From Cyanobium sp. M30B3 (lineage in GTDB: Bacteria; Cyanobacteriota; Cyanobacteriia; PCC-6307; Cyanobiaceae), in contig CP073761.1 in NCBI GenBank assembly GCA_018399015.1, forward strand, positions 2,418,001 through 2,482,000: a stretch of DNA of 64,000 bases, written 5' to 3'. The notes below the pieces were generated by a model, which worked only from the letters and a program-made list of their open reading frames with translations, searched no databases and was not told where the DNA came from. Made by a program: the position numbers and the translations under genes. Below, piece after piece: positions 1 through 64,000 of this stretch (position 1 is its first letter; the number at the start of each line of letters is the position of its first letter).

Positions 1-788
1 CAGCGCATGCCGATCAGCTCACCTGGCCGGACAAAGGTCAGGGCCTGGAGCCGTAGGGCGTTGTACGTCTGCGCATCCATCAGCTTGCTGTAGTGCTCTG
101 CGGCGCCCCAGAACTCCGGTACCTCATCCCAGGGCAGGGAGGGGTAGTGCTTTTTAACGGTACGTATTGCCAGGCCCTTTGTGGCACCAGCCAGAGGGTT
201 GAGCTCGGCCCACCCATTGATCACGGCATGCTCCAGCACCTGAACGGCGATGCTCAAGCACCTGCGAGCCGTTTCCGCTTTACCGGCAGCCTCAAGTGGA
301 GCGATCATCCGGCGGGCGTGGGGGGCACGGATTTCCTCGACACGGAGCTGGCCCAGGGCCGGCAGGACATGAAGCCGGAGCTTGGAGAGCACATCGCCCT
401 TGTGTCGCTCGCTCCAATGCTGTTGCCTCCCCGACCAGTCCATGGCAGCCCCCTCGAAGCGTGAGGTGCCATCCATCACGCTCAGGCTGTCGGACTTCTC
501 CTTCTTCACCTGGCGAGGGTCTCTGCCGCTCTGCCTGATCGCCTCCCACTCGACCCGTGCCTGTCGCGCCTCCTTGAGGCTTAGACCGTCCTTTCCATTG
601 GCTTTGCAGCGGCCCAGTCTCAGATCACACTGCTGTTGCTCGGGGCCCTTGAGGGGCCAGTGGAAGCGCCAGTTCCAGTATTTCCGCCCCTGGGCGTCCA
701 CCTCAAGGTGAAGACCATGCCCATCGGAGAGGCGGTAGCGCTTCCCAGTCGCCCCGGCAGCCTCCACTTTTTTTGCAGTTAGAGCCAT
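1..788 (-). CDS. Tyrosine recombinase/phage-type integrase, partial (C-terminus beyond the left edge)
   Basis: This is a site-specific tyrosine recombinase of the kind that integrates genomic islands or prophages at tRNA genes. The frame is open from ATG at 788 to the window edge, giving 262 codons. The N-terminus reads MALTAKKVEAAGATGKRYRL and continues with SDGHGLHLEV, the DUF4102 arm-binding domain of P4-type integrases. A core-binding SAM-like domain follows, and then the start of the catalytic domain with the first catalytic Arg in TFVRPGELIGMRW. The remaining R/H/R/Y catalytic residues lie outside the window. The gene starts about 165 bases past the 3' end of the tRNA-Ser gene and points away from it, the usual arrangement for an island inserted into that tRNA. 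Confidence 0.9.
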   Translation of the reverse strand, partial: MALTAKKVEAAGATGKRYRLSDGHGLHLEVDAQGRKYWNWRFHWPLKGPEQQQCDLRLGRCKANGKDGLSLKEARQARVEWEAIRQSGRDPRQVKKEKSDSLSVMDGTSRFEGAAMDWSGRQQHWSERHKGDVLSKLRLHVLPALGQLRVEEIRAPHARRMIAPLEAAGKAETARRCLSIAVQVLEHAVINGWAELNPLAGATKGLAIRTVKKHYPSLPWDEVPEFWGAAEHYSKLMDAQTYNALRLQALTFVRPGELIGMR

Positions 789-887
789 TGATCCTGTCCC
801 AACACTGCCTCACCCTACCCCAATTTCTGCCCCAATAAAAGCGTGGGCTCTAACGGGTTTCGATGGGTCTCGGTGGGGTCAGCGGTC

Positions 888-916
888 AAAGAAAAACCCC
901 TGCCGTAGCAGGGGTT
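888..916 (-). terminator. Rho-independent terminator of the tRNA-Ser transcript
   Basis: A perfect 9-bp stem (895-903 with 908-916; loop CGTA) is followed on the minus strand by TTTTTCTTT. It lies 38 bases beyond the tRNA-Ser 3' end, between the tRNA and the integrase gene, and probably shields the integrase from tRNA transcription. Confidence 0.85.
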
Positions 917-953
917 GTGGGGATGTCTCGGGATTATTGAGTATCGGGTTAGA

Positions 954-1038
954 CGGAGAGGGTGGGATTCGAACCCACGGAAGGTTGCCCTTCAAACGAT
1001 TTCGAGTCGTTCGCTTTCGACCACTCAGCCACCTCTCC
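954..1038 (-). tRNA. tRNA-Ser(CGA)
   Basis: On the minus strand the acceptor stem GGAGAGG pairs with CCTCTCC, followed by discriminator G, which is the serine identity base. The anticodon arm is AACGA-CTCGAAA-TCGTT, giving anticodon CGA. A variable arm and a T-arm containing GGTTCGAATCC follow. The length of 85 nt fits a class II tRNA, and CCA is not encoded. This is the likely attachment target of the adjacent integrase. Confidence 0.95.
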
Positions 1039-1110
1039 AGGTGGTGCGCCCAGGTCGACCCGGGAACGGACCGGAGCCGATGACAGACGTTGGGGTACTT
1101 TACGGAGCCG

Positions 1111-3087
1111 TCAGCCCAGGGCCTGCTGCAGGGAGCCGCTGCCGCCGCTGGCACGCCAGCCGGCGGGGAAGTCGCCGCTGGCCTCGCCGCTGATCCAGAC
1201 GCGGGGCGGGGCCTGGCCCTGCAGCCAGCGCCGCTCCCGGGGACGCGGCCGGAAGCCCAGCCACACCCCATCGGCCTGCAGCGGCTGCCGTTCCTCCTGC
1301 CAGCTCCAGAGGTCCTGGGGGTCGGGCAACAGCAACCAGCGGCGCTGGCCCACCGCCAGCTGCAGGCCGCGGCTGGAGCTGGCGAACGGCTCGGCGCTGA
1401 GACCCGGACTGGCCAGCCGCTGGCCGGGATGGATGGGCAGGCTGCCATCGGCGGAGGCCAGCACCAGGCCCGCCTGCTCCTGCCAGCAGACCGGCGGAGA
1501 CGGGGCCAGCGGGTCGAGCAGCAGCACCCAGTCGAAACGGGACACCCCCAGGCCGGCGGCCAGTTGGCGGGCCTGGTGGCAGCTGTAGCCGTCGGCCTGC
1601 AGGGCCACCAGGGCCGCCCGGCCGCGGTGGCGGGCCAGCACCAGGTCGCGGCCGCCCTGGTGCACCAGCAGCAGCTGATCAGCCCGCAGGGCAGCCAGGT
1701 GCAGCACCGCCACCAGGGCGATCGCCGCCGGAGCCAACCGCCGCCAGCGCCGGGCCAGATCGGGCAGCAGCAGGCCCAGCATCCCCGCGGCCAGCAACAG
1801 CACCAGGACAGGACTGGGCCGCCCCAGCTGCCATTGGGCCATCGGCAGGCCGGCCACCAGACGCACCACCGCCAGCAGCAGACCGGCCAGGGCGGCCAGG
1901 GGCGGCAGCAGCAGGCCCAGCAGCGACGGCAGCACCACCGCCAGCAGGGCCAGGGTCATGGCGCCCAGGGTGAGGGGCGTGAGCAGGGGCGCGGCCAGCA
2001 GGTTGGCCAGCAGGGCATAGAGGGGCACCACGCCGAAGTGCAGCAGCTGCAGCGGCAGGGTGTAGAGACAGGCGGCCAGGGGAACGGCCACCGCCGGCGC
2101 CAGCCAGGAGCCGCACCAGAGCGGCAGCCAGCGCTTCAGGCCCTGCTCCAGGGGGCCGGCGCTGAGCACCAGGGCCGCCGTGGCCACCACGCTCAGCTGA
2201 AATCCCACGGCCACCAGCCAGCGGGGCCAGATCAGCAGCAACAGCAGGGCGCTGGCCAGCAGCACCGCCAGGGGCTGGGCGCGCCGGCCGCACTCCAGCG
2301 CCACCAGGCTGATGCCTGACATCAGCACGGCCCGCAGCACCGAGGGCTGGGGCCCGGCCAGCAGCACGAACAGCCCCATGGCGCCCCCCAGCAGCAGCAG
2401 GCGCGGCAGCCGCGGCAGGCGCCGGGCCAGGGGCAGCACCGCCCCCAGCAGCACGCTGAGGTGAAAGCCCGAGGCCGCCAGGGCATGGGAGAGGCCGGCG
2501 ACACGGAACAACTCGCGCAGCTCCGCCGGCAGGGGCACCACGGCGCTGCCGAGCACCAGGGCGGCCAGCACGCCGCCGCGCTCCGGGCCGGCCCGCCCGA
2601 TCAGGGCGGCGGCCAGGCGACGGCGCAGGTCGGCGATGGGGGTGGGTGGCCGCTCCAGCACCTGCCACTCGCGCACCCGCAACTGGCTGGCAGCCTGCTG
2701 CTGGCCCAGGCGTTCGGCGGCACCGGAGAGCAGCGGATGGGCCGCCGGACGGGGCAGGCGCAGCCGCCCCCACACCCGCAGCTGCCAGCCCTGCTGGGGC
2801 GCCGGGTCGGGGCAGGGACTGAACTGGAGCTCCGTGCGGCCCACCGGCAACTGCAGCAGGGCGGTGCAGCGGCTGCCATCGGTGCTGGCACGGGGATCGG
2901 CCAGCAGCCACCCCTGCAGGGCCAGCTCGGGCGGCGCCGCGTCGGCGGCCAGCAGGCGGGCGGGATCGCCCGGCTGCAGCGGCAGGGACTGCCCACTCAC
3001 CACGGCCGCCCGCAGCAGCACCAGGGCAAGCAGCAGGGCCCAGACCCCGGCCGCGACCCAGCCCGCCCTGCGATCTGCCCTGTCCAT
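1111..3087 (-). CDS. comEC: ComEC/Rec2-family competence membrane protein
   Basis: ComEC forms the inner-membrane channel that takes up single-stranded DNA during natural transformation. The 658-residue protein has an N-terminal TM segment (VWALLLALVLLRAAVV), a DUF4131-like soluble part and a Competence domain beginning around GLSHALAASGFHLSVLLGAV. That last stretch is the family signature of this domain, and many TM helices follow. The C-terminal third (after about residue 470) occupies the place of the metallo-beta-lactamase domain, but no HxHxDH metal motif is visible there. It may therefore be catalytically inactive, or the nuclease function may be supplied elsewhere. The gene lies downstream of glyQ and a small membrane protein on the same strand. 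Confidence 0.85.
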   Translation of the reverse strand: MDRADRRAGWVAAGVWALLLALVLLRAAVVSGQSLPLQPGDPARLLAADAAPPELALQGWLLADPRASTDGSRCTALLQLPVGRTELQFSPCPDPAPQQGWQLRVWGRLRLPRPAAHPLLSGAAERLGQQQAASQLRVREWQVLERPPTPIADLRRRLAAALIGRAGPERGGVLAALVLGSAVVPLPAELRELFRVAGLSHALAASGFHLSVLLGAVLPLARRLPRLPRLLLLGGAMGLFVLLAGPQPSVLRAVLMSGISLVALECGRRAQPLAVLLASALLLLLIWPRWLVAVGFQLSVVATAALVLSAGPLEQGLKRWLPLWCGSWLAPAVAVPLAACLYTLPLQLLHFGVVPLYALLANLLAAPLLTPLTLGAMTLALLAVVLPSLLGLLLPPLAALAGLLLAVVRLVAGLPMAQWQLGRPSPVLVLLLAAGMLGLLLPDLARRWRRLAPAAIALVAVLHLAALRADQLLLVHQGGRDLVLARHRGRAALVALQADGYSCHQARQLAAGLGVSRFDWVLLLDPLAPSPPVCWQEQAGLVLASADGSLPIHPGQRLASPGLSAEPFASSSRGLQLAVGQRRWLLLPDPQDLWSWQEERQPLQADGVWLGFRPRPRERRWLQGQAPPRVWISGEASGDFPAGWRASGGSGSLQQALG

Positions 3088-3154
3088 GCCCGTGCTGCGT
3101 CACTGTCGGCAGGGTTGCCACCGGCAGCGACCAGCAGCTGCCAGGAGTGGGCTC

Positions 3155-3345
3155 CTAAAAGCGCGGCAGCTGCAGCAGCAGCTCGCAGAGCTGGGCGCTA
3201 GGCATCTCCTGGCCCAGCAGCGGCGCCACCAGGGAGGCCACCGGCCTCAGGCGGCAGGGCCAGAAGGCGCGCTCACTGAGGCGGCCCAGCTGGAAGCTGC
3301 CCAGCAGCAGCACCGCCAGCAGCAGCATGCGGGGGGCCTTGGCCA

Positions 3346-3346
<1 letters not shown>
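3155..3346 (-). CDS. Small membrane or secreted protein, function unknown
   Basis: This 63-residue protein begins MAKAPRMLLLAVLLLGSF, a hydrophobic segment that could be a signal peptide or a single TM anchor. Two cysteines lie in the remaining part. Its ATG overlaps the glyQ stop codon (TGATG), so it is probably translationally coupled to glyQ. I do not recognise a family. Synteny and a sensible start support it being real. Confidence 0.6.
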
Positions 3347-4245
<899 letters not shown>

Positions 4246-4288
4246 GGTGGCGGCGTGTGGAACACGGCCGGAGCCGGCGCTGTCATTG

Positions 4289-4344
4289 TTCCAGTGCGCC
4301 GGTTCCAGTGCGCCGGTTCCAGTGCGCCGGTTCCAGTGCGCCGG
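4289..4344. repeat. Tandem repeat, four perfect copies of a 14-bp unit
   Basis: The unit TTCCAGTGCGCCGG occurs four times without interruption between the glyQ start and the BON-LysM gene end. It lies in the glyQ 5' leader region. The perfect identity suggests recent slippage expansion. No function can be read from it. Confidence 0.95.
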
Positions 4345-4354
4345 CTGGCGGGGG

Positions 4355-4798
4355 TCAGGCGGCGGGGATGCGCAGCTTCTGGCCGGGGAAGATCAGGTCG
4401 GGATCCTCGATCACCTCGCGGTTGGCCGCGAAGATCTCGGTGTAGCGGGCGCCGTTGCCGTAGGCCCGCTCGGCGATGCCCCAGAGGGTGTCGCCCTGCT
4501 CCACCAGGATGAAGGTGGACTCGCTGCCATCGGGCTTCTGCAGGGCAGCGGCCTCCACCTGGCCCACCCCCTCCACGTTGCCGGCGATCAGCACGGCCTT
4601 CTCGAAGGCGGCCTGGTCGGCAGCGCTGCCGGCGATGGTGACGGTCTCGCCGTCCACAGCCACCTGCAGGCCCTGCACGCCGGGATTGTTCTTCTCCACG
4701 TGCTGCTTGAGCTTCTCAGCCGCCTTGGCGGAATCCTCGCCGCGGTTGAACACTTTCTTGCCGATGTTGCCGGCGAACTTGAACAGGGGAACACCCAT
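4355..4798 (-). CDS. BON-LysM domain protein (Kbp/YgaU-like)
   Basis: The 147-residue protein has an N-terminal BON domain (about residues 25-85, with [20 protein letters not shown]) and a C-terminal LysM domain (about 95-145, with [20 protein letters not shown] and FPGQKLRIP). This is the exact two-domain layout and length of E. coli YgaU/Kbp (149 residues), a cytoplasmic K+-binding stress protein. No signal peptide is visible, which fits a Kbp-like role better than cell-wall binding. The domain call is firm, while the K+-sensing role is inference. Confidence 0.88.
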
Positions 4799-4825
4799 GA
4801 ACAGGAGGGAGAGACTGCAGGGAGG

Positions 4826-6313
4826 CTAGGCAGATGCGGCAGTTCGGGCCACCGGTTCAGCGGCCTCCCCCTGATCGAGGCACACCACCCGGTCGCGGCC
4901 CTCCCGCTTGGCCCGGTAGAGGGCCTGATCGGCCCGCAGCAGCAGCTCCTGATCCGTTTCCCCCGGCCGGAAGGTGGTGACACCGCAGCTGATGGTGGGG
5001 TTGGCTGGCAGGTGAATGGGCTCGCTGCGCAGGGCCTGGCGCAGGGCTTCCCCCCGCTCGATGGCCTGGGCCGCGCCGCAGCCCGGCATCAGGATCAGAA
5101 ACTCCTCGCCCCCCCAGCGGAACACCCGATCACAACGGCGAATCGCGCGCTGCAGCCGGCCGGCCACGTGCTGGATCACCTGGTCGCCGAGGGCGTGGCC
5201 ATGGGTGTCATTGATGGCCTTGAAGAAGTCGATGTCGAGCAACAGCAACGCCAGGGGCTGCTCCCGCCGGATCGCCTCCTGCACCAGCTCGGCGAACAGG
5301 GGATCAAAGGCGGTGCGGTTGAGCAGGCCGGTGAGCTTGTCGGTGTTGGCCTGCAGCTGCAGACGGCGCTGGTAACTGCCCACGGTGGCGTTGGCCAGCA
5401 GCAGCACCACCGCCGACACCAGCAGGGCGATCAGCAGGTTCCGCCACAGGATCGGCAGCAGGGCATCCTGGCGAGGGTCGGTGTTCTGGAGCACCACCAG
5501 CACCCAGCCCAGCTCGGGAATCTGGCGGCTGTTCACGAACAGCTGCCCCTGGCCCTGGCCGAGCTGCAGGGAGGCCTGGGGTTCCCGCAACAGCCGGGCG
5601 GCATGGGGAGCCAGACCCGGCACCGCCTGCAGGCTCCCGGGCGCCTGCGGACCGCTTGGGGCCTCGGAAGCGAGCAACACCCGGCCATCGCGCGCCACCA
5701 GCAGCACCCGGGCCCCATAGCGCCGCTGGTAGGCGCTGAGCTCCCGCGACAGCTCGCGCACGTCGATGCCCAGCCCGATGGCGCCGATCAGGCGGCCGGC
5801 CCGGTCCTCCACCCGGAAGTTGGAGAAGGCGGTGACCCGATCGGGATCGGCCGTGTCGCGGTCGATGTTCACCTCAAAGGGAACGGCCGAGCTGCGCAGC
5901 CGGTAGTACCAGCGGTCGCCCGGGTCGGTGGCGGAGACAGACTTGAGCACCCCCTCGGGGTGGTAGTACCGGCCGCTGCGCTCGGACACGAAGAAGGCGG
6001 TGGTGACGCGGTACTGGCGGAGCACATCGCGCAGGTACTGCACCATCCGGTCGCGATCGCGCTCGCCGTCCGCCACCCACTGCTGCAGGAAGGTGTTGCG
6101 GGCCATCGAGGACGACACCAGCACCGGTCGGGTGAGGCTGCGCTCCAGATCGGCGGAGATCGCCTTGGCGGTGAGCGGCAGGGTGGAGTTGGCCAGCTGG
6201 CGGTGGAGGGTGCCGCGCACGCTGAAATAACTCAGGGCGCTGGTGCCACCGAAACCGAGCAGCAGCAGCAGGCCCATGGTGGGCAGGAAGGGAAAGCGCT
6301 GCAGGGGGGCCAA
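4826..6313 (-). CDS. Membrane diguanylate cyclase with periplasmic Cache-type sensor
   Basis: This enzyme probably makes cyclic di-GMP from two GTP in response to a periplasmic signal. TM1 lies at about residues 12-30 and is followed by a dCache-like periplasmic region of about 240 residues (YYHPEGVLKSVSATDPGDRW and TAFSNFRVEDRAGRLIGAIG are typical). TM2 is at about 275-300 (LLIALLVSAVVLLLANATV). The GGDEF domain has LLLDIDFFKAINDTHGH and the intact active-site loop RWGGEEF. No clear RxxD inhibitory site precedes it. A PilZ protein, a possible c-di-GMP receptor, is encoded at 60068-60661. Confidence 0.92.
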   Translation of the reverse strand: MAPLQRFPFLPTMGLLLLLGFGGTSALSYFSVRGTLHRQLANSTLPLTAKAISADLERSLTRPVLVSSSMARNTFLQQWVADGERDRDRMVQYLRDVLRQYRVTTAFFVSERSGRYYHPEGVLKSVSATDPGDRWYYRLRSSAVPFEVNIDRDTADPDRVTAFSNFRVEDRAGRLIGAIGLGIDVRELSRELSAYQRRYGARVLLVARDGRVLLASEAPSGPQAPGSLQAVPGLAPHAARLLREPQASLQLGQGQGQLFVNSRQIPELGWVLVVLQNTDPRQDALLPILWRNLLIALLVSAVVLLLANATVGSYQRRLQLQANTDKLTGLLNRTAFDPLFAELVQEAIRREQPLALLLLDIDFFKAINDTHGHALGDQVIQHVAGRLQRAIRRCDRVFRWGGEEFLILMPGCGAAQAIERGEALRQALRSEPIHLPANPTISCGVTTFRPGETDQELLLRADQALYRAKREGRDRVVCLDQGEAAEPVARTAASA

Positions 6314-6490
6314 GTCGCGTGGACTCGGGACAGGGAACCGCTGGGCTGGGACAGGACGGCAGATCGGGTTCAGAGCGCGCTGGCAGATGCCTTGCCTGGA
6401 TGGGGCTCGAAACCTGAGCGTTGCATAGCCCTTCCAGATTAATCGCTGTAACTGATGTAGCCCGATGGCCAGCAGACCTGCTGAACCGCG

Positions 6491-7195
6491 CTACGCCACC
6501 AGCTGCAGCAAGCCCATCAGGCCAGCGGCCAGGGGGCGGTGCCGGGCGTGGCTGAACCCGGCCTCGCCGGCCAGGGCCTCCTGCTCGGGGCCGGTGGGAA
6601 AGCGCCGCAGGCTCGCCTCCAGGTAGGCGTAGTGCTCGCTCACGCCGAAGCGCTCGGCGGTGGGCACCACCAGCTGCCGCAGGTAGAGGCGCTGAAAGCT
6701 GGCCGCGGGCTCGCCGGGACGGTTGAAATCGAGCACCGCCGCCCGGCCGCCGGGCCGCAGCAGGCGGCGCAGTTCCAGCAGGCCGGCGCCCGGATCGGCC
6801 AGGTTGCGCAGCCCGTAGGCCATCACGGCAGCGTCGGCCGAGGCGGCGGGCAGGCCGGTGGCCAGGGCATCCCCCTGCTGCCAGTGCAGCGGCAGCCAGG
6901 GCTGGCGCCGGCCGCGGGCAGCGGCGATCGCCAGGGGCTCAGCGGCGGCATCGAGGCCCAGCACCGCGCCCCCCGGCCGCACCCGGGCGGCCAGCAGCAG
7001 GGCCAGATCGCCGGTGCCGCAACAGAGATCGAGCAGCCGCTGGCCGGCGGAGGGCTGGATCCAGGCCAGGGCCTGGCGCTTCCAGAGGCGATGCAGGCCG
7101 AGGCTGAGCAGGTCGTTGAGCTGGTCGTAGCGCGGGGCGATCTGATCGAACAGCTGCTGCACCGCGGCGGGATCGCCGGGGCTAAAACTGCCCAT
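6491..7195 (-). CDS. menG: Demethylphylloquinone/menaquinone methyltransferase (MenG/UbiE family)
   Basis: The 234-residue SAM-dependent C-methyltransferase performs the last step of phylloquinone synthesis in cyanobacteria, methylating 2-phytyl-1,4-naphthoquinone for photosystem I. Seen: the N-terminal QQLFDQIAPRYDQLNDLLSL family signature, SAM motif I LLDLCCGTGDLALLLA, and DAAVMAYGLRNLADP with LLRPGGRAAVLDFNRP. The start overlaps the end of the small membrane-protein gene upstream by 14 bases, suggesting an operon. Confidence 0.95.
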   Translation of the reverse strand: MGSFSPGDPAAVQQLFDQIAPRYDQLNDLLSLGLHRLWKRQALAWIQPSAGQRLLDLCCGTGDLALLLAARVRPGGAVLGLDAAAEPLAIAAARGRRQPWLPLHWQQGDALATGLPAASADAAVMAYGLRNLADPGAGLLELRRLLRPGGRAAVLDFNRPGEPAASFQRLYLRQLVVPTAERFGVSEHYAYLEASLRRFPTGPEQEALAGEAGFSHARHRPLAAGLMGLLQLVA

Positions 7196-7469
7196 CCCAG
7201 GGCAGCTCGAAGGAGGCCGGCAAGGAGCGGGGCAGTGCGGCGTCAGCCGGGTCGGCGGGGTTCAGCGGGCTGGGCAGGGAGCCAAGGGCCCCCCACTCGG
7301 GCCCGGTGAGGGTGATCACCATCACGGTGGCCAGGCCCACGGCGGCGGAGCACACCATGCAGCCGGCCAGCATCAGCGAGAACTCCTGGCGGTCGTTGGC
7401 GGCCTGCATGAGCTGCAGGGCCCAGGCCACCAGGGCGATCACCGCAACCACCAGCAGCAGGGCGATCAT
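7182..7469 (-). CDS. Small membrane protein, function unknown
   Basis: The 95-residue protein starts with a hydrophobic helix (MIALLLVVAVIALVAWALQL) and has a second one (AGCMVCSAAVGLATVMVITL), followed by a proline-rich soluble tail. ATG at 7469 was preferred over an in-frame GTG at 7499 because it places the first helix at the N-terminus. The end overlaps the menG start by 14 bases. I do not recognise a characterised family. Confidence 0.65.
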   Translation of the reverse strand: MIALLLVVAVIALVAWALQLMQAANDRQEFSLMLAGCMVCSAAVGLATVMVITLTGPEWGALGSLPSPLNPADPADAALPRSLPASFELPWDGQF

Positions 7470-7565
7470 CGAGGGGAGTGGGGCGTGCAGGACGGCCACG
7501 GGGGGGCGGCGGTGGGGGCTGTAGCTGAGAGCAATGTAACGGGGAGTAACGGGGGGCTGCGTTGC

Positions 7566-8357
7566 TCACCCCTGGGGGTCGGTGGTGAGCGGCCGGATCG
7601 GCAGGCCCCGGGCCAGCAGGTCCCGCTTGATCTGCTCCACCGAGAGCACGCCATCATGCAGAAGGGAGGCCAGCAGGGCGGCCGCCGCATGGCCGCCGTC
7701 GGCCCTGGCGCTGATCGCCGCGGCGATGTGGTCGATGCAGCCGGCGCCACCGGAGGCGATCACGGGCACGTCCACCGCATCGGCCACCGCCCGGGTGAGG
7801 GCCAGGTCGTAGCCGGCCTGGGTGCCGTCGCCATCCATGGAGGTGAGCAGGATCTCGCCGGCGCCGAGGGCCACCACCCGCTCAGCCCAGGCCACCGCAT
7901 CCAGGCCGGTGTTCTCGCGGCCGCCCTTCACGTACACATCCCAACCCCCGCCCTCCCTGGCGCGGGCGTCGATCGCCACCACGATGCACTGGCAGCCGAA
8001 GCGCTCGGCGCCGCGGGCCACCAGCTCCGGATCGCGCACGGCCGAGGAGTTGAGGCTCACCTTGTCGGCGCCGGCGCGCAGCAGCGCGGTGATGCCCTCC
8101 ACGCTGCTGATACCGCCGCCCACGGTGAAGGGGATGGTCACGGCCTCGGCGGTGCGGCGCACCAACTCCACCAGGGTGCCGCGGCCCTGGTGGCTGGCGG
8201 CGATGTCGAGGAACACCAGCTCATCGGCCCCGGCGGCGCTGTAGCGGCAGGCCAGCTCCACCGGATCGCCGGCGTCGCGCAGGCCCACGAAGTTCACCCC
8301 CTTCACCACCCGGCCATCGGCCACGTCGAGGCAGGGAATGATGCGCTTGGCAACCAT
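7566..8357 (-). CDS. hisF: Imidazole glycerol phosphate synthase cyclase subunit
   Basis: HisF, paired with the glutaminase HisH, closes the imidazole ring of histidine biosynthesis and releases AICAR. The 263-residue (beta/alpha)8 barrel starts [20 protein letters not shown], with the catalytic Asp in CLDV. It has [10 protein letters not shown] and a second catalytic Asp in [15 protein letters not shown], then [10 protein letters not shown]. Length fits the family. The gene is divergent from petP, and the 104-base gap between them must hold both promoters. Confidence 0.97.
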
Positions 8358-8461
8358 GGAGGGCGGGCAGCGGAAGGGGCTGGGGAATGGGACAGGGGTT
8401 GGAGCGGGTCCTGGCAGGGACTCGCTGTTAGGGTTGCGCCACTTTTCAGTCGCGCCGCCCC

Positions 8462-8677
8462 ATGGCCCAGGCTGCCACGATCAACGTCGGTTCCAAGGTG
8501 CGCATTGCCCGCGTGCGCGACCGCATCCCCGCCGACCTGGTGACGGCTCTCAAGACCGACGCCACCGGCACGGTGAAGGGATTCCGCACTGTGGACGGCA
8601 AGGGCATCGGTGTGGTGGTGGAACTGGCCTGCGGCCAGACCGCCTGGTTCTTCGACGACGAAGTCACCCCTGCCTGA
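8462..8677 (+). CDS. petP: Cytochrome b6f subunit PetP-like protein (DUF2862)
   Basis: The 71-residue protein has the DUF2862 SH3-like pattern: [17 protein letters not shown] at the N-terminus, then [18 protein letters not shown] and TAWFFDDEV. In Synechocystis and Thermosynechococcus this family is PetP, a small peripheral subunit of the cytochrome b6f complex that influences electron flow. In some databases the same family is labelled NAD(P)H dehydrogenase assembly protein, so the exact role carries some doubt. The stop codon is eight bases before the proposed TTG start of chlG, so the two are probably co-transcribed. Confidence 0.85.
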
Positions 8678-8685
8678 GACCCGGT

Positions 8686-9666
8686 TTGACCAACACCCCC
8701 AACCCCGAAGCCAGTAGCGGATCGGCAGCACGTCAGCTGTTGGGGATGAAGGGTGCCGCCGGCACCAACGCCATCTGGAAGATCCGGCTGCAGCTGATGA
8801 AGCCGGTGACCTGGATCCCCCTGATCTGGGGGGTGCTCTGCGGCGCGGCGGCCAGCGGCAACTTCCACTGGACCCCGGGCGAGGTGGGCGCCTCGATCGC
8901 CTGCATGCTGATGAGCGGCCCGCTGCTGGCCGGCTACACGCAGACGATCAACGACTTCTACGACCGCGAGATCGACGCGATCAACGAGCCCTATCGGCCG
9001 ATCCCCTCCGGGGCGATCCCCCTGGGGCAGGTGAAGGCCCAGATCTGGATCCTGCTGCTGGCGGGCCTGGGGGTGGCCTACGGGCTCGACCTGTGGGCCG
9101 GCCACAGCACCCCGGTGCTGCTGCTCCTGGCCCTGGGTGGGTCGTTTGTGAGCTTCATCTATTCCGCCCCGCCGCTCAAGCTCAAGCAGAACGGCTGGCT
9201 GGGCAACTACGCCCTGGGCGCCAGTTACATCGCCCTGCCCTGGTGGGCCGGTCAGGCCCTGTTCGGCCAGCTCACCTGGACCACGGCCCTACTCACCCTG
9301 GCCTACTCGCTCGCGGGCCTGGGCATCGCCGTGGTGAACGACTTCAAGAGCGTGGAGGGGGACCGGGCCCTGGGGCTGCAATCCCTGCCCGTGGTGTTCG
9401 GCATCGAGAAGGCCAGCTGGATCAGCGCGGCGATGATCGACGTGTTCCAGCTGGCCATGGTTGCCGTGCTGATCGCCATCGGCCAGCATTTCGCTGCCGT
9501 GCTGCTGGTGCTGCTGATCGTGCCGCAGATCACCTTCCAGGACATCTGGCTGCTGCGTGATCCGGTGGCCTACGACGTCAAGTACCAGGCCAGCGCCCAG
9601 CCCTTCCTGGTGCTGGGCATGCTGGTCACCGCCCTGGCGATCGGCCACAGCGCCCTGGTTGCCTGA
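8686..9666 (+). CDS. chlG: Chlorophyll a synthase
   Basis: ChlG esterifies chlorophyllide a with phytyl or geranylgeranyl diphosphate at the thylakoid membrane. The 326-residue UbiA-type prenyltransferase shows QLMKPVTWIPLIWGVLCGAA, the first Asp-rich motif INDFYDREIDAINEPYRPIP, VNDFKSVEGDRALGLQSLPV and about eight TM helices. I chose TTG at 8686 because cyanobacterial ChlG proteins have the segment ARQLLGMKGA near their N-terminus, upstream of the first ATG (8746). The alternative ATG would remove it. The downstream PBP gene starts one base after the stop. Confidence 0.93.
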   Translation: MTNTPNPEASSGSAARQLLGMKGAAGTNAIWKIRLQLMKPVTWIPLIWGVLCGAAASGNFHWTPGEVGASIACMLMSGPLLAGYTQTINDFYDREIDAINEPYRPIPSGAIPLGQVKAQIWILLLAGLGVAYGLDLWAGHSTPVLLLLALGGSFVSFIYSAPPLKLKQNGWLGNYALGASYIALPWWAGQALFGQLTWTTALLTLAYSLAGLGIAVVNDFKSVEGDRALGLQSLPVVFGIEKASWISAAMIDVFQLAMVAVLIAIGQHFAAVLLVLLIVPQITFQDIWLLRDPVAYDVKYQASAQPFLVLGMLVTALAIGHSALVA

Positions 9667-9667
9667 G

Positions 9668-11965
9668 ATGACCGACACCGCCGCCACCAGCGCCAGCCCG
9701 CCGCGCCAACGCCGGCGGCCGGGCGTGGGGCGCAGTCCGGTGCTGTTCTCCGTGCTGGCGGCCGCGGCGATCGGCGGAGGCGCGGCCGTGGTGCAGTCGG
9801 TGGTGGTGCGGGGCTTTGACGCCCTGCTGCCCGATGCCCGCGGCATCAGCCACTTCAACCGCCCGGGCACGCTCACGATCCTGGCGGCCGACGGCTCGGT
9901 GGTGCAGAAGCAGGGGCCGGTGAGCCGCGAGAAGCTCAGCAGCGGCGCCATCCCCCCCCTGGTGGAGCGGGCCTTCATCGCCGCAGAGGACCGCCGCTTC
10001 TACAACCACGACGGCGTGGATGTGTACGGCATCAGCCGGGCGATGGTGCGCAACATCTCCCGGGGTTCGGTGGAGGAGGGGGCCAGCACGATCACCCAGC
10101 AGCTGGCCCGCACGGTGTTCCTCAGCCAGGACCGCACCCTGCTGCGCAAGCTGAAGGAGGCGGCCCTGGCCGGCAAGCTCGAGCGCCAGCTGAGCAAGAG
10201 CCAGATCCTCACCGAGTACCTCAACCTGGTGTATCTGGGCTCCAGTGCCTATGGCGTTTCCGATGCGGCCTGGGTGTACTTCTCCAAGACACCCGAGCAG
10301 CTCAACCTGCCGGAAGCCGCCCTGATCGCCGGCCTGCCCCCGGCCCCTTCGGTGTACTCGCCGCTGGTGAATGCCGATCTGGCCCTGCAACGCCGCCGCA
10401 TCGTGCTGCGGCGGATGCGCGAGCAGGGCTTCATCACCACAGCCCAGGAGAACGAAGCCGCCGATGCCCCGCTGGCGCTGAAACCGGCCGATCCCAAGTA
10501 TTTCGAGAGCACCGCACCCTGGTACAGCAGCTGGGTGGCCCTGGAGCTGCCCCGGGTGCTCACCAAGGAGCAGATGGAGATGGGCGGCCTCACCGTGCGC
10601 ACCGGCATGGACCCGGCGATGCAGGCCGAGGCCCAGAAGGTGATCAATGCCCGCGCCGGCAGCATGGAAGGTGGCCTGGTGGCAATGGAGCCGGGCACCG
10701 GCCTGGTGCGGGCCATCGTGGGCGGCAAGGACTTCAACCGCAGCCAGTTCAACCGGGCGGTGCAGGCCGTGCGGTCGCCGGGCTCCACCTTCAAGCTGTT
10801 CGCCTACACGGCTGCCCTGGAGGCGGGGATGAGACCGGAGGACACGGTGGACGACAAGACCCGCTGTTACAAGGAAGGCTGGCCACCGAAGCAGTTCTGC
10901 ATCAAGGGCGCAGGAAAGTCCAGCATGACCCAGGCCGTAGCCCAGTCGACGAACGCGGCCTCGGTGGCCGTGGCCGAGAAGGTGGCCTACCCGCGGGTGG
11001 TGGACGTGGCCCGCCGTCTGGGGATCACCGGCACGGTGGGCGAATACCCGTCCATGGTGCTGGGCTCCAACGAGAAGACCATGCTGGAGATGACGGCCGC
11101 CTTCGCCGCCATCAACAACCGCGGGGTGTACGTGGAGCCCACGCCCTTCGAGGAGATCCTCGGCCCCGATGGCCAGCTGCTCTACAGCCGCCGCACCGAT
11201 GGCAAACCGCCGAAGCGGGCGGTGAGCAGCGATGTGGCCGATGCGATGACCTGGATGCTGCAGAGGGTCGTGAGTGGCGGCACGGGCACCGGAGCCGGCC
11301 TCTACGACCGTCCGGCTGCCGGCAAGACCGGTACGGCCGAGGGCGCCCGCGACCTGTGGTTCATCGGCTCGATTCCCCAGCTCACCACCGCGGTGTGGTT
11401 CGGCTACGACGCCAACATCAAGACCGGCAGCAGCAGCGCCCAGGCAGCGGCTGCCTGGGGTGCCTTCATGGCCGGGATCAGAAAGAGCTTCCCGGTGCAG
11501 CAGTTCCCGCCCAAGCCGGTGCTGGAAGGCCGCTTCGTTCCCTACGTGCCGCCCAAGGAGAAGAAGAAACCCGCGCCTGAACCGGAGCGCCGCGAGCGCC
11601 AGGAACCGTGGGAACCACCCGATGTGATGGCCCCCGACATCCGCTGGGAGCCCCCGGCCTACGAGCCACCGAGCTGGGAACCTCCCGCGGAGGATGGCGA
11701 GCCCCGCGCCCGGCGCCGCTCGGAGCCGGATCCGGTGTGGAACGACCCCGAGCCCAGCTGGAGCGAACCGCCGCCCCCGGCCCCGCGGCCACGGCCCCAG
11801 GCGGCTCCAGCCCCCGCACCACCGCCGGCACCAGCTCCGCAACCGCCTCCAGCCGCAGCCCTGCCGGTGGCTGCGCCGCCCCCGCCCCCGCCACCACCGC
11901 CGGTGGAGCCGCCACCGCTGCCACCACCGCCGGTGGAGCCGCCACCGCTGCCACCACTCCCCTGA
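9668..11965 (+). CDS. Class A penicillin-binding protein with a long Pro-rich C-terminal tail
   Basis: This bifunctional peptidoglycan synthase polymerises glycan strands and cross-links stem peptides in the periplasm. In order: a TM anchor (about residues 20-40), a glycosyltransferase domain (catalytic Glu in AAEDRRFYNHDGVD, then STITQQLARTVFL and EYLNLVYLG), and a transpeptidase domain with the SxxK motif in SPGSTFKLF, SxN in QSTNAAS and KTGTAEG. After about residue 610 the 765-residue protein becomes a low-complexity tail very rich in Pro, Glu and Trp, ending in a duplicated PPPVEPPPLP. The tail may span the cell wall or be a slippage product. Confidence 0.93.
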   Translation: MTDTAATSASPPRQRRRPGVGRSPVLFSVLAAAAIGGGAAVVQSVVVRGFDALLPDARGISHFNRPGTLTILAADGSVVQKQGPVSREKLSSGAIPPLVERAFIAAEDRRFYNHDGVDVYGISRAMVRNISRGSVEEGASTITQQLARTVFLSQDRTLLRKLKEAALAGKLERQLSKSQILTEYLNLVYLGSSAYGVSDAAWVYFSKTPEQLNLPEAALIAGLPPAPSVYSPLVNADLALQRRRIVLRRMREQGFITTAQENEAADAPLALKPADPKYFESTAPWYSSWVALELPRVLTKEQMEMGGLTVRTGMDPAMQAEAQKVINARAGSMEGGLVAMEPGTGLVRAIVGGKDFNRSQFNRAVQAVRSPGSTFKLFAYTAALEAGMRPEDTVDDKTRCYKEGWPPKQFCIKGAGKSSMTQAVAQSTNAASVAVAEKVAYPRVVDVARRLGITGTVGEYPSMVLGSNEKTMLEMTAAFAAINNRGVYVEPTPFEEILGPDGQLLYSRRTDGKPPKRAVSSDVADAMTWMLQRVVSGGTGTGAGLYDRPAAGKTGTAEGARDLWFIGSIPQLTTAVWFGYDANIKTGSSSAQAAAAWGAFMAGIRKSFPVQQFPPKPVLEGRFVPYVPPKEKKKPAPEPERRERQEPWEPPDVMAPDIRWEPPAYEPPSWEPPAEDGEPRARRRSEPDPVWNDPEPSWSEPPPPAPRPRPQAAPAPAPPPAPAPQPPPAAALPVAAPPPPPPPPPVEPPPLPPPPVEPPPLPPLP
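11891..11950. repeat. Two tandem perfect copies of a 30-bp unit inside the PBP tail
   Basis: The unit starts CCACCACCGCCGGTGGAGCC and occurs at 11891-11920 and 11921-11950. It encodes the decapeptide PPPVEPPPLP twice at the extreme C-terminus of the penicillin-binding protein. Surrounding sequence is also proline-codon-rich and repetitive, so tail length probably varies between strains. Confidence 0.9.
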
Positions 11966-11987
11966 GCAGATCCCCTGAGCAGGTTGC

Positions 11988-13352
11988 TCAGCCGGCCGTG
12001 GTGGCCAACACGGCGGCATAGAAGCCATCCCCGGCGCCCAGCCCCGGCCACCACTGCTGGCTGAAGCGCAGCGCCAGCTGGGGATGGCGGGCCAGCAGGG
12101 CGTCGATCAGCTCGCCGTTCTCGGCCGGATGCACGGTGCAGGTGGCGTACACCAGCAGGCCGCCGGGCCTGAGCAGGGGCAGCAGGCCTTCCAGCAGCTG
12201 CCGCTGCAGGGCCACCAGCCCGCCGATCGCCGCCGGCTCGATCCGCCAGCGGGCGTCGGCATGGCGGGCCAGGGTGCCCAGGCCCGAGCAGGGGGCATCG
12301 AGCAACACGCGATCAAAGGCCCCCCGCCACTCGGGGCGCTGCGCCGCAAGCTGGGCGGCGTCGGCCACCAGCGGCCGGATGCAGCCCAGCCCGAGCCGCT
12401 CGGCGTTGCGCTCCAGCCGCCGCAGCCGTGCCTCGGAGCGGTCGACGGCCCACACCTCGCCCCGGTCGCCGAGCAGCTCGGCCAGGTGGGTGCTCTTGCC
12501 GCCCGGGGCAGCGCAGGCATCGAGGATCCGCTGACCTGGGGCGGGGTCGAGCAGGGGGGCGATGCGCTGGGCGCTGCGGTCCTGCACGCACCAGTGGCCC
12601 TCGGCGTAGCCGGGCAGCTGGCGCAGGTCCCCCACCCGGCCGCTGAGGGCAATGGCCTGGGGTTCGGCCAGGGGTTCGGCAGCCACGCCCGCCTGCTGCA
12701 GGGCCGCCAGCACCGGCTCGCGGCTGGCGCGCAGAGGGTTCACGCGCAGATCGAGGCCGGGGGGCTGGTTGCAGCTGGCGGCGAAGGCCTCGGCCCGCTC
12801 CGGCGGCAGCCACTGCAGCAGCAGCTCGGCCAGCCAGGCGGGCAAGGAGTGGCGCAGCCCCAGGGAATCCGCCGCCGACAACTCCCCCTCCAGCTGGGGC
12901 AGCCCCTGCCAGGGCGGCGCCGCGGGCGACAGGGCGGCGCGGCGGCGCAGCAGCGCCCGCAGCAGGCCATTGGCCACCGGCGCCAGCCGCCCCAGGCCGG
13001 CCCGCTTGGCCAGCTCCACCGTGGTGTTCACGGCGGCGGCCGCTGGCACCCGCCCACTGAACAGCAGCTGATAACAGCCCAGGTGCAGCAACCAGCGCAG
13101 CCGCGGCGGCTGGCGCGCGGCCGGCACCTTGCCGAGGGCATCGAGCCAGGCATCGAGCAGGCGCCGCTGGCGGATGGCGCCGTAGGCCAGCTCGGTGGCC
13201 AGGGCCCGGTCGGCGGGCTCAAGCGGCAGGCGCTTCAGCTCCCGCTCCAGGGCGCCGTCGGCATAGGCCCCGGCCGCCACCGCCTGCAGCACCTGCCAGG
13301 CCAGCTGGCGCGGCGCCAGGCCGATCGGGGCCGCCTCAACCGTCAAGCGCAT
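11988..13352 (-). CDS. rsmB: 16S rRNA m5C967 methyltransferase (RsmB family)
   Basis: RsmB methylates cytosine 967 of 16S rRNA using SAM. The 454-residue protein has an N-terminal NusB-like RNA-binding domain (about 1-140; PRQLAWQVLQAVAAGAYAD, RLRWLLHLGCYQLLFSGRVP) and a C-terminal Rossmann methyltransferase. The latter has the SAM-binding ILDACAAPGGKSTHLAELLG, the motif IV catalytic Cys in VLLDAPCSGLGTLARH, and the second Cys in LLVYATCTVHPAENGEL. Start 13352 (MRLTVEAAP) was chosen because a longer frame runs into the upstream gene, which overlaps it by 17 bases. Confidence 0.95.
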   Translation of the reverse strand: MRLTVEAAPIGLAPRQLAWQVLQAVAAGAYADGALERELKRLPLEPADRALATELAYGAIRQRRLLDAWLDALGKVPAARQPPRLRWLLHLGCYQLLFSGRVPAAAAVNTTVELAKRAGLGRLAPVANGLLRALLRRRAALSPAAPPWQGLPQLEGELSAADSLGLRHSLPAWLAELLLQWLPPERAEAFAASCNQPPGLDLRVNPLRASREPVLAALQQAGVAAEPLAEPQAIALSGRVGDLRQLPGYAEGHWCVQDRSAQRIAPLLDPAPGQRILDACAAPGGKSTHLAELLGDRGEVWAVDRSEARLRRLERNAERLGLGCIRPLVADAAQLAAQRPEWRGAFDRVLLDAPCSGLGTLARHADARWRIEPAAIGGLVALQRQLLEGLLPLLRPGGLLVYATCTVHPAENGELIDALLARHPQLALRFSQQWWPGLGAGDGFYAAVLATTAG

Positions 13353-13725
13353 CCTCCAGGGGTGGAACCCACAGATAGCGCCCCAGGGGCAGGCGGCCCG
13401 AGCCGTCCACCGGGATGCCTTCGGCGCGCAGCAGCTCGGCCTGCATCCAGTCGCTGCCCTCGCGGCTGGGGGTGAAGCTGATCTGCCCCCTGGCATTCAC
13501 CACCCGCTGCCAGGGCACCTCGGAGGGCAGGGGCAGGCGGCGCAGCGCCCAGCCCACCTGGCGGGCGCAGCCGTAGGCACCGATCAGCTCGGCGATCTGG
13601 CCGTAGGTGGCCAGGCGGCCACGGGGGATGCGGGCCACGGCGGCGTAGACACGCTGGTCGAAACCGGCAGGAGCGGGCCGGAGGGCCGGCCAGGGATCGG
13701 GCGGATCGGGACTGCCAGGGGGCAT
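13336..13725 (-). CDS. MGMT-family alkyltransferase-like (ATL) protein
   Basis: This 129-residue protein belongs to the O6-alkylguanine-DNA alkyltransferase superfamily: FDQRVYAAVARIPRGRLATYG, then QIAELIGAYGCARQVGWALR. The active site reads VPWQRVVNARGQIS, with Trp in place of the acceptor Cys of PCHRV. That makes it an ATL protein, which flags alkylated bases for nucleotide excision repair instead of repairing them itself. Start ATG 13725 is preferred, since a GTG at 13809 would add a low-complexity stretch. It is coupled to rsmB through a 17-base overlap. Confidence 0.88.
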   Translation of the reverse strand: MPPGSPDPPDPWPALRPAPAGFDQRVYAAVARIPRGRLATYGQIAELIGAYGCARQVGWALRRLPLPSEVPWQRVVNARGQISFTPSREGSDWMQAELLRAEGIPVDGSGRLPLGRYLWVPPLEDALDG

Positions 13726-13841
13726 CACCGGCGGACGCGGCCGCAGCCGATCCTGGCTGAGACACACCGGGCGCGGCAGGCGCTGGGGAGCCGGCCGCTC
13801 CAGACCCACCTAAGATTGGGATGATTGATGCATCGCATCTG

Positions 13842-14073
13842 ATGCGCACCACCCCTCAGCCTGGATGATGACGTGCTGGCGGCGGCCAGGGTGCTGGCAC
13901 GGCAGGCCCTGGCCACCCCAACCCAGCCAGCGGCCAGTCCTGCCCAGACGCAGCGCAACGGCTTGCCCCTGCTGCCCCTGCAACCCGGCGGAGCGCCTGT
14001 GGATCTGGTGCTGGTGAATCAACTGCGCGACGAGGCGCCGCTGGCAACCCTGCCCCCACAAGCCCGCCCCTGA
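13842..14073 (+). pseudogene. Decayed VapB-type antitoxin (frameshift and internal deletion)
   Basis: From ATG 13842 the frame reads MRTTPQPG and stops. Removing one C from the run at 13852-13855 would give MRTTLSLDDDVLAAARVLA, a typical VapB N-terminus. The continuing frame ends with RNGLPLLPL and LVNQLRDE, the usual C-terminus of this antitoxin type. About 15-20 residues of the middle (the part that normally reads like RRGTTIGAVISELA) are missing. The normal stop after QLRDE is lost, and no VapC toxin follows. The annotation rests on remembered family patterns, not on an alignment. Confidence 0.7.
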
Positions 14074-14141
14074 ACGGGCCACCCCGTGAAGTGAAGGCGC
14101 TGGCCGAAGCTGGGATCACCCGTTCCGCGCTTCCCTGCCCG

Positions 14142-14831
14142 ATGCCCCTGCTGCCGCGCCGCTACGAACGCCTCAAGGCCGTGCTGGATCGGCGCATGGG
14201 CGACCTCACGGTGCTGCTGGAGCACGTGGAGAAGCCCCACAACCTCTCGGCGATCCTGCGCAGCTGCGACGCCGTGGGGGCGCTGGAGGCCCATGCGGTG
14301 TGCCTGGCCGGGCGGCTGCCCACCTTCAACAGCACGGCCCAGGGCAGCCAGAAGTGGGTGCCGCTGCACCTGCACAGCTCCAGCGCCGAGGCCCTGCAGG
14401 CGCTCAAGGCCCGGGGATTCACGGTGTTCGGCACCATGCTCAGCGCGTCGGCGGTGGACTACCGCAGCTGCGACTTCACAGGCCCCACGGCCCTGGTGCT
14501 GGGGGCGGAGAAGTGGGGCCTGAGCCCGGAGGCGGCCGAGCTGGTGGACCAGGCGGTGACCATCCCGATGCGGGGCATGGTGCAGTCGCTGAATGTGAGC
14601 GTGGCCGCGGCCACGCTGCTGTTTGAGGCCCTGCGGCAGCGCCAGGCGGCCGCTCTGGTGCCGGAGGCGGGCGAGGGGGTGGAGCCGGAGCGCTACCGGC
14701 GGCAGCTGTTCGAATGGGCCTACCCCCAGGTGGCGGCCTGGTGCGCGCGGGAGGGGCGCCCCTACCCGGCCCTCGACGCCGAGGGTGCCATCACCGAGGA
14801 CCTGCCGCGCACGCTGAAACTGCGCTGCTGA
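14142..14831 (+). CDS. trmH: tRNA (guanosine-18-2'-O)-methyltransferase
   Basis: TrmH is a SPOUT-class enzyme that 2'-O-methylates G18 in the D-loop of tRNAs. The 229-residue protein starts MPLLPRRYERLKAVLDRRM and shows VLLEHVEKPHNLSAILRSCD, ALVLGAEKWGLS and the SAM-knot sequence IPMRGMVQSLNVSVAAATLL. This order is characteristic of TrmH rather than RlmB. A more upstream in-frame start (14091) would add an unsupported leader. It lies directly after the decayed antitoxin. Confidence 0.94.
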   Translation: MPLLPRRYERLKAVLDRRMGDLTVLLEHVEKPHNLSAILRSCDAVGALEAHAVCLAGRLPTFNSTAQGSQKWVPLHLHSSSAEALQALKARGFTVFGTMLSASAVDYRSCDFTGPTALVLGAEKWGLSPEAAELVDQAVTIPMRGMVQSLNVSVAAATLLFEALRQRQAAALVPEAGEGVEPERYRRQLFEWAYPQVAAWCAREGRPYPALDAEGAITEDLPRTLKLRC

Positions 14832-14855
14832 ACGAACTGCGCTGCTGTACGGCGA

Positions 14856-15098
14856 TCAGCTGTCGAGGGGGTTGCGGCGGCTGGCCAGCCGGCCACTGCT
14901 GGCGCCGGGCAGCCACAGGGCCAGGGCCAGCACGATCAGCTCCAGCAGGATCTGGCGGCCGCCCAGGAGTACCACCGCCAGGGCGATGGCGGCGAAGAAC
15001 TTCAGCAACAGCTCCCACACGTCGTCGCGGTTCTCACAGCCCGCGCCCCACAGCCCGGCGGCCAGCAGCAGCAACAGCAGATCCAACCACCAGGGCAT
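14856..15098 (-). CDS. Small membrane protein, function unknown
   Basis: The 80-residue protein starts MPWWLDLLLLLLAAGLWGAG and has two further hydrophobic stretches (LLLKFFAAIALAVVLL and ILLELIVLALALWLPG) separated by CENRDDVWE. It probably spans the membrane two or three times. It follows the ABC permease gene on the same strand by 45 bases. I recall similar short proteins in other picocyanobacteria but no function. Confidence 0.65.
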   Translation of the reverse strand: MPWWLDLLLLLLAAGLWGAGCENRDDVWELLLKFFAAIALAVVLLGGRQILLELIVLALALWLPGASSGRLASRRNPLDS

Positions 15099-15143
15099 GG
15101 GCGTGGGGACGGGGAGCCGCTGAACTGACCGCTGAACCCCCGC

Positions 15144-16013
15144 CTATTGTGCGGCCCGCGACGCCTGGCTGCTGCCGCTCAGCCAGCTCTCCAGCCCTTC
15201 GCCCAGGAAGGAGAGGCCGAGCACCAGCACAAACATGGCCAGGCCGGGGTAGAGGGCGGTCCACCAGATGCCGGTGGGCAGGGCGGTGAGGGCCTGTTGC
15301 AGGTCGCCGCCCCACTCGGGCACGGTTTCCGGCAGGCCCAGGCCGAGGAAGCCCAGGCCGCCGAGCACCAGCACCGCATCGGCGGCGTTGAGGGTGAGCA
15401 GCACCGGCACCGAGGTGATCACGTTGCGCAGCAGGTAGCGGCGCAGGATCCACAGGGGCCCGGCCCCGAGCGACTGGGCCGCCTCCACGTAGAGCTCGGC
15501 CTTCACCTGGGCGCTCTGGTTACGCACCACGCGGAAGTACTGGGGGATGTAGACCACGCAGAGGGCGGCGGCGGCGTTGGGCAGGCCGCGGCCCAGCAGA
15601 AACGCCAGCACCACCGAGAGCAGCAGCACCGGCAGGGTGTAGAGGGTGTCCATCAGCAGCACGAGCACCCGGTCCACCCAGCCGCCCAGGTAGCCGCTCA
15701 CCATGCCCAGGGGCACGCCGATCACCAGGGCCACCACCAGGGCCAGCACCACCACCTGCAGGGCCACGCCACTGGCGGCGAGGGTGCGCACGCACACGTC
15801 ACGGCCGAGGCGGTCGGTGCCGCACCAGTGGGCGGCGGAGGGGGGCGCGTAGATCGGGTTATCGAGGCCGGCGTTGGGCTGCGGCAGCCAGCCGGCCTGC
15901 ACCAGCAGGGGCGTGACCAGGGCCGCCAGCACATAGAGCAGCACGATCGCGATGCCCCAGCGGGCCATGCGGGCCGAGAGGCTGGGGGCGAGGCTGCGCA
16001 GCGAAACGGTCAT
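15144..16013 (-). CDS. Oligopeptide/nickel-type ABC transporter permease (DppC/OppC family)
   Basis: This is an integral membrane permease of a peptide-, opine- or nickel-type ABC importer. The 289-residue protein shows the family N-terminus with TM1 (IAIVLLYVLAALVTPLLVQA), the segment HWCGTDRLGRDVCVRTL (the GTDxxGRD signature of DppC/OppC proteins), and the EAA loop region YVEAAQSLGAGPLWILRRYL. It ends with GLGFLGLGLPETVPEWGGDL. The partner permease, ATPases and substrate-binding protein are not in the window, so the substrate cannot be named. With [NiFe] hydrogenase genes nearby, nickel is one possibility, but nothing in the sequence shows it. Confidence 0.9.
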   Translation of the reverse strand: MTVSLRSLAPSLSARMARWGIAIVLLYVLAALVTPLLVQAGWLPQPNAGLDNPIYAPPSAAHWCGTDRLGRDVCVRTLAASGVALQVVVLALVVALVIGVPLGMVSGYLGGWVDRVLVLLMDTLYTLPVLLLSVVLAFLLGRGLPNAAAALCVVYIPQYFRVVRNQSAQVKAELYVEAAQSLGAGPLWILRRYLLRNVITSVPVLLTLNAADAVLVLGGLGFLGLGLPETVPEWGGDLQQALTALPTGIWWTALYPGLAMFVLVLGLSFLGEGLESWLSGSSQASRAAQ

Positions 16014-16186
16014 GGGGCGACCCTACGCAGGGGCAGGAGCTGCGGCAAGGGTGGCGGCAAGCTGTACGTCTGGCGCGACCGCAGCAAGGAGGTGGACCTG
16101 CTGCCCGAGCTGGGCCCGCACTGGAACATCGGCTGACTGCTGGGCTGACTGTCAGCAACGGTTTGGCCCGATAACCTGCGGCCAAT

Positions 16187-16903
16187 GTGAATCCAGCCAT
16201 GGGCGCCGCGCGGGTGCTGATTGTTGACGACGACCCGGAATTGCGCGTCTTTCTCCGCACGGAGCTGGAACTGGATGGCTATACCTGTGCTGAGGCTTCC
16301 ACCGGACAGCAGGCGTTGACGCTGGCCCGCCAGGAACACTGGGACCTGCTGCTGCTCGACTGGAGCCTGCCGGACTTCAGCGGCGTGGAGCTGTGCCAGC
16401 GGCTGCGCCGCACGGACAACAGCACGCCGGTGCTGATGCTCACCGCCCGCGACGATGTGAAAGAGCGGGTGGAGGCCCTGGATGCGGGGGCGGACGACTA
16501 CCTGACCAAGCCCTTTTCCCTGGAGGAACTGCTGGCGCGGATGCGGGCCCGGCTGCGGCGCGGGGCGGCCGAGGCCGGCGTGAACGGGGAGACACCACTG
16601 CAGCTGGCGGATCTGCAGCTGAACCCGGCCAGCCGGGAGGTGCGCCGGGGGGTGGAGGAGCTGACGCTCACCGCCCGAGAATTCGACTTGCTGCACCAGC
16701 TGATCCGCCGGCCCAATGCGGTGCACAGCCGCGCCGAGATCCTGGAGGCGGTGTGGGGCGAACACTGGGTGGGGGACGACAACGTGCTGGACGTGTACGT
16801 GCGCACGCTGCGGCGCAAGATCGAGCGGCCGGGGCTGCCCCAGCTGATCCACACGGTGCGCGGCGTGGGCTTCATGCTCAAGGAAGGGGCGCCGCGGGAG
16901 TGA
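16187..16903 (+). CDS. OmpR/PhoB-family response regulator
   Basis: The 238-residue two-component regulator has a receiver domain with the acidic pair VLIVDDDPELRVFL, phospho-acceptor Asp in LLLLDWSLPDFSGVELCQRL, Thr/Ala in VLMLTARDDVKERV and Lys in LTKPFSLEELLARM. It ends in a winged-helix DNA-binding domain with LTAREFDLLHQLIRRPNAVH, VYVRTLRRKIERPG and IHTVRGVGFML. The start is GTG 16187, and ATG 16199 is an equally good alternative. No sensor kinase is adjacent, so the signal is unknown. Confidence 0.94.
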   Translation: MNPAMGAARVLIVDDDPELRVFLRTELELDGYTCAEASTGQQALTLARQEHWDLLLLDWSLPDFSGVELCQRLRRTDNSTPVLMLTARDDVKERVEALDAGADDYLTKPFSLEELLARMRARLRRGAAEAGVNGETPLQLADLQLNPASREVRRGVEELTLTAREFDLLHQLIRRPNAVHSRAEILEAVWGEHWVGDDNVLDVYVRTLRRKIERPGLPQLIHTVRGVGFMLKEGAPRE

Positions 16904-16925
16904 GGCTCGGGGCAGCAATCGGCAG

Positions 16926-16979
16926 CGACTGAAGAGTGGCGACTGAAGAGTGGCGACTGAAGCTGGTCTGGCCAGACCA
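16926..16979. repeat. 14-bp tandem repeat followed by a 16-bp perfect palindrome
   Basis: CGACTGAAGAGTGG occurs at 16926-16939 and 16940-16953, with a third partial copy after it. The palindrome TGGTCTGGCCAGACCA at 16964-16979 follows immediately. The site lies between two convergent genes (response regulator and DUF6880 gene). It may act as a bidirectional hairpin, but no T-tract supports calling a terminator. Confidence 0.8.
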
Positions 16980-17010
16980 AGCGCGCCACCCCCATCCCCC
17001 CCCAGCCGGC

Positions 17011-18351
17011 TCAGCGCTCCAGCAGTTGCCAGAAGCTCCAGCAGCGGCCGAAGGATTCCCGCAGGCGGCCCACAAACGTGGCGTGGCTCTGCAGGCCCTG
17101 CCAAGCATCGATCTCAGCGGCGAGCCGCTCGCAGCTGCGCAGGTGCTCGGCGGCGTGGCGGTAGCGCCTGGTGCGGCCTGAGGAGAGGGCGAACAGCACC
17201 AGCGTGCGCAGCAGGATGGTGGCCGCCAGCGGATGGCCGGAGCTGAGGCGCTCAGCCGCCGGGGTGAGCACCTCGAAGGCCTCGCCGTCCCAGATCTGGC
17301 CATGGTGGAGCACGAGCCGCGCCGCCCGGGACAGGGCCGGCCAGTGCACCAGGAACTGCAGGGCGAGCAGGGGATCGGGATGCTCTTCGGCGAGCTGCAA
17401 CGCCTGCTCTTCGGCGTCCACGTCGGCGAAGTCGTCGAGCCGCTGCAGGTAGGCGCGCAGGTGGGGGATCGAGAGGTGTTGGCAGAAGAGGTCCCAGCGC
17501 TGCTGCTGGGCCTGGTCGCGGCAACCGAGGTGCTCGAGAACGGCGATGCGGGCCTCCGCCCACTCCAGCGCCTGCCAGGGAGCCAGGTTGGCGGCGGCCC
17601 CATCCAGCAGCGCCAGGGCCTGCTCAGCCCGGCCCGCCTGCAGCAGATGGCGGGCCACCTCGGCGGCCACATCGGGCCGGCCCAGCTGCTGGGCATCGAA
17701 CAGGGCCAGGTAGGCGTCCACGTCACCGCGGGCCTCGGCGATCTGCCGCAGGGCGTAGCTGGCGTCGGGCCCACCGTGCTGCTCAAACCAGTGCTGCAGC
17801 AGGGCAAGGCCCGGCTCGCCCAGGGCGGGGGCCACGGCGGGGATCAGCGTGTCGAACTGGCCGTAGCCATTGGCGGCGATCAGCTCCAGCACCGGCTCGG
17901 CCAGGGCCTCGGGGCTGAGGGAGGCGGCCGCCGCCAACGGAGCCAGATCGGCCAGGGCCCGCTCGAACACGCCCAGCAGGGCGCCGGTGGTGTCGGCACT
18001 GCGCTCAAACAGGCCATCGGCGAGCTCGAGAAAGCGCACCAGCAGCTGGAAGGCCAGGGCCGGATCGGCCGCCGCGATCGGACCGATGATCGCCTGGTGC
18101 TGGGCCTGCAGATCGGCCAGCAGCGCCTTGCGCTTGCGCGAATCCACGAAAGTGGTGGCGCGGGCGATGGCCGCCAGCCGCTTGCGCACCTCCTGGGCGG
18201 CGCCGCCGGCGCCATCGGCGGCGGCCAGGGCCAGGCGCAGGCGGCGCTGGATCACGGCATTGCCGCCACTCACCTCGATCAGCAACTCAGCCAGGGCGGC
18301 GGCACCCAGGGCCTCGAGATTGCTGGCGTTGAGGGTGCGCTTGCTGGCCAT
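17011..18351 (-). CDS. DUF6880 family protein
   Basis: The 446-residue protein is helical and Ala/Leu-rich and looks like a TPR/ARM-type repeat scaffold: LLQHWFEQHGGPDASYALRQ, VARHLLQAGRAEQALALLDG, LALQFLVHWPALSRAARLVL. The start MASKRTLNASNLEALGAAAL and the C-terminus RYRHAAEHLRSCERLAAEID (then HATFVGRLRESFGRCWSFWQ) match my memory of DUF6880 proteins. Their role is unknown, although helical repeat structure suggests protein-protein contacts. No TM or signal peptide is visible. Confidence 0.75.
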   Translation of the reverse strand: MASKRTLNASNLEALGAAALAELLIEVSGGNAVIQRRLRLALAAADGAGGAAQEVRKRLAAIARATTFVDSRKRKALLADLQAQHQAIIGPIAAADPALAFQLLVRFLELADGLFERSADTTGALLGVFERALADLAPLAAAASLSPEALAEPVLELIAANGYGQFDTLIPAVAPALGEPGLALLQHWFEQHGGPDASYALRQIAEARGDVDAYLALFDAQQLGRPDVAAEVARHLLQAGRAEQALALLDGAAANLAPWQALEWAEARIAVLEHLGCRDQAQQQRWDLFCQHLSIPHLRAYLQRLDDFADVDAEEQALQLAEEHPDPLLALQFLVHWPALSRAARLVLHHGQIWDGEAFEVLTPAAERLSSGHPLAATILLRTLVLFALSSGRTRRYRHAAEHLRSCERLAAEIDAWQGLQSHATFVGRLRESFGRCWSFWQLLER

Positions 18352-18729
18352 CGCCTGCGGGATCAGGTGGGGGCGGATGCCAGGAAGGCGGCCAGCCTCT
18401 GGATCAGGAGGCCGCCCGTCAACGCCGGCTGATCCATCATCAACGCCAAGCCAGCTGCAGTGCCGAAGGACTTTCGGCAGTACCGCACCGGTGAGATCGG
18501 TGTGGGCGATGTGATGGCGGCGGGGCTGGCCGCTCGATCGCGAGGTGATCTCCGCCTTGCCGGGCCACTGTCGGTTGTTGTCCCCAGTCCTCAGCCCAGT
18601 TCACCGCCACCCGTGGCGTCACAGGCAACAAGCCCGGGGAAAACCCTGGCGGATCCGGGGAAAACCGGCTGTGGGTGTGGAAAACCGGGCGCTGGTGGGG
18701 TGGGGCTGGCCCGGGAGGGCGGCGACTGA
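18352..18729. other. Intergenic region without a recognisable gene
   Basis: This 378-base gap lies between the DUF6880 start and the glgX end. It contains a 7-bp inverted repeat TGCCGAA-GGACT-TTCGGCA (18461-18479). Two direct copies of CCGGGGAAAACC lie at 18634-18645 and 18655-18666, with a third weaker copy after. No convincing coding frame is seen. It presumably holds the promoter of the DUF6880 gene. Confidence 0.6.
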
Positions 18730-20895
18730 TCAGGGTTTGAAGCCCCGCAGCAGGCGGGACGACACCAGCAGCATCAGGCTGCGGCTCTCCAGCGGGGCCC
18801 CGAGCGGCTTCCAGGCACTGAAGCCGGCGGGCAGGTCCTCGCCGGCGGGCAGGGCGGTGTCGATCACCCGCAGCCAGCCGGTGGGACACACCGGCAGCTC
18901 GAAGTGCACCGCCCGGCAGTAGGCGTTCATGCCGCACCACAGCAGGGGCCCCTGCACGCTGTCGTTGATGCTCCAGGCCAGCGTGTGCGACCACTCCGCC
19001 CAGTCGGGCTGGCCCACTTCCACGCCGTGCCACTGGCGCCACAGCCCGGCGGGTTCAGCGGCGCCGCGCAGCGGGCGCTCGGCCAGGGGCAGTTCAGGAT
19101 TGAGCAGATCCAGCAGCTGCCTGCGCAAGTGCAGCAGGCGCAGCAGGAAGGTGCGCAGGGCCAGATCGCCCCCATCCGGTTGCCAGTGCATCCAGCCGAG
19201 GGGGTTGTTCTGGCACCAGGTGTTGTTGTTGCCCCCCTGGCTGCGGCGCACCTCATCGCCCATCAGCAGCATCGGCACGCCGGGGGCCAGCAGCAGGGTG
19301 GCCAGCAGGTTGCGCATCTGCCGGTCGCGCAGGGCCAGCACGGCCCGGTCGGTGGTGGGACCCTCCACGCCGTGGTTCCAGCTGTTGTTGTGGTTGTCGC
19401 CGTCGCGGTTGTCCTCGCCGTTGGCCAGGTTGTGTTTGCCGTTGAAGCTCACCAGGTCGGCCAGGGTGAAGCCGTCGTGGGCGGTGAGGAAGGTGACGCA
19501 CTGGCCGGGAAGGGGCAGGCGCGGCTGGTAGAGATCCGGGCTGCCGCTCAGGCGCAGCCCCAGGCCCCAGGCGGTGTTCTCGTCGCCCTTCCAGAAGCGG
19601 CGCACGTCGTCGCGGAAGCGGCCGTTCCAGGTGGCCACGCGCCGGGCCGGAAAGTCGGCCAGCTTGTAGAGGCCGCCGCAGTCCCAGGGCTCGCTGATCA
19701 GCTTGAGGTCGGCCAGTTCCGGGTCGGCCTCCATCGCCTCGAACAGGGGCGGCTGGTCGAGGGGCAGCAGGTTGTCGCCGCGGCTGAGGGCGATGCCCAG
19801 GTCGAAGCGGAAGCCGTCCACCCCCAGTTCGGTGGCCCAGCAGCGCAGGGATTCCAGGATCAGGCGCCGCACCAGGGGGCGGTTGGCGGCCACGGTGTTG
19901 CCGCAGCCGCTCACGTCCTGGTAGTGGCCCTCGAACGACTGCTGGTAGTAGAGGCTGTCGCCGAAGCCCCGCCAGCTGAGGGTGGGCCCGTGCTGGTTGC
20001 CCTCGCTGGTGTGGTTGTAAACCACGTCGAGGATCACCTCGATGCCGGCGCGGTGGCAGGCGCTCACCAGCTGGCGCACCTGGTCGCGGGCGGTGAGGGG
20101 GTCGTCGCCCACCAGGTAGTCCGGGTGGGGGGCCATCCAGCTGATCGGGCTGTAGCCCCAGTGGTTCTGGCGTCCCTCGGGCGCATCCGCAGGATCAAAG
20201 GCCATCACCGGCAGCAGCTCGATCGCGGTGATGCCCAGCTCCTGCAGCTGGGGCAGGCTGTCGATCAGCCCCAGCAGGCTGCCCTGGCGCTCGGCGGGCA
20301 CGGGGCAGCCCGTCCCCTGGGTGAAGCCCCCCACGTGCAGCTCATAGATCACGCTGCGCTGCCATGGGTGCCGCGGCCGGGGAGCGGCATCGAAATCAAA
20401 GCGCTCCCGTTCGGTCACCACCCCCTTCAGGCAGCAGGCGGTATTCGGCACCGCCCCCACCGCTGCGCCCCGCTGGTAGCCCTGCCAGCCGGCGATCGCC
20501 CGGGCGCAGGGGTCGAGCAGCACCTTGGAAGGGTTGAAACTGTGACCGCCCGGCTGCAGCGGCCCGTACACCCGGTAGCCGTAACAGCTGCCCAGCCCCA
20601 CCCCCTCCACTTCCACATGCCAGTGGTCGCCGGCGCGATGGTCGCTGTTGAGCTCCACCACCCGCTGCGGTTCGCGGGCCTCGCCATGGGCAAAGAGCAG
20701 CACTTCCACGCGCGTGGCCAGGGGGGCCACCACGGAGAAATTCACGCCTCGGCGGGTGACGCTGGCCCCCAGGGGCCAGGGCTGGCCACGGTGAACCGGG
20801 GCGCCGGGGGTTACATCCGCTGTTGCACTGGCACTGACTGTTGCACTGGAATCGGTTTTGGCACTGGCGCCCTGGGGCGAGGCGGGCCTGGACAT
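18730..20895 (-). CDS. glgX: Glycogen debranching enzyme (isoamylase type, GH13)
   Basis: GlgX hydrolyses alpha-1,6 branch points during glycogen breakdown, the dark and fermentative carbon source of cyanobacteria. The 721-residue protein has an N-terminal CBM48 domain (RGQPWPLGASVTRRGVNFSV) and a GH13 barrel with EVILDVVYNHTSEGNQHG. It carries the nucleophile Asp in DGFRFDLGIALSRG, the acid Glu in LISEPWDCGG and the transition-state HD in TAHDGFTLADLVSFNGKHN. Start MSRPASPQ (20895) was chosen over an ATG at 20964 because the intervening leader is not conserved-looking. Glycogen release would feed the pyruvate used by the NifJ/Hox module further on. Confidence 0.95.
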   Translation of the reverse strand: MSRPASPQGASAKTDSSATVSASATADVTPGAPVHRGQPWPLGASVTRRGVNFSVVAPLATRVEVLLFAHGEAREPQRVVELNSDHRAGDHWHVEVEGVGLGSCYGYRVYGPLQPGGHSFNPSKVLLDPCARAIAGWQGYQRGAAVGAVPNTACCLKGVVTERERFDFDAAPRPRHPWQRSVIYELHVGGFTQGTGCPVPAERQGSLLGLIDSLPQLQELGITAIELLPVMAFDPADAPEGRQNHWGYSPISWMAPHPDYLVGDDPLTARDQVRQLVSACHRAGIEVILDVVYNHTSEGNQHGPTLSWRGFGDSLYYQQSFEGHYQDVSGCGNTVAANRPLVRRLILESLRCWATELGVDGFRFDLGIALSRGDNLLPLDQPPLFEAMEADPELADLKLISEPWDCGGLYKLADFPARRVATWNGRFRDDVRRFWKGDENTAWGLGLRLSGSPDLYQPRLPLPGQCVTFLTAHDGFTLADLVSFNGKHNLANGEDNRDGDNHNNSWNHGVEGPTTDRAVLALRDRQMRNLLATLLLAPGVPMLLMGDEVRRSQGGNNNTWCQNNPLGWMHWQPDGGDLALRTFLLRLLHLRRQLLDLLNPELPLAERPLRGAAEPAGLWRQWHGVEVGQPDWAEWSHTLAWSINDSVQGPLLWCGMNAYCRAVHFELPVCPTGWLRVIDTALPAGEDLPAGFSAWKPLGAPLESRSLMLLVSSRLLRGFKP

Positions 20896-20966
20896 GGGCA
20901 GCAACGAGCTCGGCCGGCTTGGCCCACAAACTAGGCAGCAGATGCCTCGAACACTCGTTGTCACTG

Positions 20967-21653
20967 TTGACTGCTGACCTGGAGAGCGGCCGTCCGGCGC
21001 GGCAGGTGCGCCAGGGGCTGTGGCTGTTCGCCCCCAACCGCGACACCCAGGGCGGCAGCAGCTGGCTGCTGGAGGGGGAGCGGGGCGATCTGCTGATCGA
21101 CTGCCCGGCCTGGACCCAGGCCAACCTCGACCTGCTGCGCAGCCGGGGCGGCGGCGGCACGATCGTGCTCACGAGCCGGGAGGGCCATGGCCGCACACGC
21201 CGCTTCCAGGAGGCCCTGGGTTGGCCCGTGCTGGTGCAGGAGCAGGAGGCCTACCTGCTACCGGGGGTGCGGCAGCTGCACAGCTTCGGCCAGGAGCACC
21301 AGCTGGGGGAGACGGTGCGCCTGCTCTGGACCCCGGGGCCGACCCCGGGATCCTGTGTGCTGCATCACAGCGGCCCGGGCTGGGATGGCCTGTTCTGTGG
21401 TCGGCTGTTACAGCCGCTGGCCCCCGGTGTGCTGGCACCGCTGCGGCAGCGGCGCACCTTCCACTGGGGGCGCCAGCTGGCCAGCCTGGAGCGGCTGCGG
21501 GCCTGGCTGCCGGCCGGTTCACCCGCCTGGATCGCCTGCGGCGGCGGGCTTGGCGCCCTGCGGGGAGAGGTGCTGGTGGGGGATGGCAGCGGGGTGCTGG
21601 CGGGCCTCGATCTGGTCAAACTGGCCAGCATCGGGGTGCCCGCTGGGCCCTAG
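20967..21653 (+). CDS. MBL-fold-like protein with degenerate metal site
   Basis: The 228-residue protein resembles cyanobacterial metallo-beta-lactamase-fold hydrolases (GLWLFAPNRDTQGGSSWLLE, LLIDCPAWTQANLDLLRS, LLWTPGPTPGSCVLHHSG). Where the HxHxDH motif would follow the ILTH-type strand, this protein reads TIVLTSREGHGRTRRFQ, so the first histidines are absent and zinc binding is doubtful. The start is uncertain: TTG 20967 gives a compact N-terminus, and no ATG lies near. It is divergent from glgX with only about 70 bases between them. Confidence 0.7.
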   Translation: MTADLESGRPARQVRQGLWLFAPNRDTQGGSSWLLEGERGDLLIDCPAWTQANLDLLRSRGGGGTIVLTSREGHGRTRRFQEALGWPVLVQEQEAYLLPGVRQLHSFGQEHQLGETVRLLWTPGPTPGSCVLHHSGPGWDGLFCGRLLQPLAPGVLAPLRQRRTFHWGRQLASLERLRAWLPAGSPAWIACGGGLGALRGEVLVGDGSGVLAGLDLVKLASIGVPAGP

Positions 21654-21806
21654 CGGTGGGCATGCGCACACCAGATCCATTGCGGCTAGACGCTTCTCTG
21701 TTGCGAAGCGGCCCCATGCCCCATACCATTAGCGCGCTCCACACCAGGGCGGTCGGCTTTTCCGACTCCCGATCCCTGACCGCCGCACAACAGGTTTCCC
21801 CGTCCC

Positions 21807-22088
21807 ATGAACAAAGCAGACCTCGTCAATCTCGTGGCTGCCCGCACCGAGCTCACCAAGACCGACGTCGGTCTGGTGGTTGATGCCCTGATCGACACCA
21901 TCATCGATTCGGTGGTGGATGGCAAGAAGGTGTCGATCCTCGGCTTCGGCTCCTTCGAACCCCGCGACCGCTCCGCCCGCCAGGGTCTGAACCCCAAGAC
22001 CGGCGAGAAGATCAAGATCGAGGCCAAGCGGGTGCCCGCCTTCACCGCCGGCAAGATGTTCAAGGACAAGGTGCAGGGCGTCGGCTGA
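21807..22088 (+). CDS. hup: DNA-binding protein HU
   Basis: HU is a small histone-like dimer that bends and compacts DNA. The 93-residue sequence starts MNKADLVNLVAARTELTKTD and has the core GKKVSILGFGSFEPRDRSAR, the arm sequence GLNPKTGEKIKIEAKRVPAF and the end FTAGKMFKDKV. Length matches HU (about 90). The gluQRS frame overlaps its stop codon. Confidence 0.97.
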   Translation: MNKADLVNLVAARTELTKTDVGLVVDALIDTIIDSVVDGKKVSILGFGSFEPRDRSARQGLNPKTGEKIKIEAKRVPAFTAGKMFKDKVQGVG

Positions 22089-23083
22089 TCGCTGATTCCG
22101 GCCAACCCACCCCGCTGCGGCTGCCCGCCCACCTACGCGGGCAGCTGGATCTCGGCGCCGCCCTGCGCCAGCAGGGCTATCGCGGACGCTTCGCCCCCTC
22201 CCCCACCGGCTGCCTGCATCGCGGCAACCTGCGTACGGCGCTGTTGTCCTGGTTGGCCGCCCGGTTGGAAGGGGGTATGTGGCTGCTTCGCATCGATGAC
22301 CTCGACACCCCGCGCAACCGGCCGGGGGCTGAGCAGGCGATCCTGGCCGATCTGCGCTGGCTGGGCCTCCACTGGGATGGCCCGCTCCGGCGCCAGAGCG
22401 CCCGCCGGGGTGCGTACGCCACGGTGCTGTCCGCCCTGCGGCGCGCCGGCTGGCTCTATGCCTGCCGCTGCAGTCGCCGGATGCTGGCCGACATCTCCGC
22501 CCCCCACGGGGCGCCGCCGGTGTACCCGGGCCGCTGCCGTGACCTGGGCCTGGGTTGGGCGGCAAACTTCGATCGCTTGCCCAGCTGGCGCTGGCGCCTG
22601 CCGGCCGGGCCGATCCTGTGGCGGGAGCGCTTTGCCGGTTCCGGGCGGCTGGATGGCGCCAGCCAGGTGGGCGATGTGGTGTTGCGCCGCGCCGACGGTT
22701 TTCTGGCCTACCACCTGGCCACCGCCGTGGATGAACTCAGCCTGGGCATCGGCGAGGTGGTGCGCGGTGAGGACCTGTACTGGGCCACCGGCCCCCAGGT
22801 GGCGCTGATGCGGCTGCTGGGGGCTGAGCCGCCGGGCTATGGCCACGTGCCGCTCTGGCGCGATGCCCAGGGCCAGCGGCTGAGCAAGCGCGAGGGGGCC
22901 GAGGGGCTGTCGGGGATGCGCGAGCGCGGCCTGGATGCGGCGGCCGTGATCGGCGAGCTGGCCGCCAGTGCCGGCCTGGTGCCGGCGGGCAGCCGGCTCA
23001 GTGCGGCGGAACTGCTGCAGGAGCTCACTCCCGGCCTGTTCGCCGCGCGGCTGCGGGCCGCCGCGGCGGATCGGCAGTCTTAA
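22085..23083 (+). CDS. gluQRS: Glutamyl-Q tRNA(Asp) synthetase; start codon unclear
   Basis: GluQRS is a truncated glutamyl-tRNA synthetase that attaches glutamate to queuosine in tRNA-Asp. Seen: the class I HIGH region RGRFAPSPTGCLHRGNLRTA, LLRIDDLDTPRNRPGAEQ, a Cys-containing zinc region (YACRCSRRMLADI and GRCRDLG), VDELSLGIGEVVRGEDLYWA and the KMSKS equivalent RLSKREGAEGL. No ATG, GTG or TTG exists in frame between the hup gene and the HIGH motif. The first TTG (22244) would delete the active site. I therefore placed the start at CTG 22085, overlapping the hup stop codon. The true start may be another non-standard codon. Confidence 0.85.
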   Translation: MIADSGQPTPLRLPAHLRGQLDLGAALRQQGYRGRFAPSPTGCLHRGNLRTALLSWLAARLEGGMWLLRIDDLDTPRNRPGAEQAILADLRWLGLHWDGPLRRQSARRGAYATVLSALRRAGWLYACRCSRRMLADISAPHGAPPVYPGRCRDLGLGWAANFDRLPSWRWRLPAGPILWRERFAGSGRLDGASQVGDVVLRRADGFLAYHLATAVDELSLGIGEVVRGEDLYWATGPQVALMRLLGAEPPGYGHVPLWRDAQGQRLSKREGAEGLSGMRERGLDAAAVIGELAASAGLVPAGSRLSAAELLQELTPGLFAARLRAAAADRQS

Positions 23084-23162
23084 GGAAGCTTTCGGGATCG
23101 TTGGGCCCCAATCCCCCCACACTGGAGAGCATGTCCATCCGCTTCCCGCGAGCGCCGCAGCG

Positions 23163-23423
23163 ATGTCCGCCCTTCAGCAGCCCGAACTGGCGGCTGCCCC
23201 GGCCCCGTTGATTGATCAGACCAGTTCCGTGCTCCGCGAGGTGTGCCCGAGTTGTGGAGGCAGCGGCATGCTGCGGCTCGGCGACCAGCGCTTCCGCACC
23301 TGTCTCGACTGCCTCGGCCAGGGCCGTCTGCCGGCGGTGGCCTCCGCCACCACCGTGGCCGAGGTGCTCCAGCTCGACAGCTGCCGGCTCAACGCAGCTG
23401 CTTCTTCCGCTGCTGCCAGATGA
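23163..23423 (+). CDS. Small DnaJ-type zinc-finger protein
   Basis: The 86-residue protein carries two CxxCxGxG-type motifs, CPSCGGSG and CLDCLGQG, separated by 14 residues. This is one complete four-cysteine zinc site like half of the DnaJ central domain. N- and C-terminal parts are low-complexity. I recall similar proteins in other marine and freshwater Synechococcus. The role is unknown, with protein-disulfide or chaperone-related binding as guesses from the motif. Confidence 0.75.
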   Translation: MSALQQPELAAAPAPLIDQTSSVLREVCPSCGGSGMLRLGDQRFRTCLDCLGQGRLPAVASATTVAEVLQLDSCRLNAAASSAAAR

Positions 23424-23505
23424 AGAAGGCCGCGGTGCCCACCACCACCGCCAGGGGCGCGGCGGTGAGCAGAAGCAGGATCACGGCGGTCCAGTCGGTG
23501 TACAT
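23389..23505 (-). CDS. 38-residue single-TM protein
   Basis: From ATG 23505 the frame encodes MYTDWTAVILLLLTAAPLAV, then a further hydrophobic run, and ends FFIWQQRKKQLR. One TM helix followed by a basic C-terminal tail is the architecture of small photosystem or cytochrome b6f subunits, but I cannot match it to psbX, psbY, psbM, petN or petM. It overlaps the 3' end of the zinc-finger gene on the other strand by 35 bases and the proposed start of the next plus-strand gene by 8. These overlaps lower confidence. Confidence 0.5.
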   Translation of the reverse strand: MYTDWTAVILLLLTAAPLAVVVGTAAFFIWQQRKKQLR

Positions 23506-23809
23506 CGCTGCAGACGAAAACCGGGCCCATCATCCCAGGCGGTGGCTGCTTTGCTCACGCCCCCTGCTGCTGTTGTTGCCACTCCTGAGCCAGGTCCTGC
23601 TGGCCGCTCCAGCCCGGGCTGGGGTGGAGTTCGACAACTGCCAGCCCAGCGGCGATGGCGGCATCACCTGCGACACCCGCCCCACCGGCAACACCCGCAT
23701 GGACGATCAGGACGCCCGCTACGGCCTGCTCGACCAGGCCACCCCCGGCTGGAAGGAATTCGACCCCGCCGGTGGCGAGGGGGAGTTCTCGATCGAGGCG
23801 CCGTTCTGA
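23498..23809 (+). CDS. Small secreted protein, function unknown
   Basis: The C-terminal part VEFDNCQPSGDGGITCDTRP followed by TGNTRMDDQDARYGLLDQA and EFDP looks like a conserved cyanobacterial exported protein. It is preceded by a clear signal peptide (LLLLLPLLSQVLLAAPARAG, cleavage after ARA). Two Cys in the mature protein could form a disulfide. The start is uncertain: GTG 23498 gives a 103-residue precursor, and ATG 23420 (overlapping the previous stop as ATGA) would give a longer leader. No function is known to me. Confidence 0.65.
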   Translation: MYIAADENRAHHPRRWLLCSRPLLLLLPLLSQVLLAAPARAGVEFDNCQPSGDGGITCDTRPTGNTRMDDQDARYGLLDQATPGWKEFDPAGGEGEFSIEAPF

Positions 23810-23866
23810 GCGGCCCGGGCCGGCCGCCATGGCCACACTGGAGCCAACGGAGTCGATCTCGCCCCG

Positions 23867-26701
23867 ATGGCTGAGCAAAGCACCAGCCGGACCGATCCCA
23901 CCTACGACATCCTGCGCAGCGAGCGCCGGCCGCTCGACGCCCTGTTCAATCCCGGCTGCGTGGCGGTGATCGGTGCCAGTGAGCGCCCGGGCAGCGTGGG
24001 CCGCACCCTGCTCTGGAACCTGCTGCGCTCGCCCTTCGGCGGCACGGTGTACCCGGTGAACCCCCGCCGCCACAGCGTGCTGGGCGTGCACTGCTACGCC
24101 AGCGTGGCCGACGTGCCCGAGCGGGTGGACCTGGCCGTGATCGCCACGCCGGCCTCGGGCGTGCCCGAGGTGGTGGCGGCCTGCGCCGCCGCCGGGGTGC
24201 GCGCCGCCATCGTGATCTCCGCCGGTTTCCGCGAAGTGGGGCCGGAGGGTGCGGAGTTGGAGGGGCGGTTGCGCGATGCGCTGCGGGGTTCGGGCATGCG
24301 CCTGCTGGGACCCAACTGCCTGGGGCTGATGAACCCCCGCACCGGCCTCAACGCCAGCTTCGCCCCCTCCGAGCCGGCAGCGGGGCATGTGGGCTTTCTC
24401 AGCCAGTCGGGGGCGATCTGCACGGCGGTGCTCGACTGGAGCCGGCGGGAGAAGGTGGGCTTCAGCGCGTTTGTGTCGATGGGCTCGATGCTCGATGTGG
24501 GCTGGGGCGATCTGATCACCGAGCTCGGTGACGATCCCGCCACCCGCAGCATCGTGATCTACATGGAGGCAATCGGCGATGCCCGCGCCTTTCTCTCGGC
24601 GGCGCGGGAGGTGGCGCTCACCAAGCCGATCGTGCTGATCAAGGGGGGCCGCAGCGCCGAAGCCGCCCGGGCGGCGGCCTCCCACACCGGTGCCCTGGCC
24701 GGCAGTGACGCGGTGCTGGAGGCGGCGCTGCGGCGCTGCGGCGTGCTGCGGGTGGAGCGGCTCTCCGACCTGTTCGACCTGGCGGAGATGCTGGCCAAGC
24801 AGCCACGGCGGCCGGCCGGGCCGCGGCTGGCGATCCTCACCAATGCCGGTGGGCCGGGGGTGCTGGCCACCGATGCCCTGGTGCTCAGCGGCGGCGAGCT
24901 GGCCAGCCTCGATCCGGCCACCGTGGCGGCCCTCGATGCGGTGCTGCCGCCCCACTGGAGCCGTTCCAACCCGATCGACATCCTCGGCGACGCCGACCCG
25001 GAGCGCTACGGCCGGGCGATCGAGCTCGCCCTGGCCGACCCCAACAGCGACGGCCTGCTGGTGATCCTCACCCCCCAGGCGATGACCGACCCCGCCGCCA
25101 CCGCCGTGCGCCTGCGGGAGCTGGCGGCCCGCTCCAGCAAGCCGCTGGTGGCCAGCTGGATGGGCGGCGCGGAGGTGGCGGCCGGCGAGGACCTGCTCAA
25201 CCAGGCCGGCATCGCCACCAACGACTACCCGGACGCGGCGGCCCGGCTGTTCACCGCCCTGTGGCGCTACAGCTACAACCTGCGCGGCATCTACGAGACC
25301 CCCGCCCTGGTGCCCGAGTCCGAAGGGGGGGCGCCGGCGGCAGACGGAGCGGAGCGGCAGGACGGGCTGGCGGTGCTGCAGCGGGCCCAGGCCGAGGGGC
25401 GGGAGCTGCTCAGCGAGGCGGAGGCCAAGCAGGTGCTGGCCGCTGCCGGGATTCCGGTGGTGGACACCCGGCTGGCCGGCTCGCCGGAGCAGGCGGTGGC
25501 GGCTGCCGAGGCGATCGGCTACCCGGTGGTGCTCAAGCTCAACAGCGCCACCATCACCCACAAGACGGACGTGGGTGGCGTGCGCCTCGACCTGGCCGGA
25601 CCCGAGGCGGTGGCCGACGCCTACCGCACGATGGCCGTCACGGTGGGTGAGCGCTGCGGGCCGGAGGCCTTCGCCGGGGTGAGCGTGCAGCCGATGCTGC
25701 CCCGCGCCGACGGGTTGGAACTGATCGTGGGCAGCAGCCTCGATCCCCAGTTCGGGCCGGTGATCCTGTTCGGCAGCGGCGGCACCCTGGTGGAGGTGCA
25801 GCGCGACAGCGCCGTGGCCCTGCCGCCGCTGAACACCACCCTGGCGCGGCGGCTGATGGAGCAGACGCGGGTGTACCGGGCCCTGCAGGGGGTGCGCGGC
25901 GGGCCGCCGGCCGACCTGCCAGCCCTGGAACAGCTGCTGGTGCGGCTCAGCCGGCTGGTGCTGGAGCAGCCGGCGATCCGCGAGATCGACATCAACCCGC
26001 TGCTGGTGCTGCCCGGTGATCCCCGCCGCCCCCTGGTGGCCCTCGATGCCCGCATCGTGATCCAGCCCCTGGCGGGGGCCACCTGCAGCCTGCCCCGGCC
26101 GGCGATCCGGCCCTATCCCAGTGAATACGTGCGCCCCTGGCGGCTGCGCGACGGCACGGCGGTGACGATCCGGCCGATCCGTCCCGAGGACGAGCCGCTG
26201 GTGGTGGCCTTCCACCGCACCCTCTCGGAGGAGAGCGTGTACTACCGCTACTTCCACATGATGTCGCTGCAGCACCGCACCGCCCATGAGCGGCTGGTGC
26301 GCATCTGCTTCACCGACTACGAGCGCGAGCTGGCCCTGGTGGCGGACCGCCGCGATCCGGCCAGCGGCGAGCACGCCCTGCTGGCGGTGGGACGCCTCAG
26401 CCGGGTGCACGGCAGCAACGCCGCCGAGTTCTCGATGCTGGTGAGTGACGCGTATCAGCAGCAGGGGCTGGGCACCGAGCTGCTGGGCCAGCTGCTGCGC
26501 ATCGGCCGCGACGAGGGCATCGAGCGGGTCACGGCCGAGATCCTGCACGAGAACGGCGCCATGCAGCGGGTGTGCCGCAAGCTCGGCTTCCAGCTGCGCA
26601 ACACCCCGGAGGTGGTGGAGGCCTGGGTGGATCTGGCGGGCTGGCAGCTGCCGCTGGAGCAGGGTTCGCAGCCGGGCGCTCAGCTGGTGGGTGGCGCCTG
26701 A
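23867..26701 (+). CDS. ADP-forming acyl-CoA synthetase-like protein fused to GNAT acetyltransferase (PatZ/Pka type)
   Basis: The 944-residue protein combines an NDP-forming acyl-CoA synthetase with a C-terminal GNAT domain. Domains in order: CoA-binding ([20 protein letters not shown]), succinyl-CoA ligase-like ([16 protein letters not shown] and [20 protein letters not shown]), ATP-grasp ([40 protein letters not shown]), and GNAT from about residue 765 ([40 protein letters not shown]). This is the architecture of E. coli PatZ and Salmonella Pat, which acetylate lysines of metabolic enzymes. In many Pat proteins the synthetase half is a regulatory acetyl-CoA sensor. The gene converges on a deacetylase-family gene. 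Confidence 0.9.
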
Positions 26702-27663
26702 GCGCCCGGGCTTGCAGCCTGCAGCAGCGCCTCCAGGTGAGCCGCGCTGCTCTCCCCGAGGGCGCCGAGGTGGTAGCCCCCCTCCAGCACCGACACCAGC
26801 CGGCCGCCGGCGTGCTCGGCGGCCACGGCCAGGCAGGAGGCAGTGAGGGCGCCGTAGTCGGCGCTGTTGAGCTGGAAGCGGCCGAGGGGGTCGCGGCGGT
26901 GGCCGTCGAAGCCGGCCGAGAGCAGCAGCAGCTGCGGCCGGAAGCGGGCCGCGGCCGGCAGCAGGGCCTCCTCCAGGGTGCGCAGCACGGTGGTGCCGTC
27001 GCTGCCGGCGGGCAGGGGGCAGTTGAGGGTGGTGCCGCTGCCGCGGCCCTCGCCCCGCTCCGTTGCGGCGCCGCTGCCCGGGTAGTTGCCCCACTCGTGC
27101 ACGCTCAGATAGAACACGCTCGGGTCGCTCCAGAAGATCGCCTGGGTGCCGTTGCCGTGGTGCACGTCCCAGTCGACGATCAGCACCCGCTCCAGCCCGT
27201 GCACCGCCTGGGCATGGCGGGCGGCCAGGGCCACGTTGTTGAACACGCAGAAGCCCATGCCCCGCTCCGGCTCGGCGTGGTGGCCGGGGGGACGCACGGC
27301 GGCGAAGGCGTTGGCCAGGGTGCCCTGCAGCACCCCATCCACCGCCACCAGCACGCCGCCGGCGGCCAGCCGGGCCACGTCCTCGCTGTGCTCGCCGATG
27401 GCCGTGTCGCCGGTGGAGAGCTCGCTGCGGCCGTAGGCCCCATCCCGGCGCACGGTGTGCAGGTAGCCCTGGCTGTGGCAGCGCAGCAGTTCGGCGTCGC
27501 TGATCGGCCGCGGTGTGATCCGCTGGCAGCGCTGCAGCAGGCCCCGCTGGCCCAGGGCCTGCTCGATGGCGTCGAGCCGCTCGGGGCACTCGGGATGGTG
27601 GCTGCCGGTGTGGTGCAGGCGGAAGGCCGGATCCAGCAGCAGGCCGGTGGTGGGCATCAGCAT
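26680..27663 (-). CDS. Histone deacetylase-family (class II-like) amidohydrolase
   Basis: This zinc-dependent deacetylase-superfamily member (AcuC/AphA/HDAC fold) removes acyl groups from lysine or polyamines. The 327-residue protein shows [20 protein letters not shown], the catalytic His pair in [20 protein letters not shown], zinc ligands in [19 protein letters not shown] and [17 protein letters not shown], and EGGYHLGAL near the end. Start [12 protein letters not shown] (27663) is preferred, with ATG 27657 also possible. The 3' end overlaps the PatZ-like gene by 22 bases in convergent orientation. The pair could write and erase protein acetylation, which is inference from families and location. 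Confidence 0.92.
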
Positions 27664-27763
27664 CACCTCAACTCCCTGCAAGGCTTCCCCCACAATCGCT
27701 GACAGTTGCGTTTTTGCTGGCTATCGAGAAGGTGTGACTGGGCGGTTCCGCCGCCAGCAGCCC

Positions 27764-27853
27764 ATGGTGATGGAGCAGCCCATGGTGATGGAGCAGCCCA
27801 TGGTGATGGAGCCGCCCGTGGTGATGGAGCAGCCGATGGTGATGGCCTCCCCC
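27764..27853 (+). repeat. 18-bp tandem repeat covering the hoxE translation start (five units)
   Basis: Units ATGGTGATGGAGCAGCCC lie at 27764, 27782, 27800 (one change), 27818 (starts GTG, two changes) and 27836 (diverged end). They encode MVMEQP repeats in the hoxE frame. Units 1-4 end with GGAG followed six bases later by the first codon of the next unit. Each junction is therefore a Shine-Dalgarno plus start-codon cassette, and up to nine in-frame ATGs are available. Confidence 0.95.
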
Positions 27854-28359
27854 CAGCCCGGGGCAGAAGCGGCCCTGCCGGCCCAGGCGATAGAGCGCAC
27901 CAGCCGGCTGATCCGCCAGCACCGCGGCCGCGCCGATGCCCTGATCGAGGTGCTCCACCAGGTGCAGGAGCTCTACGGCTACCTGCCGGCGGCGGCCCTG
28001 GCCCAGGTGGCCCGGGAGCTGAAGCTGCCCCTCGCACGGGTGCACGGGGTGGCCAGCTTTTACCACCTGTTCCGCCTGGAGGCGCCCACCGCCCACCGCT
28101 GTGCGGTGTGCCTGGGCACGGCCTGCTTCGTGAAGGGGGGCGGCGAGCTGGTGGCGCGGCTGGAGCGGCGGCTGGGGCTGCGGCTCGATGACGCCGCCGG
28201 CAACGGCAGCTGGGCCCTGGAGCACGTGAGCTGCCTGGGGGCCTGCGGCCAGGCGCCGGTGCTGGTGGTGGACGGCCAGCTGGAACCGCGCCTGCCGATC
28301 GACGACCCGGCGGCCCTGGAGGCCCGCCTCGATGCGCTTGGCCTCAGCGGAGCGGCGCA

Positions 28360-28363
<4 letters not shown>
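27764..28363 (+). CDS. hoxE: Bidirectional hydrogenase diaphorase subunit HoxE
   Basis: HoxE is the NuoE-like 2Fe-2S subunit of the NAD(P)-linked [NiFe] hydrogenase HoxEFUYH, thought to relay electrons to ferredoxin/flavodoxin or the membrane. The core ALIEVLHQVQELYGYLPAAA, VHGVASFYHLFRLEAP, CAVCLGTACFVKGGGELV and VSCLGACGQAPVLVVD holds the four cluster cysteines (CxxxxC and CxxxC). Maximum length is 199 residues from ATG 27764. From ATG 27842 (MASPQPG) it is 173, which equals the usual HoxE length as I remember it, so the last ATG may be the main start. hoxF begins in its stop codon (ATGA). Confidence 0.93.
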
Positions 28364-29993
<1,630 letters not shown>

Positions 29994-29997
<4 letters not shown>

Positions 29998-30713
29998 GCG
30001 TGCACACCCTCACGGTGGACGGGGTGGAGGTGGCCGTGCCCGAGGGCGCCAGCCTGCTCGATGCGGTGCGGGCGGCGGGGGCCGAGCTGCCCACCCTCTG
30101 CCACCTCGATGGCCTCACGCCGGTGGGCGCCTGCCGGCTGTGCCTGGTGGAGCTGGAGGGCAGTGGCAAGCTGCAGCCGGCCTGTGCCACCGCCGCCGGC
30201 GAGGGCATGGCGGTGCTCACCCAGACGCCCCAGCTGAAGGAGTGGCGGCGGATGGCGGTGGAGCTGTTTTTCGCCGAGGGCAACCACGTGTGCGCCTTCT
30301 GCGTGGCCAACGGCAACTGTGAACTGCAGAACGTGGCGGTGGCGGTGGGGATGGACCACTCCCGCTTCCCGTACCAGTACCCCCAGCGGCAGGTGGATGC
30401 GTCCCATCCCCAGTTCGCGATCGACCACAACCGCTGCATCCTCTGCACCCGCTGTGTGCGGGTGTGCGACGAGATCGAGGGGGCCCACGTGTGGGACGTG
30501 GCCCACCGCGGCGCCGAATGCCGGATCATCGCCGGGCTGGACGAGCCCTGGGGTGAGGTGGGGGCCTGCACCTCCTGCGGCAAGTGCGTGGACGTGTGCC
30601 CCACCGGCGCCATCTTCCACAAGGAGGACACCACCGGTGAGAAGGCGCCGCACCGGGACCGGCCCCAGCTGCTGCGCACCGCCCGGGAACAGCACCAGTG
30701 GTTGAACCAGTGA
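29994..30713 (+). CDS. hoxU: Bidirectional hydrogenase diaphorase subunit HoxU
   Basis: HoxU is the NuoG-like iron-sulfur subunit that wires HoxF to the hydrogenase dimer HoxYH. The 239-residue protein has a plant-type 2Fe-2S domain ([20 protein letters not shown]), the His-Cys3 4Fe-4S motif ([16 protein letters not shown]), and a double 4Fe-4S ferredoxin region ([20 protein letters not shown] and [17 protein letters not shown]). All ligands are present. Its ATG overlaps the hoxF stop. Confidence 0.97.
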
Positions 30714-30727
30714 ACCCGGAGCCCGCC

Positions 30728-31303
30728 ATGACGACTTCCACCCCCAGGTTGCGTTTCGCCACGGTGTGGCTGGCCGGCTGCAGCGGCTGCCACATGTCGT
30801 TTCTCGATCTCGACGAGTGGCTGTTCGAGCTGGCGGCCCATGTGGACGTGGTGTTCTCGCCGGTGGCCAGCGACATCAAGACCTTCCCCGAGGGGGTGGA
30901 CGTGTGCCTGGTGGAGGGGGCGGTGGCCAACGCCGACAACCTCGAACTGGCGCTGCAGCTGCGCGAGCGCAGCCGCCTGGTGGTGTCGTTCGGCGACTGT
31001 GCCGTGACGGCCAACGTGCCGGGCCTGCGCAACCTCTGGGCCGGTGTGGACGGCGGCTCGCGCCAGAGCGTGCTCGATCGCGGCTATCTGGAGCTGGCCG
31101 ACACCGGCGCCCAGCATCCCCACGCGCCGGGGATCGTGCCGGAGCTGCTGGAGCGGGTGCTGCCGCTGCATGAGGTGATCCCGGTGGATCTGTATCTGCC
31201 CGGCTGCCCGCCGTCGGCCGAGCGCATCCGCGCCGCCATCGAGCCGCTGCTCCGCGGCGCGGCGCCGACGATGGAAGGCCGCGAGATGTTGAAGTTCGGC
31301 TAG
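30728..31303 (+). CDS. hoxY: Bidirectional [NiFe] hydrogenase small subunit HoxY
   Basis: HoxY carries the proximal 4Fe-4S cluster that feeds the Ni-Fe site. The 191-residue protein has [20 protein letters not shown] (first CxxC ligands), [36 protein letters not shown] and [20 protein letters not shown] with the remaining Cys ligands. ATG 30728 is preferred because GGAG lies six bases upstream. A GTG at 30710 overlapping the hoxU stop is an alternative. Confidence 0.95.
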
Positions 31304-31325
31304 CTGCCAGTAAGGAATCCCCCCC

Positions 31326-32786
31326 ATGACCCGCACGATCACGATCGACCCCGTCACCCGCATCGAGGGGCACGCCAAGATCACCCTGCACCTCGATGAA
31401 TCGGGCCGGCTGAGCGATGCCCGTTTCCACGTGGTGGAGTACCGGGGCTTCGAAACCTTCTGCGAGGGCCGGCCGTTCACCGAGATGGCGGGAATCACGG
31501 CGCGGATCTGTGGCATCTGCCCGGTGAGCCACCTGCTGGCGGCGGCGAAAACGGGCGACAAGCTGCTGGCGGTGCAGCCGCCACCGGCGGCGCGCAAGCT
31601 GCGGCGGATGCTGAATCTGGCCCAGCTCTGCCAGAGCCATGCCCTGTCGTTCTTTCACCTGAGCAGCCCCGATTTCCTGCTGGGTTGGGAGAGCGATCCG
31701 GCCAAGCGCAATGTGTTCGGCCTGATGGCGGCCGATCCCGACCTGGCCCGCGCCGGCATCCGCCTGCGGCAGTTCGGCCAGCAGGTGCTGGAGCTGCTGG
31801 GGGGCCGCAAGATCCATTCGGCCTGGGCGGTGCCCGGCGGGGTGCGCACGCCCCTGAGCGCCGAGGCGCGGGAGTGGATCCTGGGGCGTCTGCCGGAGGC
31901 CAAGGCCACGGTGGCCACCGCCCTGGCGCTCTACAAGGGGCTGCTGGATGGGCCGCTGCAGCGGGAACAGCGCACGTTTGGCGATTTCGATTCGTTGTTT
32001 ATGGGCCTGGTGGCGGCCGATGGCGGCTGGGAGTGCATCGAGGGGGCGATCCGCTTAATCGACAGCAGCGGCCGGATCGTGGCCGATGGTCTCAGCGAGG
32101 ACGACTACGCCAGCTACCTGGGCGAGGCGGTGGAGAGCTGGAGCTACCTGAAGTTCCCGTATTACAAGCCGCTGGGCTATCCGGAGGGCATCTACCGGGT
32201 GGGGCCCCTGGCGCGGCTGAACGTGTGCGAGCGGATCGGCACGGAATGGGCCGACCGGGAGCTGGACGAGTTCCGCCAGCGCAGCGGCACCGCGGCGAGC
32301 GGCGGCCGGATCGTGACGTCGTCGTTTGCGTTCCACCACGCCCGGCTGGTGGAGATCGTGGCCTGTCTGGAGGGCATCGAGCAGCTGGTGGTGGACGACA
32401 GCCTGATGGGCGATCGCATCCGCGCCCGCGCCAGCCTCAACGCCAACGAGGCGGTGGGGGTGAGCGAGGCGCCGCGGGGCACCCTGTTTCACCACTACCG
32501 GGTGAACGACGACGGCCTGATCACCCGGGTGAACCTGATCATCGCCACGGGCCAGAACAACCTGGCGATGAACCGCACGGTGGCCCAGATCGCCCGGGAG
32601 TTCATCACCGAGCCGGTGGCCGAAGGCGCCGAGATCCCCGAGCCCCTGCTCAACCGGGTGGAGGCGGGCATCCGCTGCTTCGACCCCTGCCTGAGCTGCA
32701 GCACCCACGCCGCCGGCCAGATGCCGCTGCGCATCTCCCTGCTGGATGCCGGCGGCAGGGTGCTGGCGGAGCGGGTGAGGGATTGA
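31326..32786 (+). CDS. hoxH: Bidirectional [NiFe] hydrogenase large subunit HoxH
   Basis: HoxH holds the Ni-Fe(CN)2CO site where H2 is made or split. The 486-residue precursor has the first ligand motif [20 protein letters not shown] and the C-terminal ligand motif [11 protein letters not shown]. The 25 residues beyond that His form the extension that the endopeptidase HoxW removes after nickel insertion. The sequence starts [20 protein letters not shown], typical of NAD-linked group 3d enzymes. It is the last gene of the hox operon here, and the maturation genes resume 12.7 kb further on. Confidence 0.97.
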
Positions 32787-33138
32787 GGGGGTTGGGGGCT
32801 TGACCAGTGCGAGGACGAGGTTGGGATCAGGACTGCGGCCCAGGTTCTTTGTAGCCGTTGGAACGGTGATGGGCGGGTCCGTATAAGACGCCATCGCAAG
32901 CTGGCGGCTCAGCGAAAGCCATTGCCGGGGAGGGGTGCTCGGCAAGTTGCTACCAGGAAGCAGTTGATTTAGACTGCTGGGAAGGCTAGGAGCGGAGGCT
33001 TACACGGGTCCGCCCAAATACATGTTATTCGAAGTGGTGGTGCTGCTGAAGTGACTAAAATCTTGGCATCCGCTCTTCGTCAGCCCTGATGCGTCTCGAC
33101 AAAAACATGCCAACTCTACATCCTTAATCGACAGGCCA
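32787..33138. other. Intergenic boundary between the hox operon and AT-rich accessory DNA
   Basis: Base composition changes visibly within this 352-base gap, from GC-rich at the hoxH end to AT-rich after about 32950. CGGGTCCG occurs twice in direct orientation (32874-32881 and 33005-33012). No coding frame, tRNA or clear terminator is seen. It is the likely left junction of the accessory block. Confidence 0.55.
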
Positions 33139-34029
33139 ATGCTATACAGACTAAAACGTTGCCAGAGTCAGCCTGCCTCTAACAATACTGGCAGTGACGC
33201 GATGCTTTACAGAGGAGTGGCTTACTCATCTGCCAGCAGAGACCTAGACGATAAGCGTCTATTTTTCTCCCAGGCAATCTCCCACAATAGCTCTGATAGA
33301 AGTGAAGAAGGGGAGACATTTAGGACCCAGAGTGAATGGAATCGAGTTCGCCAAGAACTTCAGCTCCCTAGAGACGGCAATGACACCCAGGTTACCCACG
33401 ACCGGTTCTTCCAGAGGGCAGATCAGTATGCCCGAAGCTGCTATTTTATAAGCTGCTGGTCATTCTCCGAATCACTAGCTAGCGACTTTGCGTATCAGTT
33501 TTCCGACAAAGCAGTTTTATCAATTGCTAAAGATGATCTGGAAAGTGCATTTCACAGTTCAGTTGCATATTGGAATTCACTTCAACCAGGCGAATGGGAG
33601 ATGATTAACGATGATGGATCCCAGAACCTTGATTGGGATCCAAGGTACGTTGGGTACGCGACTGGATCGGTAAACTATGTTAAAACTAGTGAGCTAAACG
33701 GTTTTTTGCCATTCAGGCTGGCAAGAGCCATGAGGCTCCCTGATTACTTTGAGAATGAGGAAGAATGGCGAATTGCACTTGATTTATCTCTCGTTCCTTC
33801 GTCTGTTTCCACTGCTGCTTTGCTTGAGACGGAGCTGATGCCAAGCTTTCTCACAGAAGCGATGCGTCCTACTCATGAACCTTTACACGCGGAGCCTGAG
33901 GCATCGCAGGCTGAACTAAGGCCAATGATTGAGATCAGTACAACGAACTTTCCAAATTACGAAAGGGGACTCTGGCTTAACAATTGTGATCTCCGTGCCT
34001 ATAGAAGCTTTCAATTTCATAGATTATAA
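33139..34029 (+). CDS. Uncharacterised protein, possibly DUF2971-like
   Basis: The 296-residue protein is encoded by DNA far richer in A/T than the core genes around it, a sign of transfer. The order of features (LYRGVAYSSASRDLDDKRLF, then CYFISCWSFSESLASDFAYQ, VGYATGSVNYVK, YFENEEEWRIAL) resembles DUF2971 proteins, in which an f-x-x-CxS segment and an e-E-WR(I/L) segment recur. The match is only a pattern impression. ATG 33202 (MLYRGVAY) is an alternative start. No signal peptide or TM is visible. It is the first of three AT-rich genes in the same direction. Confidence 0.5.
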   Translation: MLYRLKRCQSQPASNNTGSDAMLYRGVAYSSASRDLDDKRLFFSQAISHNSSDRSEEGETFRTQSEWNRVRQELQLPRDGNDTQVTHDRFFQRADQYARSCYFISCWSFSESLASDFAYQFSDKAVLSIAKDDLESAFHSSVAYWNSLQPGEWEMINDDGSQNLDWDPRYVGYATGSVNYVKTSELNGFLPFRLARAMRLPDYFENEEEWRIALDLSLVPSSVSTAALLETELMPSFLTEAMRPTHEPLHAEPEASQAELRPMIEISTTNFPNYERGLWLNNCDLRAYRSFQFHRL

Positions 34030-34152
34030 TTGATTCAGTTGACTGTTGTGCCCGCATAACATCAAGATGCAGCGATCGGGATTGCAGACTCGATTGTCCT
34101 TGTTCTAAATTCTCCCCGCCGCTGATCTTGAGCGTTATCCATTTCATTGCCT

Positions 34153-34980
34153 ATGACGCCTGCTGAAACCTTAATGCATACGACCGTCCGGCTTGAGTGC
34201 TCGCTGGATGGGAATCGTCACTCCACCGGGACGGGGTTCTTCTTCTCGTTCAAGGTTAATGACAATACCCACGTGCCACTCATCGTCACCAACAAGCACG
34301 TCATAGACAAATCAAAGGTCGGCGCCTTCGTTTTAACGAAGAGTAACGAGAATGGCGAACCGCTTCTTGGTCAAACCGAGCGAATCGTCCTCGACAATTT
34401 TGAAAGCCTCTGGATAAAGCATCCTGAGGCGAACGTTGATCTGGCAGTCTTTCCAATTGCCCCGCTCTATCATCAAGCAGAGGCGAAGGGAGTGAAATTT
34501 TTCGCTCCGCCAATCGGCGAAGACCTACTGCCCACCCCAGAAAAACTTGCCGATCTCTCGGGTCTCGAAAACATAACCATGATCGGCTACCCGAACGGCA
34601 TTTGGGATGAAAAAAACAACATGCCTATCGTAAGGCGGGGCATCACAGCCACGAATCCGAAGAACGACTATAACGGCCTTCCCATTTTCGTTATTGACTG
34701 CGCCTGCTTCCCGGGTTCAAGTGGAAGTCCCGTTCTCATCTTTGACCAAGGCGGCTACCTCGACGCAAAGGGCAATCTCAATCTCGGGGGTGGCCGGCTC
34801 ATCTTGCTTGGCGTCTTGTTCGCAGGCCCGCAGCACGTCGCTGAAGGAGAAATTCAAACCATTGAAGTCCCCCTTGCCCAAATTCCAATCAGCCTGTCAA
34901 AGATTCCAAACAACCTTGGGTTCGTTGTTAAGGCCAGCAAGATTGCGGATTTTCGGAAATTCTTTATCCCAAATGGCTAA
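34153..34980 (+). CDS. Trypsin-like serine protease domain protein
   Basis: The 275-residue protein has the chymotrypsin-fold triad in order: His in PLIVTNKHVIDKSKVG, Asp in EANVDLAVFPIAPL, and Ser in CACFPGSSGSPVLIFDQGG. No signal peptide, TM or PDZ domain is visible, so unlike Deg/HtrA proteases it is probably cytoplasmic. Stand-alone trypsin-like domains of this kind occur in defence islands as effector proteases. Its place in an AT-rich cassette next to a phage-type protein and a restriction system agrees with that, but a defence role is inference. The start is ATG 34153 (MTPAETLMHTTVRL). Confidence 0.75.
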   Translation: MTPAETLMHTTVRLECSLDGNRHSTGTGFFFSFKVNDNTHVPLIVTNKHVIDKSKVGAFVLTKSNENGEPLLGQTERIVLDNFESLWIKHPEANVDLAVFPIAPLYHQAEAKGVKFFAPPIGEDLLPTPEKLADLSGLENITMIGYPNGIWDEKNNMPIVRRGITATNPKNDYNGLPIFVIDCACFPGSSGSPVLIFDQGGYLDAKGNLNLGGGRLILLGVLFAGPQHVAEGEIQTIEVPLAQIPISLSKIPNNLGFVVKASKIADFRKFFIPNG

Positions 34981-35188
34981 CCCATCATTTCACCGGATCT
35001 GCGCGGAAAACCGCGCAGGCCGGTGGATTCAAACGTTAGGCCTGCGAAAGAGCCCCCATGTAGGTACTTGTACATACTGTTCCGGTAGATGCGCACCCTC
35101 GCCCTAGATATGGTGGGACAGGTAGGGTTTTCCGCACTAGGTACACCATGGCTAGCGCCTTAAGTTTGGAACACTAAGACTCACACCC

Positions 35189-36154
35189 ATGGCATCGGAC
35201 ATGCCACAGCCACAGCCTCAGCCTTCAAAGGAAGTGCTTCAAATCGCTCGACAAGGGGTGCCTGCGGCACAGATGACCCTGTTCCCAGTAACCGAGGTAG
35301 AGGTTGATGGAATAGGGATGGGCGTTCTTAGTGATGGCACCCCATACCTAACACTTAGGGGCCTAGCGAGAATGTGTGGCGTGGATCATGTTGTGCTTCT
35401 GCGCCTTGCCAACAACTGGGATACCGAGAAAGATAAACCTCGTGGAGTAAAGATTAGGGAGCTTCTTGCGGCACAGGGTCACAATGGAGAACGCCTTGAT
35501 CTAAGAACAAGCCAAACTGGAATCGAGACGCATGCCTACGTCGACTCGGTTTGCATGGCAATTCTTGAGTACTACGCGTTTGAGGCCACCCAAGGCGATA
35601 ACGAGGTAGCGCTTAGGAACTATCGCCTGCTTGCAAGGTATTCATTTAGGTCGTTTATCTACAACAGATGTGGATACGACCCAGATCAGCACATTCCCGA
35701 CTCATGGAAGAACTTTCACGAGCGAGTGCTGTTGAATGACCAAGTCCCAATCGGATATTTTTCAATCTTTCGCGAGATTGCCGATCTAGTTGTTCATATG
35801 ATCCAAAGTGGATGCCCGCTCGACAATCATACGGTTCCAGATGTTAGCATTGGGAAGCTCTGGAGTAACTATTGGAGCGAAAGTAATCTCGAAGCTGAGC
35901 ATGGCCAAAGGCTCAAGCATCCACACGATTACCCAAGTTGGTTCCCCCAGGCCATGGCTAACCCAGTAGAGGCTTGGATCTATCCCGTAAGTGCACTGGG
36001 TAGTTTTCGGATATGGCTACACACTCACTATGTCCCTCGCTCCTTCCCTAGGTATCTCAAGCAGAAGGTGAAGGCGGGCGTTTTCCTTCCTTCAAGAGCT
36101 GAGCTCCTTATTCATTCAGTTTCCCAAAGATCCCTCACACCTTCAAGGAAATAG
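35189..36154 (+). CDS. Phage-type protein, possibly BstA-like abortive-infection protein
   Basis: The 321-residue protein begins with a Pro/Gln-rich leader and a putative DNA-binding region (GTPYLTLRGLARMCGVDHVV, then LLRLANNW). A conserved-looking C-terminal half follows (HIPDSWKNFHERVLLNDQVP, IGYFSIFREIADLVVHMIQS, VPDVSIGKLWSNYW, YPSWFPQAMANPVEAWIYPV). That half, with its PDxS-G--W and YP-x-FPQ elements, resembles what I remember of BstA, the prophage-encoded abortive infection protein with an N-terminal KilA-N-like domain, and related phage proteins. An alignment is required to confirm it. Codon use is AT-rich compared with neighbours, again suggesting transfer. Confidence 0.5.
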   Translation: MASDMPQPQPQPSKEVLQIARQGVPAAQMTLFPVTEVEVDGIGMGVLSDGTPYLTLRGLARMCGVDHVVLLRLANNWDTEKDKPRGVKIRELLAAQGHNGERLDLRTSQTGIETHAYVDSVCMAILEYYAFEATQGDNEVALRNYRLLARYSFRSFIYNRCGYDPDQHIPDSWKNFHERVLLNDQVPIGYFSIFREIADLVVHMIQSGCPLDNHTVPDVSIGKLWSNYWSESNLEAEHGQRLKHPHDYPSWFPQAMANPVEAWIYPVSALGSFRIWLHTHYVPRSFPRYLKQKVKAGVFLPSRAELLIHSVSQRSLTPSRK

Positions 36155-36538
36155 GCTACACAATTACACTCTAGAGCTGATCTTCCAAGACGCATGAGCA
36201 GGGATGGCTATCTCTAAGCGAGGCCTAGCATCCAGATGCAGAAGGCGGGAGCAAGAAATACTGTGATCTACCATCAGCATGTACCCGCTTCTGATCTGGG
36301 GCGCTTCAGTTGACAGCAGAAAGCACCGCTCGCTCCTCGCTCTGCTTTCTGCTGGCGCTGAGCATGGCGTCAAGCGCATGTTACAGCCCCTAAGCCCAGC
36401 CGGACTTTCTCCTCCGAGCAACTGCCCTTTAGCTGCATCACCTTGCCATTCATCCGACTGGGATCAGCCCACCTCCGGGCACCCTTGCCCCGGCCGTAAT
36501 CCTTCTGGCATGCTGAGTCGTTAGAACTGCTCTATCCG
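36155..36538. other. Intergenic region upstream of hsdM with a 12-bp inverted repeat
   Basis: This 384-base gap has no convincing gene. CAGCAGAAAGCA (36314-36325) and TGCTTTCTGCTG (36343-36354) form a perfect 12-bp inverted repeat with a 17-base loop. No T-tract follows, so it looks more like an operator or recombination site than a terminator. The base composition moves back from AT-rich to GC-rich across the gap. Confidence 0.6.
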
Positions 36539-38329
36539 TTGACGTACGCCGCTGAGAACCCACCGAGCGACGCCGTAAGCAACGACGACCTCGCTGACGA
36601 GTTCCTCGGCGCGCTCACAGCCTTGGGCGGATCAGCGGGCAACGGCCGCCTGCGGGAAACCCTGGAGTGGGACGAAGCCAGCTACGAAGAGGTGAAGGGC
36701 GATTTGCTGAGCCGCAGGCTGATCGTGCCCGGCCGTGGCCGTGGCGGTTCGGTGGCCCTGGCGGATGAGACGGCGGTGGAGGCCTCCAGCAATGGCCAGG
36801 CCGCCAGCCGCGCCCCCCGCACCCGTGCCGCTAACGGTTCCCGCGCCGCCTCGGCCTCCAGCTCCTTTGAGCAGGCGTTCCGCGCCATCGACGACTGCCT
36901 GCGCAAGGAGGCCGGCTGCGGCACCGAGCTCGACTACACCGAGCAGTCCTCCTGGCTGCTGTTCCTCAAGTACCTTGACGGGCTCGAAGACGACAAGGCC
37001 ACCGTGGCCGCCCTGGAGGGCCGCACACATACGCCCATCCTCGAGGGGGCCTACCGCTGGAACAGCTGGGCGGCCCCGAAGAACGCCAGCGGCCAGCTGG
37101 ATCATCACGCCGCCCTCACCGGCGACGACCTGCGCGACTTCGTGAACCAGCGCCTGTTCCCCTACCTGGAGCGCTTCAAGCAGAGCGCCAGCGGGCCGAA
37201 CACGATCGAATACAAGATCGGTGAGATCTTCGGCGAACTGCGCAACAAGATCAGCAGCGGCTACAACCTGCGCGAAATCATCGATCTGATGGATGGCCTG
37301 CAGTTCCGCTCCCAGGCCGAGAAGCACGAGCTCTCGATGCTCTATGAGGAAAAGATCAAGCGCATGGGCAACGCCGGCCGCAACGGCGGTGAGTACTACA
37401 CGCCCCGGCCGCTGATCCGCGCCGTTGTGCAGGTGGTGAACCCCCAGATCGGTGAGTCGGTCTACGACCCGGCGGTGGGCTCCGCCGGCTTCCTGTGCGA
37501 AGCCTTCGAATACATGCGCAAGGGCGGCGCCACCGGCCGCGAACTCAGCACCGAAGACCTCGACACCCTTCAAAACCGCACCTTCACCGGCAAGGAGAAG
37601 AAGAGCCTCGCCTATGTGATCGCGATCATGAACATGATCCTCCACGGCATCGAGGCGCCCCGGGTGCTGCACACCAACACCCTCACCGAAAACCTCAGCG
37701 ATGTGCAGGAGCGCGACCGCTTCGATGTGATCCTCGCCAACCCGCCGTTCGGCGGCAGCGAACGCAAGGAGGTGCAGCAGAACTTCGAGATTCGCAGCGG
37801 TGAAACCGCGTTTCTGTTTCTCCAGCACTTCATCCGCCTGCTGCGGGCCGGCGGCCGCGCTGGCGTGGTGATCAAAAACACGTTTCTCTCCAACACCGAC
37901 AACGCCTCGGTGGCCCTGCGCCAGAAGCTGCTCACCGACTGCGACCTGCACACCGTGCTCGACTGCCCCGGCGGCACCTTCCAGGGCGCGGGGGTGAAAA
38001 CGGTGGTGCTGTTCTTCGAGAAGGGATCGCCCACCCGCAAGGTGTGGTTCTACCAGCTCGATCCCGGCCGCAACCTGGGTAAGACCAATCCGCTCAACGA
38101 CCGCGACCTGGCGGAGTTCGTGGAGCTGCAGAAAACCTTTGCTGATTCGCCCAAGAGCTGGAGTGTGGAGGTGGACTCCATCGATCATCAGAATTGGGAT
38201 CTGTCGGTGAAGAATCCCCATGGGGGTAATGAGGTGGCGCTGCGCAGCCCGCAGGAGATCATTGCGGAGATTGTGGCATTGGATGCGGAGAGTGTGCAGG
38301 TGCTGGAGAGGATCAGGGCTTTGGTATGA
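36539..38329 (+). CDS. hsdM: Type I restriction-modification methyltransferase HsdM with N-terminal wHTH-like extension
   Basis: HsdM, with HsdS, methylates adenines in the recognition site. The 596-residue protein has the N-terminal helical HsdM domain (AFRAIDDCLRKEAGCGTELD), GGEYYTPRPLIRAVVQVVNP, SAM motif DPAVGSAGFLCEAFEYM and the N6-adenine catalytic motif ILANPPFGG. The first 75 or so residues (DDLADEFLGALTALGGSAGN through SRRLIVPGRGRGGSVALAD) look like an added winged-helix domain followed by an Ala/Ser linker. The start is TTG 36539. hsdS begins in its stop codon (ATGA). Confidence 0.94.
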   Translation: MTYAAENPPSDAVSNDDLADEFLGALTALGGSAGNGRLRETLEWDEASYEEVKGDLLSRRLIVPGRGRGGSVALADETAVEASSNGQAASRAPRTRAANGSRAASASSSFEQAFRAIDDCLRKEAGCGTELDYTEQSSWLLFLKYLDGLEDDKATVAALEGRTHTPILEGAYRWNSWAAPKNASGQLDHHAALTGDDLRDFVNQRLFPYLERFKQSASGPNTIEYKIGEIFGELRNKISSGYNLREIIDLMDGLQFRSQAEKHELSMLYEEKIKRMGNAGRNGGEYYTPRPLIRAVVQVVNPQIGESVYDPAVGSAGFLCEAFEYMRKGGATGRELSTEDLDTLQNRTFTGKEKKSLAYVIAIMNMILHGIEAPRVLHTNTLTENLSDVQERDRFDVILANPPFGGSERKEVQQNFEIRSGETAFLFLQHFIRLLRAGGRAGVVIKNTFLSNTDNASVALRQKLLTDCDLHTVLDCPGGTFQGAGVKTVVLFFEKGSPTRKVWFYQLDPGRNLGKTNPLNDRDLAEFVELQKTFADSPKSWSVEVDSIDHQNWDLSVKNPHGGNEVALRSPQEIIAEIVALDAESVQVLERIRALV

Positions 38330-39483
38330 AGACGGGGTGGGATACAATGCCATTGGGCGATGTGTGTCCGATATCGAATCGGAAGCCGGAGGTATTTACA
38401 GGACTACGTCGCTATTTCTCAACGGGCGCGGTTGGATCGGAAGGCGAATTGTCAGAGCCAGATCTTGTTGACTATGCTAACCGACCAAGTCGAGCCGGAT
38501 GCATGCCTGAAGTCGGTGACATTGGTTTCGCGCGGATGAAAGGAACTAAGAAAGTAATTCTCATCGACTCATCGCTAAAGGGTTCGTTGTTTTCGACGGG
38601 ATTCTGCTTTGTTACGCCGCGATCAAATGTCGAATCACGTTACGCTTTCTATTTTCTTACGTCTGATAATTTTCAGAGCCAGAAGGATGACGTTGCGGGT
38701 GATGGAATAATGGGAGGAGTCAGGAACTCTCACGCGGCAGCTATCGGAATGCCGCTACCCACGTTGGCTGAACAGCAGCGAATAGTCGGCCTGCTTGACG
38801 ATGTATTTCAGGGCCTCGCCGTCGCCAAGGCGAGCGCCGAAAAGAACTTAGAAAATGCCCGTTCTCTCTTCAAAAGCCAACTCCAAGTCGTCTTCAGCCG
38901 GCGCGGCCGGGGTTGGGTTGATAGGCGGTTAGATGCAATAGCTGAGTTCTCGCAGGGGATACAGGTCGGCTTGGGTGACCAATCGAGCACGCCTATAACA
39001 GGCATGGTTCGGTTTATCCGAATCATTGACTATACCCAGGGAACAGATGATATCCGATATGTCCCAGATCCGGGTCCCCGATATTGGGCGGATAGATCCG
39101 ATATTGTAATGGTCCGCTATGGGTCGCCGGGATTGGTGGGCCGAGGAATCGAAGGAGTGATCGCGAACAATCTTTTCAAGATATCCATTCGCGACGACTC
39201 ATTGACAAATGACTTCTTGGCTTACTTCTTGGGACAAGAAACGGTTCAAAAATTCCTAAGTAGTCAAGGCTCATCCACCATGCCCGCGCTGACTTTTAAG
39301 CAGCTTGGTGCAGTGGTTGTTTCGTTCCCGCATGAAATCGAGCAACAGAACGAGATTGTCACCAAGCTCGACTCCTTCCGCCAAGAAACTCAACGACTCA
39401 CCCACCTCTACGAACGCAAACTCGCCGCTCTGGAGGATCTAAAGAAGACCCTTCTGCACCAGGCGTTCAACGGCGAGCTCTGA
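38326..39483 (+). CDS. hsdS: Type I restriction-modification specificity subunit HsdS
   Basis: HsdS sets the DNA target of the complex. The 385-residue protein has two target-recognition domains (about 1-150 and 205-340), each followed by a conserved helical spacer (AEQQRIVGLLDDVFQGLAVA and EIEQQNEIVTKLDSFRQETQ). It ends LYERKLAALEDLKKTLLHQA, typical of HsdS. The recognition-domain DNA is visibly more AT-rich than hsdM or hsdR, as expected from domain swapping. It is coupled to hsdM by an ATGA overlap. The recognition sequence cannot be deduced. Confidence 0.93.
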   Translation: MKTGWDTMPLGDVCPISNRKPEVFTGLRRYFSTGAVGSEGELSEPDLVDYANRPSRAGCMPEVGDIGFARMKGTKKVILIDSSLKGSLFSTGFCFVTPRSNVESRYAFYFLTSDNFQSQKDDVAGDGIMGGVRNSHAAAIGMPLPTLAEQQRIVGLLDDVFQGLAVAKASAEKNLENARSLFKSQLQVVFSRRGRGWVDRRLDAIAEFSQGIQVGLGDQSSTPITGMVRFIRIIDYTQGTDDIRYVPDPGPRYWADRSDIVMVRYGSPGLVGRGIEGVIANNLFKISIRDDSLTNDFLAYFLGQETVQKFLSSQGSSTMPALTFKQLGAVVVSFPHEIEQQNEIVTKLDSFRQETQRLTHLYERKLAALEDLKKTLLHQAFNGEL

Positions 39484-39539
39484 GCTCCAGGCTTTGGCCT
39501 CCAGTTCATCGCGCCTTCAGCCATCCAACCAGTCCAGAC

Positions 39540-39566
39540 GCCGCCATGACGGCGGCCGTTTCTTCA
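39540..39566 (+). terminator. Possible terminator after hsdS
   Basis: A 6-bp GCCGCC/GGCGGC stem with loop ATGAC (39540-39556) is followed by CGTTTCTTCA. The T-tract is short and interrupted, so termination may be weak. It sits between the hsdMS operon and the convergent yoeB gene. Confidence 0.45.
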
Positions 39567-39611
39567 CTCTGCCCGGACGCACGGTCGGCCTGCCGACAAC
39601 TCGCCGCTGTC

Positions 39612-39881
39612 TTACCGGTAGTGAACCCTGCAGGCCAGGATCACAAGAAGCTCGCCATCCAACCGATAAACCAGCCGGTGCGCTTCATCGATGCGACGCG
39701 ACCAGCGCCCAGCCAGGTTTTCCCGCAGACGTTCGGGTTTGCCGATGCCAGCGAAGGGATCGCGCAGGCAAGCCTGGATTAGCTGGTTGATGCGCCGCAG
39801 CTGTCTTCGGTCCTGGCTCTGCCAGTGGAGGGTGTCGTCCCAGGCGGCTGAAGTCCAGGCGAGCCGCTCAAGCGCCGGCAT
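39612..39881 (-). CDS. yoeB: YoeB-family toxin (Txe/YoeB mRNA endonuclease)
   Basis: YoeB toxins cleave mRNA at the ribosomal A site. The 89-residue protein shows the family sequence AWDDTLHWQSQDRRQLRRIN, DPFAGIGKPERLRENLAGRW and SRRIDEAHRLVYRLDGELLV followed by CRVHY. The catalytic-type residues (Glu in KPE, Arg in WSRRID, His-Tyr near the end) are present. Start ATG 39881 lies inside the antitoxin gene (14-base overlap), the normal operon layout. Its antitoxin is truncated, see the entry for 39868-40026. Confidence 0.92.
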   Translation of the reverse strand: MPALERLAWTSAAWDDTLHWQSQDRRQLRRINQLIQACLRDPFAGIGKPERLRENLAGRWSRRIDEAHRLVYRLDGELLVILACRVHYR

Positions 39882-40026
39882 CGGCCAGATCCGGATCAAT
39901 CAGCCCATGGGAGAGGAGCTCCCCGCGCCCGGCCTGCTCCAGCGACTGCTGCAGATGGGCCGCATTGGCCGGGGAACGCAGCAGGTGCACGGTTTCCATC
40001 AGGCTGTTGGTCGTGTCGAGCGACAT
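39868..40026 (-). pseudogene. yefM: YefM-type antitoxin, N-terminal half missing
   Basis: From ATG 40026 the frame gives 52 residues, MSLDTTNSLMETVHLLRSPA through QQSLEQAGRGELL, which is the C-terminal toxin-neutralising half of YefM. The codons just upstream continue the family sequence (RHAKGAVV, where VVMSLD is internal in normal YefM). They then become unrelated sequence before any start, so the N-terminal DNA-binding and dimerisation part has been lost. Either a shortened antitoxin is made from ATG 40026 or the pair is no longer regulated normally. Confidence 0.8.
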
Positions 40027-40135
40027 CACCACCGCCCCCTTGGCGTGCCGTCCCCTGCTGCATTGGCTGCTACCGGTGGAGGAGCTTGGAGCGCCCTGGC
40101 TGGTCTAGTCTGGTCTGGTTGAGCCGTGTGCAGCC

Positions 40136-40414
40136 ATGGTGTCCCGTCCCAGCCCTGGTCAGAGCACGGGCCCGAGCCGTGTGGTGAACATGCTCGAGGC
40201 CAAGACCCACCTCTCGCGGCTGGTGGAGGCGATCGAAACCGGCGCCGAAGCCGAGGTGGTGATCGCCCGCAACGGCCGGCCCGTGGCGCGGCTCACCAGC
40301 CTGCAGGCACCGGCCCGGCCCCGCCGGTTGGGCATCGCCCGGGGGCAGTTCGTGGCGCCCGACTCCATCGATGCCGCCAATCCCCAGATCGCCGAACTGT
40401 TCGAGCAGGGCTGA
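40136..40414 (+). CDS. Phd/YefM-family antitoxin
   Basis: The 92-residue protein has the Phd fold signature VVNMLEAKTHLSRLVEAIET followed by EVVIARNGRPVARLTSL. Its C-terminal tail (GQFVAPDSIDAANPQIAELF) is the usual toxin-binding segment. The start is ATG 40136, with a shorter start at ATG 40190 possible. The stop codon overlaps the toxin start (TGATG). It lies just upstream of and divergent from the truncated YefM gene, which suggests its insertion may have removed the YefM 5' end. Confidence 0.92.
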   Translation: MVSRPSPGQSTGPSRVVNMLEAKTHLSRLVEAIETGAEAEVVIARNGRPVARLTSLQAPARPRRLGIARGQFVAPDSIDAANPQIAELFEQG

Positions 40415-40806
40415 TGCACCTGCTGCTCGATACCCACACCTTTCTCTGGGCCATCACCGATGACCCGAAGCTGGGGCCCGCCAGCCGGGAGCTGATCACC
40501 CACCAGGCCAGTGCGGTGATGGTCAGCCACGTGTCGCTCTGGGAGATCGCCATCAAGCACGCCCTAGCCCGTGCCGACATGCCCCTGTCGGCTCGCGAGG
40601 CCATCCCCTGGGCGGAGCAGTCGGGCTTTGTGTTCCTCCCGATCGGCCTTCCCCATCTGCTGGCGCTCGAACAGCTGCCCCTGCACCACCGCGATCCGTT
40701 TGACCGTCTGCTGGTGGCCCAGGCGATCAGCGGCCCCTTCACCCTGGTCAGTGCCGATACGGCGTTCGCCGCCTATGGCTGCCCACTGCAGGACGCGCGC
40801 CGCTGA
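40414..40806 (+). CDS. PIN-domain toxin (VapC-like ribonuclease)
   Basis: This 130-residue PIN nuclease has the acidic residues in MHLLLDTHTFLWAITDDPKL, SLWEIAIKHALAR, HHRDPFDRLLVAQAI and LVSADTAFAAYG. The HRDPFDR form is typical of PIN toxins paired with Phd antitoxins. The ATG overlaps the antitoxin stop. Length is normal for VapC (about 130) and all metal-binding acids appear present, so it is probably an active RNase kept in check by the Phd partner. Confidence 0.93.
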   Translation: MHLLLDTHTFLWAITDDPKLGPASRELITHQASAVMVSHVSLWEIAIKHALARADMPLSAREAIPWAEQSGFVFLPIGLPHLLALEQLPLHHRDPFDRLLVAQAISGPFTLVSADTAFAAYGCPLQDARR

Positions 40807-40844
40807 AACAGGCAGAGTCCGGCCACACGCGTCAAACTAGCCCC

Positions 40845-41228
40845 ATGAGCGCAACAGCCCGCCCCTCCAGCTATCACTACGTGGTGGATGAGCCACTGCT
40901 GCGCACGATCGCGGCCGAGATCCAGGCAGCCATCCCCGGATCCGCGGTGCGCCTGTTTGGTTCCCGTGCCCGCGGCACCGAGCGGCCCGATTCAGACCTG
41001 GATCTGCTGATTACCGTGCCGGATGAATGGTTGGCCAACCATTCGCGCTTTGAGGAAACGGATGCCCTGGGCTGGAAGCTGGCCCATCACCGCCTGCCCA
41101 TTGAACTGCTGCTCTACTCCGCCAGTGAAGTGGAGGAGCGGCGCCATGGACGTCAGAACGTGATTGCCGAGGCGTTCCGCTATGGGCGCCGGCTGGATCC
41201 TGCGGAGCCTCTGCATGGCCCCGGCTGA
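40845..41228 (+). CDS. Minimal nucleotidyltransferase (MNT) antitoxin-type protein
   Basis: The 127-residue protein has the nucleotidyltransferase motif LFGSRARGTERPDSDLDLLI (GSx10DxD) and a third acidic residue in PIELLLY. In MNT-HEPN systems this protein (MntA) AMPylates and silences the HEPN toxin. Its 3' end overlaps the HEPN gene by 14 bases. It follows the Phd/PIN pair by 38 bases in the same direction. Confidence 0.88.
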   Translation: MSATARPSSYHYVVDEPLLRTIAAEIQAAIPGSAVRLFGSRARGTERPDSDLDLLITVPDEWLANHSRFEETDALGWKLAHHRLPIELLLYSASEVEERRHGRQNVIAEAFRYGRRLDPAEPLHGPG

Positions 41229-41598
41229 AACAGCGGCCGGCTTTCTGCGCATCGCGCACCGTGACCTGCGCACCGCGTTGGCCATGGCGGATGCTTCGCT
41301 CTTTGAGGAAGCCACCTGGGGCTTTCATCTGCAGCAGGCGATCGAGAAGGCTCTGAAGGCCTGGCTGCTGGTGCTCACGCCAGAGCAGCCACCCTTCAGT
41401 CACAACCTCAGGCTGCTGTTTCAGATGCTGCGCGATCAGGGCGCTGCTGTTGAGCCCTTCGTTGGCCTCAGCCGCTTCACCCTGTTTGCCGTGGTGTGGC
41501 GCTACGACGAAGAACCGGATGTGGAACACCTCGATCGCACCGCCTGGAACCAGCTCTGCGCGGAGCTGCTCGACCATGTGGGCAGCCTGTTGCCATGA
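41215..41598 (+). CDS. HEPN-domain protein, partner of the MNT protein
   Basis: The 127-residue protein matches PF05168-type HEPN: AHRDLRTALAMADASLFEEA, GFHLQQAIEKALKAWLLVLT, FSHNLRLLFQMLRDQG and FAVVWRYDEEPDVEH. The catalytic R-phi-x(4-6)-H motif of RNase HEPN toxins is not exact: the Arg of WRYDEEP is nine residues before the His. RNase activity is therefore uncertain. ATG 41215 overlaps the MNT gene, and its stop overlaps hsdR (ATGA), tying the toxin-antitoxin pair to the restriction subunit. Confidence 0.85.
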   Translation: MAPAETAAGFLRIAHRDLRTALAMADASLFEEATWGFHLQQAIEKALKAWLLVLTPEQPPFSHNLRLLFQMLRDQGAAVEPFVGLSRFTLFAVVWRYDEEPDVEHLDRTAWNQLCAELLDHVGSLLP

Positions 41599-43937
41599 AC
41601 GAGGCCGAAACCCGCGCTGAGCTGATCGACCCGCTGCTCACCGCCGCCGGTTGGGGCGTGGTGGAGGGCAGCCGCATTCGCCGTGAGTTTCCGATCGCGC
41701 CCGGGCGCATCGAGGGCGGCGGTCGCCGCGGCAAGTCCCTCAGCGCCGACTACGTGCTCAGCTACCGCAATACAGCCCTGGCAGTGGTGGAGGCCAAGGC
41801 CGATACCCTGCCGCTCACCGAGGGGGTGGGCCAGGCCAAGGAATACGCCGCCAAGCTCCAGCTGCGCTTCACCTATGCCAGCAACGGCAAGGGCATCTAC
41901 GCCATCGATAGGGAGACGGGCGAGGAGGGGGAGGCCGAAGGCTTCCCCACGCCCCAGGAGCTGTGGGCGCGCACCTTCGCCGCAGAGAACGCCTGGCGTG
42001 ATCGCTTCGCCGCCATCCCCTACCCCGACAAGGGCGGCAGCTGGCAGATCCGCTTCTACCAGGAGATCGCCGTGAAGCGGGTGCTGGAGGCCATCACCGC
42101 CGGCCAGAACCGCATCCTGTTGACGCTGGCCACCGGCACCGGCAAGACCTCGATCGCCTTCCAGATCCTCTGGCAGTTGTTTGCGGCCCGCTGGAACCTC
42201 AGCGGTGAACCCACCCGTCGGCCGCGCATCCTGTTTCTGGCTGATCGCAACAACCTCGCCGATCAGGCCTTCAACGACTTCACCGCCTTCGCCGCCTTCG
42301 AAGAAAACGCCCTGGTGCGGATCAATCCCGAAGACCTGCGCCGCAAGGGCCGCGTGCCCACCAACGCCAGTGTGTTCCTCACCATCTTCCAAACCTTCAT
42401 GAGCGGGCCGGTGCTGGATGGCAAGCCCTCCCCCTGGTTCGGTCAGTACCCGGCCGACTTTTTTGATTTCATCGTGATCGATGAGTGCCATCGCGGTGGC
42501 GCCAACAACGAATCCACCTGGCGCGGCATCCTTGAGTATTTCTCCCCTGCCGTGCAGCTCGGCCTCACCGCCACGCCGCGCCGCAACGACAACATCGACA
42601 CCTACGCCTACTTCGGCGAACCGGTGTTCACCTACTCGCTGAAGGAGGGCATCAACGATGGCTTCCTCACACCCTTCCGCGTCAAGCAGGTCACCACCAC
42701 TCTCGACGACTACATCTATACTCCCGATGACACGGTGGTGGAAGGAGAGGTCGAAGCCGGCAGGCTCTACAAGGAAGCCGACTTCAACAAAATCATCGAG
42801 ATCAAACAGCGTGAACAGCAGCGGGTGGAGATCTTTATGGGACAGATCGATCAACGCCAGAAAACCCTGGTGTTCTGTGCCACCCAAGACCATGCCCTGG
42901 CGATCCGCGACCTGATCAACCAGTGCAAGACCAGCACCGATCCCAACTACTGCCAGCGGGTTACTGCCAACGACGGCGAACTGGGCAACACCTGGCTGCG
43001 ATCCTTTCAGGACAATGAAAAGACGATCCCCACCATCCTCACCACCTCGCAAAAACTCTCCACGGGCGTGGATGCCCGCAACGTGCGCAACATCGTGCTG
43101 CTGCGGCCGGTGAACTCGATGATCGAGTTCAAGCAGATCATTGGCCGTGGCACCCGCCTCTACGACGGCAAGGAGTACTTCACCATCTACGACTTCGTGA
43201 AGGCCCACCATCACTTCAGTGATCCTGAGTGGGATGGCGAACCCCAGGAGCCCGAACCCGTTGGCCCTCGCCAGGCTCTGCCCCCAACGGAACCCCCAGA
43301 ACCCAATGCCCCCGAAGGGGATGACGACACCAGCGGCCAGCCCCGACGTCAAAAGGCCCGCATCAAGCTGGGCGACGGCAAGGAACGCTCCATCCAGCAC
43401 ATGATGGTGACCAGCTTCTGGCACCCAGACGGCACACCGATGAGTTCGCAGCAGTTCCTGGAACTGCTCTATGGAAAACTGCCGGAGTTCGTCAAAGACG
43501 AAGCCGAGCTGCGGGAACTCTGGAGCTCTCCAGAAACCCGCCGCAAGCTGCTCCAGGGCCTCGAAGAGAAGGGCTTCGGTGCAGCCCAGCTGGCCGAGAT
43601 GCAGACGATCATCAATGCCGCAAACAGTGATCTTTTCGATGTGCTGGCCCATGTGGCCTATGCCCTGCAGCCCATCCCCCGTGAGGAGCGCGCTGCCCAT
43701 GCACGCCTGTATATCCACTCCAAATGCACGAGCAAGCAGCAGCTCTTCCTGAATTTCGTTCTCCAGCACTACGTGACGCTGGGTGTGCAGGAGCTGGCCC
43801 TGGAAAAGCTCACGCCATTGCTGCAGCTTCGCTACCAGAACTCCATCGCTGATGCCGTGGCCGATCTGGGCAGACCAGAAGAAATTGGCCAGCTCTTTGC
43901 CGGCTTCCAGCGGTACCTCTATGAACCATCGGCCTGA
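41595..43937 (+). CDS. hsdR: Type I restriction enzyme subunit HsdR
   Basis: HsdR is the translocating and cleaving subunit. The 780-residue protein begins with the endonuclease domain (ADYVLSYRNTALAVVEAKAD, PD-(D/E)xK type). The SF2 helicase motor follows: Walker A LTLATGTGKTSIAFQIL, DEAD-box variant IVIDECHRGGANNES, LGLTATPRRNDN and motif VI EFKQIIGRGTRLYDGKEYF. A C-terminal helical region completes it. A charged Pro/Glu linker lies near residue 560. It is separated from hsdM-hsdS by about 2.1 kb of toxin-antitoxin genes but runs in the same direction and is coupled to the HEPN gene. Confidence 0.95.
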   Translation: MNEAETRAELIDPLLTAAGWGVVEGSRIRREFPIAPGRIEGGGRRGKSLSADYVLSYRNTALAVVEAKADTLPLTEGVGQAKEYAAKLQLRFTYASNGKGIYAIDRETGEEGEAEGFPTPQELWARTFAAENAWRDRFAAIPYPDKGGSWQIRFYQEIAVKRVLEAITAGQNRILLTLATGTGKTSIAFQILWQLFAARWNLSGEPTRRPRILFLADRNNLADQAFNDFTAFAAFEENALVRINPEDLRRKGRVPTNASVFLTIFQTFMSGPVLDGKPSPWFGQYPADFFDFIVIDECHRGGANNESTWRGILEYFSPAVQLGLTATPRRNDNIDTYAYFGEPVFTYSLKEGINDGFLTPFRVKQVTTTLDDYIYTPDDTVVEGEVEAGRLYKEADFNKIIEIKQREQQRVEIFMGQIDQRQKTLVFCATQDHALAIRDLINQCKTSTDPNYCQRVTANDGELGNTWLRSFQDNEKTIPTILTTSQKLSTGVDARNVRNIVLLRPVNSMIEFKQIIGRGTRLYDGKEYFTIYDFVKAHHHFSDPEWDGEPQEPEPVGPRQALPPTEPPEPNAPEGDDDTSGQPRRQKARIKLGDGKERSIQHMMVTSFWHPDGTPMSSQQFLELLYGKLPEFVKDEAELRELWSSPETRRKLLQGLEEKGFGAAQLAEMQTIINAANSDLFDVLAHVAYALQPIPREERAAHARLYIHSKCTSKQQLFLNFVLQHYVTLGVQELALEKLTPLLQLRYQNSIADAVADLGRPEEIGQLFAGFQRYLYEPSA

Positions 43938-44051
43938 TTCCTGCTTGGTTCTGGAAGGCCGGTCACCGCAGGCTTGCTGGCACACCCACCCGCCCCTGAC
44001 TGTTCAACGGCTGAGCCCCTGCGGCAGACCCTCCCCTTGCCTGGCGGTCGA

Positions 44052-45206
44052 TCAATGGCGGTAGACGGCGGCCAGCCCGCTGCTGCTGGGCATCTGGTTT
44101 GCGGCCAGCACCACCACTTCGGCGCCCATGGCCAGGGCTTCCTGGCCCAGCTCATCCAACAGATCCCCCATCTGCGGATCCCCGGCTTCGCCCAGCTCGA
44201 TGCCTCCCATGGCCCGATTGATCCGGCCTGGAATCTCACGCTGGGCTTCGATCAGCAGCCGGGCCACGCGTCCTTCCCGGATCGCGTTGGCAACCTGGTG
44301 CAGATTGTGGTTGGCCAGGCCTTCAGATCTTGCGCTGCCATAGTCCTCAACCATGGCGGCCACTCGTGTGTGAAACAGTGGTTCGATCAGGTTCCAGGCC
44401 CTGCGGCGCAGGGTGTCGTTCCCTGGCTCATCCGGTGGATAGAACCCAATGCCTTCCCGCCTCAGAAAGGGATTGTGGCTCACACGCTGAAACAGATGGT
44501 GATGTTCCGGCAGCGCAGCGAGAAGCATGGGCAGGCGTGAGGGTTGGGAGTATTCCTCCAGCACGGCGCGGTCCACGGCGCGAAAGAATCGTTCCGTATC
44601 CAGATCCACTTCCGTCTCTCTGCCGCCATGGCCGTGATGCATCGCTGAACGCCCCACGCCCACACCGCCGTAGGAGGCCACGGTCTGATGGGGTTCGGTG
44701 ATCTCTGCCCCCAGGGCCTCCACCATGGTTCGCGGGATGCCATCAGGGGGTTCGATCTCATCCAGCACGTCGCGGTTGCCCTCGAACAACCTGATCTCGG
44801 TTCGGCTCACCCCCAGCACGTGATACCGGTCTGCCGTTTGCAGGATGCGCAGCAGCGGTTTGAGATGGAAACTCTCTGCCACCTCAGCCATTTCAGCCAC
44901 CGGCCGATGCAGCTTGTAGACCCGGAAGATGTCTGCTGACGCCAGCACTGCCAGGCCATCGAGGGTGTTGTTCCAGAAGTCGTGATTCTTTGCCAGGGCA
45001 TGGAAGGAGTCCAGGATCGGAGCGATCTCGCTGCGGGGATGACGCTGCAGCGCCGATTCCTCCAGGGCCTTCATCAGGTTGCCAAACCGGATCTGATCCT
45101 GCTGATTCTCGGGACGGTGCCGATGGGTTGGTTGATAGAGCGAAAAGCAAGGTGGAATGCCGTTGTTCAAGATCCCAGCGGCCATGTCTTTTTCGAGGTT
45201 GCTCAC
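44052..45206 (-). CDS. baeRF3-type bacterial archaeo-eukaryotic release factor-like protein
   Basis: The 384-residue protein resembles the baeRF3 family, bacterial relatives of eRF1/Pelota domains: CFSLYQPTHRHRPENQQDQI, LAVLASADIFRVYKLHRPVA, LKPLLRILQTADRYHVLGVS and EIRLFEGNRDVLDEIE, with EGIGFYPPDEPGNDTLRRRA further on. Members are thought to act on stalled or stressed ribosomes, often beside ribosome-hibernation genes, but experiments are scarce. No signal peptide is visible. It ends 114 bases from hsdR in convergent orientation. It may belong to the island or to the flanking core. Confidence 0.8.
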   Translation of the reverse strand: MSNLEKDMAAGILNNGIPPCFSLYQPTHRHRPENQQDQIRFGNLMKALEESALQRHPRSEIAPILDSFHALAKNHDFWNNTLDGLAVLASADIFRVYKLHRPVAEMAEVAESFHLKPLLRILQTADRYHVLGVSRTEIRLFEGNRDVLDEIEPPDGIPRTMVEALGAEITEPHQTVASYGGVGVGRSAMHHGHGGRETEVDLDTERFFRAVDRAVLEEYSQPSRLPMLLAALPEHHHLFQRVSHNPFLRREGIGFYPPDEPGNDTLRRRAWNLIEPLFHTRVAAMVEDYGSARSEGLANHNLHQVANAIREGRVARLLIEAQREIPGRINRAMGGIELGEAGDPQMGDLLDELGQEALAMGAEVVVLAANQMPSSSGLAAVYRH

Positions 45207-45496
45207 GCTGCTTCTCTTGGGTGGAATCGCAATGATTTATTTATGCTTTGGTATGGATTTTCATCCGTGCACGCCTGATCCACCTGAGGCCGGCCTGCTG
45301 CCGGGGTTTCGCTGGGGTCGGAAGCTGAGAGCGCTTCACTACCTTCTAGGGCTGTATTTCCAGCGCGTTCGAAACTGCATCACATCCGGTTTCGTTTCGG
45401 CCCCGGTCCAGGCCCAGCTTCCAGGTCCAGCTCCCTGGGCGCTTCGCCGGCCCGCGGTTTGCTGGTCACACTGTTGGTTCCACTCGCCCGTGGTCC
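45207..45496. other. Intergenic region before the hydrogenase maturation genes
   Basis: This 290-base gap shows no supported gene. An open frame crosses it, but its sequence has no family features and runs into hoxW out of frame. The first 60 bases are AT-richer than the rest. This is the likely right junction of the accessory block, and it should contain the promoter for hoxW-hypA. Confidence 0.5.
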
Positions 45497-45964
45497 ATGG
45501 AGATGCATCCCCAGCACAAGCGCCTGGTGATCGGCATCGGCAACCCCCTGCGCGGCGACGATGGCGCGGGCTGCTGGCTGGCCGAGCAGGCGGCGGTGCT
45601 CACCGCGGCCGATCCCGGCGGGCCGGTGGCGGTGCGCAGCGTGCAGCAGCTCACCCCCGAGCTGGCCGAGGAGCTGGCCCAGCTGGAGGAGGTGCTGTTC
45701 ATCGACGCCTGGCTGGCGCCGGCCACGGCCGCACCGGAGCTCACGGAGATCGCCCCTGCCCCAGGGGCGGCGGACAGCCACCGGCTGGAGCCCGCCCAGC
45801 TGCTGGCGATGGGCCAGGCCCTGTTTGGCCCCATGCCCCGGGCCCATCTGCTGCAGGTGCCCGCCCACGCCTTTGCCCATGGCATGGAACTCTCCGAGGA
45901 GCTGGAGGCCACCTTGCCCGCCGCCCGGGTCCTGCTCCAGACCTGGCTCCACGGCGCTGCATGA
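45497..45964 (+). CDS. hoxW: Hydrogenase maturation endopeptidase (HoxW type)
   Basis: HoxW removes the C-terminal extension of HoxH after nickel insertion. The 155-residue protein has the family motif LVIGIGNPLRGDDGAGCWLA with the nickel-sensing acidic residue, a second acidic ligand in EEVLFIDAWLAP, and the late histidine in VPAHAFAHGMELSEEL. The name HoxW rather than HupD/HybD is inferred from the presence of only a Hox hydrogenase in the window. hypA follows six bases after its stop. Confidence 0.9.
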   Translation: MEMHPQHKRLVIGIGNPLRGDDGAGCWLAEQAAVLTAADPGGPVAVRSVQQLTPELAEELAQLEEVLFIDAWLAPATAAPELTEIAPAPGAADSHRLEPAQLLAMGQALFGPMPRAHLLQVPAHAFAHGMELSEELEATLPAARVLLQTWLHGAA

Positions 45965-45970
45965 GTGCCG

Positions 45971-46312
45971 ATGCATGAGCTCAGCCTGATGGAGGCCCTG
46001 CGCGACCAGGCCCTGGCGGCGGCCCGGGCCGAGGGGGCGGTGCGCATCGCGGCGATCAGCCTGCGGGTGGGGGAGCTCTCGGGGGTGGAGCTGGAGGCGC
46101 TGCGCTTCGCCTTCCCGGTGGCGATGGAGGGCACGATCGCCGCCGCCGCCGAGCTGAGCATCGAGCGTGAGCCGGCCGAGTGCCACTGCGCCGTGTGCGA
46201 TGCCCCCTTCCCCGCCCCCCACGGCTGCTGCGACTGCCCCCGCTGCGGCACGATCAGCCGCCGGCTGCTGCGCGGCCGCGACCTGCGCCTGCTGGCCCTG
46301 GAGGTGGAGTGA
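45971..46312 (+). CDS. hypA: Hydrogenase nickel incorporation protein HypA
   Basis: HypA hands nickel to HypB and the hydrogenase large subunit. The 113-residue protein must begin with Met-His, because His2 binds nickel, which fixes the start at ATG 45971 (MHELSLMEALRDQALAAARA). The zinc site is CAVCDAPFPAPHGCCDCPRC, with two CxxC pairs. Length matches HypA (about 113-118). Confidence 0.96.
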   Translation: MHELSLMEALRDQALAAARAEGAVRIAAISLRVGELSGVELEALRFAFPVAMEGTIAAAAELSIEREPAECHCAVCDAPFPAPHGCCDCPRCGTISRRLLRGRDLRLLALEVE

Positions 46313-46317
46313 GGGGT

Positions 46318-46489
46318 TCAGCTGAAGGCCATGCCCTGCTCAGCGGCCATGCCCGCAAGCAGATGGGCGTCCACGTAGCCGATGCCACGCCCCATCAGCT
46401 GGTGCCCTTCAATCATCAGCAGCACCTCCGCGTCGCGGGCCACGGCTGCGGAGGTGATCCACCCACACCGAGGTGTCCACCAGGATCAA
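46318..46489 (-). pseudogene. VapC (PIN) toxin remnant with internal deletion
   Basis: TTG 46489 opens MILVDTSVWVDHLRS, the classic VapC N-terminus. The sequence then jumps, out of frame, to a segment that reads ARDAEVLLMIEGHQLMGRG and IGYVDAHLLAG in the +1/+2 frame, which is the VapC C-terminal third with its conserved YVDAHLL. The central half of the nuclease is gone and the frames do not join, so no toxin can be made. It lies six bases beyond the hypA stop in convergent orientation. Confidence 0.82.
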
Positions 46490-46819
46490 GGGGTGCTCCG
46501 CTGGCGTGGAATCGGCTCCAGGTGCGGTTCGCTGCCGCCCAGGGCAGCCAGGCGATGGGCGCTTTCCCGCTGCACCAGGGCCCGCAGGGCTTCCTTCAAC
46601 AGTGCGCATGTACAGCCAGCGCAGGGCCTCCTGCAGGTCGAGCGACGTCTCGGGGCGGTCGCGCCACAGGCCGAACACCTCTCCATGCTGGGGCTGCTGC
46701 TGCTCCAGCCACTGGCTCAGGGCTTCCCGCAGCGCCTGGGCCCGGGAGATGCCCCGCTGGCGGCACAGGGCATCGAGCTGACTCCGCTCCGCCTCCGGCA
46801 GATCCACGATGGTACGCAT
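46409..46819 (-). pseudogene. RHH/CopG-type antitoxin reading through into toxin-antitoxin debris
   Basis: From ATG 46819 the frame gives an antitoxin-like N-terminus MRTIVDLPEAERSQLDALCR, then ISRAQALREALSQWLEQQ and EVFGLWRDRPETSLDLQEAL. The expected end of such antitoxins (about 80 residues, often EALRAEW) is replaced. The frame continues through the start of a second, broken vapB at 46609 and then through vapC debris for a total of 136 residues. The N-terminal domain might still be functional, but its own toxin is missing. Confidence 0.7.
46486..46609 (-). pseudogene. VapB antitoxin remnant (internal deletion)
   Basis: ATG 46609 reads MRT. After a deletion that shifts the frame by one base, the sequence continues LLKEALRALVQRESAHRLAA, then LGGSEPHLEPIPRQRS and a stop at 46486-46488. 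This is the C-terminal half of a common VapB type (EALRALIQRESARRLAALGG). The TGA stop overlaps the vapC remnant's TTG start, preserving the original operon junction. Confidence 0.8.
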
Positions 46820-46933
46820 GATGTCGTGATCTGATAACGGCACCGTAGGTGCCTTCCCCGTGGCCGTTCGCGGATCTGGCTGCCCGCCCCGCCCGCCGTT
46901 CCTAGCTTGAACGTGGCCCCTACTCGAGCTGCC

Positions 46934-47725
46934 ATGTGCCGCGACTGCGCCTGCGGACAGCCAGCACCCGAGGCCACCCCCGAGCCGGACAGCGTCACCC
47001 GCGAGCTGCCGCTGCACACCGCCCTGCTGCAGCGCAACGACGCCCAGGCTGCCGCCCTGCGCCAGCGCTTCGCGGCCGCCGGCGTGCGGGTGGTGAACCT
47101 GCTCTCCTCCCCCGGCTCCGGCAAAACCGCCCTGCTGGAGGCCCTGGCCCGGCAGCTGGCGGCGGGGGACGGCGAGCCTGCCCGCCTGGCGGTGATCGTG
47201 GGTGATCTGGCCACCGACAACGACGCCCGCCGCCTGCGGGCCGCCGGCCTGGCCGCCGCCGCGATCACCACCGGCCAGGCCTGCCACTTGGAGGTGCCGA
47301 TGGTGGAGGAGGGGCTGCACCGCCTGCAGCACCAGGGGGTGGACCTCGAGCAGCTGGAGCTGCTGGTGATCGAGAACGTGGGCAACCTGGTGTGTCCCGG
47401 CGCCTACGACCTGGGCGAGAGCCTGCGGGTGGTGCTGGTGTCCACCACCGAGGGCGAGGACAAGCCGCTCAAGTACGCGCCGATCTTCCACGGCGCCGAT
47501 CTGGTGCTGATCACCAAGATCGACCTGGCCGAGGTGGTGGAGTTCGACCGCGCCGCCGCCCACGCCGCCATCGCCCGCGTCGCCCCCCACGCCCGCGTGC
47601 TGGAAACCTCCGCCCGCACTGGGGCGGGCCTCGATGCCCTGATCGAGGCCCTCGGGCTGGTCATTGCTCCCCCCACTGACCCCGCTGCTGCCCGTCTCGC
47701 CAGCGCCCCTGCCCTGGTGCCATGA
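46934..47725 (+). CDS. hypB: Hydrogenase nickel incorporation GTPase HypB
   Basis: HypB is a SIMIBI GTPase that drives nickel insertion. The 263-residue protein starts MCRDCACGQP, the N-terminal nickel-binding cysteine motif, which fixes the start at ATG 46934. The G domain shows Walker A LLSSPGSGKTALLEALARQL, Walker B-type LAVIVGDLATDNDARRL, the metal-site CHLEVPMVEEGL region, LLVIENVGNLVCPGAYDLGE and the guanine motif LITKIDLAEVVEFD. hypF starts in its stop codon (ATGA). Confidence 0.96.
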   Translation: MCRDCACGQPAPEATPEPDSVTRELPLHTALLQRNDAQAAALRQRFAAAGVRVVNLLSSPGSGKTALLEALARQLAAGDGEPARLAVIVGDLATDNDARRLRAAGLAAAAITTGQACHLEVPMVEEGLHRLQHQGVDLEQLELLVIENVGNLVCPGAYDLGESLRVVLVSTTEGEDKPLKYAPIFHGADLVLITKIDLAEVVEFDRAAAHAAIARVAPHARVLETSARTGAGLDALIEALGLVIAPPTDPAAARLASAPALVP

Positions 47726-50162
47726 GCGCCGAGGCCCGCCTGCGCCTCCACTGCCGCGGGGTGGTGCAGGGGGTGGGCTTCCGGCCGCTGGTGCATCGCC
47801 TGGCCACCGAGTTGGCGCTGGTGGGGGAGGTGGAGAACGTCGCCGGCGCCGTGCGGCTGGAGTTGCAGGGGGAGCGCCGCGCGCTGGAGCTGCTGGTGCG
47901 GCGCTTGCCCGAGGCGTTGCAGCCCCCGGCGCCCTGGAGCCACTGGAGCCCACCTGGCTGCCGCCCCTCGTTCCGGCGCCCCGCGGCCTGCGCATCGCCG
48001 CCGCCGCCGCCCAACCCCTGGGCCCCGGCCTGATCGCCCCGTCCCTCGCCGCCGACCTGGCCCCCTGCCCCGCCTGCCTGGCCGAGCTGGCCGATCCCGC
48101 CGGCCGCCGCCACCGCTACCCGTTCATCAGCTGCAGCCGCTGCGGGCCGCGCTACGCGATCTCCACCGCCGAGCCCTACGCCCGCGCCCACACCACCCTG
48201 GCCGGCTTCCCGCTCTGTCCGGCCTGCCAGGCGGAGTTCGAGGATCCCGCCGACCGCCGCTTCCACGCCGAGACGATCGGCTGCCCCGCCTGCGGGCCGC
48301 GGCTGGAGCTGCTGGCGCCGCAGGGGGAACCGCTGGCGGGGAGCGGCGGCGCCGATCCCCTGGCGGCGGCGGCGGCGCTGCTGCGGCGGGGCGGCATCCT
48401 GGCTCTGCAGGGGGTGGGGGGCTTCCAGCTGCTGGTGGATGCCACCAACGGGGCCGGCGTGGCCCACCTGCGCCGGCGCAAGCGCCGGCCCCACAAGCCC
48501 TTTGCCCTGCTGGTGGCCGATCTGGCGCCGCTGGAGGGCCAGGTGCGGATCACGCCGGCGGAGCGGCGCGAGCTGGCGGGGGCCGCGGCGCCGATCGTGC
48601 TGCTGCGGCGTCTGCTGCCGCCTGCTGCCGCTGGCTCCGTGGCTGCGGGTTCAGTGGCTGTGGCGGACGCGGTGGCCCCGGGCAGTGCCTGTCTGGGGGT
48701 GATGCTGCCGGCCTCGCCCCTGCACCTGCTGCTGGCCCAGGCGGTGGGCCGACCGCTGGTGGCCACCAGCGGCAACCCCAGCGGCGAGCCCCTCTGCACC
48801 GAGCCGGCCGAGGCCCTGGAGCGGCTGGGCGCCATCGCCGACGCCTTCCTGGTGCACAACCGGCCGATCGCCCGCCCCCTCGACGACTCCGTTCTGCAGC
48901 TGATCGACGGCCGCCCCGCCCTGCTGCGCCGCGCCCGGGGCTACGCCCCAGCGGCCCTGGATCTGCCCCGGCCGCCGGCCGCCTACCGGGCTGCCCTGGC
49001 CCTGGGGGGCGACCTCAAGGCGGCGCCGGCCCTGGCGCTGGCGGGCCGCATCTGGCTGGCGCCCCACCAGGGCGATCTGGCCTCGGCCCGGCTGCAGCAG
49101 CGCCTGGAGAGCGGCCTGGAGGCCCTGCTGCAACGCCATGGCGCCGCCCTGGAGGCGCTGCTGGCCGATGCCCACCCCGGCTACGCCAGCGGCCAGCTGG
49201 CCCGCCAGGCGGCCCGGCGCCACCGGCTGCCCCTGCGGGTCGTGCCGCACCACCAGGCCCATGGCCTGGCGGTGGCCGCCGAGCACGGCCTGGCGGGAGG
49301 CCTGCTGGTGTGGGCCGCCGATGGCCTGGGCTATGGCCCCGGCCCGGGTCACCGCCTCTGGGGCGGGGAGCTGCTCTGGCTCGAGTCGGGGCGGATGGAG
49401 CGGTTGGCCTGCCTGCGGCCCTGGCCCCTGCCCGGCGGCGAGCGGGCCGCGGCGGAGCCCCGCCGCACTGCCCTGGGGCTGCTGGCGGCGGCCGGCTGGC
49501 TGCCCCATGCCGGCGCTGCCGCCACCCGCCGCGCCTTTGCCGATCCCGATCGGCGGCTGCTGGAGCAGGCCCTGCGGGCCGGCCTGAATGCGCCGCTCAC
49601 CTCCTCGCTGGGCCGCCTGTTCGACGCGGCTGCTTCGCTGCTGAACCTGGTGCAGGTGCTCAGTTTCGAGGGCCAGGCCGGCCTGCTGCTGGAGGGGCTG
49701 GCCCGCCGCCACGGCGAAGCCCCGGCCGCTCCGGCGGCCGGGCTGCTGCCCCTGCGGCCGGCGGGTGCGGAGACCCCGCCGCTGCCCCTGGGCTGGCTCG
49801 ACTGGCAGCCCCTGCTGCAGGCGCTGCTGGAGGGGCTGGTGGCCGGCACGGCGCCAACCGCCCTGGCCGCCTGGTGGCATCGGAGCGTCCAGGAGGGGTT
49901 GGTGGCGGCGGCCGCCTGCGCGGCCCGCCAGCGGGGCTGCCGCCAGGTGGCGCTGGCGGGCGGCTGCTTCCAGAACGCCCTGCTGCTGGAGGGCACGGCC
50001 GCCGCGTTGCGGCGGCAGGGGCTGCAGCCGTACTGGTCGGAGCAGGTGCCGTGTAACGACGGCGGCCTGGCCCTGGGCCAACTTTGGGCAGAGCTGGGCA
50101 ATGCCCCTATAACGAAAGCGAGCGGCATCGCCGACCCATGTGCCTGGCCACCCCCGGCGTGA
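47722..50162 (+). pseudogene. hypF: Carbamoyltransferase HypF, interrupted by a frameshift
   Basis: HypF makes the cyanide ligands of the Ni-Fe site by transferring carbamoyl to HypE. The acylphosphatase domain (LHCRGVVQGVGFRPLVHRLA) is read from ATG 47722, and the rest is read in another frame. That part has zinc fingers (CPACLAELADPAGR and CPACQAEFEDPADR), a YrdC-like domain (LALQGVGGFQLLVDATNGAG and PLVATSGNPSGEPL) and a Kae1-like domain (HHQAHGLAVAAEHGLAGG and LAGGCFQNALLLEG). The switch is at CCCCC 47923-47927, where a sixth C would give a continuous protein of 813 residues. It could be a sequencing error, a slippage site or a real mutation that would silence the hydrogenase. Confidence 0.9.
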
Positions 50163-50346
50163 TCCTGGCGCTGTCCCCCGCTGCTCCCGGTGCCGATCCC
50201 GCCGATCCCCTCTGGCGCTGTGCCGAGGTGGATTTCGGCGGGGTGCGCCAGCAGGTGAGCCTGGCCTGCCTGCCCGAGGCCCGGGTGGGGGATCGGGTGC
50301 TGGTGCACGTGGGGGTGGCCCTGAGCCTGGTGCACGACGACGACCC

Positions 50347-50350
<4 letters not shown>
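50138..50350 (+). CDS. hypC: Hydrogenase assembly chaperone HypC
   Basis: HypC carries the Fe(CN)2CO group with HypD and delivers it to the large subunit. The 70-residue protein begins MCLATPGVILAL, and Cys2 after Met removal is essential, which fixes the start at ATG 50138. It continues with VDFGGVRQQVSLACLPEARV and GDRVLVHVGVALSLVHDDD. It overlaps the hypF 3' end by 25 bases, and nifJ starts in its stop codon. Confidence 0.95.
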
Positions 50351-54092
<3,742 letters not shown>

Positions 54093-54096
<4 letters not shown>

Positions 54097-55121
54097 CGAT
54101 GGCGCTCACCACCCCCGATCTCACCACCACCTACCTGGGCCTGTCCCTGCGCTCGCCCCTGGTGGTTGGGGCCGCCCTGCCCCTCAGCGAGCACGTGGAG
54201 CAGCTGCTGGAGCTGGAGGAGCACGGCGCCGCCGCCGTGGTGCTGCATTCGCTGTTTGAGGAGCAGATCGAGCAGGAGCAGCTGGCGCTGCACTGGCACG
54301 CCAGCCAGGGGGAGGAGAGCTATGGCGAGGCCCTCAGCTACCTGCCCCAGGGGGCGGTGGTGCACGAGGGGCCCGACACCTATCTGCGCCTGATCGAGCG
54401 GGCCCGCCGTCAGCTCTCGATCCCGGTGATCGCCAGCCTCAACGGCAGCCACCCAGGCCGCTGGGTGGAGACGGCCCGCCGCATCGAGGCAGCCGGCGCC
54501 TCGGCCCTGGAGCTGAACATCTACTCCCTGCCCACCGATCCCGAGCTCAGCAGCGCCGCGATCGAAAGCCAGGTGGAGGAGATCGTGCGCCAGGTACGCG
54601 CCCAGGTGCGCCTGCCCCTGGCGGTGAAGCTCGGCCCCTTCTTCACCAACCTGCGGGCGATGGCCCGCCGCCTGGCGCTGGCGGGCGCCGATGGCCTGGT
54701 GCTGTTCAACCGCTTCTACCAGCCGGACATCGACATTGAAGAGCTGGTGCTGCGCCCCAACCTGCTGCTCTCCACCCCCCACGACCTGCGCCTGCCCCTG
54801 CGCTGGATCGCCCTGCTGCACGGCCGCGAGCCCCTTGATCTGGCCGCCAGCAGCGGCGTGCACCGCGGCAGCGATGTGGTGCGCCTGCTGATGGCCGGCG
54901 CCAGCGTCACCCAGATGGTGGCGGTGCTGCTGCGCCACGGGCCGGAGCGGCTGCGCGGCATCGAGGATGAGCTCAGCACCTGGCTGATGGAGCACGACTA
55001 CGGCTCGGTGCGCGAGCTGCAGGGCTGCATGAGCCAGCAGCGCTGCACCAACCCCGGCGACTACGAGCGGGCCCAGTACCTGCGGGCGGTGCAGGGCCCA
55101 TGGCCCGGGCTGTTGCCTTGA
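54093..55121 (+). CDS. Dihydroorotate dehydrogenase-like flavoprotein
   Basis: The 342-residue protein has the DHOD-type (beta/alpha)8 barrel: TTYLGLSLRSPLVVGAALPL, IPVIASLNGSHPGRWVETAR, ALELNIYSLPTDPELSSA, LAVKLGPFFTNLRAMARRLA, ADGLVLFNRFYQPDIDIEEL and SGVHRGSDVVRLLMAGAS. This cyanobacterial paralogue is often found beside nifJ, and its substrate is unknown. It is not assumed to be the pyrimidine pathway enzyme. It starts in the nifJ stop codon, so a role with PFOR is plausible. Confidence 0.88.
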
Positions 55122-55158
55122 ACCAGTCTGTTGCCATGAGCCAGCCTGTTGCCATGAC
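55105..55158 (+). repeat. 18-bp tandem repeat at the hypD start
   Basis: CCAGTCTGTTGCCATGAG (55123-55140) and CCAGCCTGTTGCCATGAC (55141-55158) differ by two bases. The preceding 18 bases (55105-55122, with CTGTTGCCTTGA) are a weaker third copy that contains the stop codon of the previous gene. Each of the two good copies carries an in-frame hypD ATG (55136, 55154). Confidence 0.85.
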
Positions 55159-56299
55159 CGATGGGGCGCAGGTGCAGGCGTTGGCGGCGGAGCTGGCGGC
55201 GATCACCACCCGCCCCTGGACGTTGATGGAGGTGTGCGGCGGCCAGACCCACGCGATCGTGCGCTGGGGCCTCGACCAGCTGCTGCCGCCGGGGATGCGG
55301 CTGATCCACGGCCCCGGCTGCCCGGTTTGCGTGACGCCGGCGGCCACCATCGATGCCGCCCTGCGGCTGGCCCGCCGCCCCGAGGTGATCCTCTGCTCCT
55401 ACGGCGACATGCTGCGGGTGCCCGGCAGCGCCAGCGGCGATGACCTGCTGGGCGTGCGAGCCGCCGGCGGCGATGTGCGCCTGCTCACCTCCCCCCTGCA
55501 GGCCATCGAACTGGCCCGCGCCCATCCCGAGCGCCAGGTGGTGTTCCTGGCGGTGGGCTTCGAGACCACCGCCCCGGCCACGGCCCTGCTGGCCCGCCAG
55601 GCGCTGGCGCTGGGGCTGGAAAACCTGGCGCTGCTGCTGGCCCACGTGCGCGTGGCGCCGGCGATGGCCGCCATCCTGGCCGATCCCGCCAACCAGGTGC
55701 AGGGCTTTCTGGCGGCGGGCCATGTGGGCGCGGTGATGGGGCTGGCGGAGCTGGAGGCCCTGGTGGCCGCCTACCGGGTGCCGGTGGTGGTGAGCGGCTT
55801 TGAGCCGCTGGAGCTGATGGCCGGCCTGGTGGCCTGTGTGCGCCAGCTGGAGGCGGGGCGGGCCGCGGTGGAGAACGCCTACGGCCAGGTGGTGCGCCCG
55901 GCAGGCAACCCCGCCGCCCAGCGCCAGATGGCCGAGGTGTTCGCCGTGGTGGACCAGCCCTGGCGGGGGCTGGGGGTGCTGCCCGGCGGCGGCCTGGCCC
56001 TGCGGGGCCCCTACCGCCGGCTGGATGCCCGCGAGCGCTGCGGCGTCTCCCCCGTGGAGGGCAGCGCAACCGCGGCTGCGGACCCCTGCATCAGCGGCCG
56101 GATCCTGCGCGGGCTGGCCAGCCCGCCCGATTGCCCCGCCTTTGGGGTCACCTGCACACCGGAGCACCCCCTCGGTGCGCCGATGGTATCCAGCGAGGGG
56201 GCCTGTGCCGCCTACTACCGCTACCGGCCGCCCGTGGCTGGGGCGTCAATCCGCCCCTCACCACGGGGCACCCAGGGCATCTTCGCCAGCCCCAGCTGA
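55136..56299 (+). CDS. hypD: Hydrogenase formation protein HypD
   Basis: HypD is the 4Fe-4S scaffold on which CN and CO are put on iron, together with HypC and HypE. The roughly 387-residue protein shows LMEVCGGQTHAIVRWGLDQL, the active-site GPGCPVCVTPAATIDAALRL, VVFLAVGFETTAPATALLAR, QGFLAAGHVGAVMG and VVSGFEPLELMAGLVACVRQ. Cluster Cys residues lie in the C-terminal part (DPCISGRILRG, CPAFGVTCTPEHPLG and EGACAAYYRYR). The start is ATG 55136, with 55154 and 55100 as in-frame alternatives created by repeats. The last 20 or so residues, beyond YYRYR, extend past the usual end and overlap the convergent gene. Confidence 0.95.
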   Translation: MSQPVAMTDGAQVQALAAELAAITTRPWTLMEVCGGQTHAIVRWGLDQLLPPGMRLIHGPGCPVCVTPAATIDAALRLARRPEVILCSYGDMLRVPGSASGDDLLGVRAAGGDVRLLTSPLQAIELARAHPERQVVFLAVGFETTAPATALLARQALALGLENLALLLAHVRVAPAMAAILADPANQVQGFLAAGHVGAVMGLAELEALVAAYRVPVVVSGFEPLELMAGLVACVRQLEAGRAAVENAYGQVVRPAGNPAAQRQMAEVFAVVDQPWRGLGVLPGGGLALRGPYRRLDARERCGVSPVEGSATAAADPCISGRILRGLASPPDCPAFGVTCTPEHPLGAPMVSSEGACAAYYRYRPPVAGASIRPSPRGTQGIFASPS

Positions 56300-57336
56300 G
56301 CGAGCCGCTCCAGCACCGCCTGCTGCAGGCTGCCGATCCGCCCGGAGAGACCCGGCAGGCTGAGGGGATCGAGCCCGTTCCACGGCAGATAGGGGTTGCG
56401 GCGCAGGGAGGCGTACAGCTCCACCCGGCAGCCGGGCTGCTCGCTCGGGGTGCGGCCGTGGAAGCCGCGGGTGTCGGCCACCACCAGGGTGTTGGCCTTC
56501 ACCGCAAAGCGCCGGGCCGCCGGCAGCCCCATCGCCCGCAGGTCGTTGTCGCTGACGCGGAAGGAGCCGCGGGCGTGGTATTTGATCGGGTGATCGGCGG
56601 CGCTGAGGCTCTGCTGGTGCTCCCAGGCCAACCGGGCAGGGGTCATCCGATGGGAGCCCGGCACGTAGGCGAAGGGCCCGGCACTGGCCTCCACGTCGTG
56701 CAGGAAGAACCAGGCCTTGGCGATCGAGTGGAAGGTGTCGGCGTGCAGGTGGGTCTGGGGGTCGGGCGTGGCGCTGGGCAGGCCGCTGAGGATGGCCTGC
56801 AGGGAGAAGATCGGCTCGGCGCCGGTGCCGGCCACGTAGCGGATCAGCCGGCGGATCTCCGCGTCGGCCAGCAGGGCCGCCAGGGTGGGATGGCTGCTGG
56901 CCAGGGCGGCTTGGTCGAGCACCACCCGGCGGGTGATGGTGCTGCCCTGGCCCATCTCCAGCAGCGGCCAGCTGCTGCCGTACACCTCCTGGCGCAGGGC
57001 GGCGAACGGCCCGGCGGGCAGCAGGTTCTCGCGGATCAGATAGCCGTGCTCGGCGTAGTGGGCCCGGTCGGCGGGGCTGAGCTGGCGGCCCAGCCGCCCC
57101 CGCCGCTGGGCGGTGAGGGCATCGGCCAGGCGGATGCGGCCCACGTGCAGCCCCAGCCGGTTGAGCCGGCGGCTGCCGATCACCGCGTTGTCGCGGAACG
57201 ACTTGGCGCCGCTGAGCAGGGTGAAGGGGGCCAGGGAGATCTGGGCCGCCCGCTGCACTGCTGATCGCGCTGCTGATCGCGCCGCCATGGCACCTGCCCC
57301 GAACGTCGTTTGCCCGCCCCAGAGTGTGTCATCCAT
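56221..57336 (-). CDS. Phytanoyl-CoA dioxygenase (PhyH)-family 2OG-Fe(II) oxygenase
   Basis: The 371-residue protein has the PhyH-type core: YAEHGYLIRENLLPAGPFAA at the beginning, the iron-binding HxD in QTHLHADTFHSIAKAWFFLH, AGPFAYVPGSHRMTPARLAW, and the third iron ligand with the 2OG Arg in DTRGFHGRTPSEQPGCRVEL. The substrate is unknown, since members hydroxylate diverse small molecules. The start is ATG 57336, or ATG 57288 (MAARSAARSAV) if the first 16 residues are not used. The gene lies opposite to hypD and hypE and overlaps the hypD 3' end by 79 bases. Confidence 0.87.
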   Translation of the reverse strand: MDDTLWGGQTTFGAGAMAARSAARSAVQRAAQISLAPFTLLSGAKSFRDNAVIGSRRLNRLGLHVGRIRLADALTAQRRGRLGRQLSPADRAHYAEHGYLIRENLLPAGPFAALRQEVYGSSWPLLEMGQGSTITRRVVLDQAALASSHPTLAALLADAEIRRLIRYVAGTGAEPIFSLQAILSGLPSATPDPQTHLHADTFHSIAKAWFFLHDVEASAGPFAYVPGSHRMTPARLAWEHQQSLSAADHPIKYHARGSFRVSDNDLRAMGLPAARRFAVKANTLVVADTRGFHGRTPSEQPGCRVELYASLRRNPYLPWNGLDPLSLPGLSGRIGSLQQAVLERLAQLGLAKMPWVPRGEGRIDAPATGGR

Positions 57337-57368
57337 CCCCTCCCCGGGCCCCGCCTCCCCCTGCCGCG

Positions 57369-58388
57369 ATGAGCGACCAGATCCTCCTGGCCCATGGCGG
57401 CGGCGGCAGCCTGATGCAGCAGCTGATCCGCCAGGAGCTGCTGCCGCTCTACGGCAGGCCGGAGGTGGAGGGGGAGCCGGTGCTGCACGACGCCGCCGTG
57501 CTGGAGCTGCCGGCGGCCGCCGGCCCGCTGGCCTTCACCTGCGACGGCTATGTGGTGCAGCCGCTGGAGTTTCCAGGGGGCGACATCGGCCGGCTGGCGG
57601 TGATCGGCACCGCCAACGACCTGGCCATGGCGGCGGCCCGGCCCCGCCACTTGAGCGTGTCGCTGATCCTGGAGGAGGGGCTGCCGCTGGCGCTGCTGCG
57701 CCGGGTGGTGGCCTCGATGGCCGCGGCGGCCGAGCAGTGCGGCGTGCGCATCGCCACCGGCGACACCAAGGTGGTGGAGCGGGGCAAGGCCGACGGGCTG
57801 TTCATCAGCACCAGCGGCGTGGGCACGGTGGAGCAGGCCCAGCCGGTGCAGCCCGCCGCGATCCGCCCCGGCGACCAGCTGCTGGTGAGCGGCGACCTGG
57901 GCCGCCACGGGGTGGCGATCCTGGCCGCCCGCCACGGCCTCGATCTGCAGCCAGCGGTGTTCAGCGACTGCGCACCTTTGTGGCCCCAGGTGGAGGCCCT
58001 GCTGGGGGCGGGGGTCACGCTCCACTGCCTGCGCGACCTCACGCGCGGCGGGCTGGCCAGCGCCCTGCAGGAGCTGGCGGAGGGGGCGGGCCTGGAGCTG
58101 CGGGTGCAGGAGGCGGCGGTGCCGGTGATCGAGCCGGTGGCCCGGGTGTGCGACCTGCTCGGCTTTGAACCGCTGCATCTGGCCAACGAGGGCCGCTTCC
58201 TGGCGGTGGTGCCGGAGTCGCAGCTGCAGGCCGCCCTGGCGGTGCTGGCCCCAGCCGGAGGCGCCTGGATCGGCAGCGCCGCCGCCCTGGTCGCTGGACT
58301 GGCCCCCCGGGTGCTGCTGCGCACGGCCCTGGGCACGGAGCGGCTGCTGTTGCCCAGCAGCGGCGAGCTGTTGCCCCGCATCTGCTGA
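57369..58388 (+). CDS. hypE: Hydrogenase maturation protein HypE
   Basis: HypE dehydrates the carbamoyl group on its C-terminal Cys to a thiocyanate, the cyanide donor. The 339-residue PurM-like ATPase starts MSDQILLAHGGGGSLMQQLI and has FTCDGYVVQPLEFPGGDIGR, IGTANDLAMAAARP, ATGDTKVVERGKADGLFIST and HCLRDLTRGGLASALQELAE. It ends LLPRIC, the conserved PRIC end with the carbamoylated Cys. The start is ATG 57369. A 2OG oxygenase gene on the other strand separates it from hypD, so it needs its own promoter, which must lie in the 32-base gap or within that neighbour. Confidence 0.96.
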   Translation: MSDQILLAHGGGGSLMQQLIRQELLPLYGRPEVEGEPVLHDAAVLELPAAAGPLAFTCDGYVVQPLEFPGGDIGRLAVIGTANDLAMAAARPRHLSVSLILEEGLPLALLRRVVASMAAAAEQCGVRIATGDTKVVERGKADGLFISTSGVGTVEQAQPVQPAAIRPGDQLLVSGDLGRHGVAILAARHGLDLQPAVFSDCAPLWPQVEALLGAGVTLHCLRDLTRGGLASALQELAEGAGLELRVQEAAVPVIEPVARVCDLLGFEPLHLANEGRFLAVVPESQLQAALAVLAPAGGAWIGSAAALVAGLAPRVLLRTALGTERLLLPSSGELLPRIC

Positions 58389-58427
58389 GAGGGTGCTGCA
58401 CTTGGGCCGCAACGCTGCTCCCCGACG

Positions 58428-58441
58428 TCCCCAAATGGGGG
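58428..58441. promoter_or_regulatory. Palindrome-like box TCCCCAAATGGGGG upstream of the LuxR-type regulator
   Basis: The site lies 75 bases upstream of the regulator's ATG. A near-identical 14-base box (TCCCCAGACGGGGG) lies upstream of the next gene at 59240. The consensus TCCCCARAYGGGGG has CCCC/GGGG half-sites. It may be an operator for the regulator encoded between the two copies. This is inference from position and repetition. Confidence 0.55.
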
Positions 58442-58515
58442 TAATTGGACCCTGAATCGCCGTTCGGGCCCCGCTGGGGCCTGGTGCTGGAGCAGGATCC
58501 AGGGCAGACCCCTGC

Positions 58516-59220
58516 ATGGCAGGAGGCGGTTCAGTGGATCTCACTCCCTTTCTCGGCAGCCTGGAGGGCACCACCCTCGATCAGGTGCTGCTGTCGGTGG
58601 CCATCAGCGGCAAGGTGGCCATCGCCATGAAGGGCCGGTTCCTGTTGCGGGCGGTGTGTGAGAGCTTCCAGGACCGCACCCACATCGGCTGTGCCGTCAC
58701 CGACGAACCCACCTGTCTGCGCTATCTGGTGCAGGAACCCTACGAGCTGCTGATCTGCACCGACTACCTGGAGGACGGCAGTGGCTTTGAGCTGGCCCGC
58801 AAGGCCCGGGAGACGCAACCGGCCCTGAAGGTGGTGGTGCTGGCCCTGGGGGACGTGATCCCCGCCCAGTACGTGGAAGCGCCCTGGCTGGAGGCGGTGG
58901 TGGCGGAGGCCGACTTCATCGGCGACCAACGCCCCCTGCAGGCAGCGGTGTTGGCAGTGATGGGGCATCACTGCTACCGCAGTCCGTCGTTGCGCTCCGG
59001 CAACCTGCCCTACCTGAGCTGTCCGCGGCTCACCAAGCGGGAATACGAGGTGCTGGATCTGCTGGCCAGTGGCCTCAGCGACCGGGAGATCGCCGAGCAG
59101 CTGGTGGTGAGCGAGGAAACAGCCCGCACCTACACCAAACGCCTGCTCAAAACCCTCGACGTGAACAACCGCCTGCAGGCGGTGCTCAAGGGCATGCGCT
59201 GCGGCATGGTGCAGCTCTAG
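58516..59220 (+). CDS. NarL/LuxR-type response regulator with degenerate receiver
   Basis: The 234-residue protein ends in a clear LuxR-type helix-turn-helix: RLTKREYEVLDLLASGLSDR, then EIAEQLVVSEETARTYTKRL and TLDVNNRLQAVLKGMRCGM. The N-terminal part resembles a receiver (LICTDYLEDGSGFELARKAR with Asp in ICTDYLEDG, then VVVLALGD). It lacks the usual DD pair near the start, so phosphorylation is uncertain. It has no adjacent kinase. The upstream TCCCC-GGGGG box may mediate autoregulation. Confidence 0.85.
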   Translation: MAGGGSVDLTPFLGSLEGTTLDQVLLSVAISGKVAIAMKGRFLLRAVCESFQDRTHIGCAVTDEPTCLRYLVQEPYELLICTDYLEDGSGFELARKARETQPALKVVVLALGDVIPAQYVEAPWLEAVVAEADFIGDQRPLQAAVLAVMGHHCYRSPSLRSGNLPYLSCPRLTKREYEVLDLLASGLSDREIAEQLVVSEETARTYTKRLLKTLDVNNRLQAVLKGMRCGMVQL

Positions 59221-59239
59221 CCGGGTTCAGGGGCAAATG

Positions 59240-59253
59240 TCCCCAGACGGGGG
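59240..59253. promoter_or_regulatory. Second copy of the TCCCCARAYGGGGG box, upstream of the DUF3136 gene
   Basis: TCCCCAGACGGGGG lies 86 bases before the DUF3136 start and matches the box at 58428 in 12 of 14 positions. The spacing to the downstream start codon is similar in both cases (75 and 86 bases), which supports a shared regulator. Confidence 0.55.
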
Positions 59254-59338
59254 GATCGCCTGCGGCCGGCACCGGACGAGAGTGACACGGGCTCCAGTCC
59301 AGCCCGCCCGCGCCTGCCGCAGCTCAGGAATCCGCGCC

Positions 59339-59584
59339 ATGACCAGCAGCAGTTCACCGGAGGCTCCGAGCCTCACGATTGCCGAGCTCGAAGCCAATTA
59401 CCCCTTGTATTGCAAGGCCCTGCGCCTGTTGATCCAGGAGGGCAAGACGGTGGCCAAGGTGCGACGCACGGTGTGCTGGCAGCGGCTGGCCACCCTGCAC
59501 CACTGCCTGCCGGGCCAGTACCGCGACCCCGACTACCTCTACACCCTCCTGGCCCGGCAGGTGCGCACCGCCCGGGCCCTCTAG
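59339..59584 (+). CDS. DUF3136 family small protein
   Basis: The 81-residue protein has a conserved core LTIAELEANYPLYCKALRLL, then VAKVRRTVCWQRLATLHHCL and PGQYRDPDYLYTLLARQV. I recognise this as DUF3136, a family restricted to cyanobacteria of the Synechococcus/Prochlorococcus group, function unknown. The start is ATG 59339. Its TAG stop shares the palindrome CTAG with the stop codon of the convergent downstream gene. Confidence 0.8.
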   Translation: MTSSSSPEAPSLTIAELEANYPLYCKALRLLIQEGKTVAKVRRTVCWQRLATLHHCLPGQYRDPDYLYTLLARQVRTARAL

Positions 59585-60075
59585 GCGCGCCAGCGGGCCA
59601 GGCCCCCACCCCGCCCCCGGGCCAGCAGCCAGGGTCCCTGCCGGTCGCGGCCGGTGCCTATCAGGGCAAAAAAGGGCACCTTTCCCTGCGCCGGTGCGGC
59701 CAGGGGCTGCTGCCAGAGGCGCCAGGGGCCGAGGCTCAACTGCATCCGCTCGAAGCGGAAGCGCAGCAGGGGACGGCGGCCCTGGAGCCACCCGGGCCCC
59801 TGAAAGGCCAGCTCCAGGGCCCCCAGTCGCACGCTGTTGCACAGCTCCAGGCCAGTGGCCGCCACGCCGTCTTCGCTGCGGACTGGTTGGATCTCCAGCC
59901 TGGCCTGGAGTGCCTGCAGCAGGCGGGCCTGGGCAGGCTGGGGCCTGGCTTGCCGATCCCACAGCTCCACCAGCCGCCAGTTGCCGCCCAGGTGCTGCTG
60001 GGTGATGCCAGATCCCTGCCTGCGGCTGCGCGTCTCCAGCTCCAGCAGCCAGGCCGCACCATCCGGATCAGACAT
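59581..60075 (-). CDS. Uncharacterised cyanobacterial protein, possibly PAP/fibrillin-like
   Basis: The 164-residue protein has lipocalin-like character: ITQQHLGGNWRLVELWDRQA, later LLRFRFERMQLSLGPWRLWQ, and the ending FFALIGTGRDRQGPWLLARG. WxLxxLWDR at the beginning and a Gly/Arg-rich WLLARGRGGGLARW end remind me of plastid lipid-associated (fibrillin) proteins, but this is weak. Start ATG 60075 overlaps the end of the PilZ gene by 8 bases, so the two are probably co-transcribed. Confidence 0.65.
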   Translation of the reverse strand: MSDPDGAAWLLELETRSRRQGSGITQQHLGGNWRLVELWDRQARPQPAQARLLQALQARLEIQPVRSEDGVAATGLELCNSVRLGALELAFQGPGWLQGRRPLLRFRFERMQLSLGPWRLWQQPLAAPAQGKVPFFALIGTGRDRQGPWLLARGRGGGLARWRA

Positions 60076-60661
60076 CGAAATTGGTGAGCAGGTAGCGCTC
60101 CAGGAATGTGTCCGGAGGCAGGGTGCTCGGCTCGCTGAACTGCAGGCCCAGATAGGTCTGGAATTCGTCGCTGGCAAACCAGCGCAGGTTGGCCTTGAAG
60201 GCAGCGCTGCCCAGGCCCACCACCTCGAAGAGTTTGATGTTCAGTGCACTGCCCAGTGGCAGCTCGAAGCAGCCATTGGCCACCACGCACAGTCCCCGCT
60301 GGCTCACGTCCCAGAGGGTGCAGTGCCAGTGGCGCCCGTCCTCGGTGCGCACTTCGCCCCGGGGGGCCACGGAGAACGGGATGGAGCGCCGTTCATCGCG
60401 CCGATTGTGCACGCTGCCGCGGCGGGCGACGCCGCTGCGCCTGTCGATGCCGCTGCGCCGCTCCTCCTTCTGTTCGTCTTCCAGCCAGTCGAACACGCTC
60501 TGGCTCTGGTCATCCCCGCCGGTGCTGCGCCGATCGCCTCCAGCCCGTGGATCGGGACCCTTGCGGCGATCCTGGTCGCCGAACTTGCGAAAACGCCCCT
60601 CCATCGATTCCGCCGATTCCGCCGATTCCGCCGATTCTGCCGATTCCGCCGACCGATCCAT
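60068..60661 (-). CDS. PilZ-domain protein
   Basis: The 197-residue protein has a PilZ domain in its C-terminal half: the RxxxR region VHNRRDERRSIPFSVAP and the D/NxSxxG motif LWDVSQRGLCVVANGCFELP, followed by LRWFASDEFQTYLGLQFSEP. It is therefore a candidate cyclic-di-GMP receptor. The N-terminal half is highly charged and begins with a SAE repeat encoded by 9-bp tandem copies. ATG 60604 (MEGRFRKFG) would give a start without the repeat. A diguanylate cyclase gene is present at 4826-6313. Confidence 0.85.
   Translation of the reverse strand: MDRSAESAESAESAESAESMEGRFRKFGDQDRRKGPDPRAGGDRRSTGGDDQSQSVFDWLEDEQKEERRSGIDRRSGVARRGSVHNRRDERRSIPFSVAPRGEVRTEDGRHWHCTLWDVSQRGLCVVANGCFELPLGSALNIKLFEVVGLGSAAFKANLRWFASDEFQTYLGLQFSEPSTLPPDTFLERYLLTNFDV
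60606..60650. repeat. 9-bp tandem repeat, five copies, at the PilZ gene start
   Basis: GATTCCGCC occurs at 60606, 60615, 60624 and 60642 with one T variant at 60633. On the coding strand it encodes Ser-Ala-Glu repeats. The repeat lies between two possible start codons (60661 and 60604), so copy number could alter the N-terminus or the leader. Confidence 0.9.
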
Positions 60662-60819
60662 GCCGCCGCCAGATCCATAGAGAATCAGCGATTACTTTAG
60701 CCGCCCTCAGGCCCGGGGGTCGCTTTACATTGCTTGACCTGCGGCTGAGTATCCCTGCTCAAAGCGCTTGTGCTGGATTGAGGCGGCGCATAACGTGAAA
60801 ATCCCATCGCGCAAGAGCC

Positions 60820-61071
60820 ATGACTGTGAACCGCTTCGATCACAGCGTTGACGGTCTTGGCCCTGCGTGGGGTGGCCATGGCCAGGTTGAGGGCGTGCAG
60901 GTTGAGGGCGTGGGTGGTGTGCCGTTGCAGTCCTCGGGCTGGCCCGGGCAGCCCGCAGGAGAGGTGGCCGTCGATCCCGTGGAGGCCTATTTCGAGTGCA
61001 TCACCACCTGCTCGCTTGATGACGGTGAATGCGTGACCACCTGCACTGAAATCCTGCGCCAACACAGCTGA
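60820..61071 (+). CDS. Small Cys-containing protein, function unknown
   Basis: The 83-residue protein has a conserved-looking C-terminal motif VEAYFECITTCSLDDGECVT followed by TCTEIL, with four cysteines in a CxxxC-x6-CxxxC arrangement. This could bind a metal or form two disulfides in a helical hairpin. I recall this motif from other Synechococcus genomes without a function. The N-terminal half is Gly/Val-rich and contains a 15-bp tandem duplication (60893-60907 and 60908-60922), and is probably not conserved. Confidence 0.7.
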   Translation: MTVNRFDHSVDGLGPAWGGHGQVEGVQVEGVGGVPLQSSGWPGQPAGEVAVDPVEAYFECITTCSLDDGECVTTCTEILRQHS

Positions 61072-61106
61072 GGCATTGGCTGGCAGACAAACGGCAGCCC
61101 CTGGTC

Positions 61107-61805
61107 TCAACTCAGCGAGATGCTGCCGTTGTCTCTCACAACCAGGGTGCCGCCTCTGTCGATTTCGATGCGCTGGTTCCTGCTGCTGTTAATCGCTCCG
61201 ATCACTTCGAAATCGAAGATTTCCAGTTGATTATCGCCCTGGTCAATGCGATAGCGATTTCGATTGCGCCTGGATACGTCGTAGGTGCCCTTGGGGAGCA
61301 GAAGCGTATCGCGACCACCGCCTCCATAGACGGTGTGGTTGCCATAGCCGATGAAGGTGTCCCTGCCGGCTCCCAGATCCACAAAACCCTTGCCGCGAAT
61401 GCCCCCCCTGCGGACGTCAACCAGATCGTCGCCGCTCTGGGTGAAGATGAAGCCGCGGTTGCGGATGCCGGCATCACCGCCTGAGCCAATGATCGTGTCG
61501 GCGCCATCCCCCGTGAAGATGAACCCGCCGTTGTCGATGCCGATGCCCCGCTTGCTGGTGCCGGTGAGGCTGTCGTCATCTCCTCCCAGTTGAAGGTTGC
61601 CGCGGCGCGGCTTCCTGGGCACCACCACGCCCGGGCCGTTCACCTGCTCACCGGTGATCACGTCGTTTCCGGCCAGGGCATCAATGAGCTCTTTGCCCAC
61701 CACGGTGATGCCACCCTTGAGGTCAATCACCCGATTGGCCCGCCTGCTCCACACGCCCCTGGTGGCGCCAGACCAGCCGTCAGGGGTGAGCTTGGTTCCA
61801 GCCAT
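61107..61805 (-). CDS. RTX/hemolysin-type Ca-binding repeat protein
   Basis: The 232-residue protein contains degenerate glycine-aspartate nonapeptide-like repeats (LAGNDVITGEQ, GGDDDSLTGTSKRG, TGDGADTIIGSGGD, YGNHTVYGGGGRDTLLLPKG) that form a calcium-binding parallel beta-roll. No catalytic domain or signal peptide is visible, and proteins of this type are usually exported by a type I system through a C-terminal signal. It may be a cell-surface or secreted protein, with an unknown role. Confidence 0.75.
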   Translation of the reverse strand: MAGTKLTPDGWSGATRGVWSRRANRVIDLKGGITVVGKELIDALAGNDVITGEQVNGPGVVVPRKPRRGNLQLGGDDDSLTGTSKRGIGIDNGGFIFTGDGADTIIGSGGDAGIRNRGFIFTQSGDDLVDVRRGGIRGKGFVDLGAGRDTFIGYGNHTVYGGGGRDTLLLPKGTYDVSRRNRNRYRIDQGDNQLEIFDFEVIGAINSSRNQRIEIDRGGTLVVRDNGSISLS

Positions 61806-61912
61806 GCGGTTTTGGGCAATCCTCTCACCAGCATCCTGGCAGGGTCAAGGCAAGGGGCGCGGCGCGGTGTCGACGCTGCGCATAAAATGCGAACACACGC
61901 AACGGGTCGTTT

Positions 61913-63418
61913 TTGGCACCGCGTTGGCTCAGCCCCAGGGATTCAGCCGAGCCCTCTCCTCCCCTTCCGGAAGGCCGCACCACCGGCCAGCCTTCTCCCC
62001 GTGGGCGCGGGCTCATCCCTGGCTGGCTGCGCAGCGATGCGGTGTTGTGGTTGCTGCTGGCCAGCCTGCTGTTCCTGCCGGTGGTGATGGTGAAGAGCCT
62101 GTCCACGGCCACGGTGGCCCAGATGCAGCTTCAAGCCGAGGAAATCTCCACCCTCGCCTCCGGGATCCGTGCGTATTACGCCGACAATGTGATTGATCGT
62201 CTGCAGGCTGCCGACGGCAAGGCTGTTTATTCAGAGAATTATCGCGACGTTCACGGTGGAATCCCCATCCCAGCCACGCTGTCGATTGAGCTAGGTGCCC
62301 TGTTCGATAATGCCCATACGGATGGTCGTATTTCCTATGAGTTTCTCTCTGACTATCCCTTCACCAAGCGGGCCAGTCGCCCCCTCGATGCATTTGAGCT
62401 CGAGGCCCTCAAGGCTTTTCGTGAAACGCCCGATCGACAGAATTTCACCAAGTTGGATGGCAATGGCCTTGGACGCTCCACCTATCGGCTGGCCACGCCG
62501 ATTCTGATGCGCAAGGCCTGCGTCACCTGCCACAACGCCCATCCTGATTCCCCCAAGCGGGACTGGAAAGTGGGGGATGTGCGCGGCATCCAGGAGGTCA
62601 CGGTGCGGGGCCTGCGGGTGGATGGATTTGGCAACCTTGGCTGGATGTTTGGCTATGTGGGATTGCTGGGGCTCACCTCGGTTGCGGCCACTGGTGTGTT
62701 CAAAGGCCAGACCAACAGGATGGAACGGCTGAATCGCAAACTGCTGGAGTCGAATCAACGCGAATCCTCCATGGCGGCCCGCATGGCCGACCAGGTGCAG
62801 GAATTGTCCATCTTCGGCAGTGTGGTGGATCATTCGATTGTGGGTGTTTCCATTGCCGACATGCGGCGGCCGGACGAGCCACTGATTTACGTGAACAAGG
62901 CATTCACCTTGATCACGGGTTATACCAAAGATCTTGCCGTTGGCTATAACTGTCGCTTCCTGCAGGGTCCGGATACCGACCCCGAGGAAATCAGTCGCAT
63001 TCGCGAGGCGATTGAAACGGGCAAGCCCTACAGCGGCGAGATTCTGAATTACCGCCTGGACGGCACCCGTTTCTGGAATCGACTCACGCTCTATCCTGTC
63101 TTCGCGACCAAAGCAGCGAATGCAAAGCCTGATTTCTACGTAGCCAACCAGATCGATATCACAACCACCAAACAGCAGGCATCGATCTCGAGCGGTGAGC
63201 TCATGGGGCTCGATCAGAGCGTCAATGCTGCGCGGGATGCACTGCAGGAGGCCATGCGCTTTGGCGAGGCCTTGAAGAGGCGTCTGGCCACTACTCCAGT
63301 TCCCCTCAGTGCCGAGGAGGAGTCTCTGCTGCGGGCTGAAGTGCAGGCCCACGAAGCCCTGGTGCGAGAGCTGGAGTCGATGAAGGCGTGGGTCGAGAAT
63401 CGGGCTGCTTCGCTGTGA
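61913..63418 (+). CDS. Membrane sensor with Tll0287-like heme domain and LOV domain
   Basis: The roughly 501-residue protein has TM1 (AVLWLLLASLLFLPVVMV) and an extracytoplasmic DUF3365/Tll0287-like domain with the c-type heme motif CVTCHNAHPDSPKRDWKVGD. TM2 (GWMFGYVGLLGLTSVAATGV) leads into a cytoplasmic PAS domain with the LOV signature GYNCRFLQGPDTDPEEISRI, including the photoactive Cys. YVNKAFTLITGYTKD and SGEILNYRLDGTRFWNRLTL complete the LOV fold. It ends in coiled-coil-like helices without kinase or cyclase. The start is uncertain: TTG 61913 follows CATAAAAT (61881-61888), and GTG 62042 just before TM1 is an alternative. The next gene overlaps it. Confidence 0.85.
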   Translation: MAPRWLSPRDSAEPSPPLPEGRTTGQPSPRGRGLIPGWLRSDAVLWLLLASLLFLPVVMVKSLSTATVAQMQLQAEEISTLASGIRAYYADNVIDRLQAADGKAVYSENYRDVHGGIPIPATLSIELGALFDNAHTDGRISYEFLSDYPFTKRASRPLDAFELEALKAFRETPDRQNFTKLDGNGLGRSTYRLATPILMRKACVTCHNAHPDSPKRDWKVGDVRGIQEVTVRGLRVDGFGNLGWMFGYVGLLGLTSVAATGVFKGQTNRMERLNRKLLESNQRESSMAARMADQVQELSIFGSVVDHSIVGVSIADMRRPDEPLIYVNKAFTLITGYTKDLAVGYNCRFLQGPDTDPEEISRIREAIETGKPYSGEILNYRLDGTRFWNRLTLYPVFATKAANAKPDFYVANQIDITTTKQQASISSGELMGLDQSVNAARDALQEAMRFGEALKRRLATTPVPLSAEEESLLRAEVQAHEALVRELESMKAWVENRAASL

Positions 63419-64000
63419 TCAAGGCTCCAAGTTTCCTTCGTGAATCCACTGAGCTTGTTCGCAGGCTGCTGGTGCTCTATGGGCTTGGGGCTGCCGCTAT
63501 GGTCGCCGCCGTCCTGATGCTTCTCAAGCTGGCGGACAGTCGCCGGCACATGGTCCACGTCACGGAGAGTGCCACCAGCCTGGTGGAGTCAGCGCTGGCT
63601 GCTTCGCTCGTTCAGCAGGATCGCCAGGCCCTGCTGGAATCCTATGTGCAAAAGACTCTTTCCACGGGTTCGATCGGCTTGGATGCTCTTTTTGTGGTCA
63701 ATCAAGAGGGCCGAATTGTGTTGTCATCCCGCCCAGTCTGGCTGAATCTGATGATTCAAGACGGCCTCTTTCGGAGGGCTGAATTCAGCAATCCCCAGTT
63801 TCAGGAGATCGCCCGATGCTTCAAAGATTCACGCCCTGACTGCGTGAGTCTCAAATCCGTGGACTTTCCTTCCCTCAGCGGCAGTTTCACCACCTACCGT
63901 CCTGTGTTCAAGCCCTCAATGGATCTTGGGCTGCCACGGGAGCCCTTCCTGGTGGTGGCCACGTTCAACGGAGGGGTTGTGATGGTCTCCTTCCTGCAGG
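63415..64000 (+). CDS. Membrane sensor protein, partial (C-terminus beyond the right edge)
   Basis: From GTG 63415, overlapping the heme-LOV stop codon (GTGA), 195 codons are open to the window edge: MIKAPSFLRESTELVRRLLV, then a TM segment (LLVLYGLGAAAMVAAVLMLL). An extracytoplasmic sensor-like region follows, with LVESALAASLVQQDRQALLE and LDALFVVNQEGRIVLSSRPV, as in the N-terminal parts of histidine kinases or diguanylate cyclases. The output domain is not in the window. The tight coupling suggests that this protein is the partner that turns the heme-LOV signal into an output. Confidence 0.75.
   Translation, partial: MIKAPSFLRESTELVRRLLVLYGLGAAAMVAAVLMLLKLADSRRHMVHVTESATSLVESALAASLVQQDRQALLESYVQKTLSTGSIGLDALFVVNQEGRIVLSSRPVWLNLMIQDGLFRRAEFSNPQFQEIARCFKDSRPDCVSLKSVDFPSLSGSFTTYRPVFKPSMDLGLPREPFLVVATFNGGVVMVSFLQ

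Follow-up and report, generated by a model that had tools for sequence, protein, structure and literature searches.

The locus analyzed here raises the question of whether two convergent genes next to the hydrogenase genes of Cyanobium sp. M30B3 encode the writer and the eraser of a lysine acetylation system and whether their overlapping 3' ends take part in its control. The window, that is, the whole stretch of DNA that was analyzed, comprises 64,000 nucleotides (positions 2,418,001 to 2,482,000 of contig CP073761.1) of a genome that consists of a single contig of 3.18 Mb. ORF analysis identified a writer gene with an ATG start on the plus strand (23867–26701) and, on the minus strand, an eraser gene that ends at 26680 and opens at ATG 27663 or GTG 27693. 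The 3' ends of the two frames overlap by 22 bp, exactly as claimed in the earlier note, and the PatZ/Pka-like acetyltransferase and HDAC-family assignments made there were borne out by domain search. The writer contains CoA_binding_2, Succ_CoA_lig, Ligase_CoA_2, and ATP-grasp_5 domains followed by a GNAT domain, and the eraser matches Hist_deacetyl (PF00850; E = 1e-96). Residue positions and domain limits in both proteins rest on alignments with PDB sequences. The features of the locus are listed below; the names hoxF, hoxU, hoxY, hoxW, HU, and GluQ are presumed from gene order and motifs.

21807–23809, plus strand: left flank, with HU-like (21807–22088) and GluQ-like (22244–23083) genes and orf188, ending at 23809 (names presumed)
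23867–26701, plus strand: writer, N-terminal ADP-forming acyl-CoA synthetase-type domains and C-terminal GNAT domain, 944 aa
23924–25276, plus strand: writer CoA-binding, Succ_CoA_lig, and ligase-CoA domains (approximately residues 20–470)
24683–24685, plus strand: writer His273 in the swinging loop SHTG, equivalent to H256 of 8WZU; a gap in E. coli PatZ (9it0/9isq)
25484–25714, plus strand: writer ATP-grasp lid (approximately residues 540–616), mostly deleted in frame in G004, G011, and G012
25559–25561, plus strand: writer His565, corresponding to H535 of 8WZU; G005 has a substitution here, and G004, G011, and G012 have lost it with the lid
26129–26641, plus strand: writer GNAT domain (approximately residues 755–925)
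26426–26428, plus strand: writer Glu854, which pairs with E809 of E. coli PatZ when positions are counted along the alignment
26680–26701, no strand: 22 bp shared by the convergent reading frames
26680–27663, minus strand: eraser, predicted classical Zn-dependent deacetylase of the HDAC fold, 327 aa from ATG 27663
27277–27282, minus strand: eraser catalytic pair His128-His129
minus strand: other eraser site residues, D166, H168, D253, gatekeeper L260, and Y297
27696–27723, plus strand: block TCGCTGACA-N11-GCTGGCTA between the HDAC gene and hoxE
27764–28363, plus strand: hoxE, divergent from the eraser gene, start codon uncertain
28360–32786, plus strand: hoxF, hoxU, and hoxY (presumed by order) and hoxH

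The fermentation/hydrogenase locus that had been placed beside the pair is present. The best NCBIfam match of the ORF after the eraser is HoxE, below the cut-off (169.1 of 224 bits), and Pfam searches of the window detected the nickel-hydrogenase large subunit, HypA, HypF, HypD, CobW/HypB-type and AIRS/HypE-type proteins, and a NifJ-like POR protein. The HU-like, GluQ-like, and orf188 genes of the left flank are common to relatives with and without the pair. The block TCGCTGACA-N11-GCTGGCTA was found in 8 of the 31 scanned sequences, always at the HDAC-hoxE junction. On balance, we lean toward the view that the two genes form a mobile write/erase cassette for lysine acetylation, predicted to work like AcuA/AcuC of Bacillus.

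The GNAT domain of the writer contains Glu854, the counterpart of the catalytic E809 of E. coli PatZ, and a Q-x-x-G-x-G loop (QQQGLG); the Glu is conserved in all 35 GNAT-bearing homologues. In the synthetase half, His273 (36/36 homologues) and His565 (32/36) align with the two phospho-histidines named for 8WZU in the available portion of PMC11494057. Pat-type enzymes are described, in the available portion of PMC8556138, as having an inactive synthetase domain that lacks the catalytic histidine. Because the writer retains both residues, we assign it to the type I architecture rather than to Pat, and it may be bifunctional. Against the NCBIfam equivalogs of known acetate and hydroxyacid CoA ligases, the writer stays below the cut-off (TIGR02717, 523.5 of 567.15 bits; NF045493, 526.9 of 1300 bits).

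It is conceivable, although we consider it doubtful, that the writer is chiefly an ADP-forming acetyl-CoA synthetase producing acetate and ATP in dark fermentation, with a regulatory GNAT domain and with the HDAC as a passenger or directed at another target. Conservation of the two histidines is consistent with this possibility, as are the NifJ-like POR and hydrogenase genes in the same window. So is the comparison that involves the window itself (G000/G035), in which omega is 0.23 for the grasp core, 0.34 for GNAT, and 0.32 for the CoA part; this order of constraint also counts against the cassette, and the synthetase half may be equally important in this lineage. However, the ATP-grasp part, intact in the lineage of the window, has decayed in four relatives (G004, G005, G011, and G012) that lost the lid or the histidine and yet keep the writer gene, the GNAT residues, and the neighboring eraser. 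In the decaying pairs, grasp-core omega reaches 0.43 (G004/G012), 0.52 (G004/G011), and 0.75 (G005/G004), compared with 0.19–0.25 for the CoA part and 0.24–0.33 for GNAT. The unreached equivalog cut-offs also argue against a primary synthetase. Furthermore, acetate kinase is encoded in all 16 writer-bearing genomes of the family, including that of the window, so the route to acetate through the writer is not unique, which weakens its candidacy as the sole one.

Domains, active-site residues, co-inheritance, and the constraint that acts on GNAT and the CoA part can be read from the sequences, and co-inheritance is where the cassette reading draws on the distribution of the genes. The writer (E ≤ 1e-60) was detected in 16 of the 151 family genomes, each of which also encodes the eraser; with G001, G011, and G012, 19 family genomes possess both genes. 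These are convergent and adjacent in 13 genomes, non-adjacent in 5, and unresolved at contig ends in 1. All five non-adjacent cases belong to genus g6, where the genes lie 115 kb from each other or on separate contigs. Four relatives that share the flanks and the hox genes have neither gene, and none of the 19 genomes is writer-only. The pairing of the two genes in this family is not due to chance. Altogether, 22 family genomes are known to have the eraser, which occurs without a full writer in three of them (G085, G096, and, as a draft genome, G003); this persistence counts against the cassette and implies that the eraser has other work.

The small eraser alignment and tree cover 16 of these 22 genomes, leaving out the partial G001 and G003 and also G120, G145, G163, and G178. 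The writer and eraser trees agree in their main groups: G155/G172 cluster with G004/G005/G011/G012 in both the writer (100/100) and the eraser (90/97) tree, and genus g1 as a single clade is rejected by the AU test (p = 1.1e-5 and 6.6e-5, respectively). In a marker tree of Acs and Ack, the supported set that contains G004 and G005 does not include G155/G172. Within the family, the two genes thus appear to have shared their gains, losses, and moves, which suggests that writer and eraser work as one unit.

Shared movement could also arise if the two genes were functionally unrelated and paired only by riding a recombining block with hoxEF, an explanation that we find unlikely. In a comparison of seven occupied and four empty genomes (G012 and G088 were left out), pair-bearing genomes share hoxE and hoxF alleles and the empty ones differ: identity of the window to the six other pair-bearing genomes is 83–93% for hoxE and 88–91% for hoxF, vs 47–74% and 63–78% to the empty genomes. 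The flanks of G009 resemble those of G002 (orf744 piece, 93%; orf270, 90%), but its hoxE and hoxF do not (72% and 77%). Hitchhiking through hoxEF recombination could therefore account for co-movement near hox, but not for the copies away from it: in G155, G172, and G180, the pair is still convergent at sites that lack hox. The agreement of the two gene trees in their main groups also speaks against this explanation.

The eraser has the features of a classical deacetylase. The HH pair, the Zn ligands (Asp/His/Asp), the Tyr, and a Leu gatekeeper are conserved in all 16 aligned family proteins. The 20 CddA-like HDACs common in cyanobacteria form a clade (100% support) that does not include it, so that orthology to CddA was rejected; in the large HDAC tree, built from 50 of the best 80 loci among 585 relatives, it is placed near planctomycete and acidobacterial sequences. 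PDB 5ZMP is probably the CddA of Synechococcus sp. PCC 7002, because its His126, His127, and Phe136 agree with the residue numbers given in the available portion of PMC12224894.

We consider it improbable that the eraser is a small-amide or polyamine hydrolase instead of a protein deacetylase. Relatives with the HDAC fold also cleave small amides, and its PDB matches include the dimethoate and propanil hydrolases, which belong to Cluster 1 in the available portion of PMC11532494; this breadth of the fold counts against the cassette as well. However, the PDB entries that it matches best are HDAC6, by the sum of two domains of which the better scores approximately 222 bits, and 5ji5, with 251.5 bits for a single domain. 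The gatekeeper is Leu in all 16 aligned proteins (within a PLG motif in the window), where HDAC10 has Glu (PEG) and bacterial polyamine enzymes have Ile (PIS), and this Leu makes an activity confined to polyamines or small amides less likely.

Conservation of the arrangement holds within the family, with the 13 adjacent pairs among 19 genomes, but not beyond it. Outside the family, homologues of the writer and eraser are adjacent in 1 of 138 compared, and 5 of 147 writer-bearing genomes of the class lack such an HDAC (E ≤ 1e-30). Genes unlinked in most relatives, the outcome that the earlier note named as refuting, are therefore seen outside the family but not inside it. Both counts weigh against the cassette, and the rare adjacency led us to reject the pair as a general cyanobacterial arrangement; a KAT and a classical KDAC that are adjacent and co-inherited were found within the family only. 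A search of flanks up to 10 kb around the best 80 of 585 eraser relatives yielded a single locus with a synthetase homologue (E ≤ 1e-30), L102 from Lentisphaerae. This homologue lies 4.4 kb from the HDAC and lacks a GNAT domain, so a pairing of the writer with this HDAC type in other phyla was rejected within that sample.

The reading frames overlap in 11 of 12 genomes, by 4–73 bp, and by 0 bp in G009; all 11 overlaps are 1 modulo 3, indicating that the convergent arrangement is inherited. Short convergent overlaps are nothing special here: hypD (55100–56299, plus strand) and a PhyH-like ORF (56221–57336, minus strand), also within the window, share 79 bp, so the 22-bp overlap alone is unremarkable. 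The remarkable feature is the conserved pairing rather than the overlap by itself. A pattern scan of 26400–28000 detected neither terminator nor promoter patterns, which is weak evidence either way. That the overlap acts as an antisense switch between the two genes, as had been proposed, is highly improbable: the inherited phase and the read-through made possible by the missing terminator pattern would fit, but the overlap varies in size and shrinks to nothing in G009, five g6 genomes hold the genes apart, and the hypD/PhyH-like pair overlaps too. Of the write/erase pair suggested in the earlier note, what stands is one unit within the family with conserved residues for acetyl transfer and Zn-dependent deacetylation; antisense control is unsupported.

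In the favored write/erase cassette, the CoA-binding domains of the writer would probably sense acetyl-CoA and its GNAT domain would acetylate lysines, with the eraser taking off the acetyl groups so added; the two genes would be inherited, lost, and moved as one. The location between orf188 and the hox operon suggests that the cassette probably serves acetyl-CoA and redox control during fermentation. Acetyl-CoA synthetase is a candidate target, and the intact-looking synthetase half may also interconvert acetyl-CoA and acetate with ATP. Hox and NifJ, also named in the earlier note, would be further putative targets; in three genomes the pair lies away from hox. The protein substrates, the sites shared by writer and eraser, and the physiological setting are what we infer. 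More tentatively, the cassette could be portable with a truly bifunctional writer that catalyzes acetyl-CoA + ADP + Pi <-> acetate + ATP as well as protein acetylation, which the HDAC resets. As part of the same speculative proposal, fermentative acetyl-CoA flux would be read directly into protein acetylation, the family would tolerate the writer only with the eraser, and one lineage would be shedding the synthetase half to become Pat-like. The five class genomes without such an HDAC count against dependence of the writer on the eraser, and the cases in the family are few and related.

In Bacillus, the lysine acetyltransferase AcuA, of the GNAT type, and the classical Zn deacetylase AcuC act in opposition and are encoded together (available portions of PMC8556138 and PMC13121692). 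The Cyanobium genes likewise combine these two types, with activities that are predicted. AcuA/AcuC form an operon with acuB, with acsA upstream in reverse, whereas the Cyanobium pair is convergent with hox as a neighbor, its writer has the type I architecture, and no acs adjoins it (Acs is at C1:1739268, approximately 0.7 Mb away). The writer resembles Pat/PatZ (YfiQ) of Salmonella and E. coli, type I GNATs, in its synthetase-like N-terminus and C-terminal GNAT domain with the Glu aligned to E809, but retains the swinging-loop histidine that is a gap in PatZ; the neighboring eraser is an HDAC, whereas Salmonella uses the sirtuin CobB (available portion of PMC12224894). With ADP-forming acyl-CoA synthetases (8WZU, 4XYL) it shares domain order and both catalytic histidines, but it has the additional GNAT domain and falls short of the equivalog cut-offs, and its synthetase activity is predicted. 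The eraser shares the classical Zn deacetylase fold and HH/Tyr residues with CddA but lies outside the CddA-like clade.

According to the available portion of a 2025 review, the confirmed enzymes of cyanobacterial lysine acetylation are one writer, cGNAT2, and one eraser, CddA; cyanobacteria lack CobB, and other acetylation candidates are unexplored (PMC12224894). Among the matches listed in a literature search of titles and abstract openings, none described the gene pair or a type I GNAT that retains the histidine, which is not proof of absence. The gain and loss of the pair among close relatives provides natural plus and minus strains for target finding, and the histidine-retaining writer together with its lid-less relatives offers a direct test of a metabolic synthetase becoming a regulatory acetyltransferase.

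The window carries two convergent reading frames that share 22 bp at their 3' ends, confirming the tail-to-tail arrangement described in the earlier note:

23867-26701, + strand: writer, a synthetase plus GNAT protein (reading frame, 944 aa)
27663-26680, - strand: eraser, an HDAC-fold hydrolase (reading frame, 327 aa)

The writer has the domain order CoA-binding, succinyl-CoA-ligase-like, ligase-CoA, ATP-grasp, and GNAT; the eraser is a single Hist_deacetyl domain. In this genome, a single 3.18-Mb contig, the pair is followed on the right by hoxEFUYH and, beyond these, by hyp genes and a NifJ-like enzyme (hoxF, hoxU, hoxY, and hoxW are presumed identities, from gene order). The short region between the divergently oriented eraser gene and hoxE holds the block TCGCTGACA-N11-GCTGGCTA, found in 8 of 31 scanned sequences, always at the HDAC-hoxE junction; the G088 junction lacks it. 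At the hoxE start, tandem repeats of ATGGTGATGGAGCAGCCC (27764-27847) yield a Met-rich N-terminal extension absent from all eight aligned relatives; the hoxE start codon is putative. From hoxH to the putative hoxW (33000-45400), the third codon positions of the picked ORFs are poorer in G+C than in most of the window, and this tract is perhaps inserted foreign DNA; putative hoxW had no Pfam match. A dihydroorotate dehydrogenase-like gene (54093-55121) immediately follows the NifJ-like gene, and hypD and an opposite-strand PhyH-like ORF form another tail-to-tail overlap, of 79 bp (56221-56299).

Searches of 151 family genomes detected the writer in 16 (E <= 1e-60), the eraser in 18 (E <= 1e-35), and hoxH in 45 (E <= 1e-40); all writer and eraser genomes fall among the hoxH genomes, in raw counts that ignore kinship and genome size. 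With G001, G011, and G012 added from searches of 60 relatives, 19 family genomes have both genes. The pair is convergent and adjacent in 13, including G001 with a frameshifted writer. The five genomes with separated genes all belong to genus g6: the genes are separated by about 115 kb within a single contig in G123, lie on two contigs with both surroundings seen in G017, and are on different contigs, with ends unchecked for adjacency, in G145, G163, and G178. In G120, contig ends interrupt the locus, and the genes may be adjacent. In the HDAC tree (50 loci from the best 80 of 585 relatives), the HDACs of Synechococcus sp. BO 8801 and of family genome G123 form a pair (100% support); from this pair and the many family genomes of 1.2-1.9 Mb, the family is most likely Cyanobiaceae. 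Across 12 genomes, the overlap measures 0 (G009), 4 (G180), 22 (this genome), 28 (G004, G035, G155, G172), 43 (G005, G103), 64 (G011, G012), or 73 bp (G088). All 11 non-zero values equal 1 modulo 3, as expected if indels must preserve both frames and the arrangement has a single origin. With overlaps of this range, the antisense control proposed in the earlier note is unsupported.

In the wider class (291 genomes), the writer is present in 147 (E <= 1e-100) and an HDAC in 237 (E <= 1e-40). An HDAC at E <= 1e-30 accompanies the writer in 142 of the 147, including 140 non-family genomes; the five exceptions (G285, G299, G316, G346, G359) likewise fall outside the family. The writer position was unlisted in G209 and G264, leaving 138 outside genomes compared by eye for gene positions, and the genes are adjacent in one, G041, many of the others being draft assemblies in which the two genes fall on separate contigs with unchecked ends. 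In G041, the genes are co-directional, the stop of the CddA-like HDAC (37% identity) lying 47 bp upstream of the writer ATG. Thus, pairing is mainly a family trait; conservation of the arrangement, which the earlier note put forward as a check, holds inside the family but not outside it. Most HDACs listed outside the family have 38-47% identity; the 20 placed in the tree form one clade (100) separate from the window type, itself a single clade (98) close to proteins of planctomycetes and acidobacteria. L014, among these 20, has as its best PDB match 5ZMP, which carries His126, His127, and Phe136, the numbering given for CddA in PMC12224894. From its place in the tree, the window-type eraser was likely acquired from another phylum. 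This genome also encodes a second HDAC-family gene of a different type (L002, C1:370695-371480; 34% identity to the window eraser; best PDB match 9rje).

Where one partner is missing in the family, it is the writer. G096 (single contig, genus g6) has an intact eraser, beside which only writer residues 869-940 are recognizable, in convergent position; G003 (draft, 78% complete, 6% contaminated) has the eraser, and a search there found no writer; G085 has the eraser only. A writer without the eraser was found in 0 of 19 family genomes, these being few, related cases.

The left flank (orf744, orf270, HU-like, GluQ-like, orf188), with hox on the right, is collinear among this genome, G004, G005, G009, G011, and G103 (orf188 undetected in G009; orf744 outside the fetched stretch of G004), and also in G035 over the length of its stretch. 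The flanks of G001, G003, and G012 are truncated by contig ends, and G088 has the hox side in common only. The same flanks enclose an orf188-hoxE gap too small for a gene in G002, G006, G173, and G079, and neither writer nor eraser was found elsewhere in these four genomes. In the Acs+Ack tree, this genome is nearest to empty-site G079 (97/95), and G009 groups with empty-site G002 and G006 (100/100); if this two-gene tree is right, block-wise gain or loss of the pair would have happened more than once. In genus g24, the interval from orf188 to the acetyltransferase gene contains a short stretch with about 50% identity to part of HoxF (L172:17118-17420, L174:4335-4637).

Identity to this genome is 82.7-92.8% for hoxE and 88.0-91.2% for hoxF in six occupied genomes vs 47.3-73.6% and 63.2-78.0% in the four empty ones, with hoxH less sharply divided (88.8-94.4 vs 82.4-91.9). 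G009 and G002 are alike in their flanks (orf744 piece 92.8, orf270 90.1, gluQ 86.9) but diverge at hoxE (72.1) and hoxF (77.4). Given hoxE/hoxF alleles common to occupied genomes and the agreement of G009 and G002 in flanks only, the pair and hoxEF seem to spread together by recombination, and 26701-30713 and its relatives would form a block within the hox operon that undergoes recombination. Across this segment and L167-L170, L172, L174, L188, L189, L193, and L194, the hoxE/hoxF alleles track presence of the AT-HDAC pair, not species kinship. Hitchhiking with hoxEF accounts for joint movement at the hox site but not for pair copies elsewhere: in G155, G172, and G180, the 20-kb stretches that hold the convergent pair contain no hox genes, which lie on other contigs. 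G155 and G004 are 90.6% identical in the eraser, 84.9% in Acs, and 80.8% in hoxH; for this genome and G004, the values are 74.8%, 89.3%, and 92.1%. Both the writer (100/100) and eraser (90/97) trees place G155 and G172 with G005, G004, G012, and G011, both reject a monophyletic genus g1 (AU p 1.1e-5 and 6.6e-5, respectively), and both put members of genera g24 and g58 inside g1. From these trees, we infer that writer and eraser moved together.

The HH, D-x-H, Asp, and Tyr residues are present in all 16 aligned family erasers, as is a gatekeeper Leu (DPLG in 15, DPLA in one). Passages of PMC11532494 link Glu (PEG) and Ile (PIS) gatekeepers to polyamine enzymes and report that Leu in HDAC10 increases lysine deacetylation; they also assign small-amide hydrolases to the same broad cluster, so the substrate type stays putative. 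Acs, a candidate target judging from its sequence, is encoded in 135 of 151 family genomes, including this one. Its PKTRSGK motif in this genome is of the Pat site type. Hox and NifJ are candidate targets by gene neighborhood alone.

The swinging-loop SHTG of the writer aligns gap-free with 8WZU and 4XYL, unlike E. coli PatZ, which has a gap there, and its ATP-grasp HK motif is in register with that of 8WZU, whose two phosphorylated residues are H256 and H535 (PMC11494057). PMC8556138 describes type I and II GNATs as having synthetase domains that are inactive for want of the catalytic histidine. His273 is present in 36 of 36 homologs (two from G040, and one the GNAT-less L102), the GNAT Glu in all 35 having that domain, and His565 in 32 of 36. 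It is substituted in G005; G004, G011, and G012 have an in-frame deletion of about 70 residues that, on alignment with 8WZU subdomain 3, removes the greater part of the ATP-grasp lid. Pairwise Nei-Gojobori omega for the grasp core is 0.43 (G004/G012), 0.52 (G004/G011), and 0.75 (G005/G004), with 0.24 for the close pair G012/G011, 0.45 for the mixed pair G005/G155, and 0.05-0.25 in the five pairs that include none of these four genomes. Within the decaying lineage (four pairs), omega is 0.13-0.25 for the CoA part and 0.24-0.34 for GNAT, so selection there maintains the binding of CoA and the transfer of acetyl groups, and the eraser remains adjacent. For G000 (this genome) and G035, the order differs (grasp core 0.23, CoA part 0.32, GNAT 0.34); relaxation of the ATP-grasp part was not seen in the window writer, which may be bifunctional.

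By analogy, the pair would work like AcuA/AcuC, although it is not classed as a member, differing in its writer of type I architecture, whose synthetase residues are intact, and in convergent order, cassette mobility, and hox setting. The earlier note's interpretation as a local write/erase pair appears right in kind.
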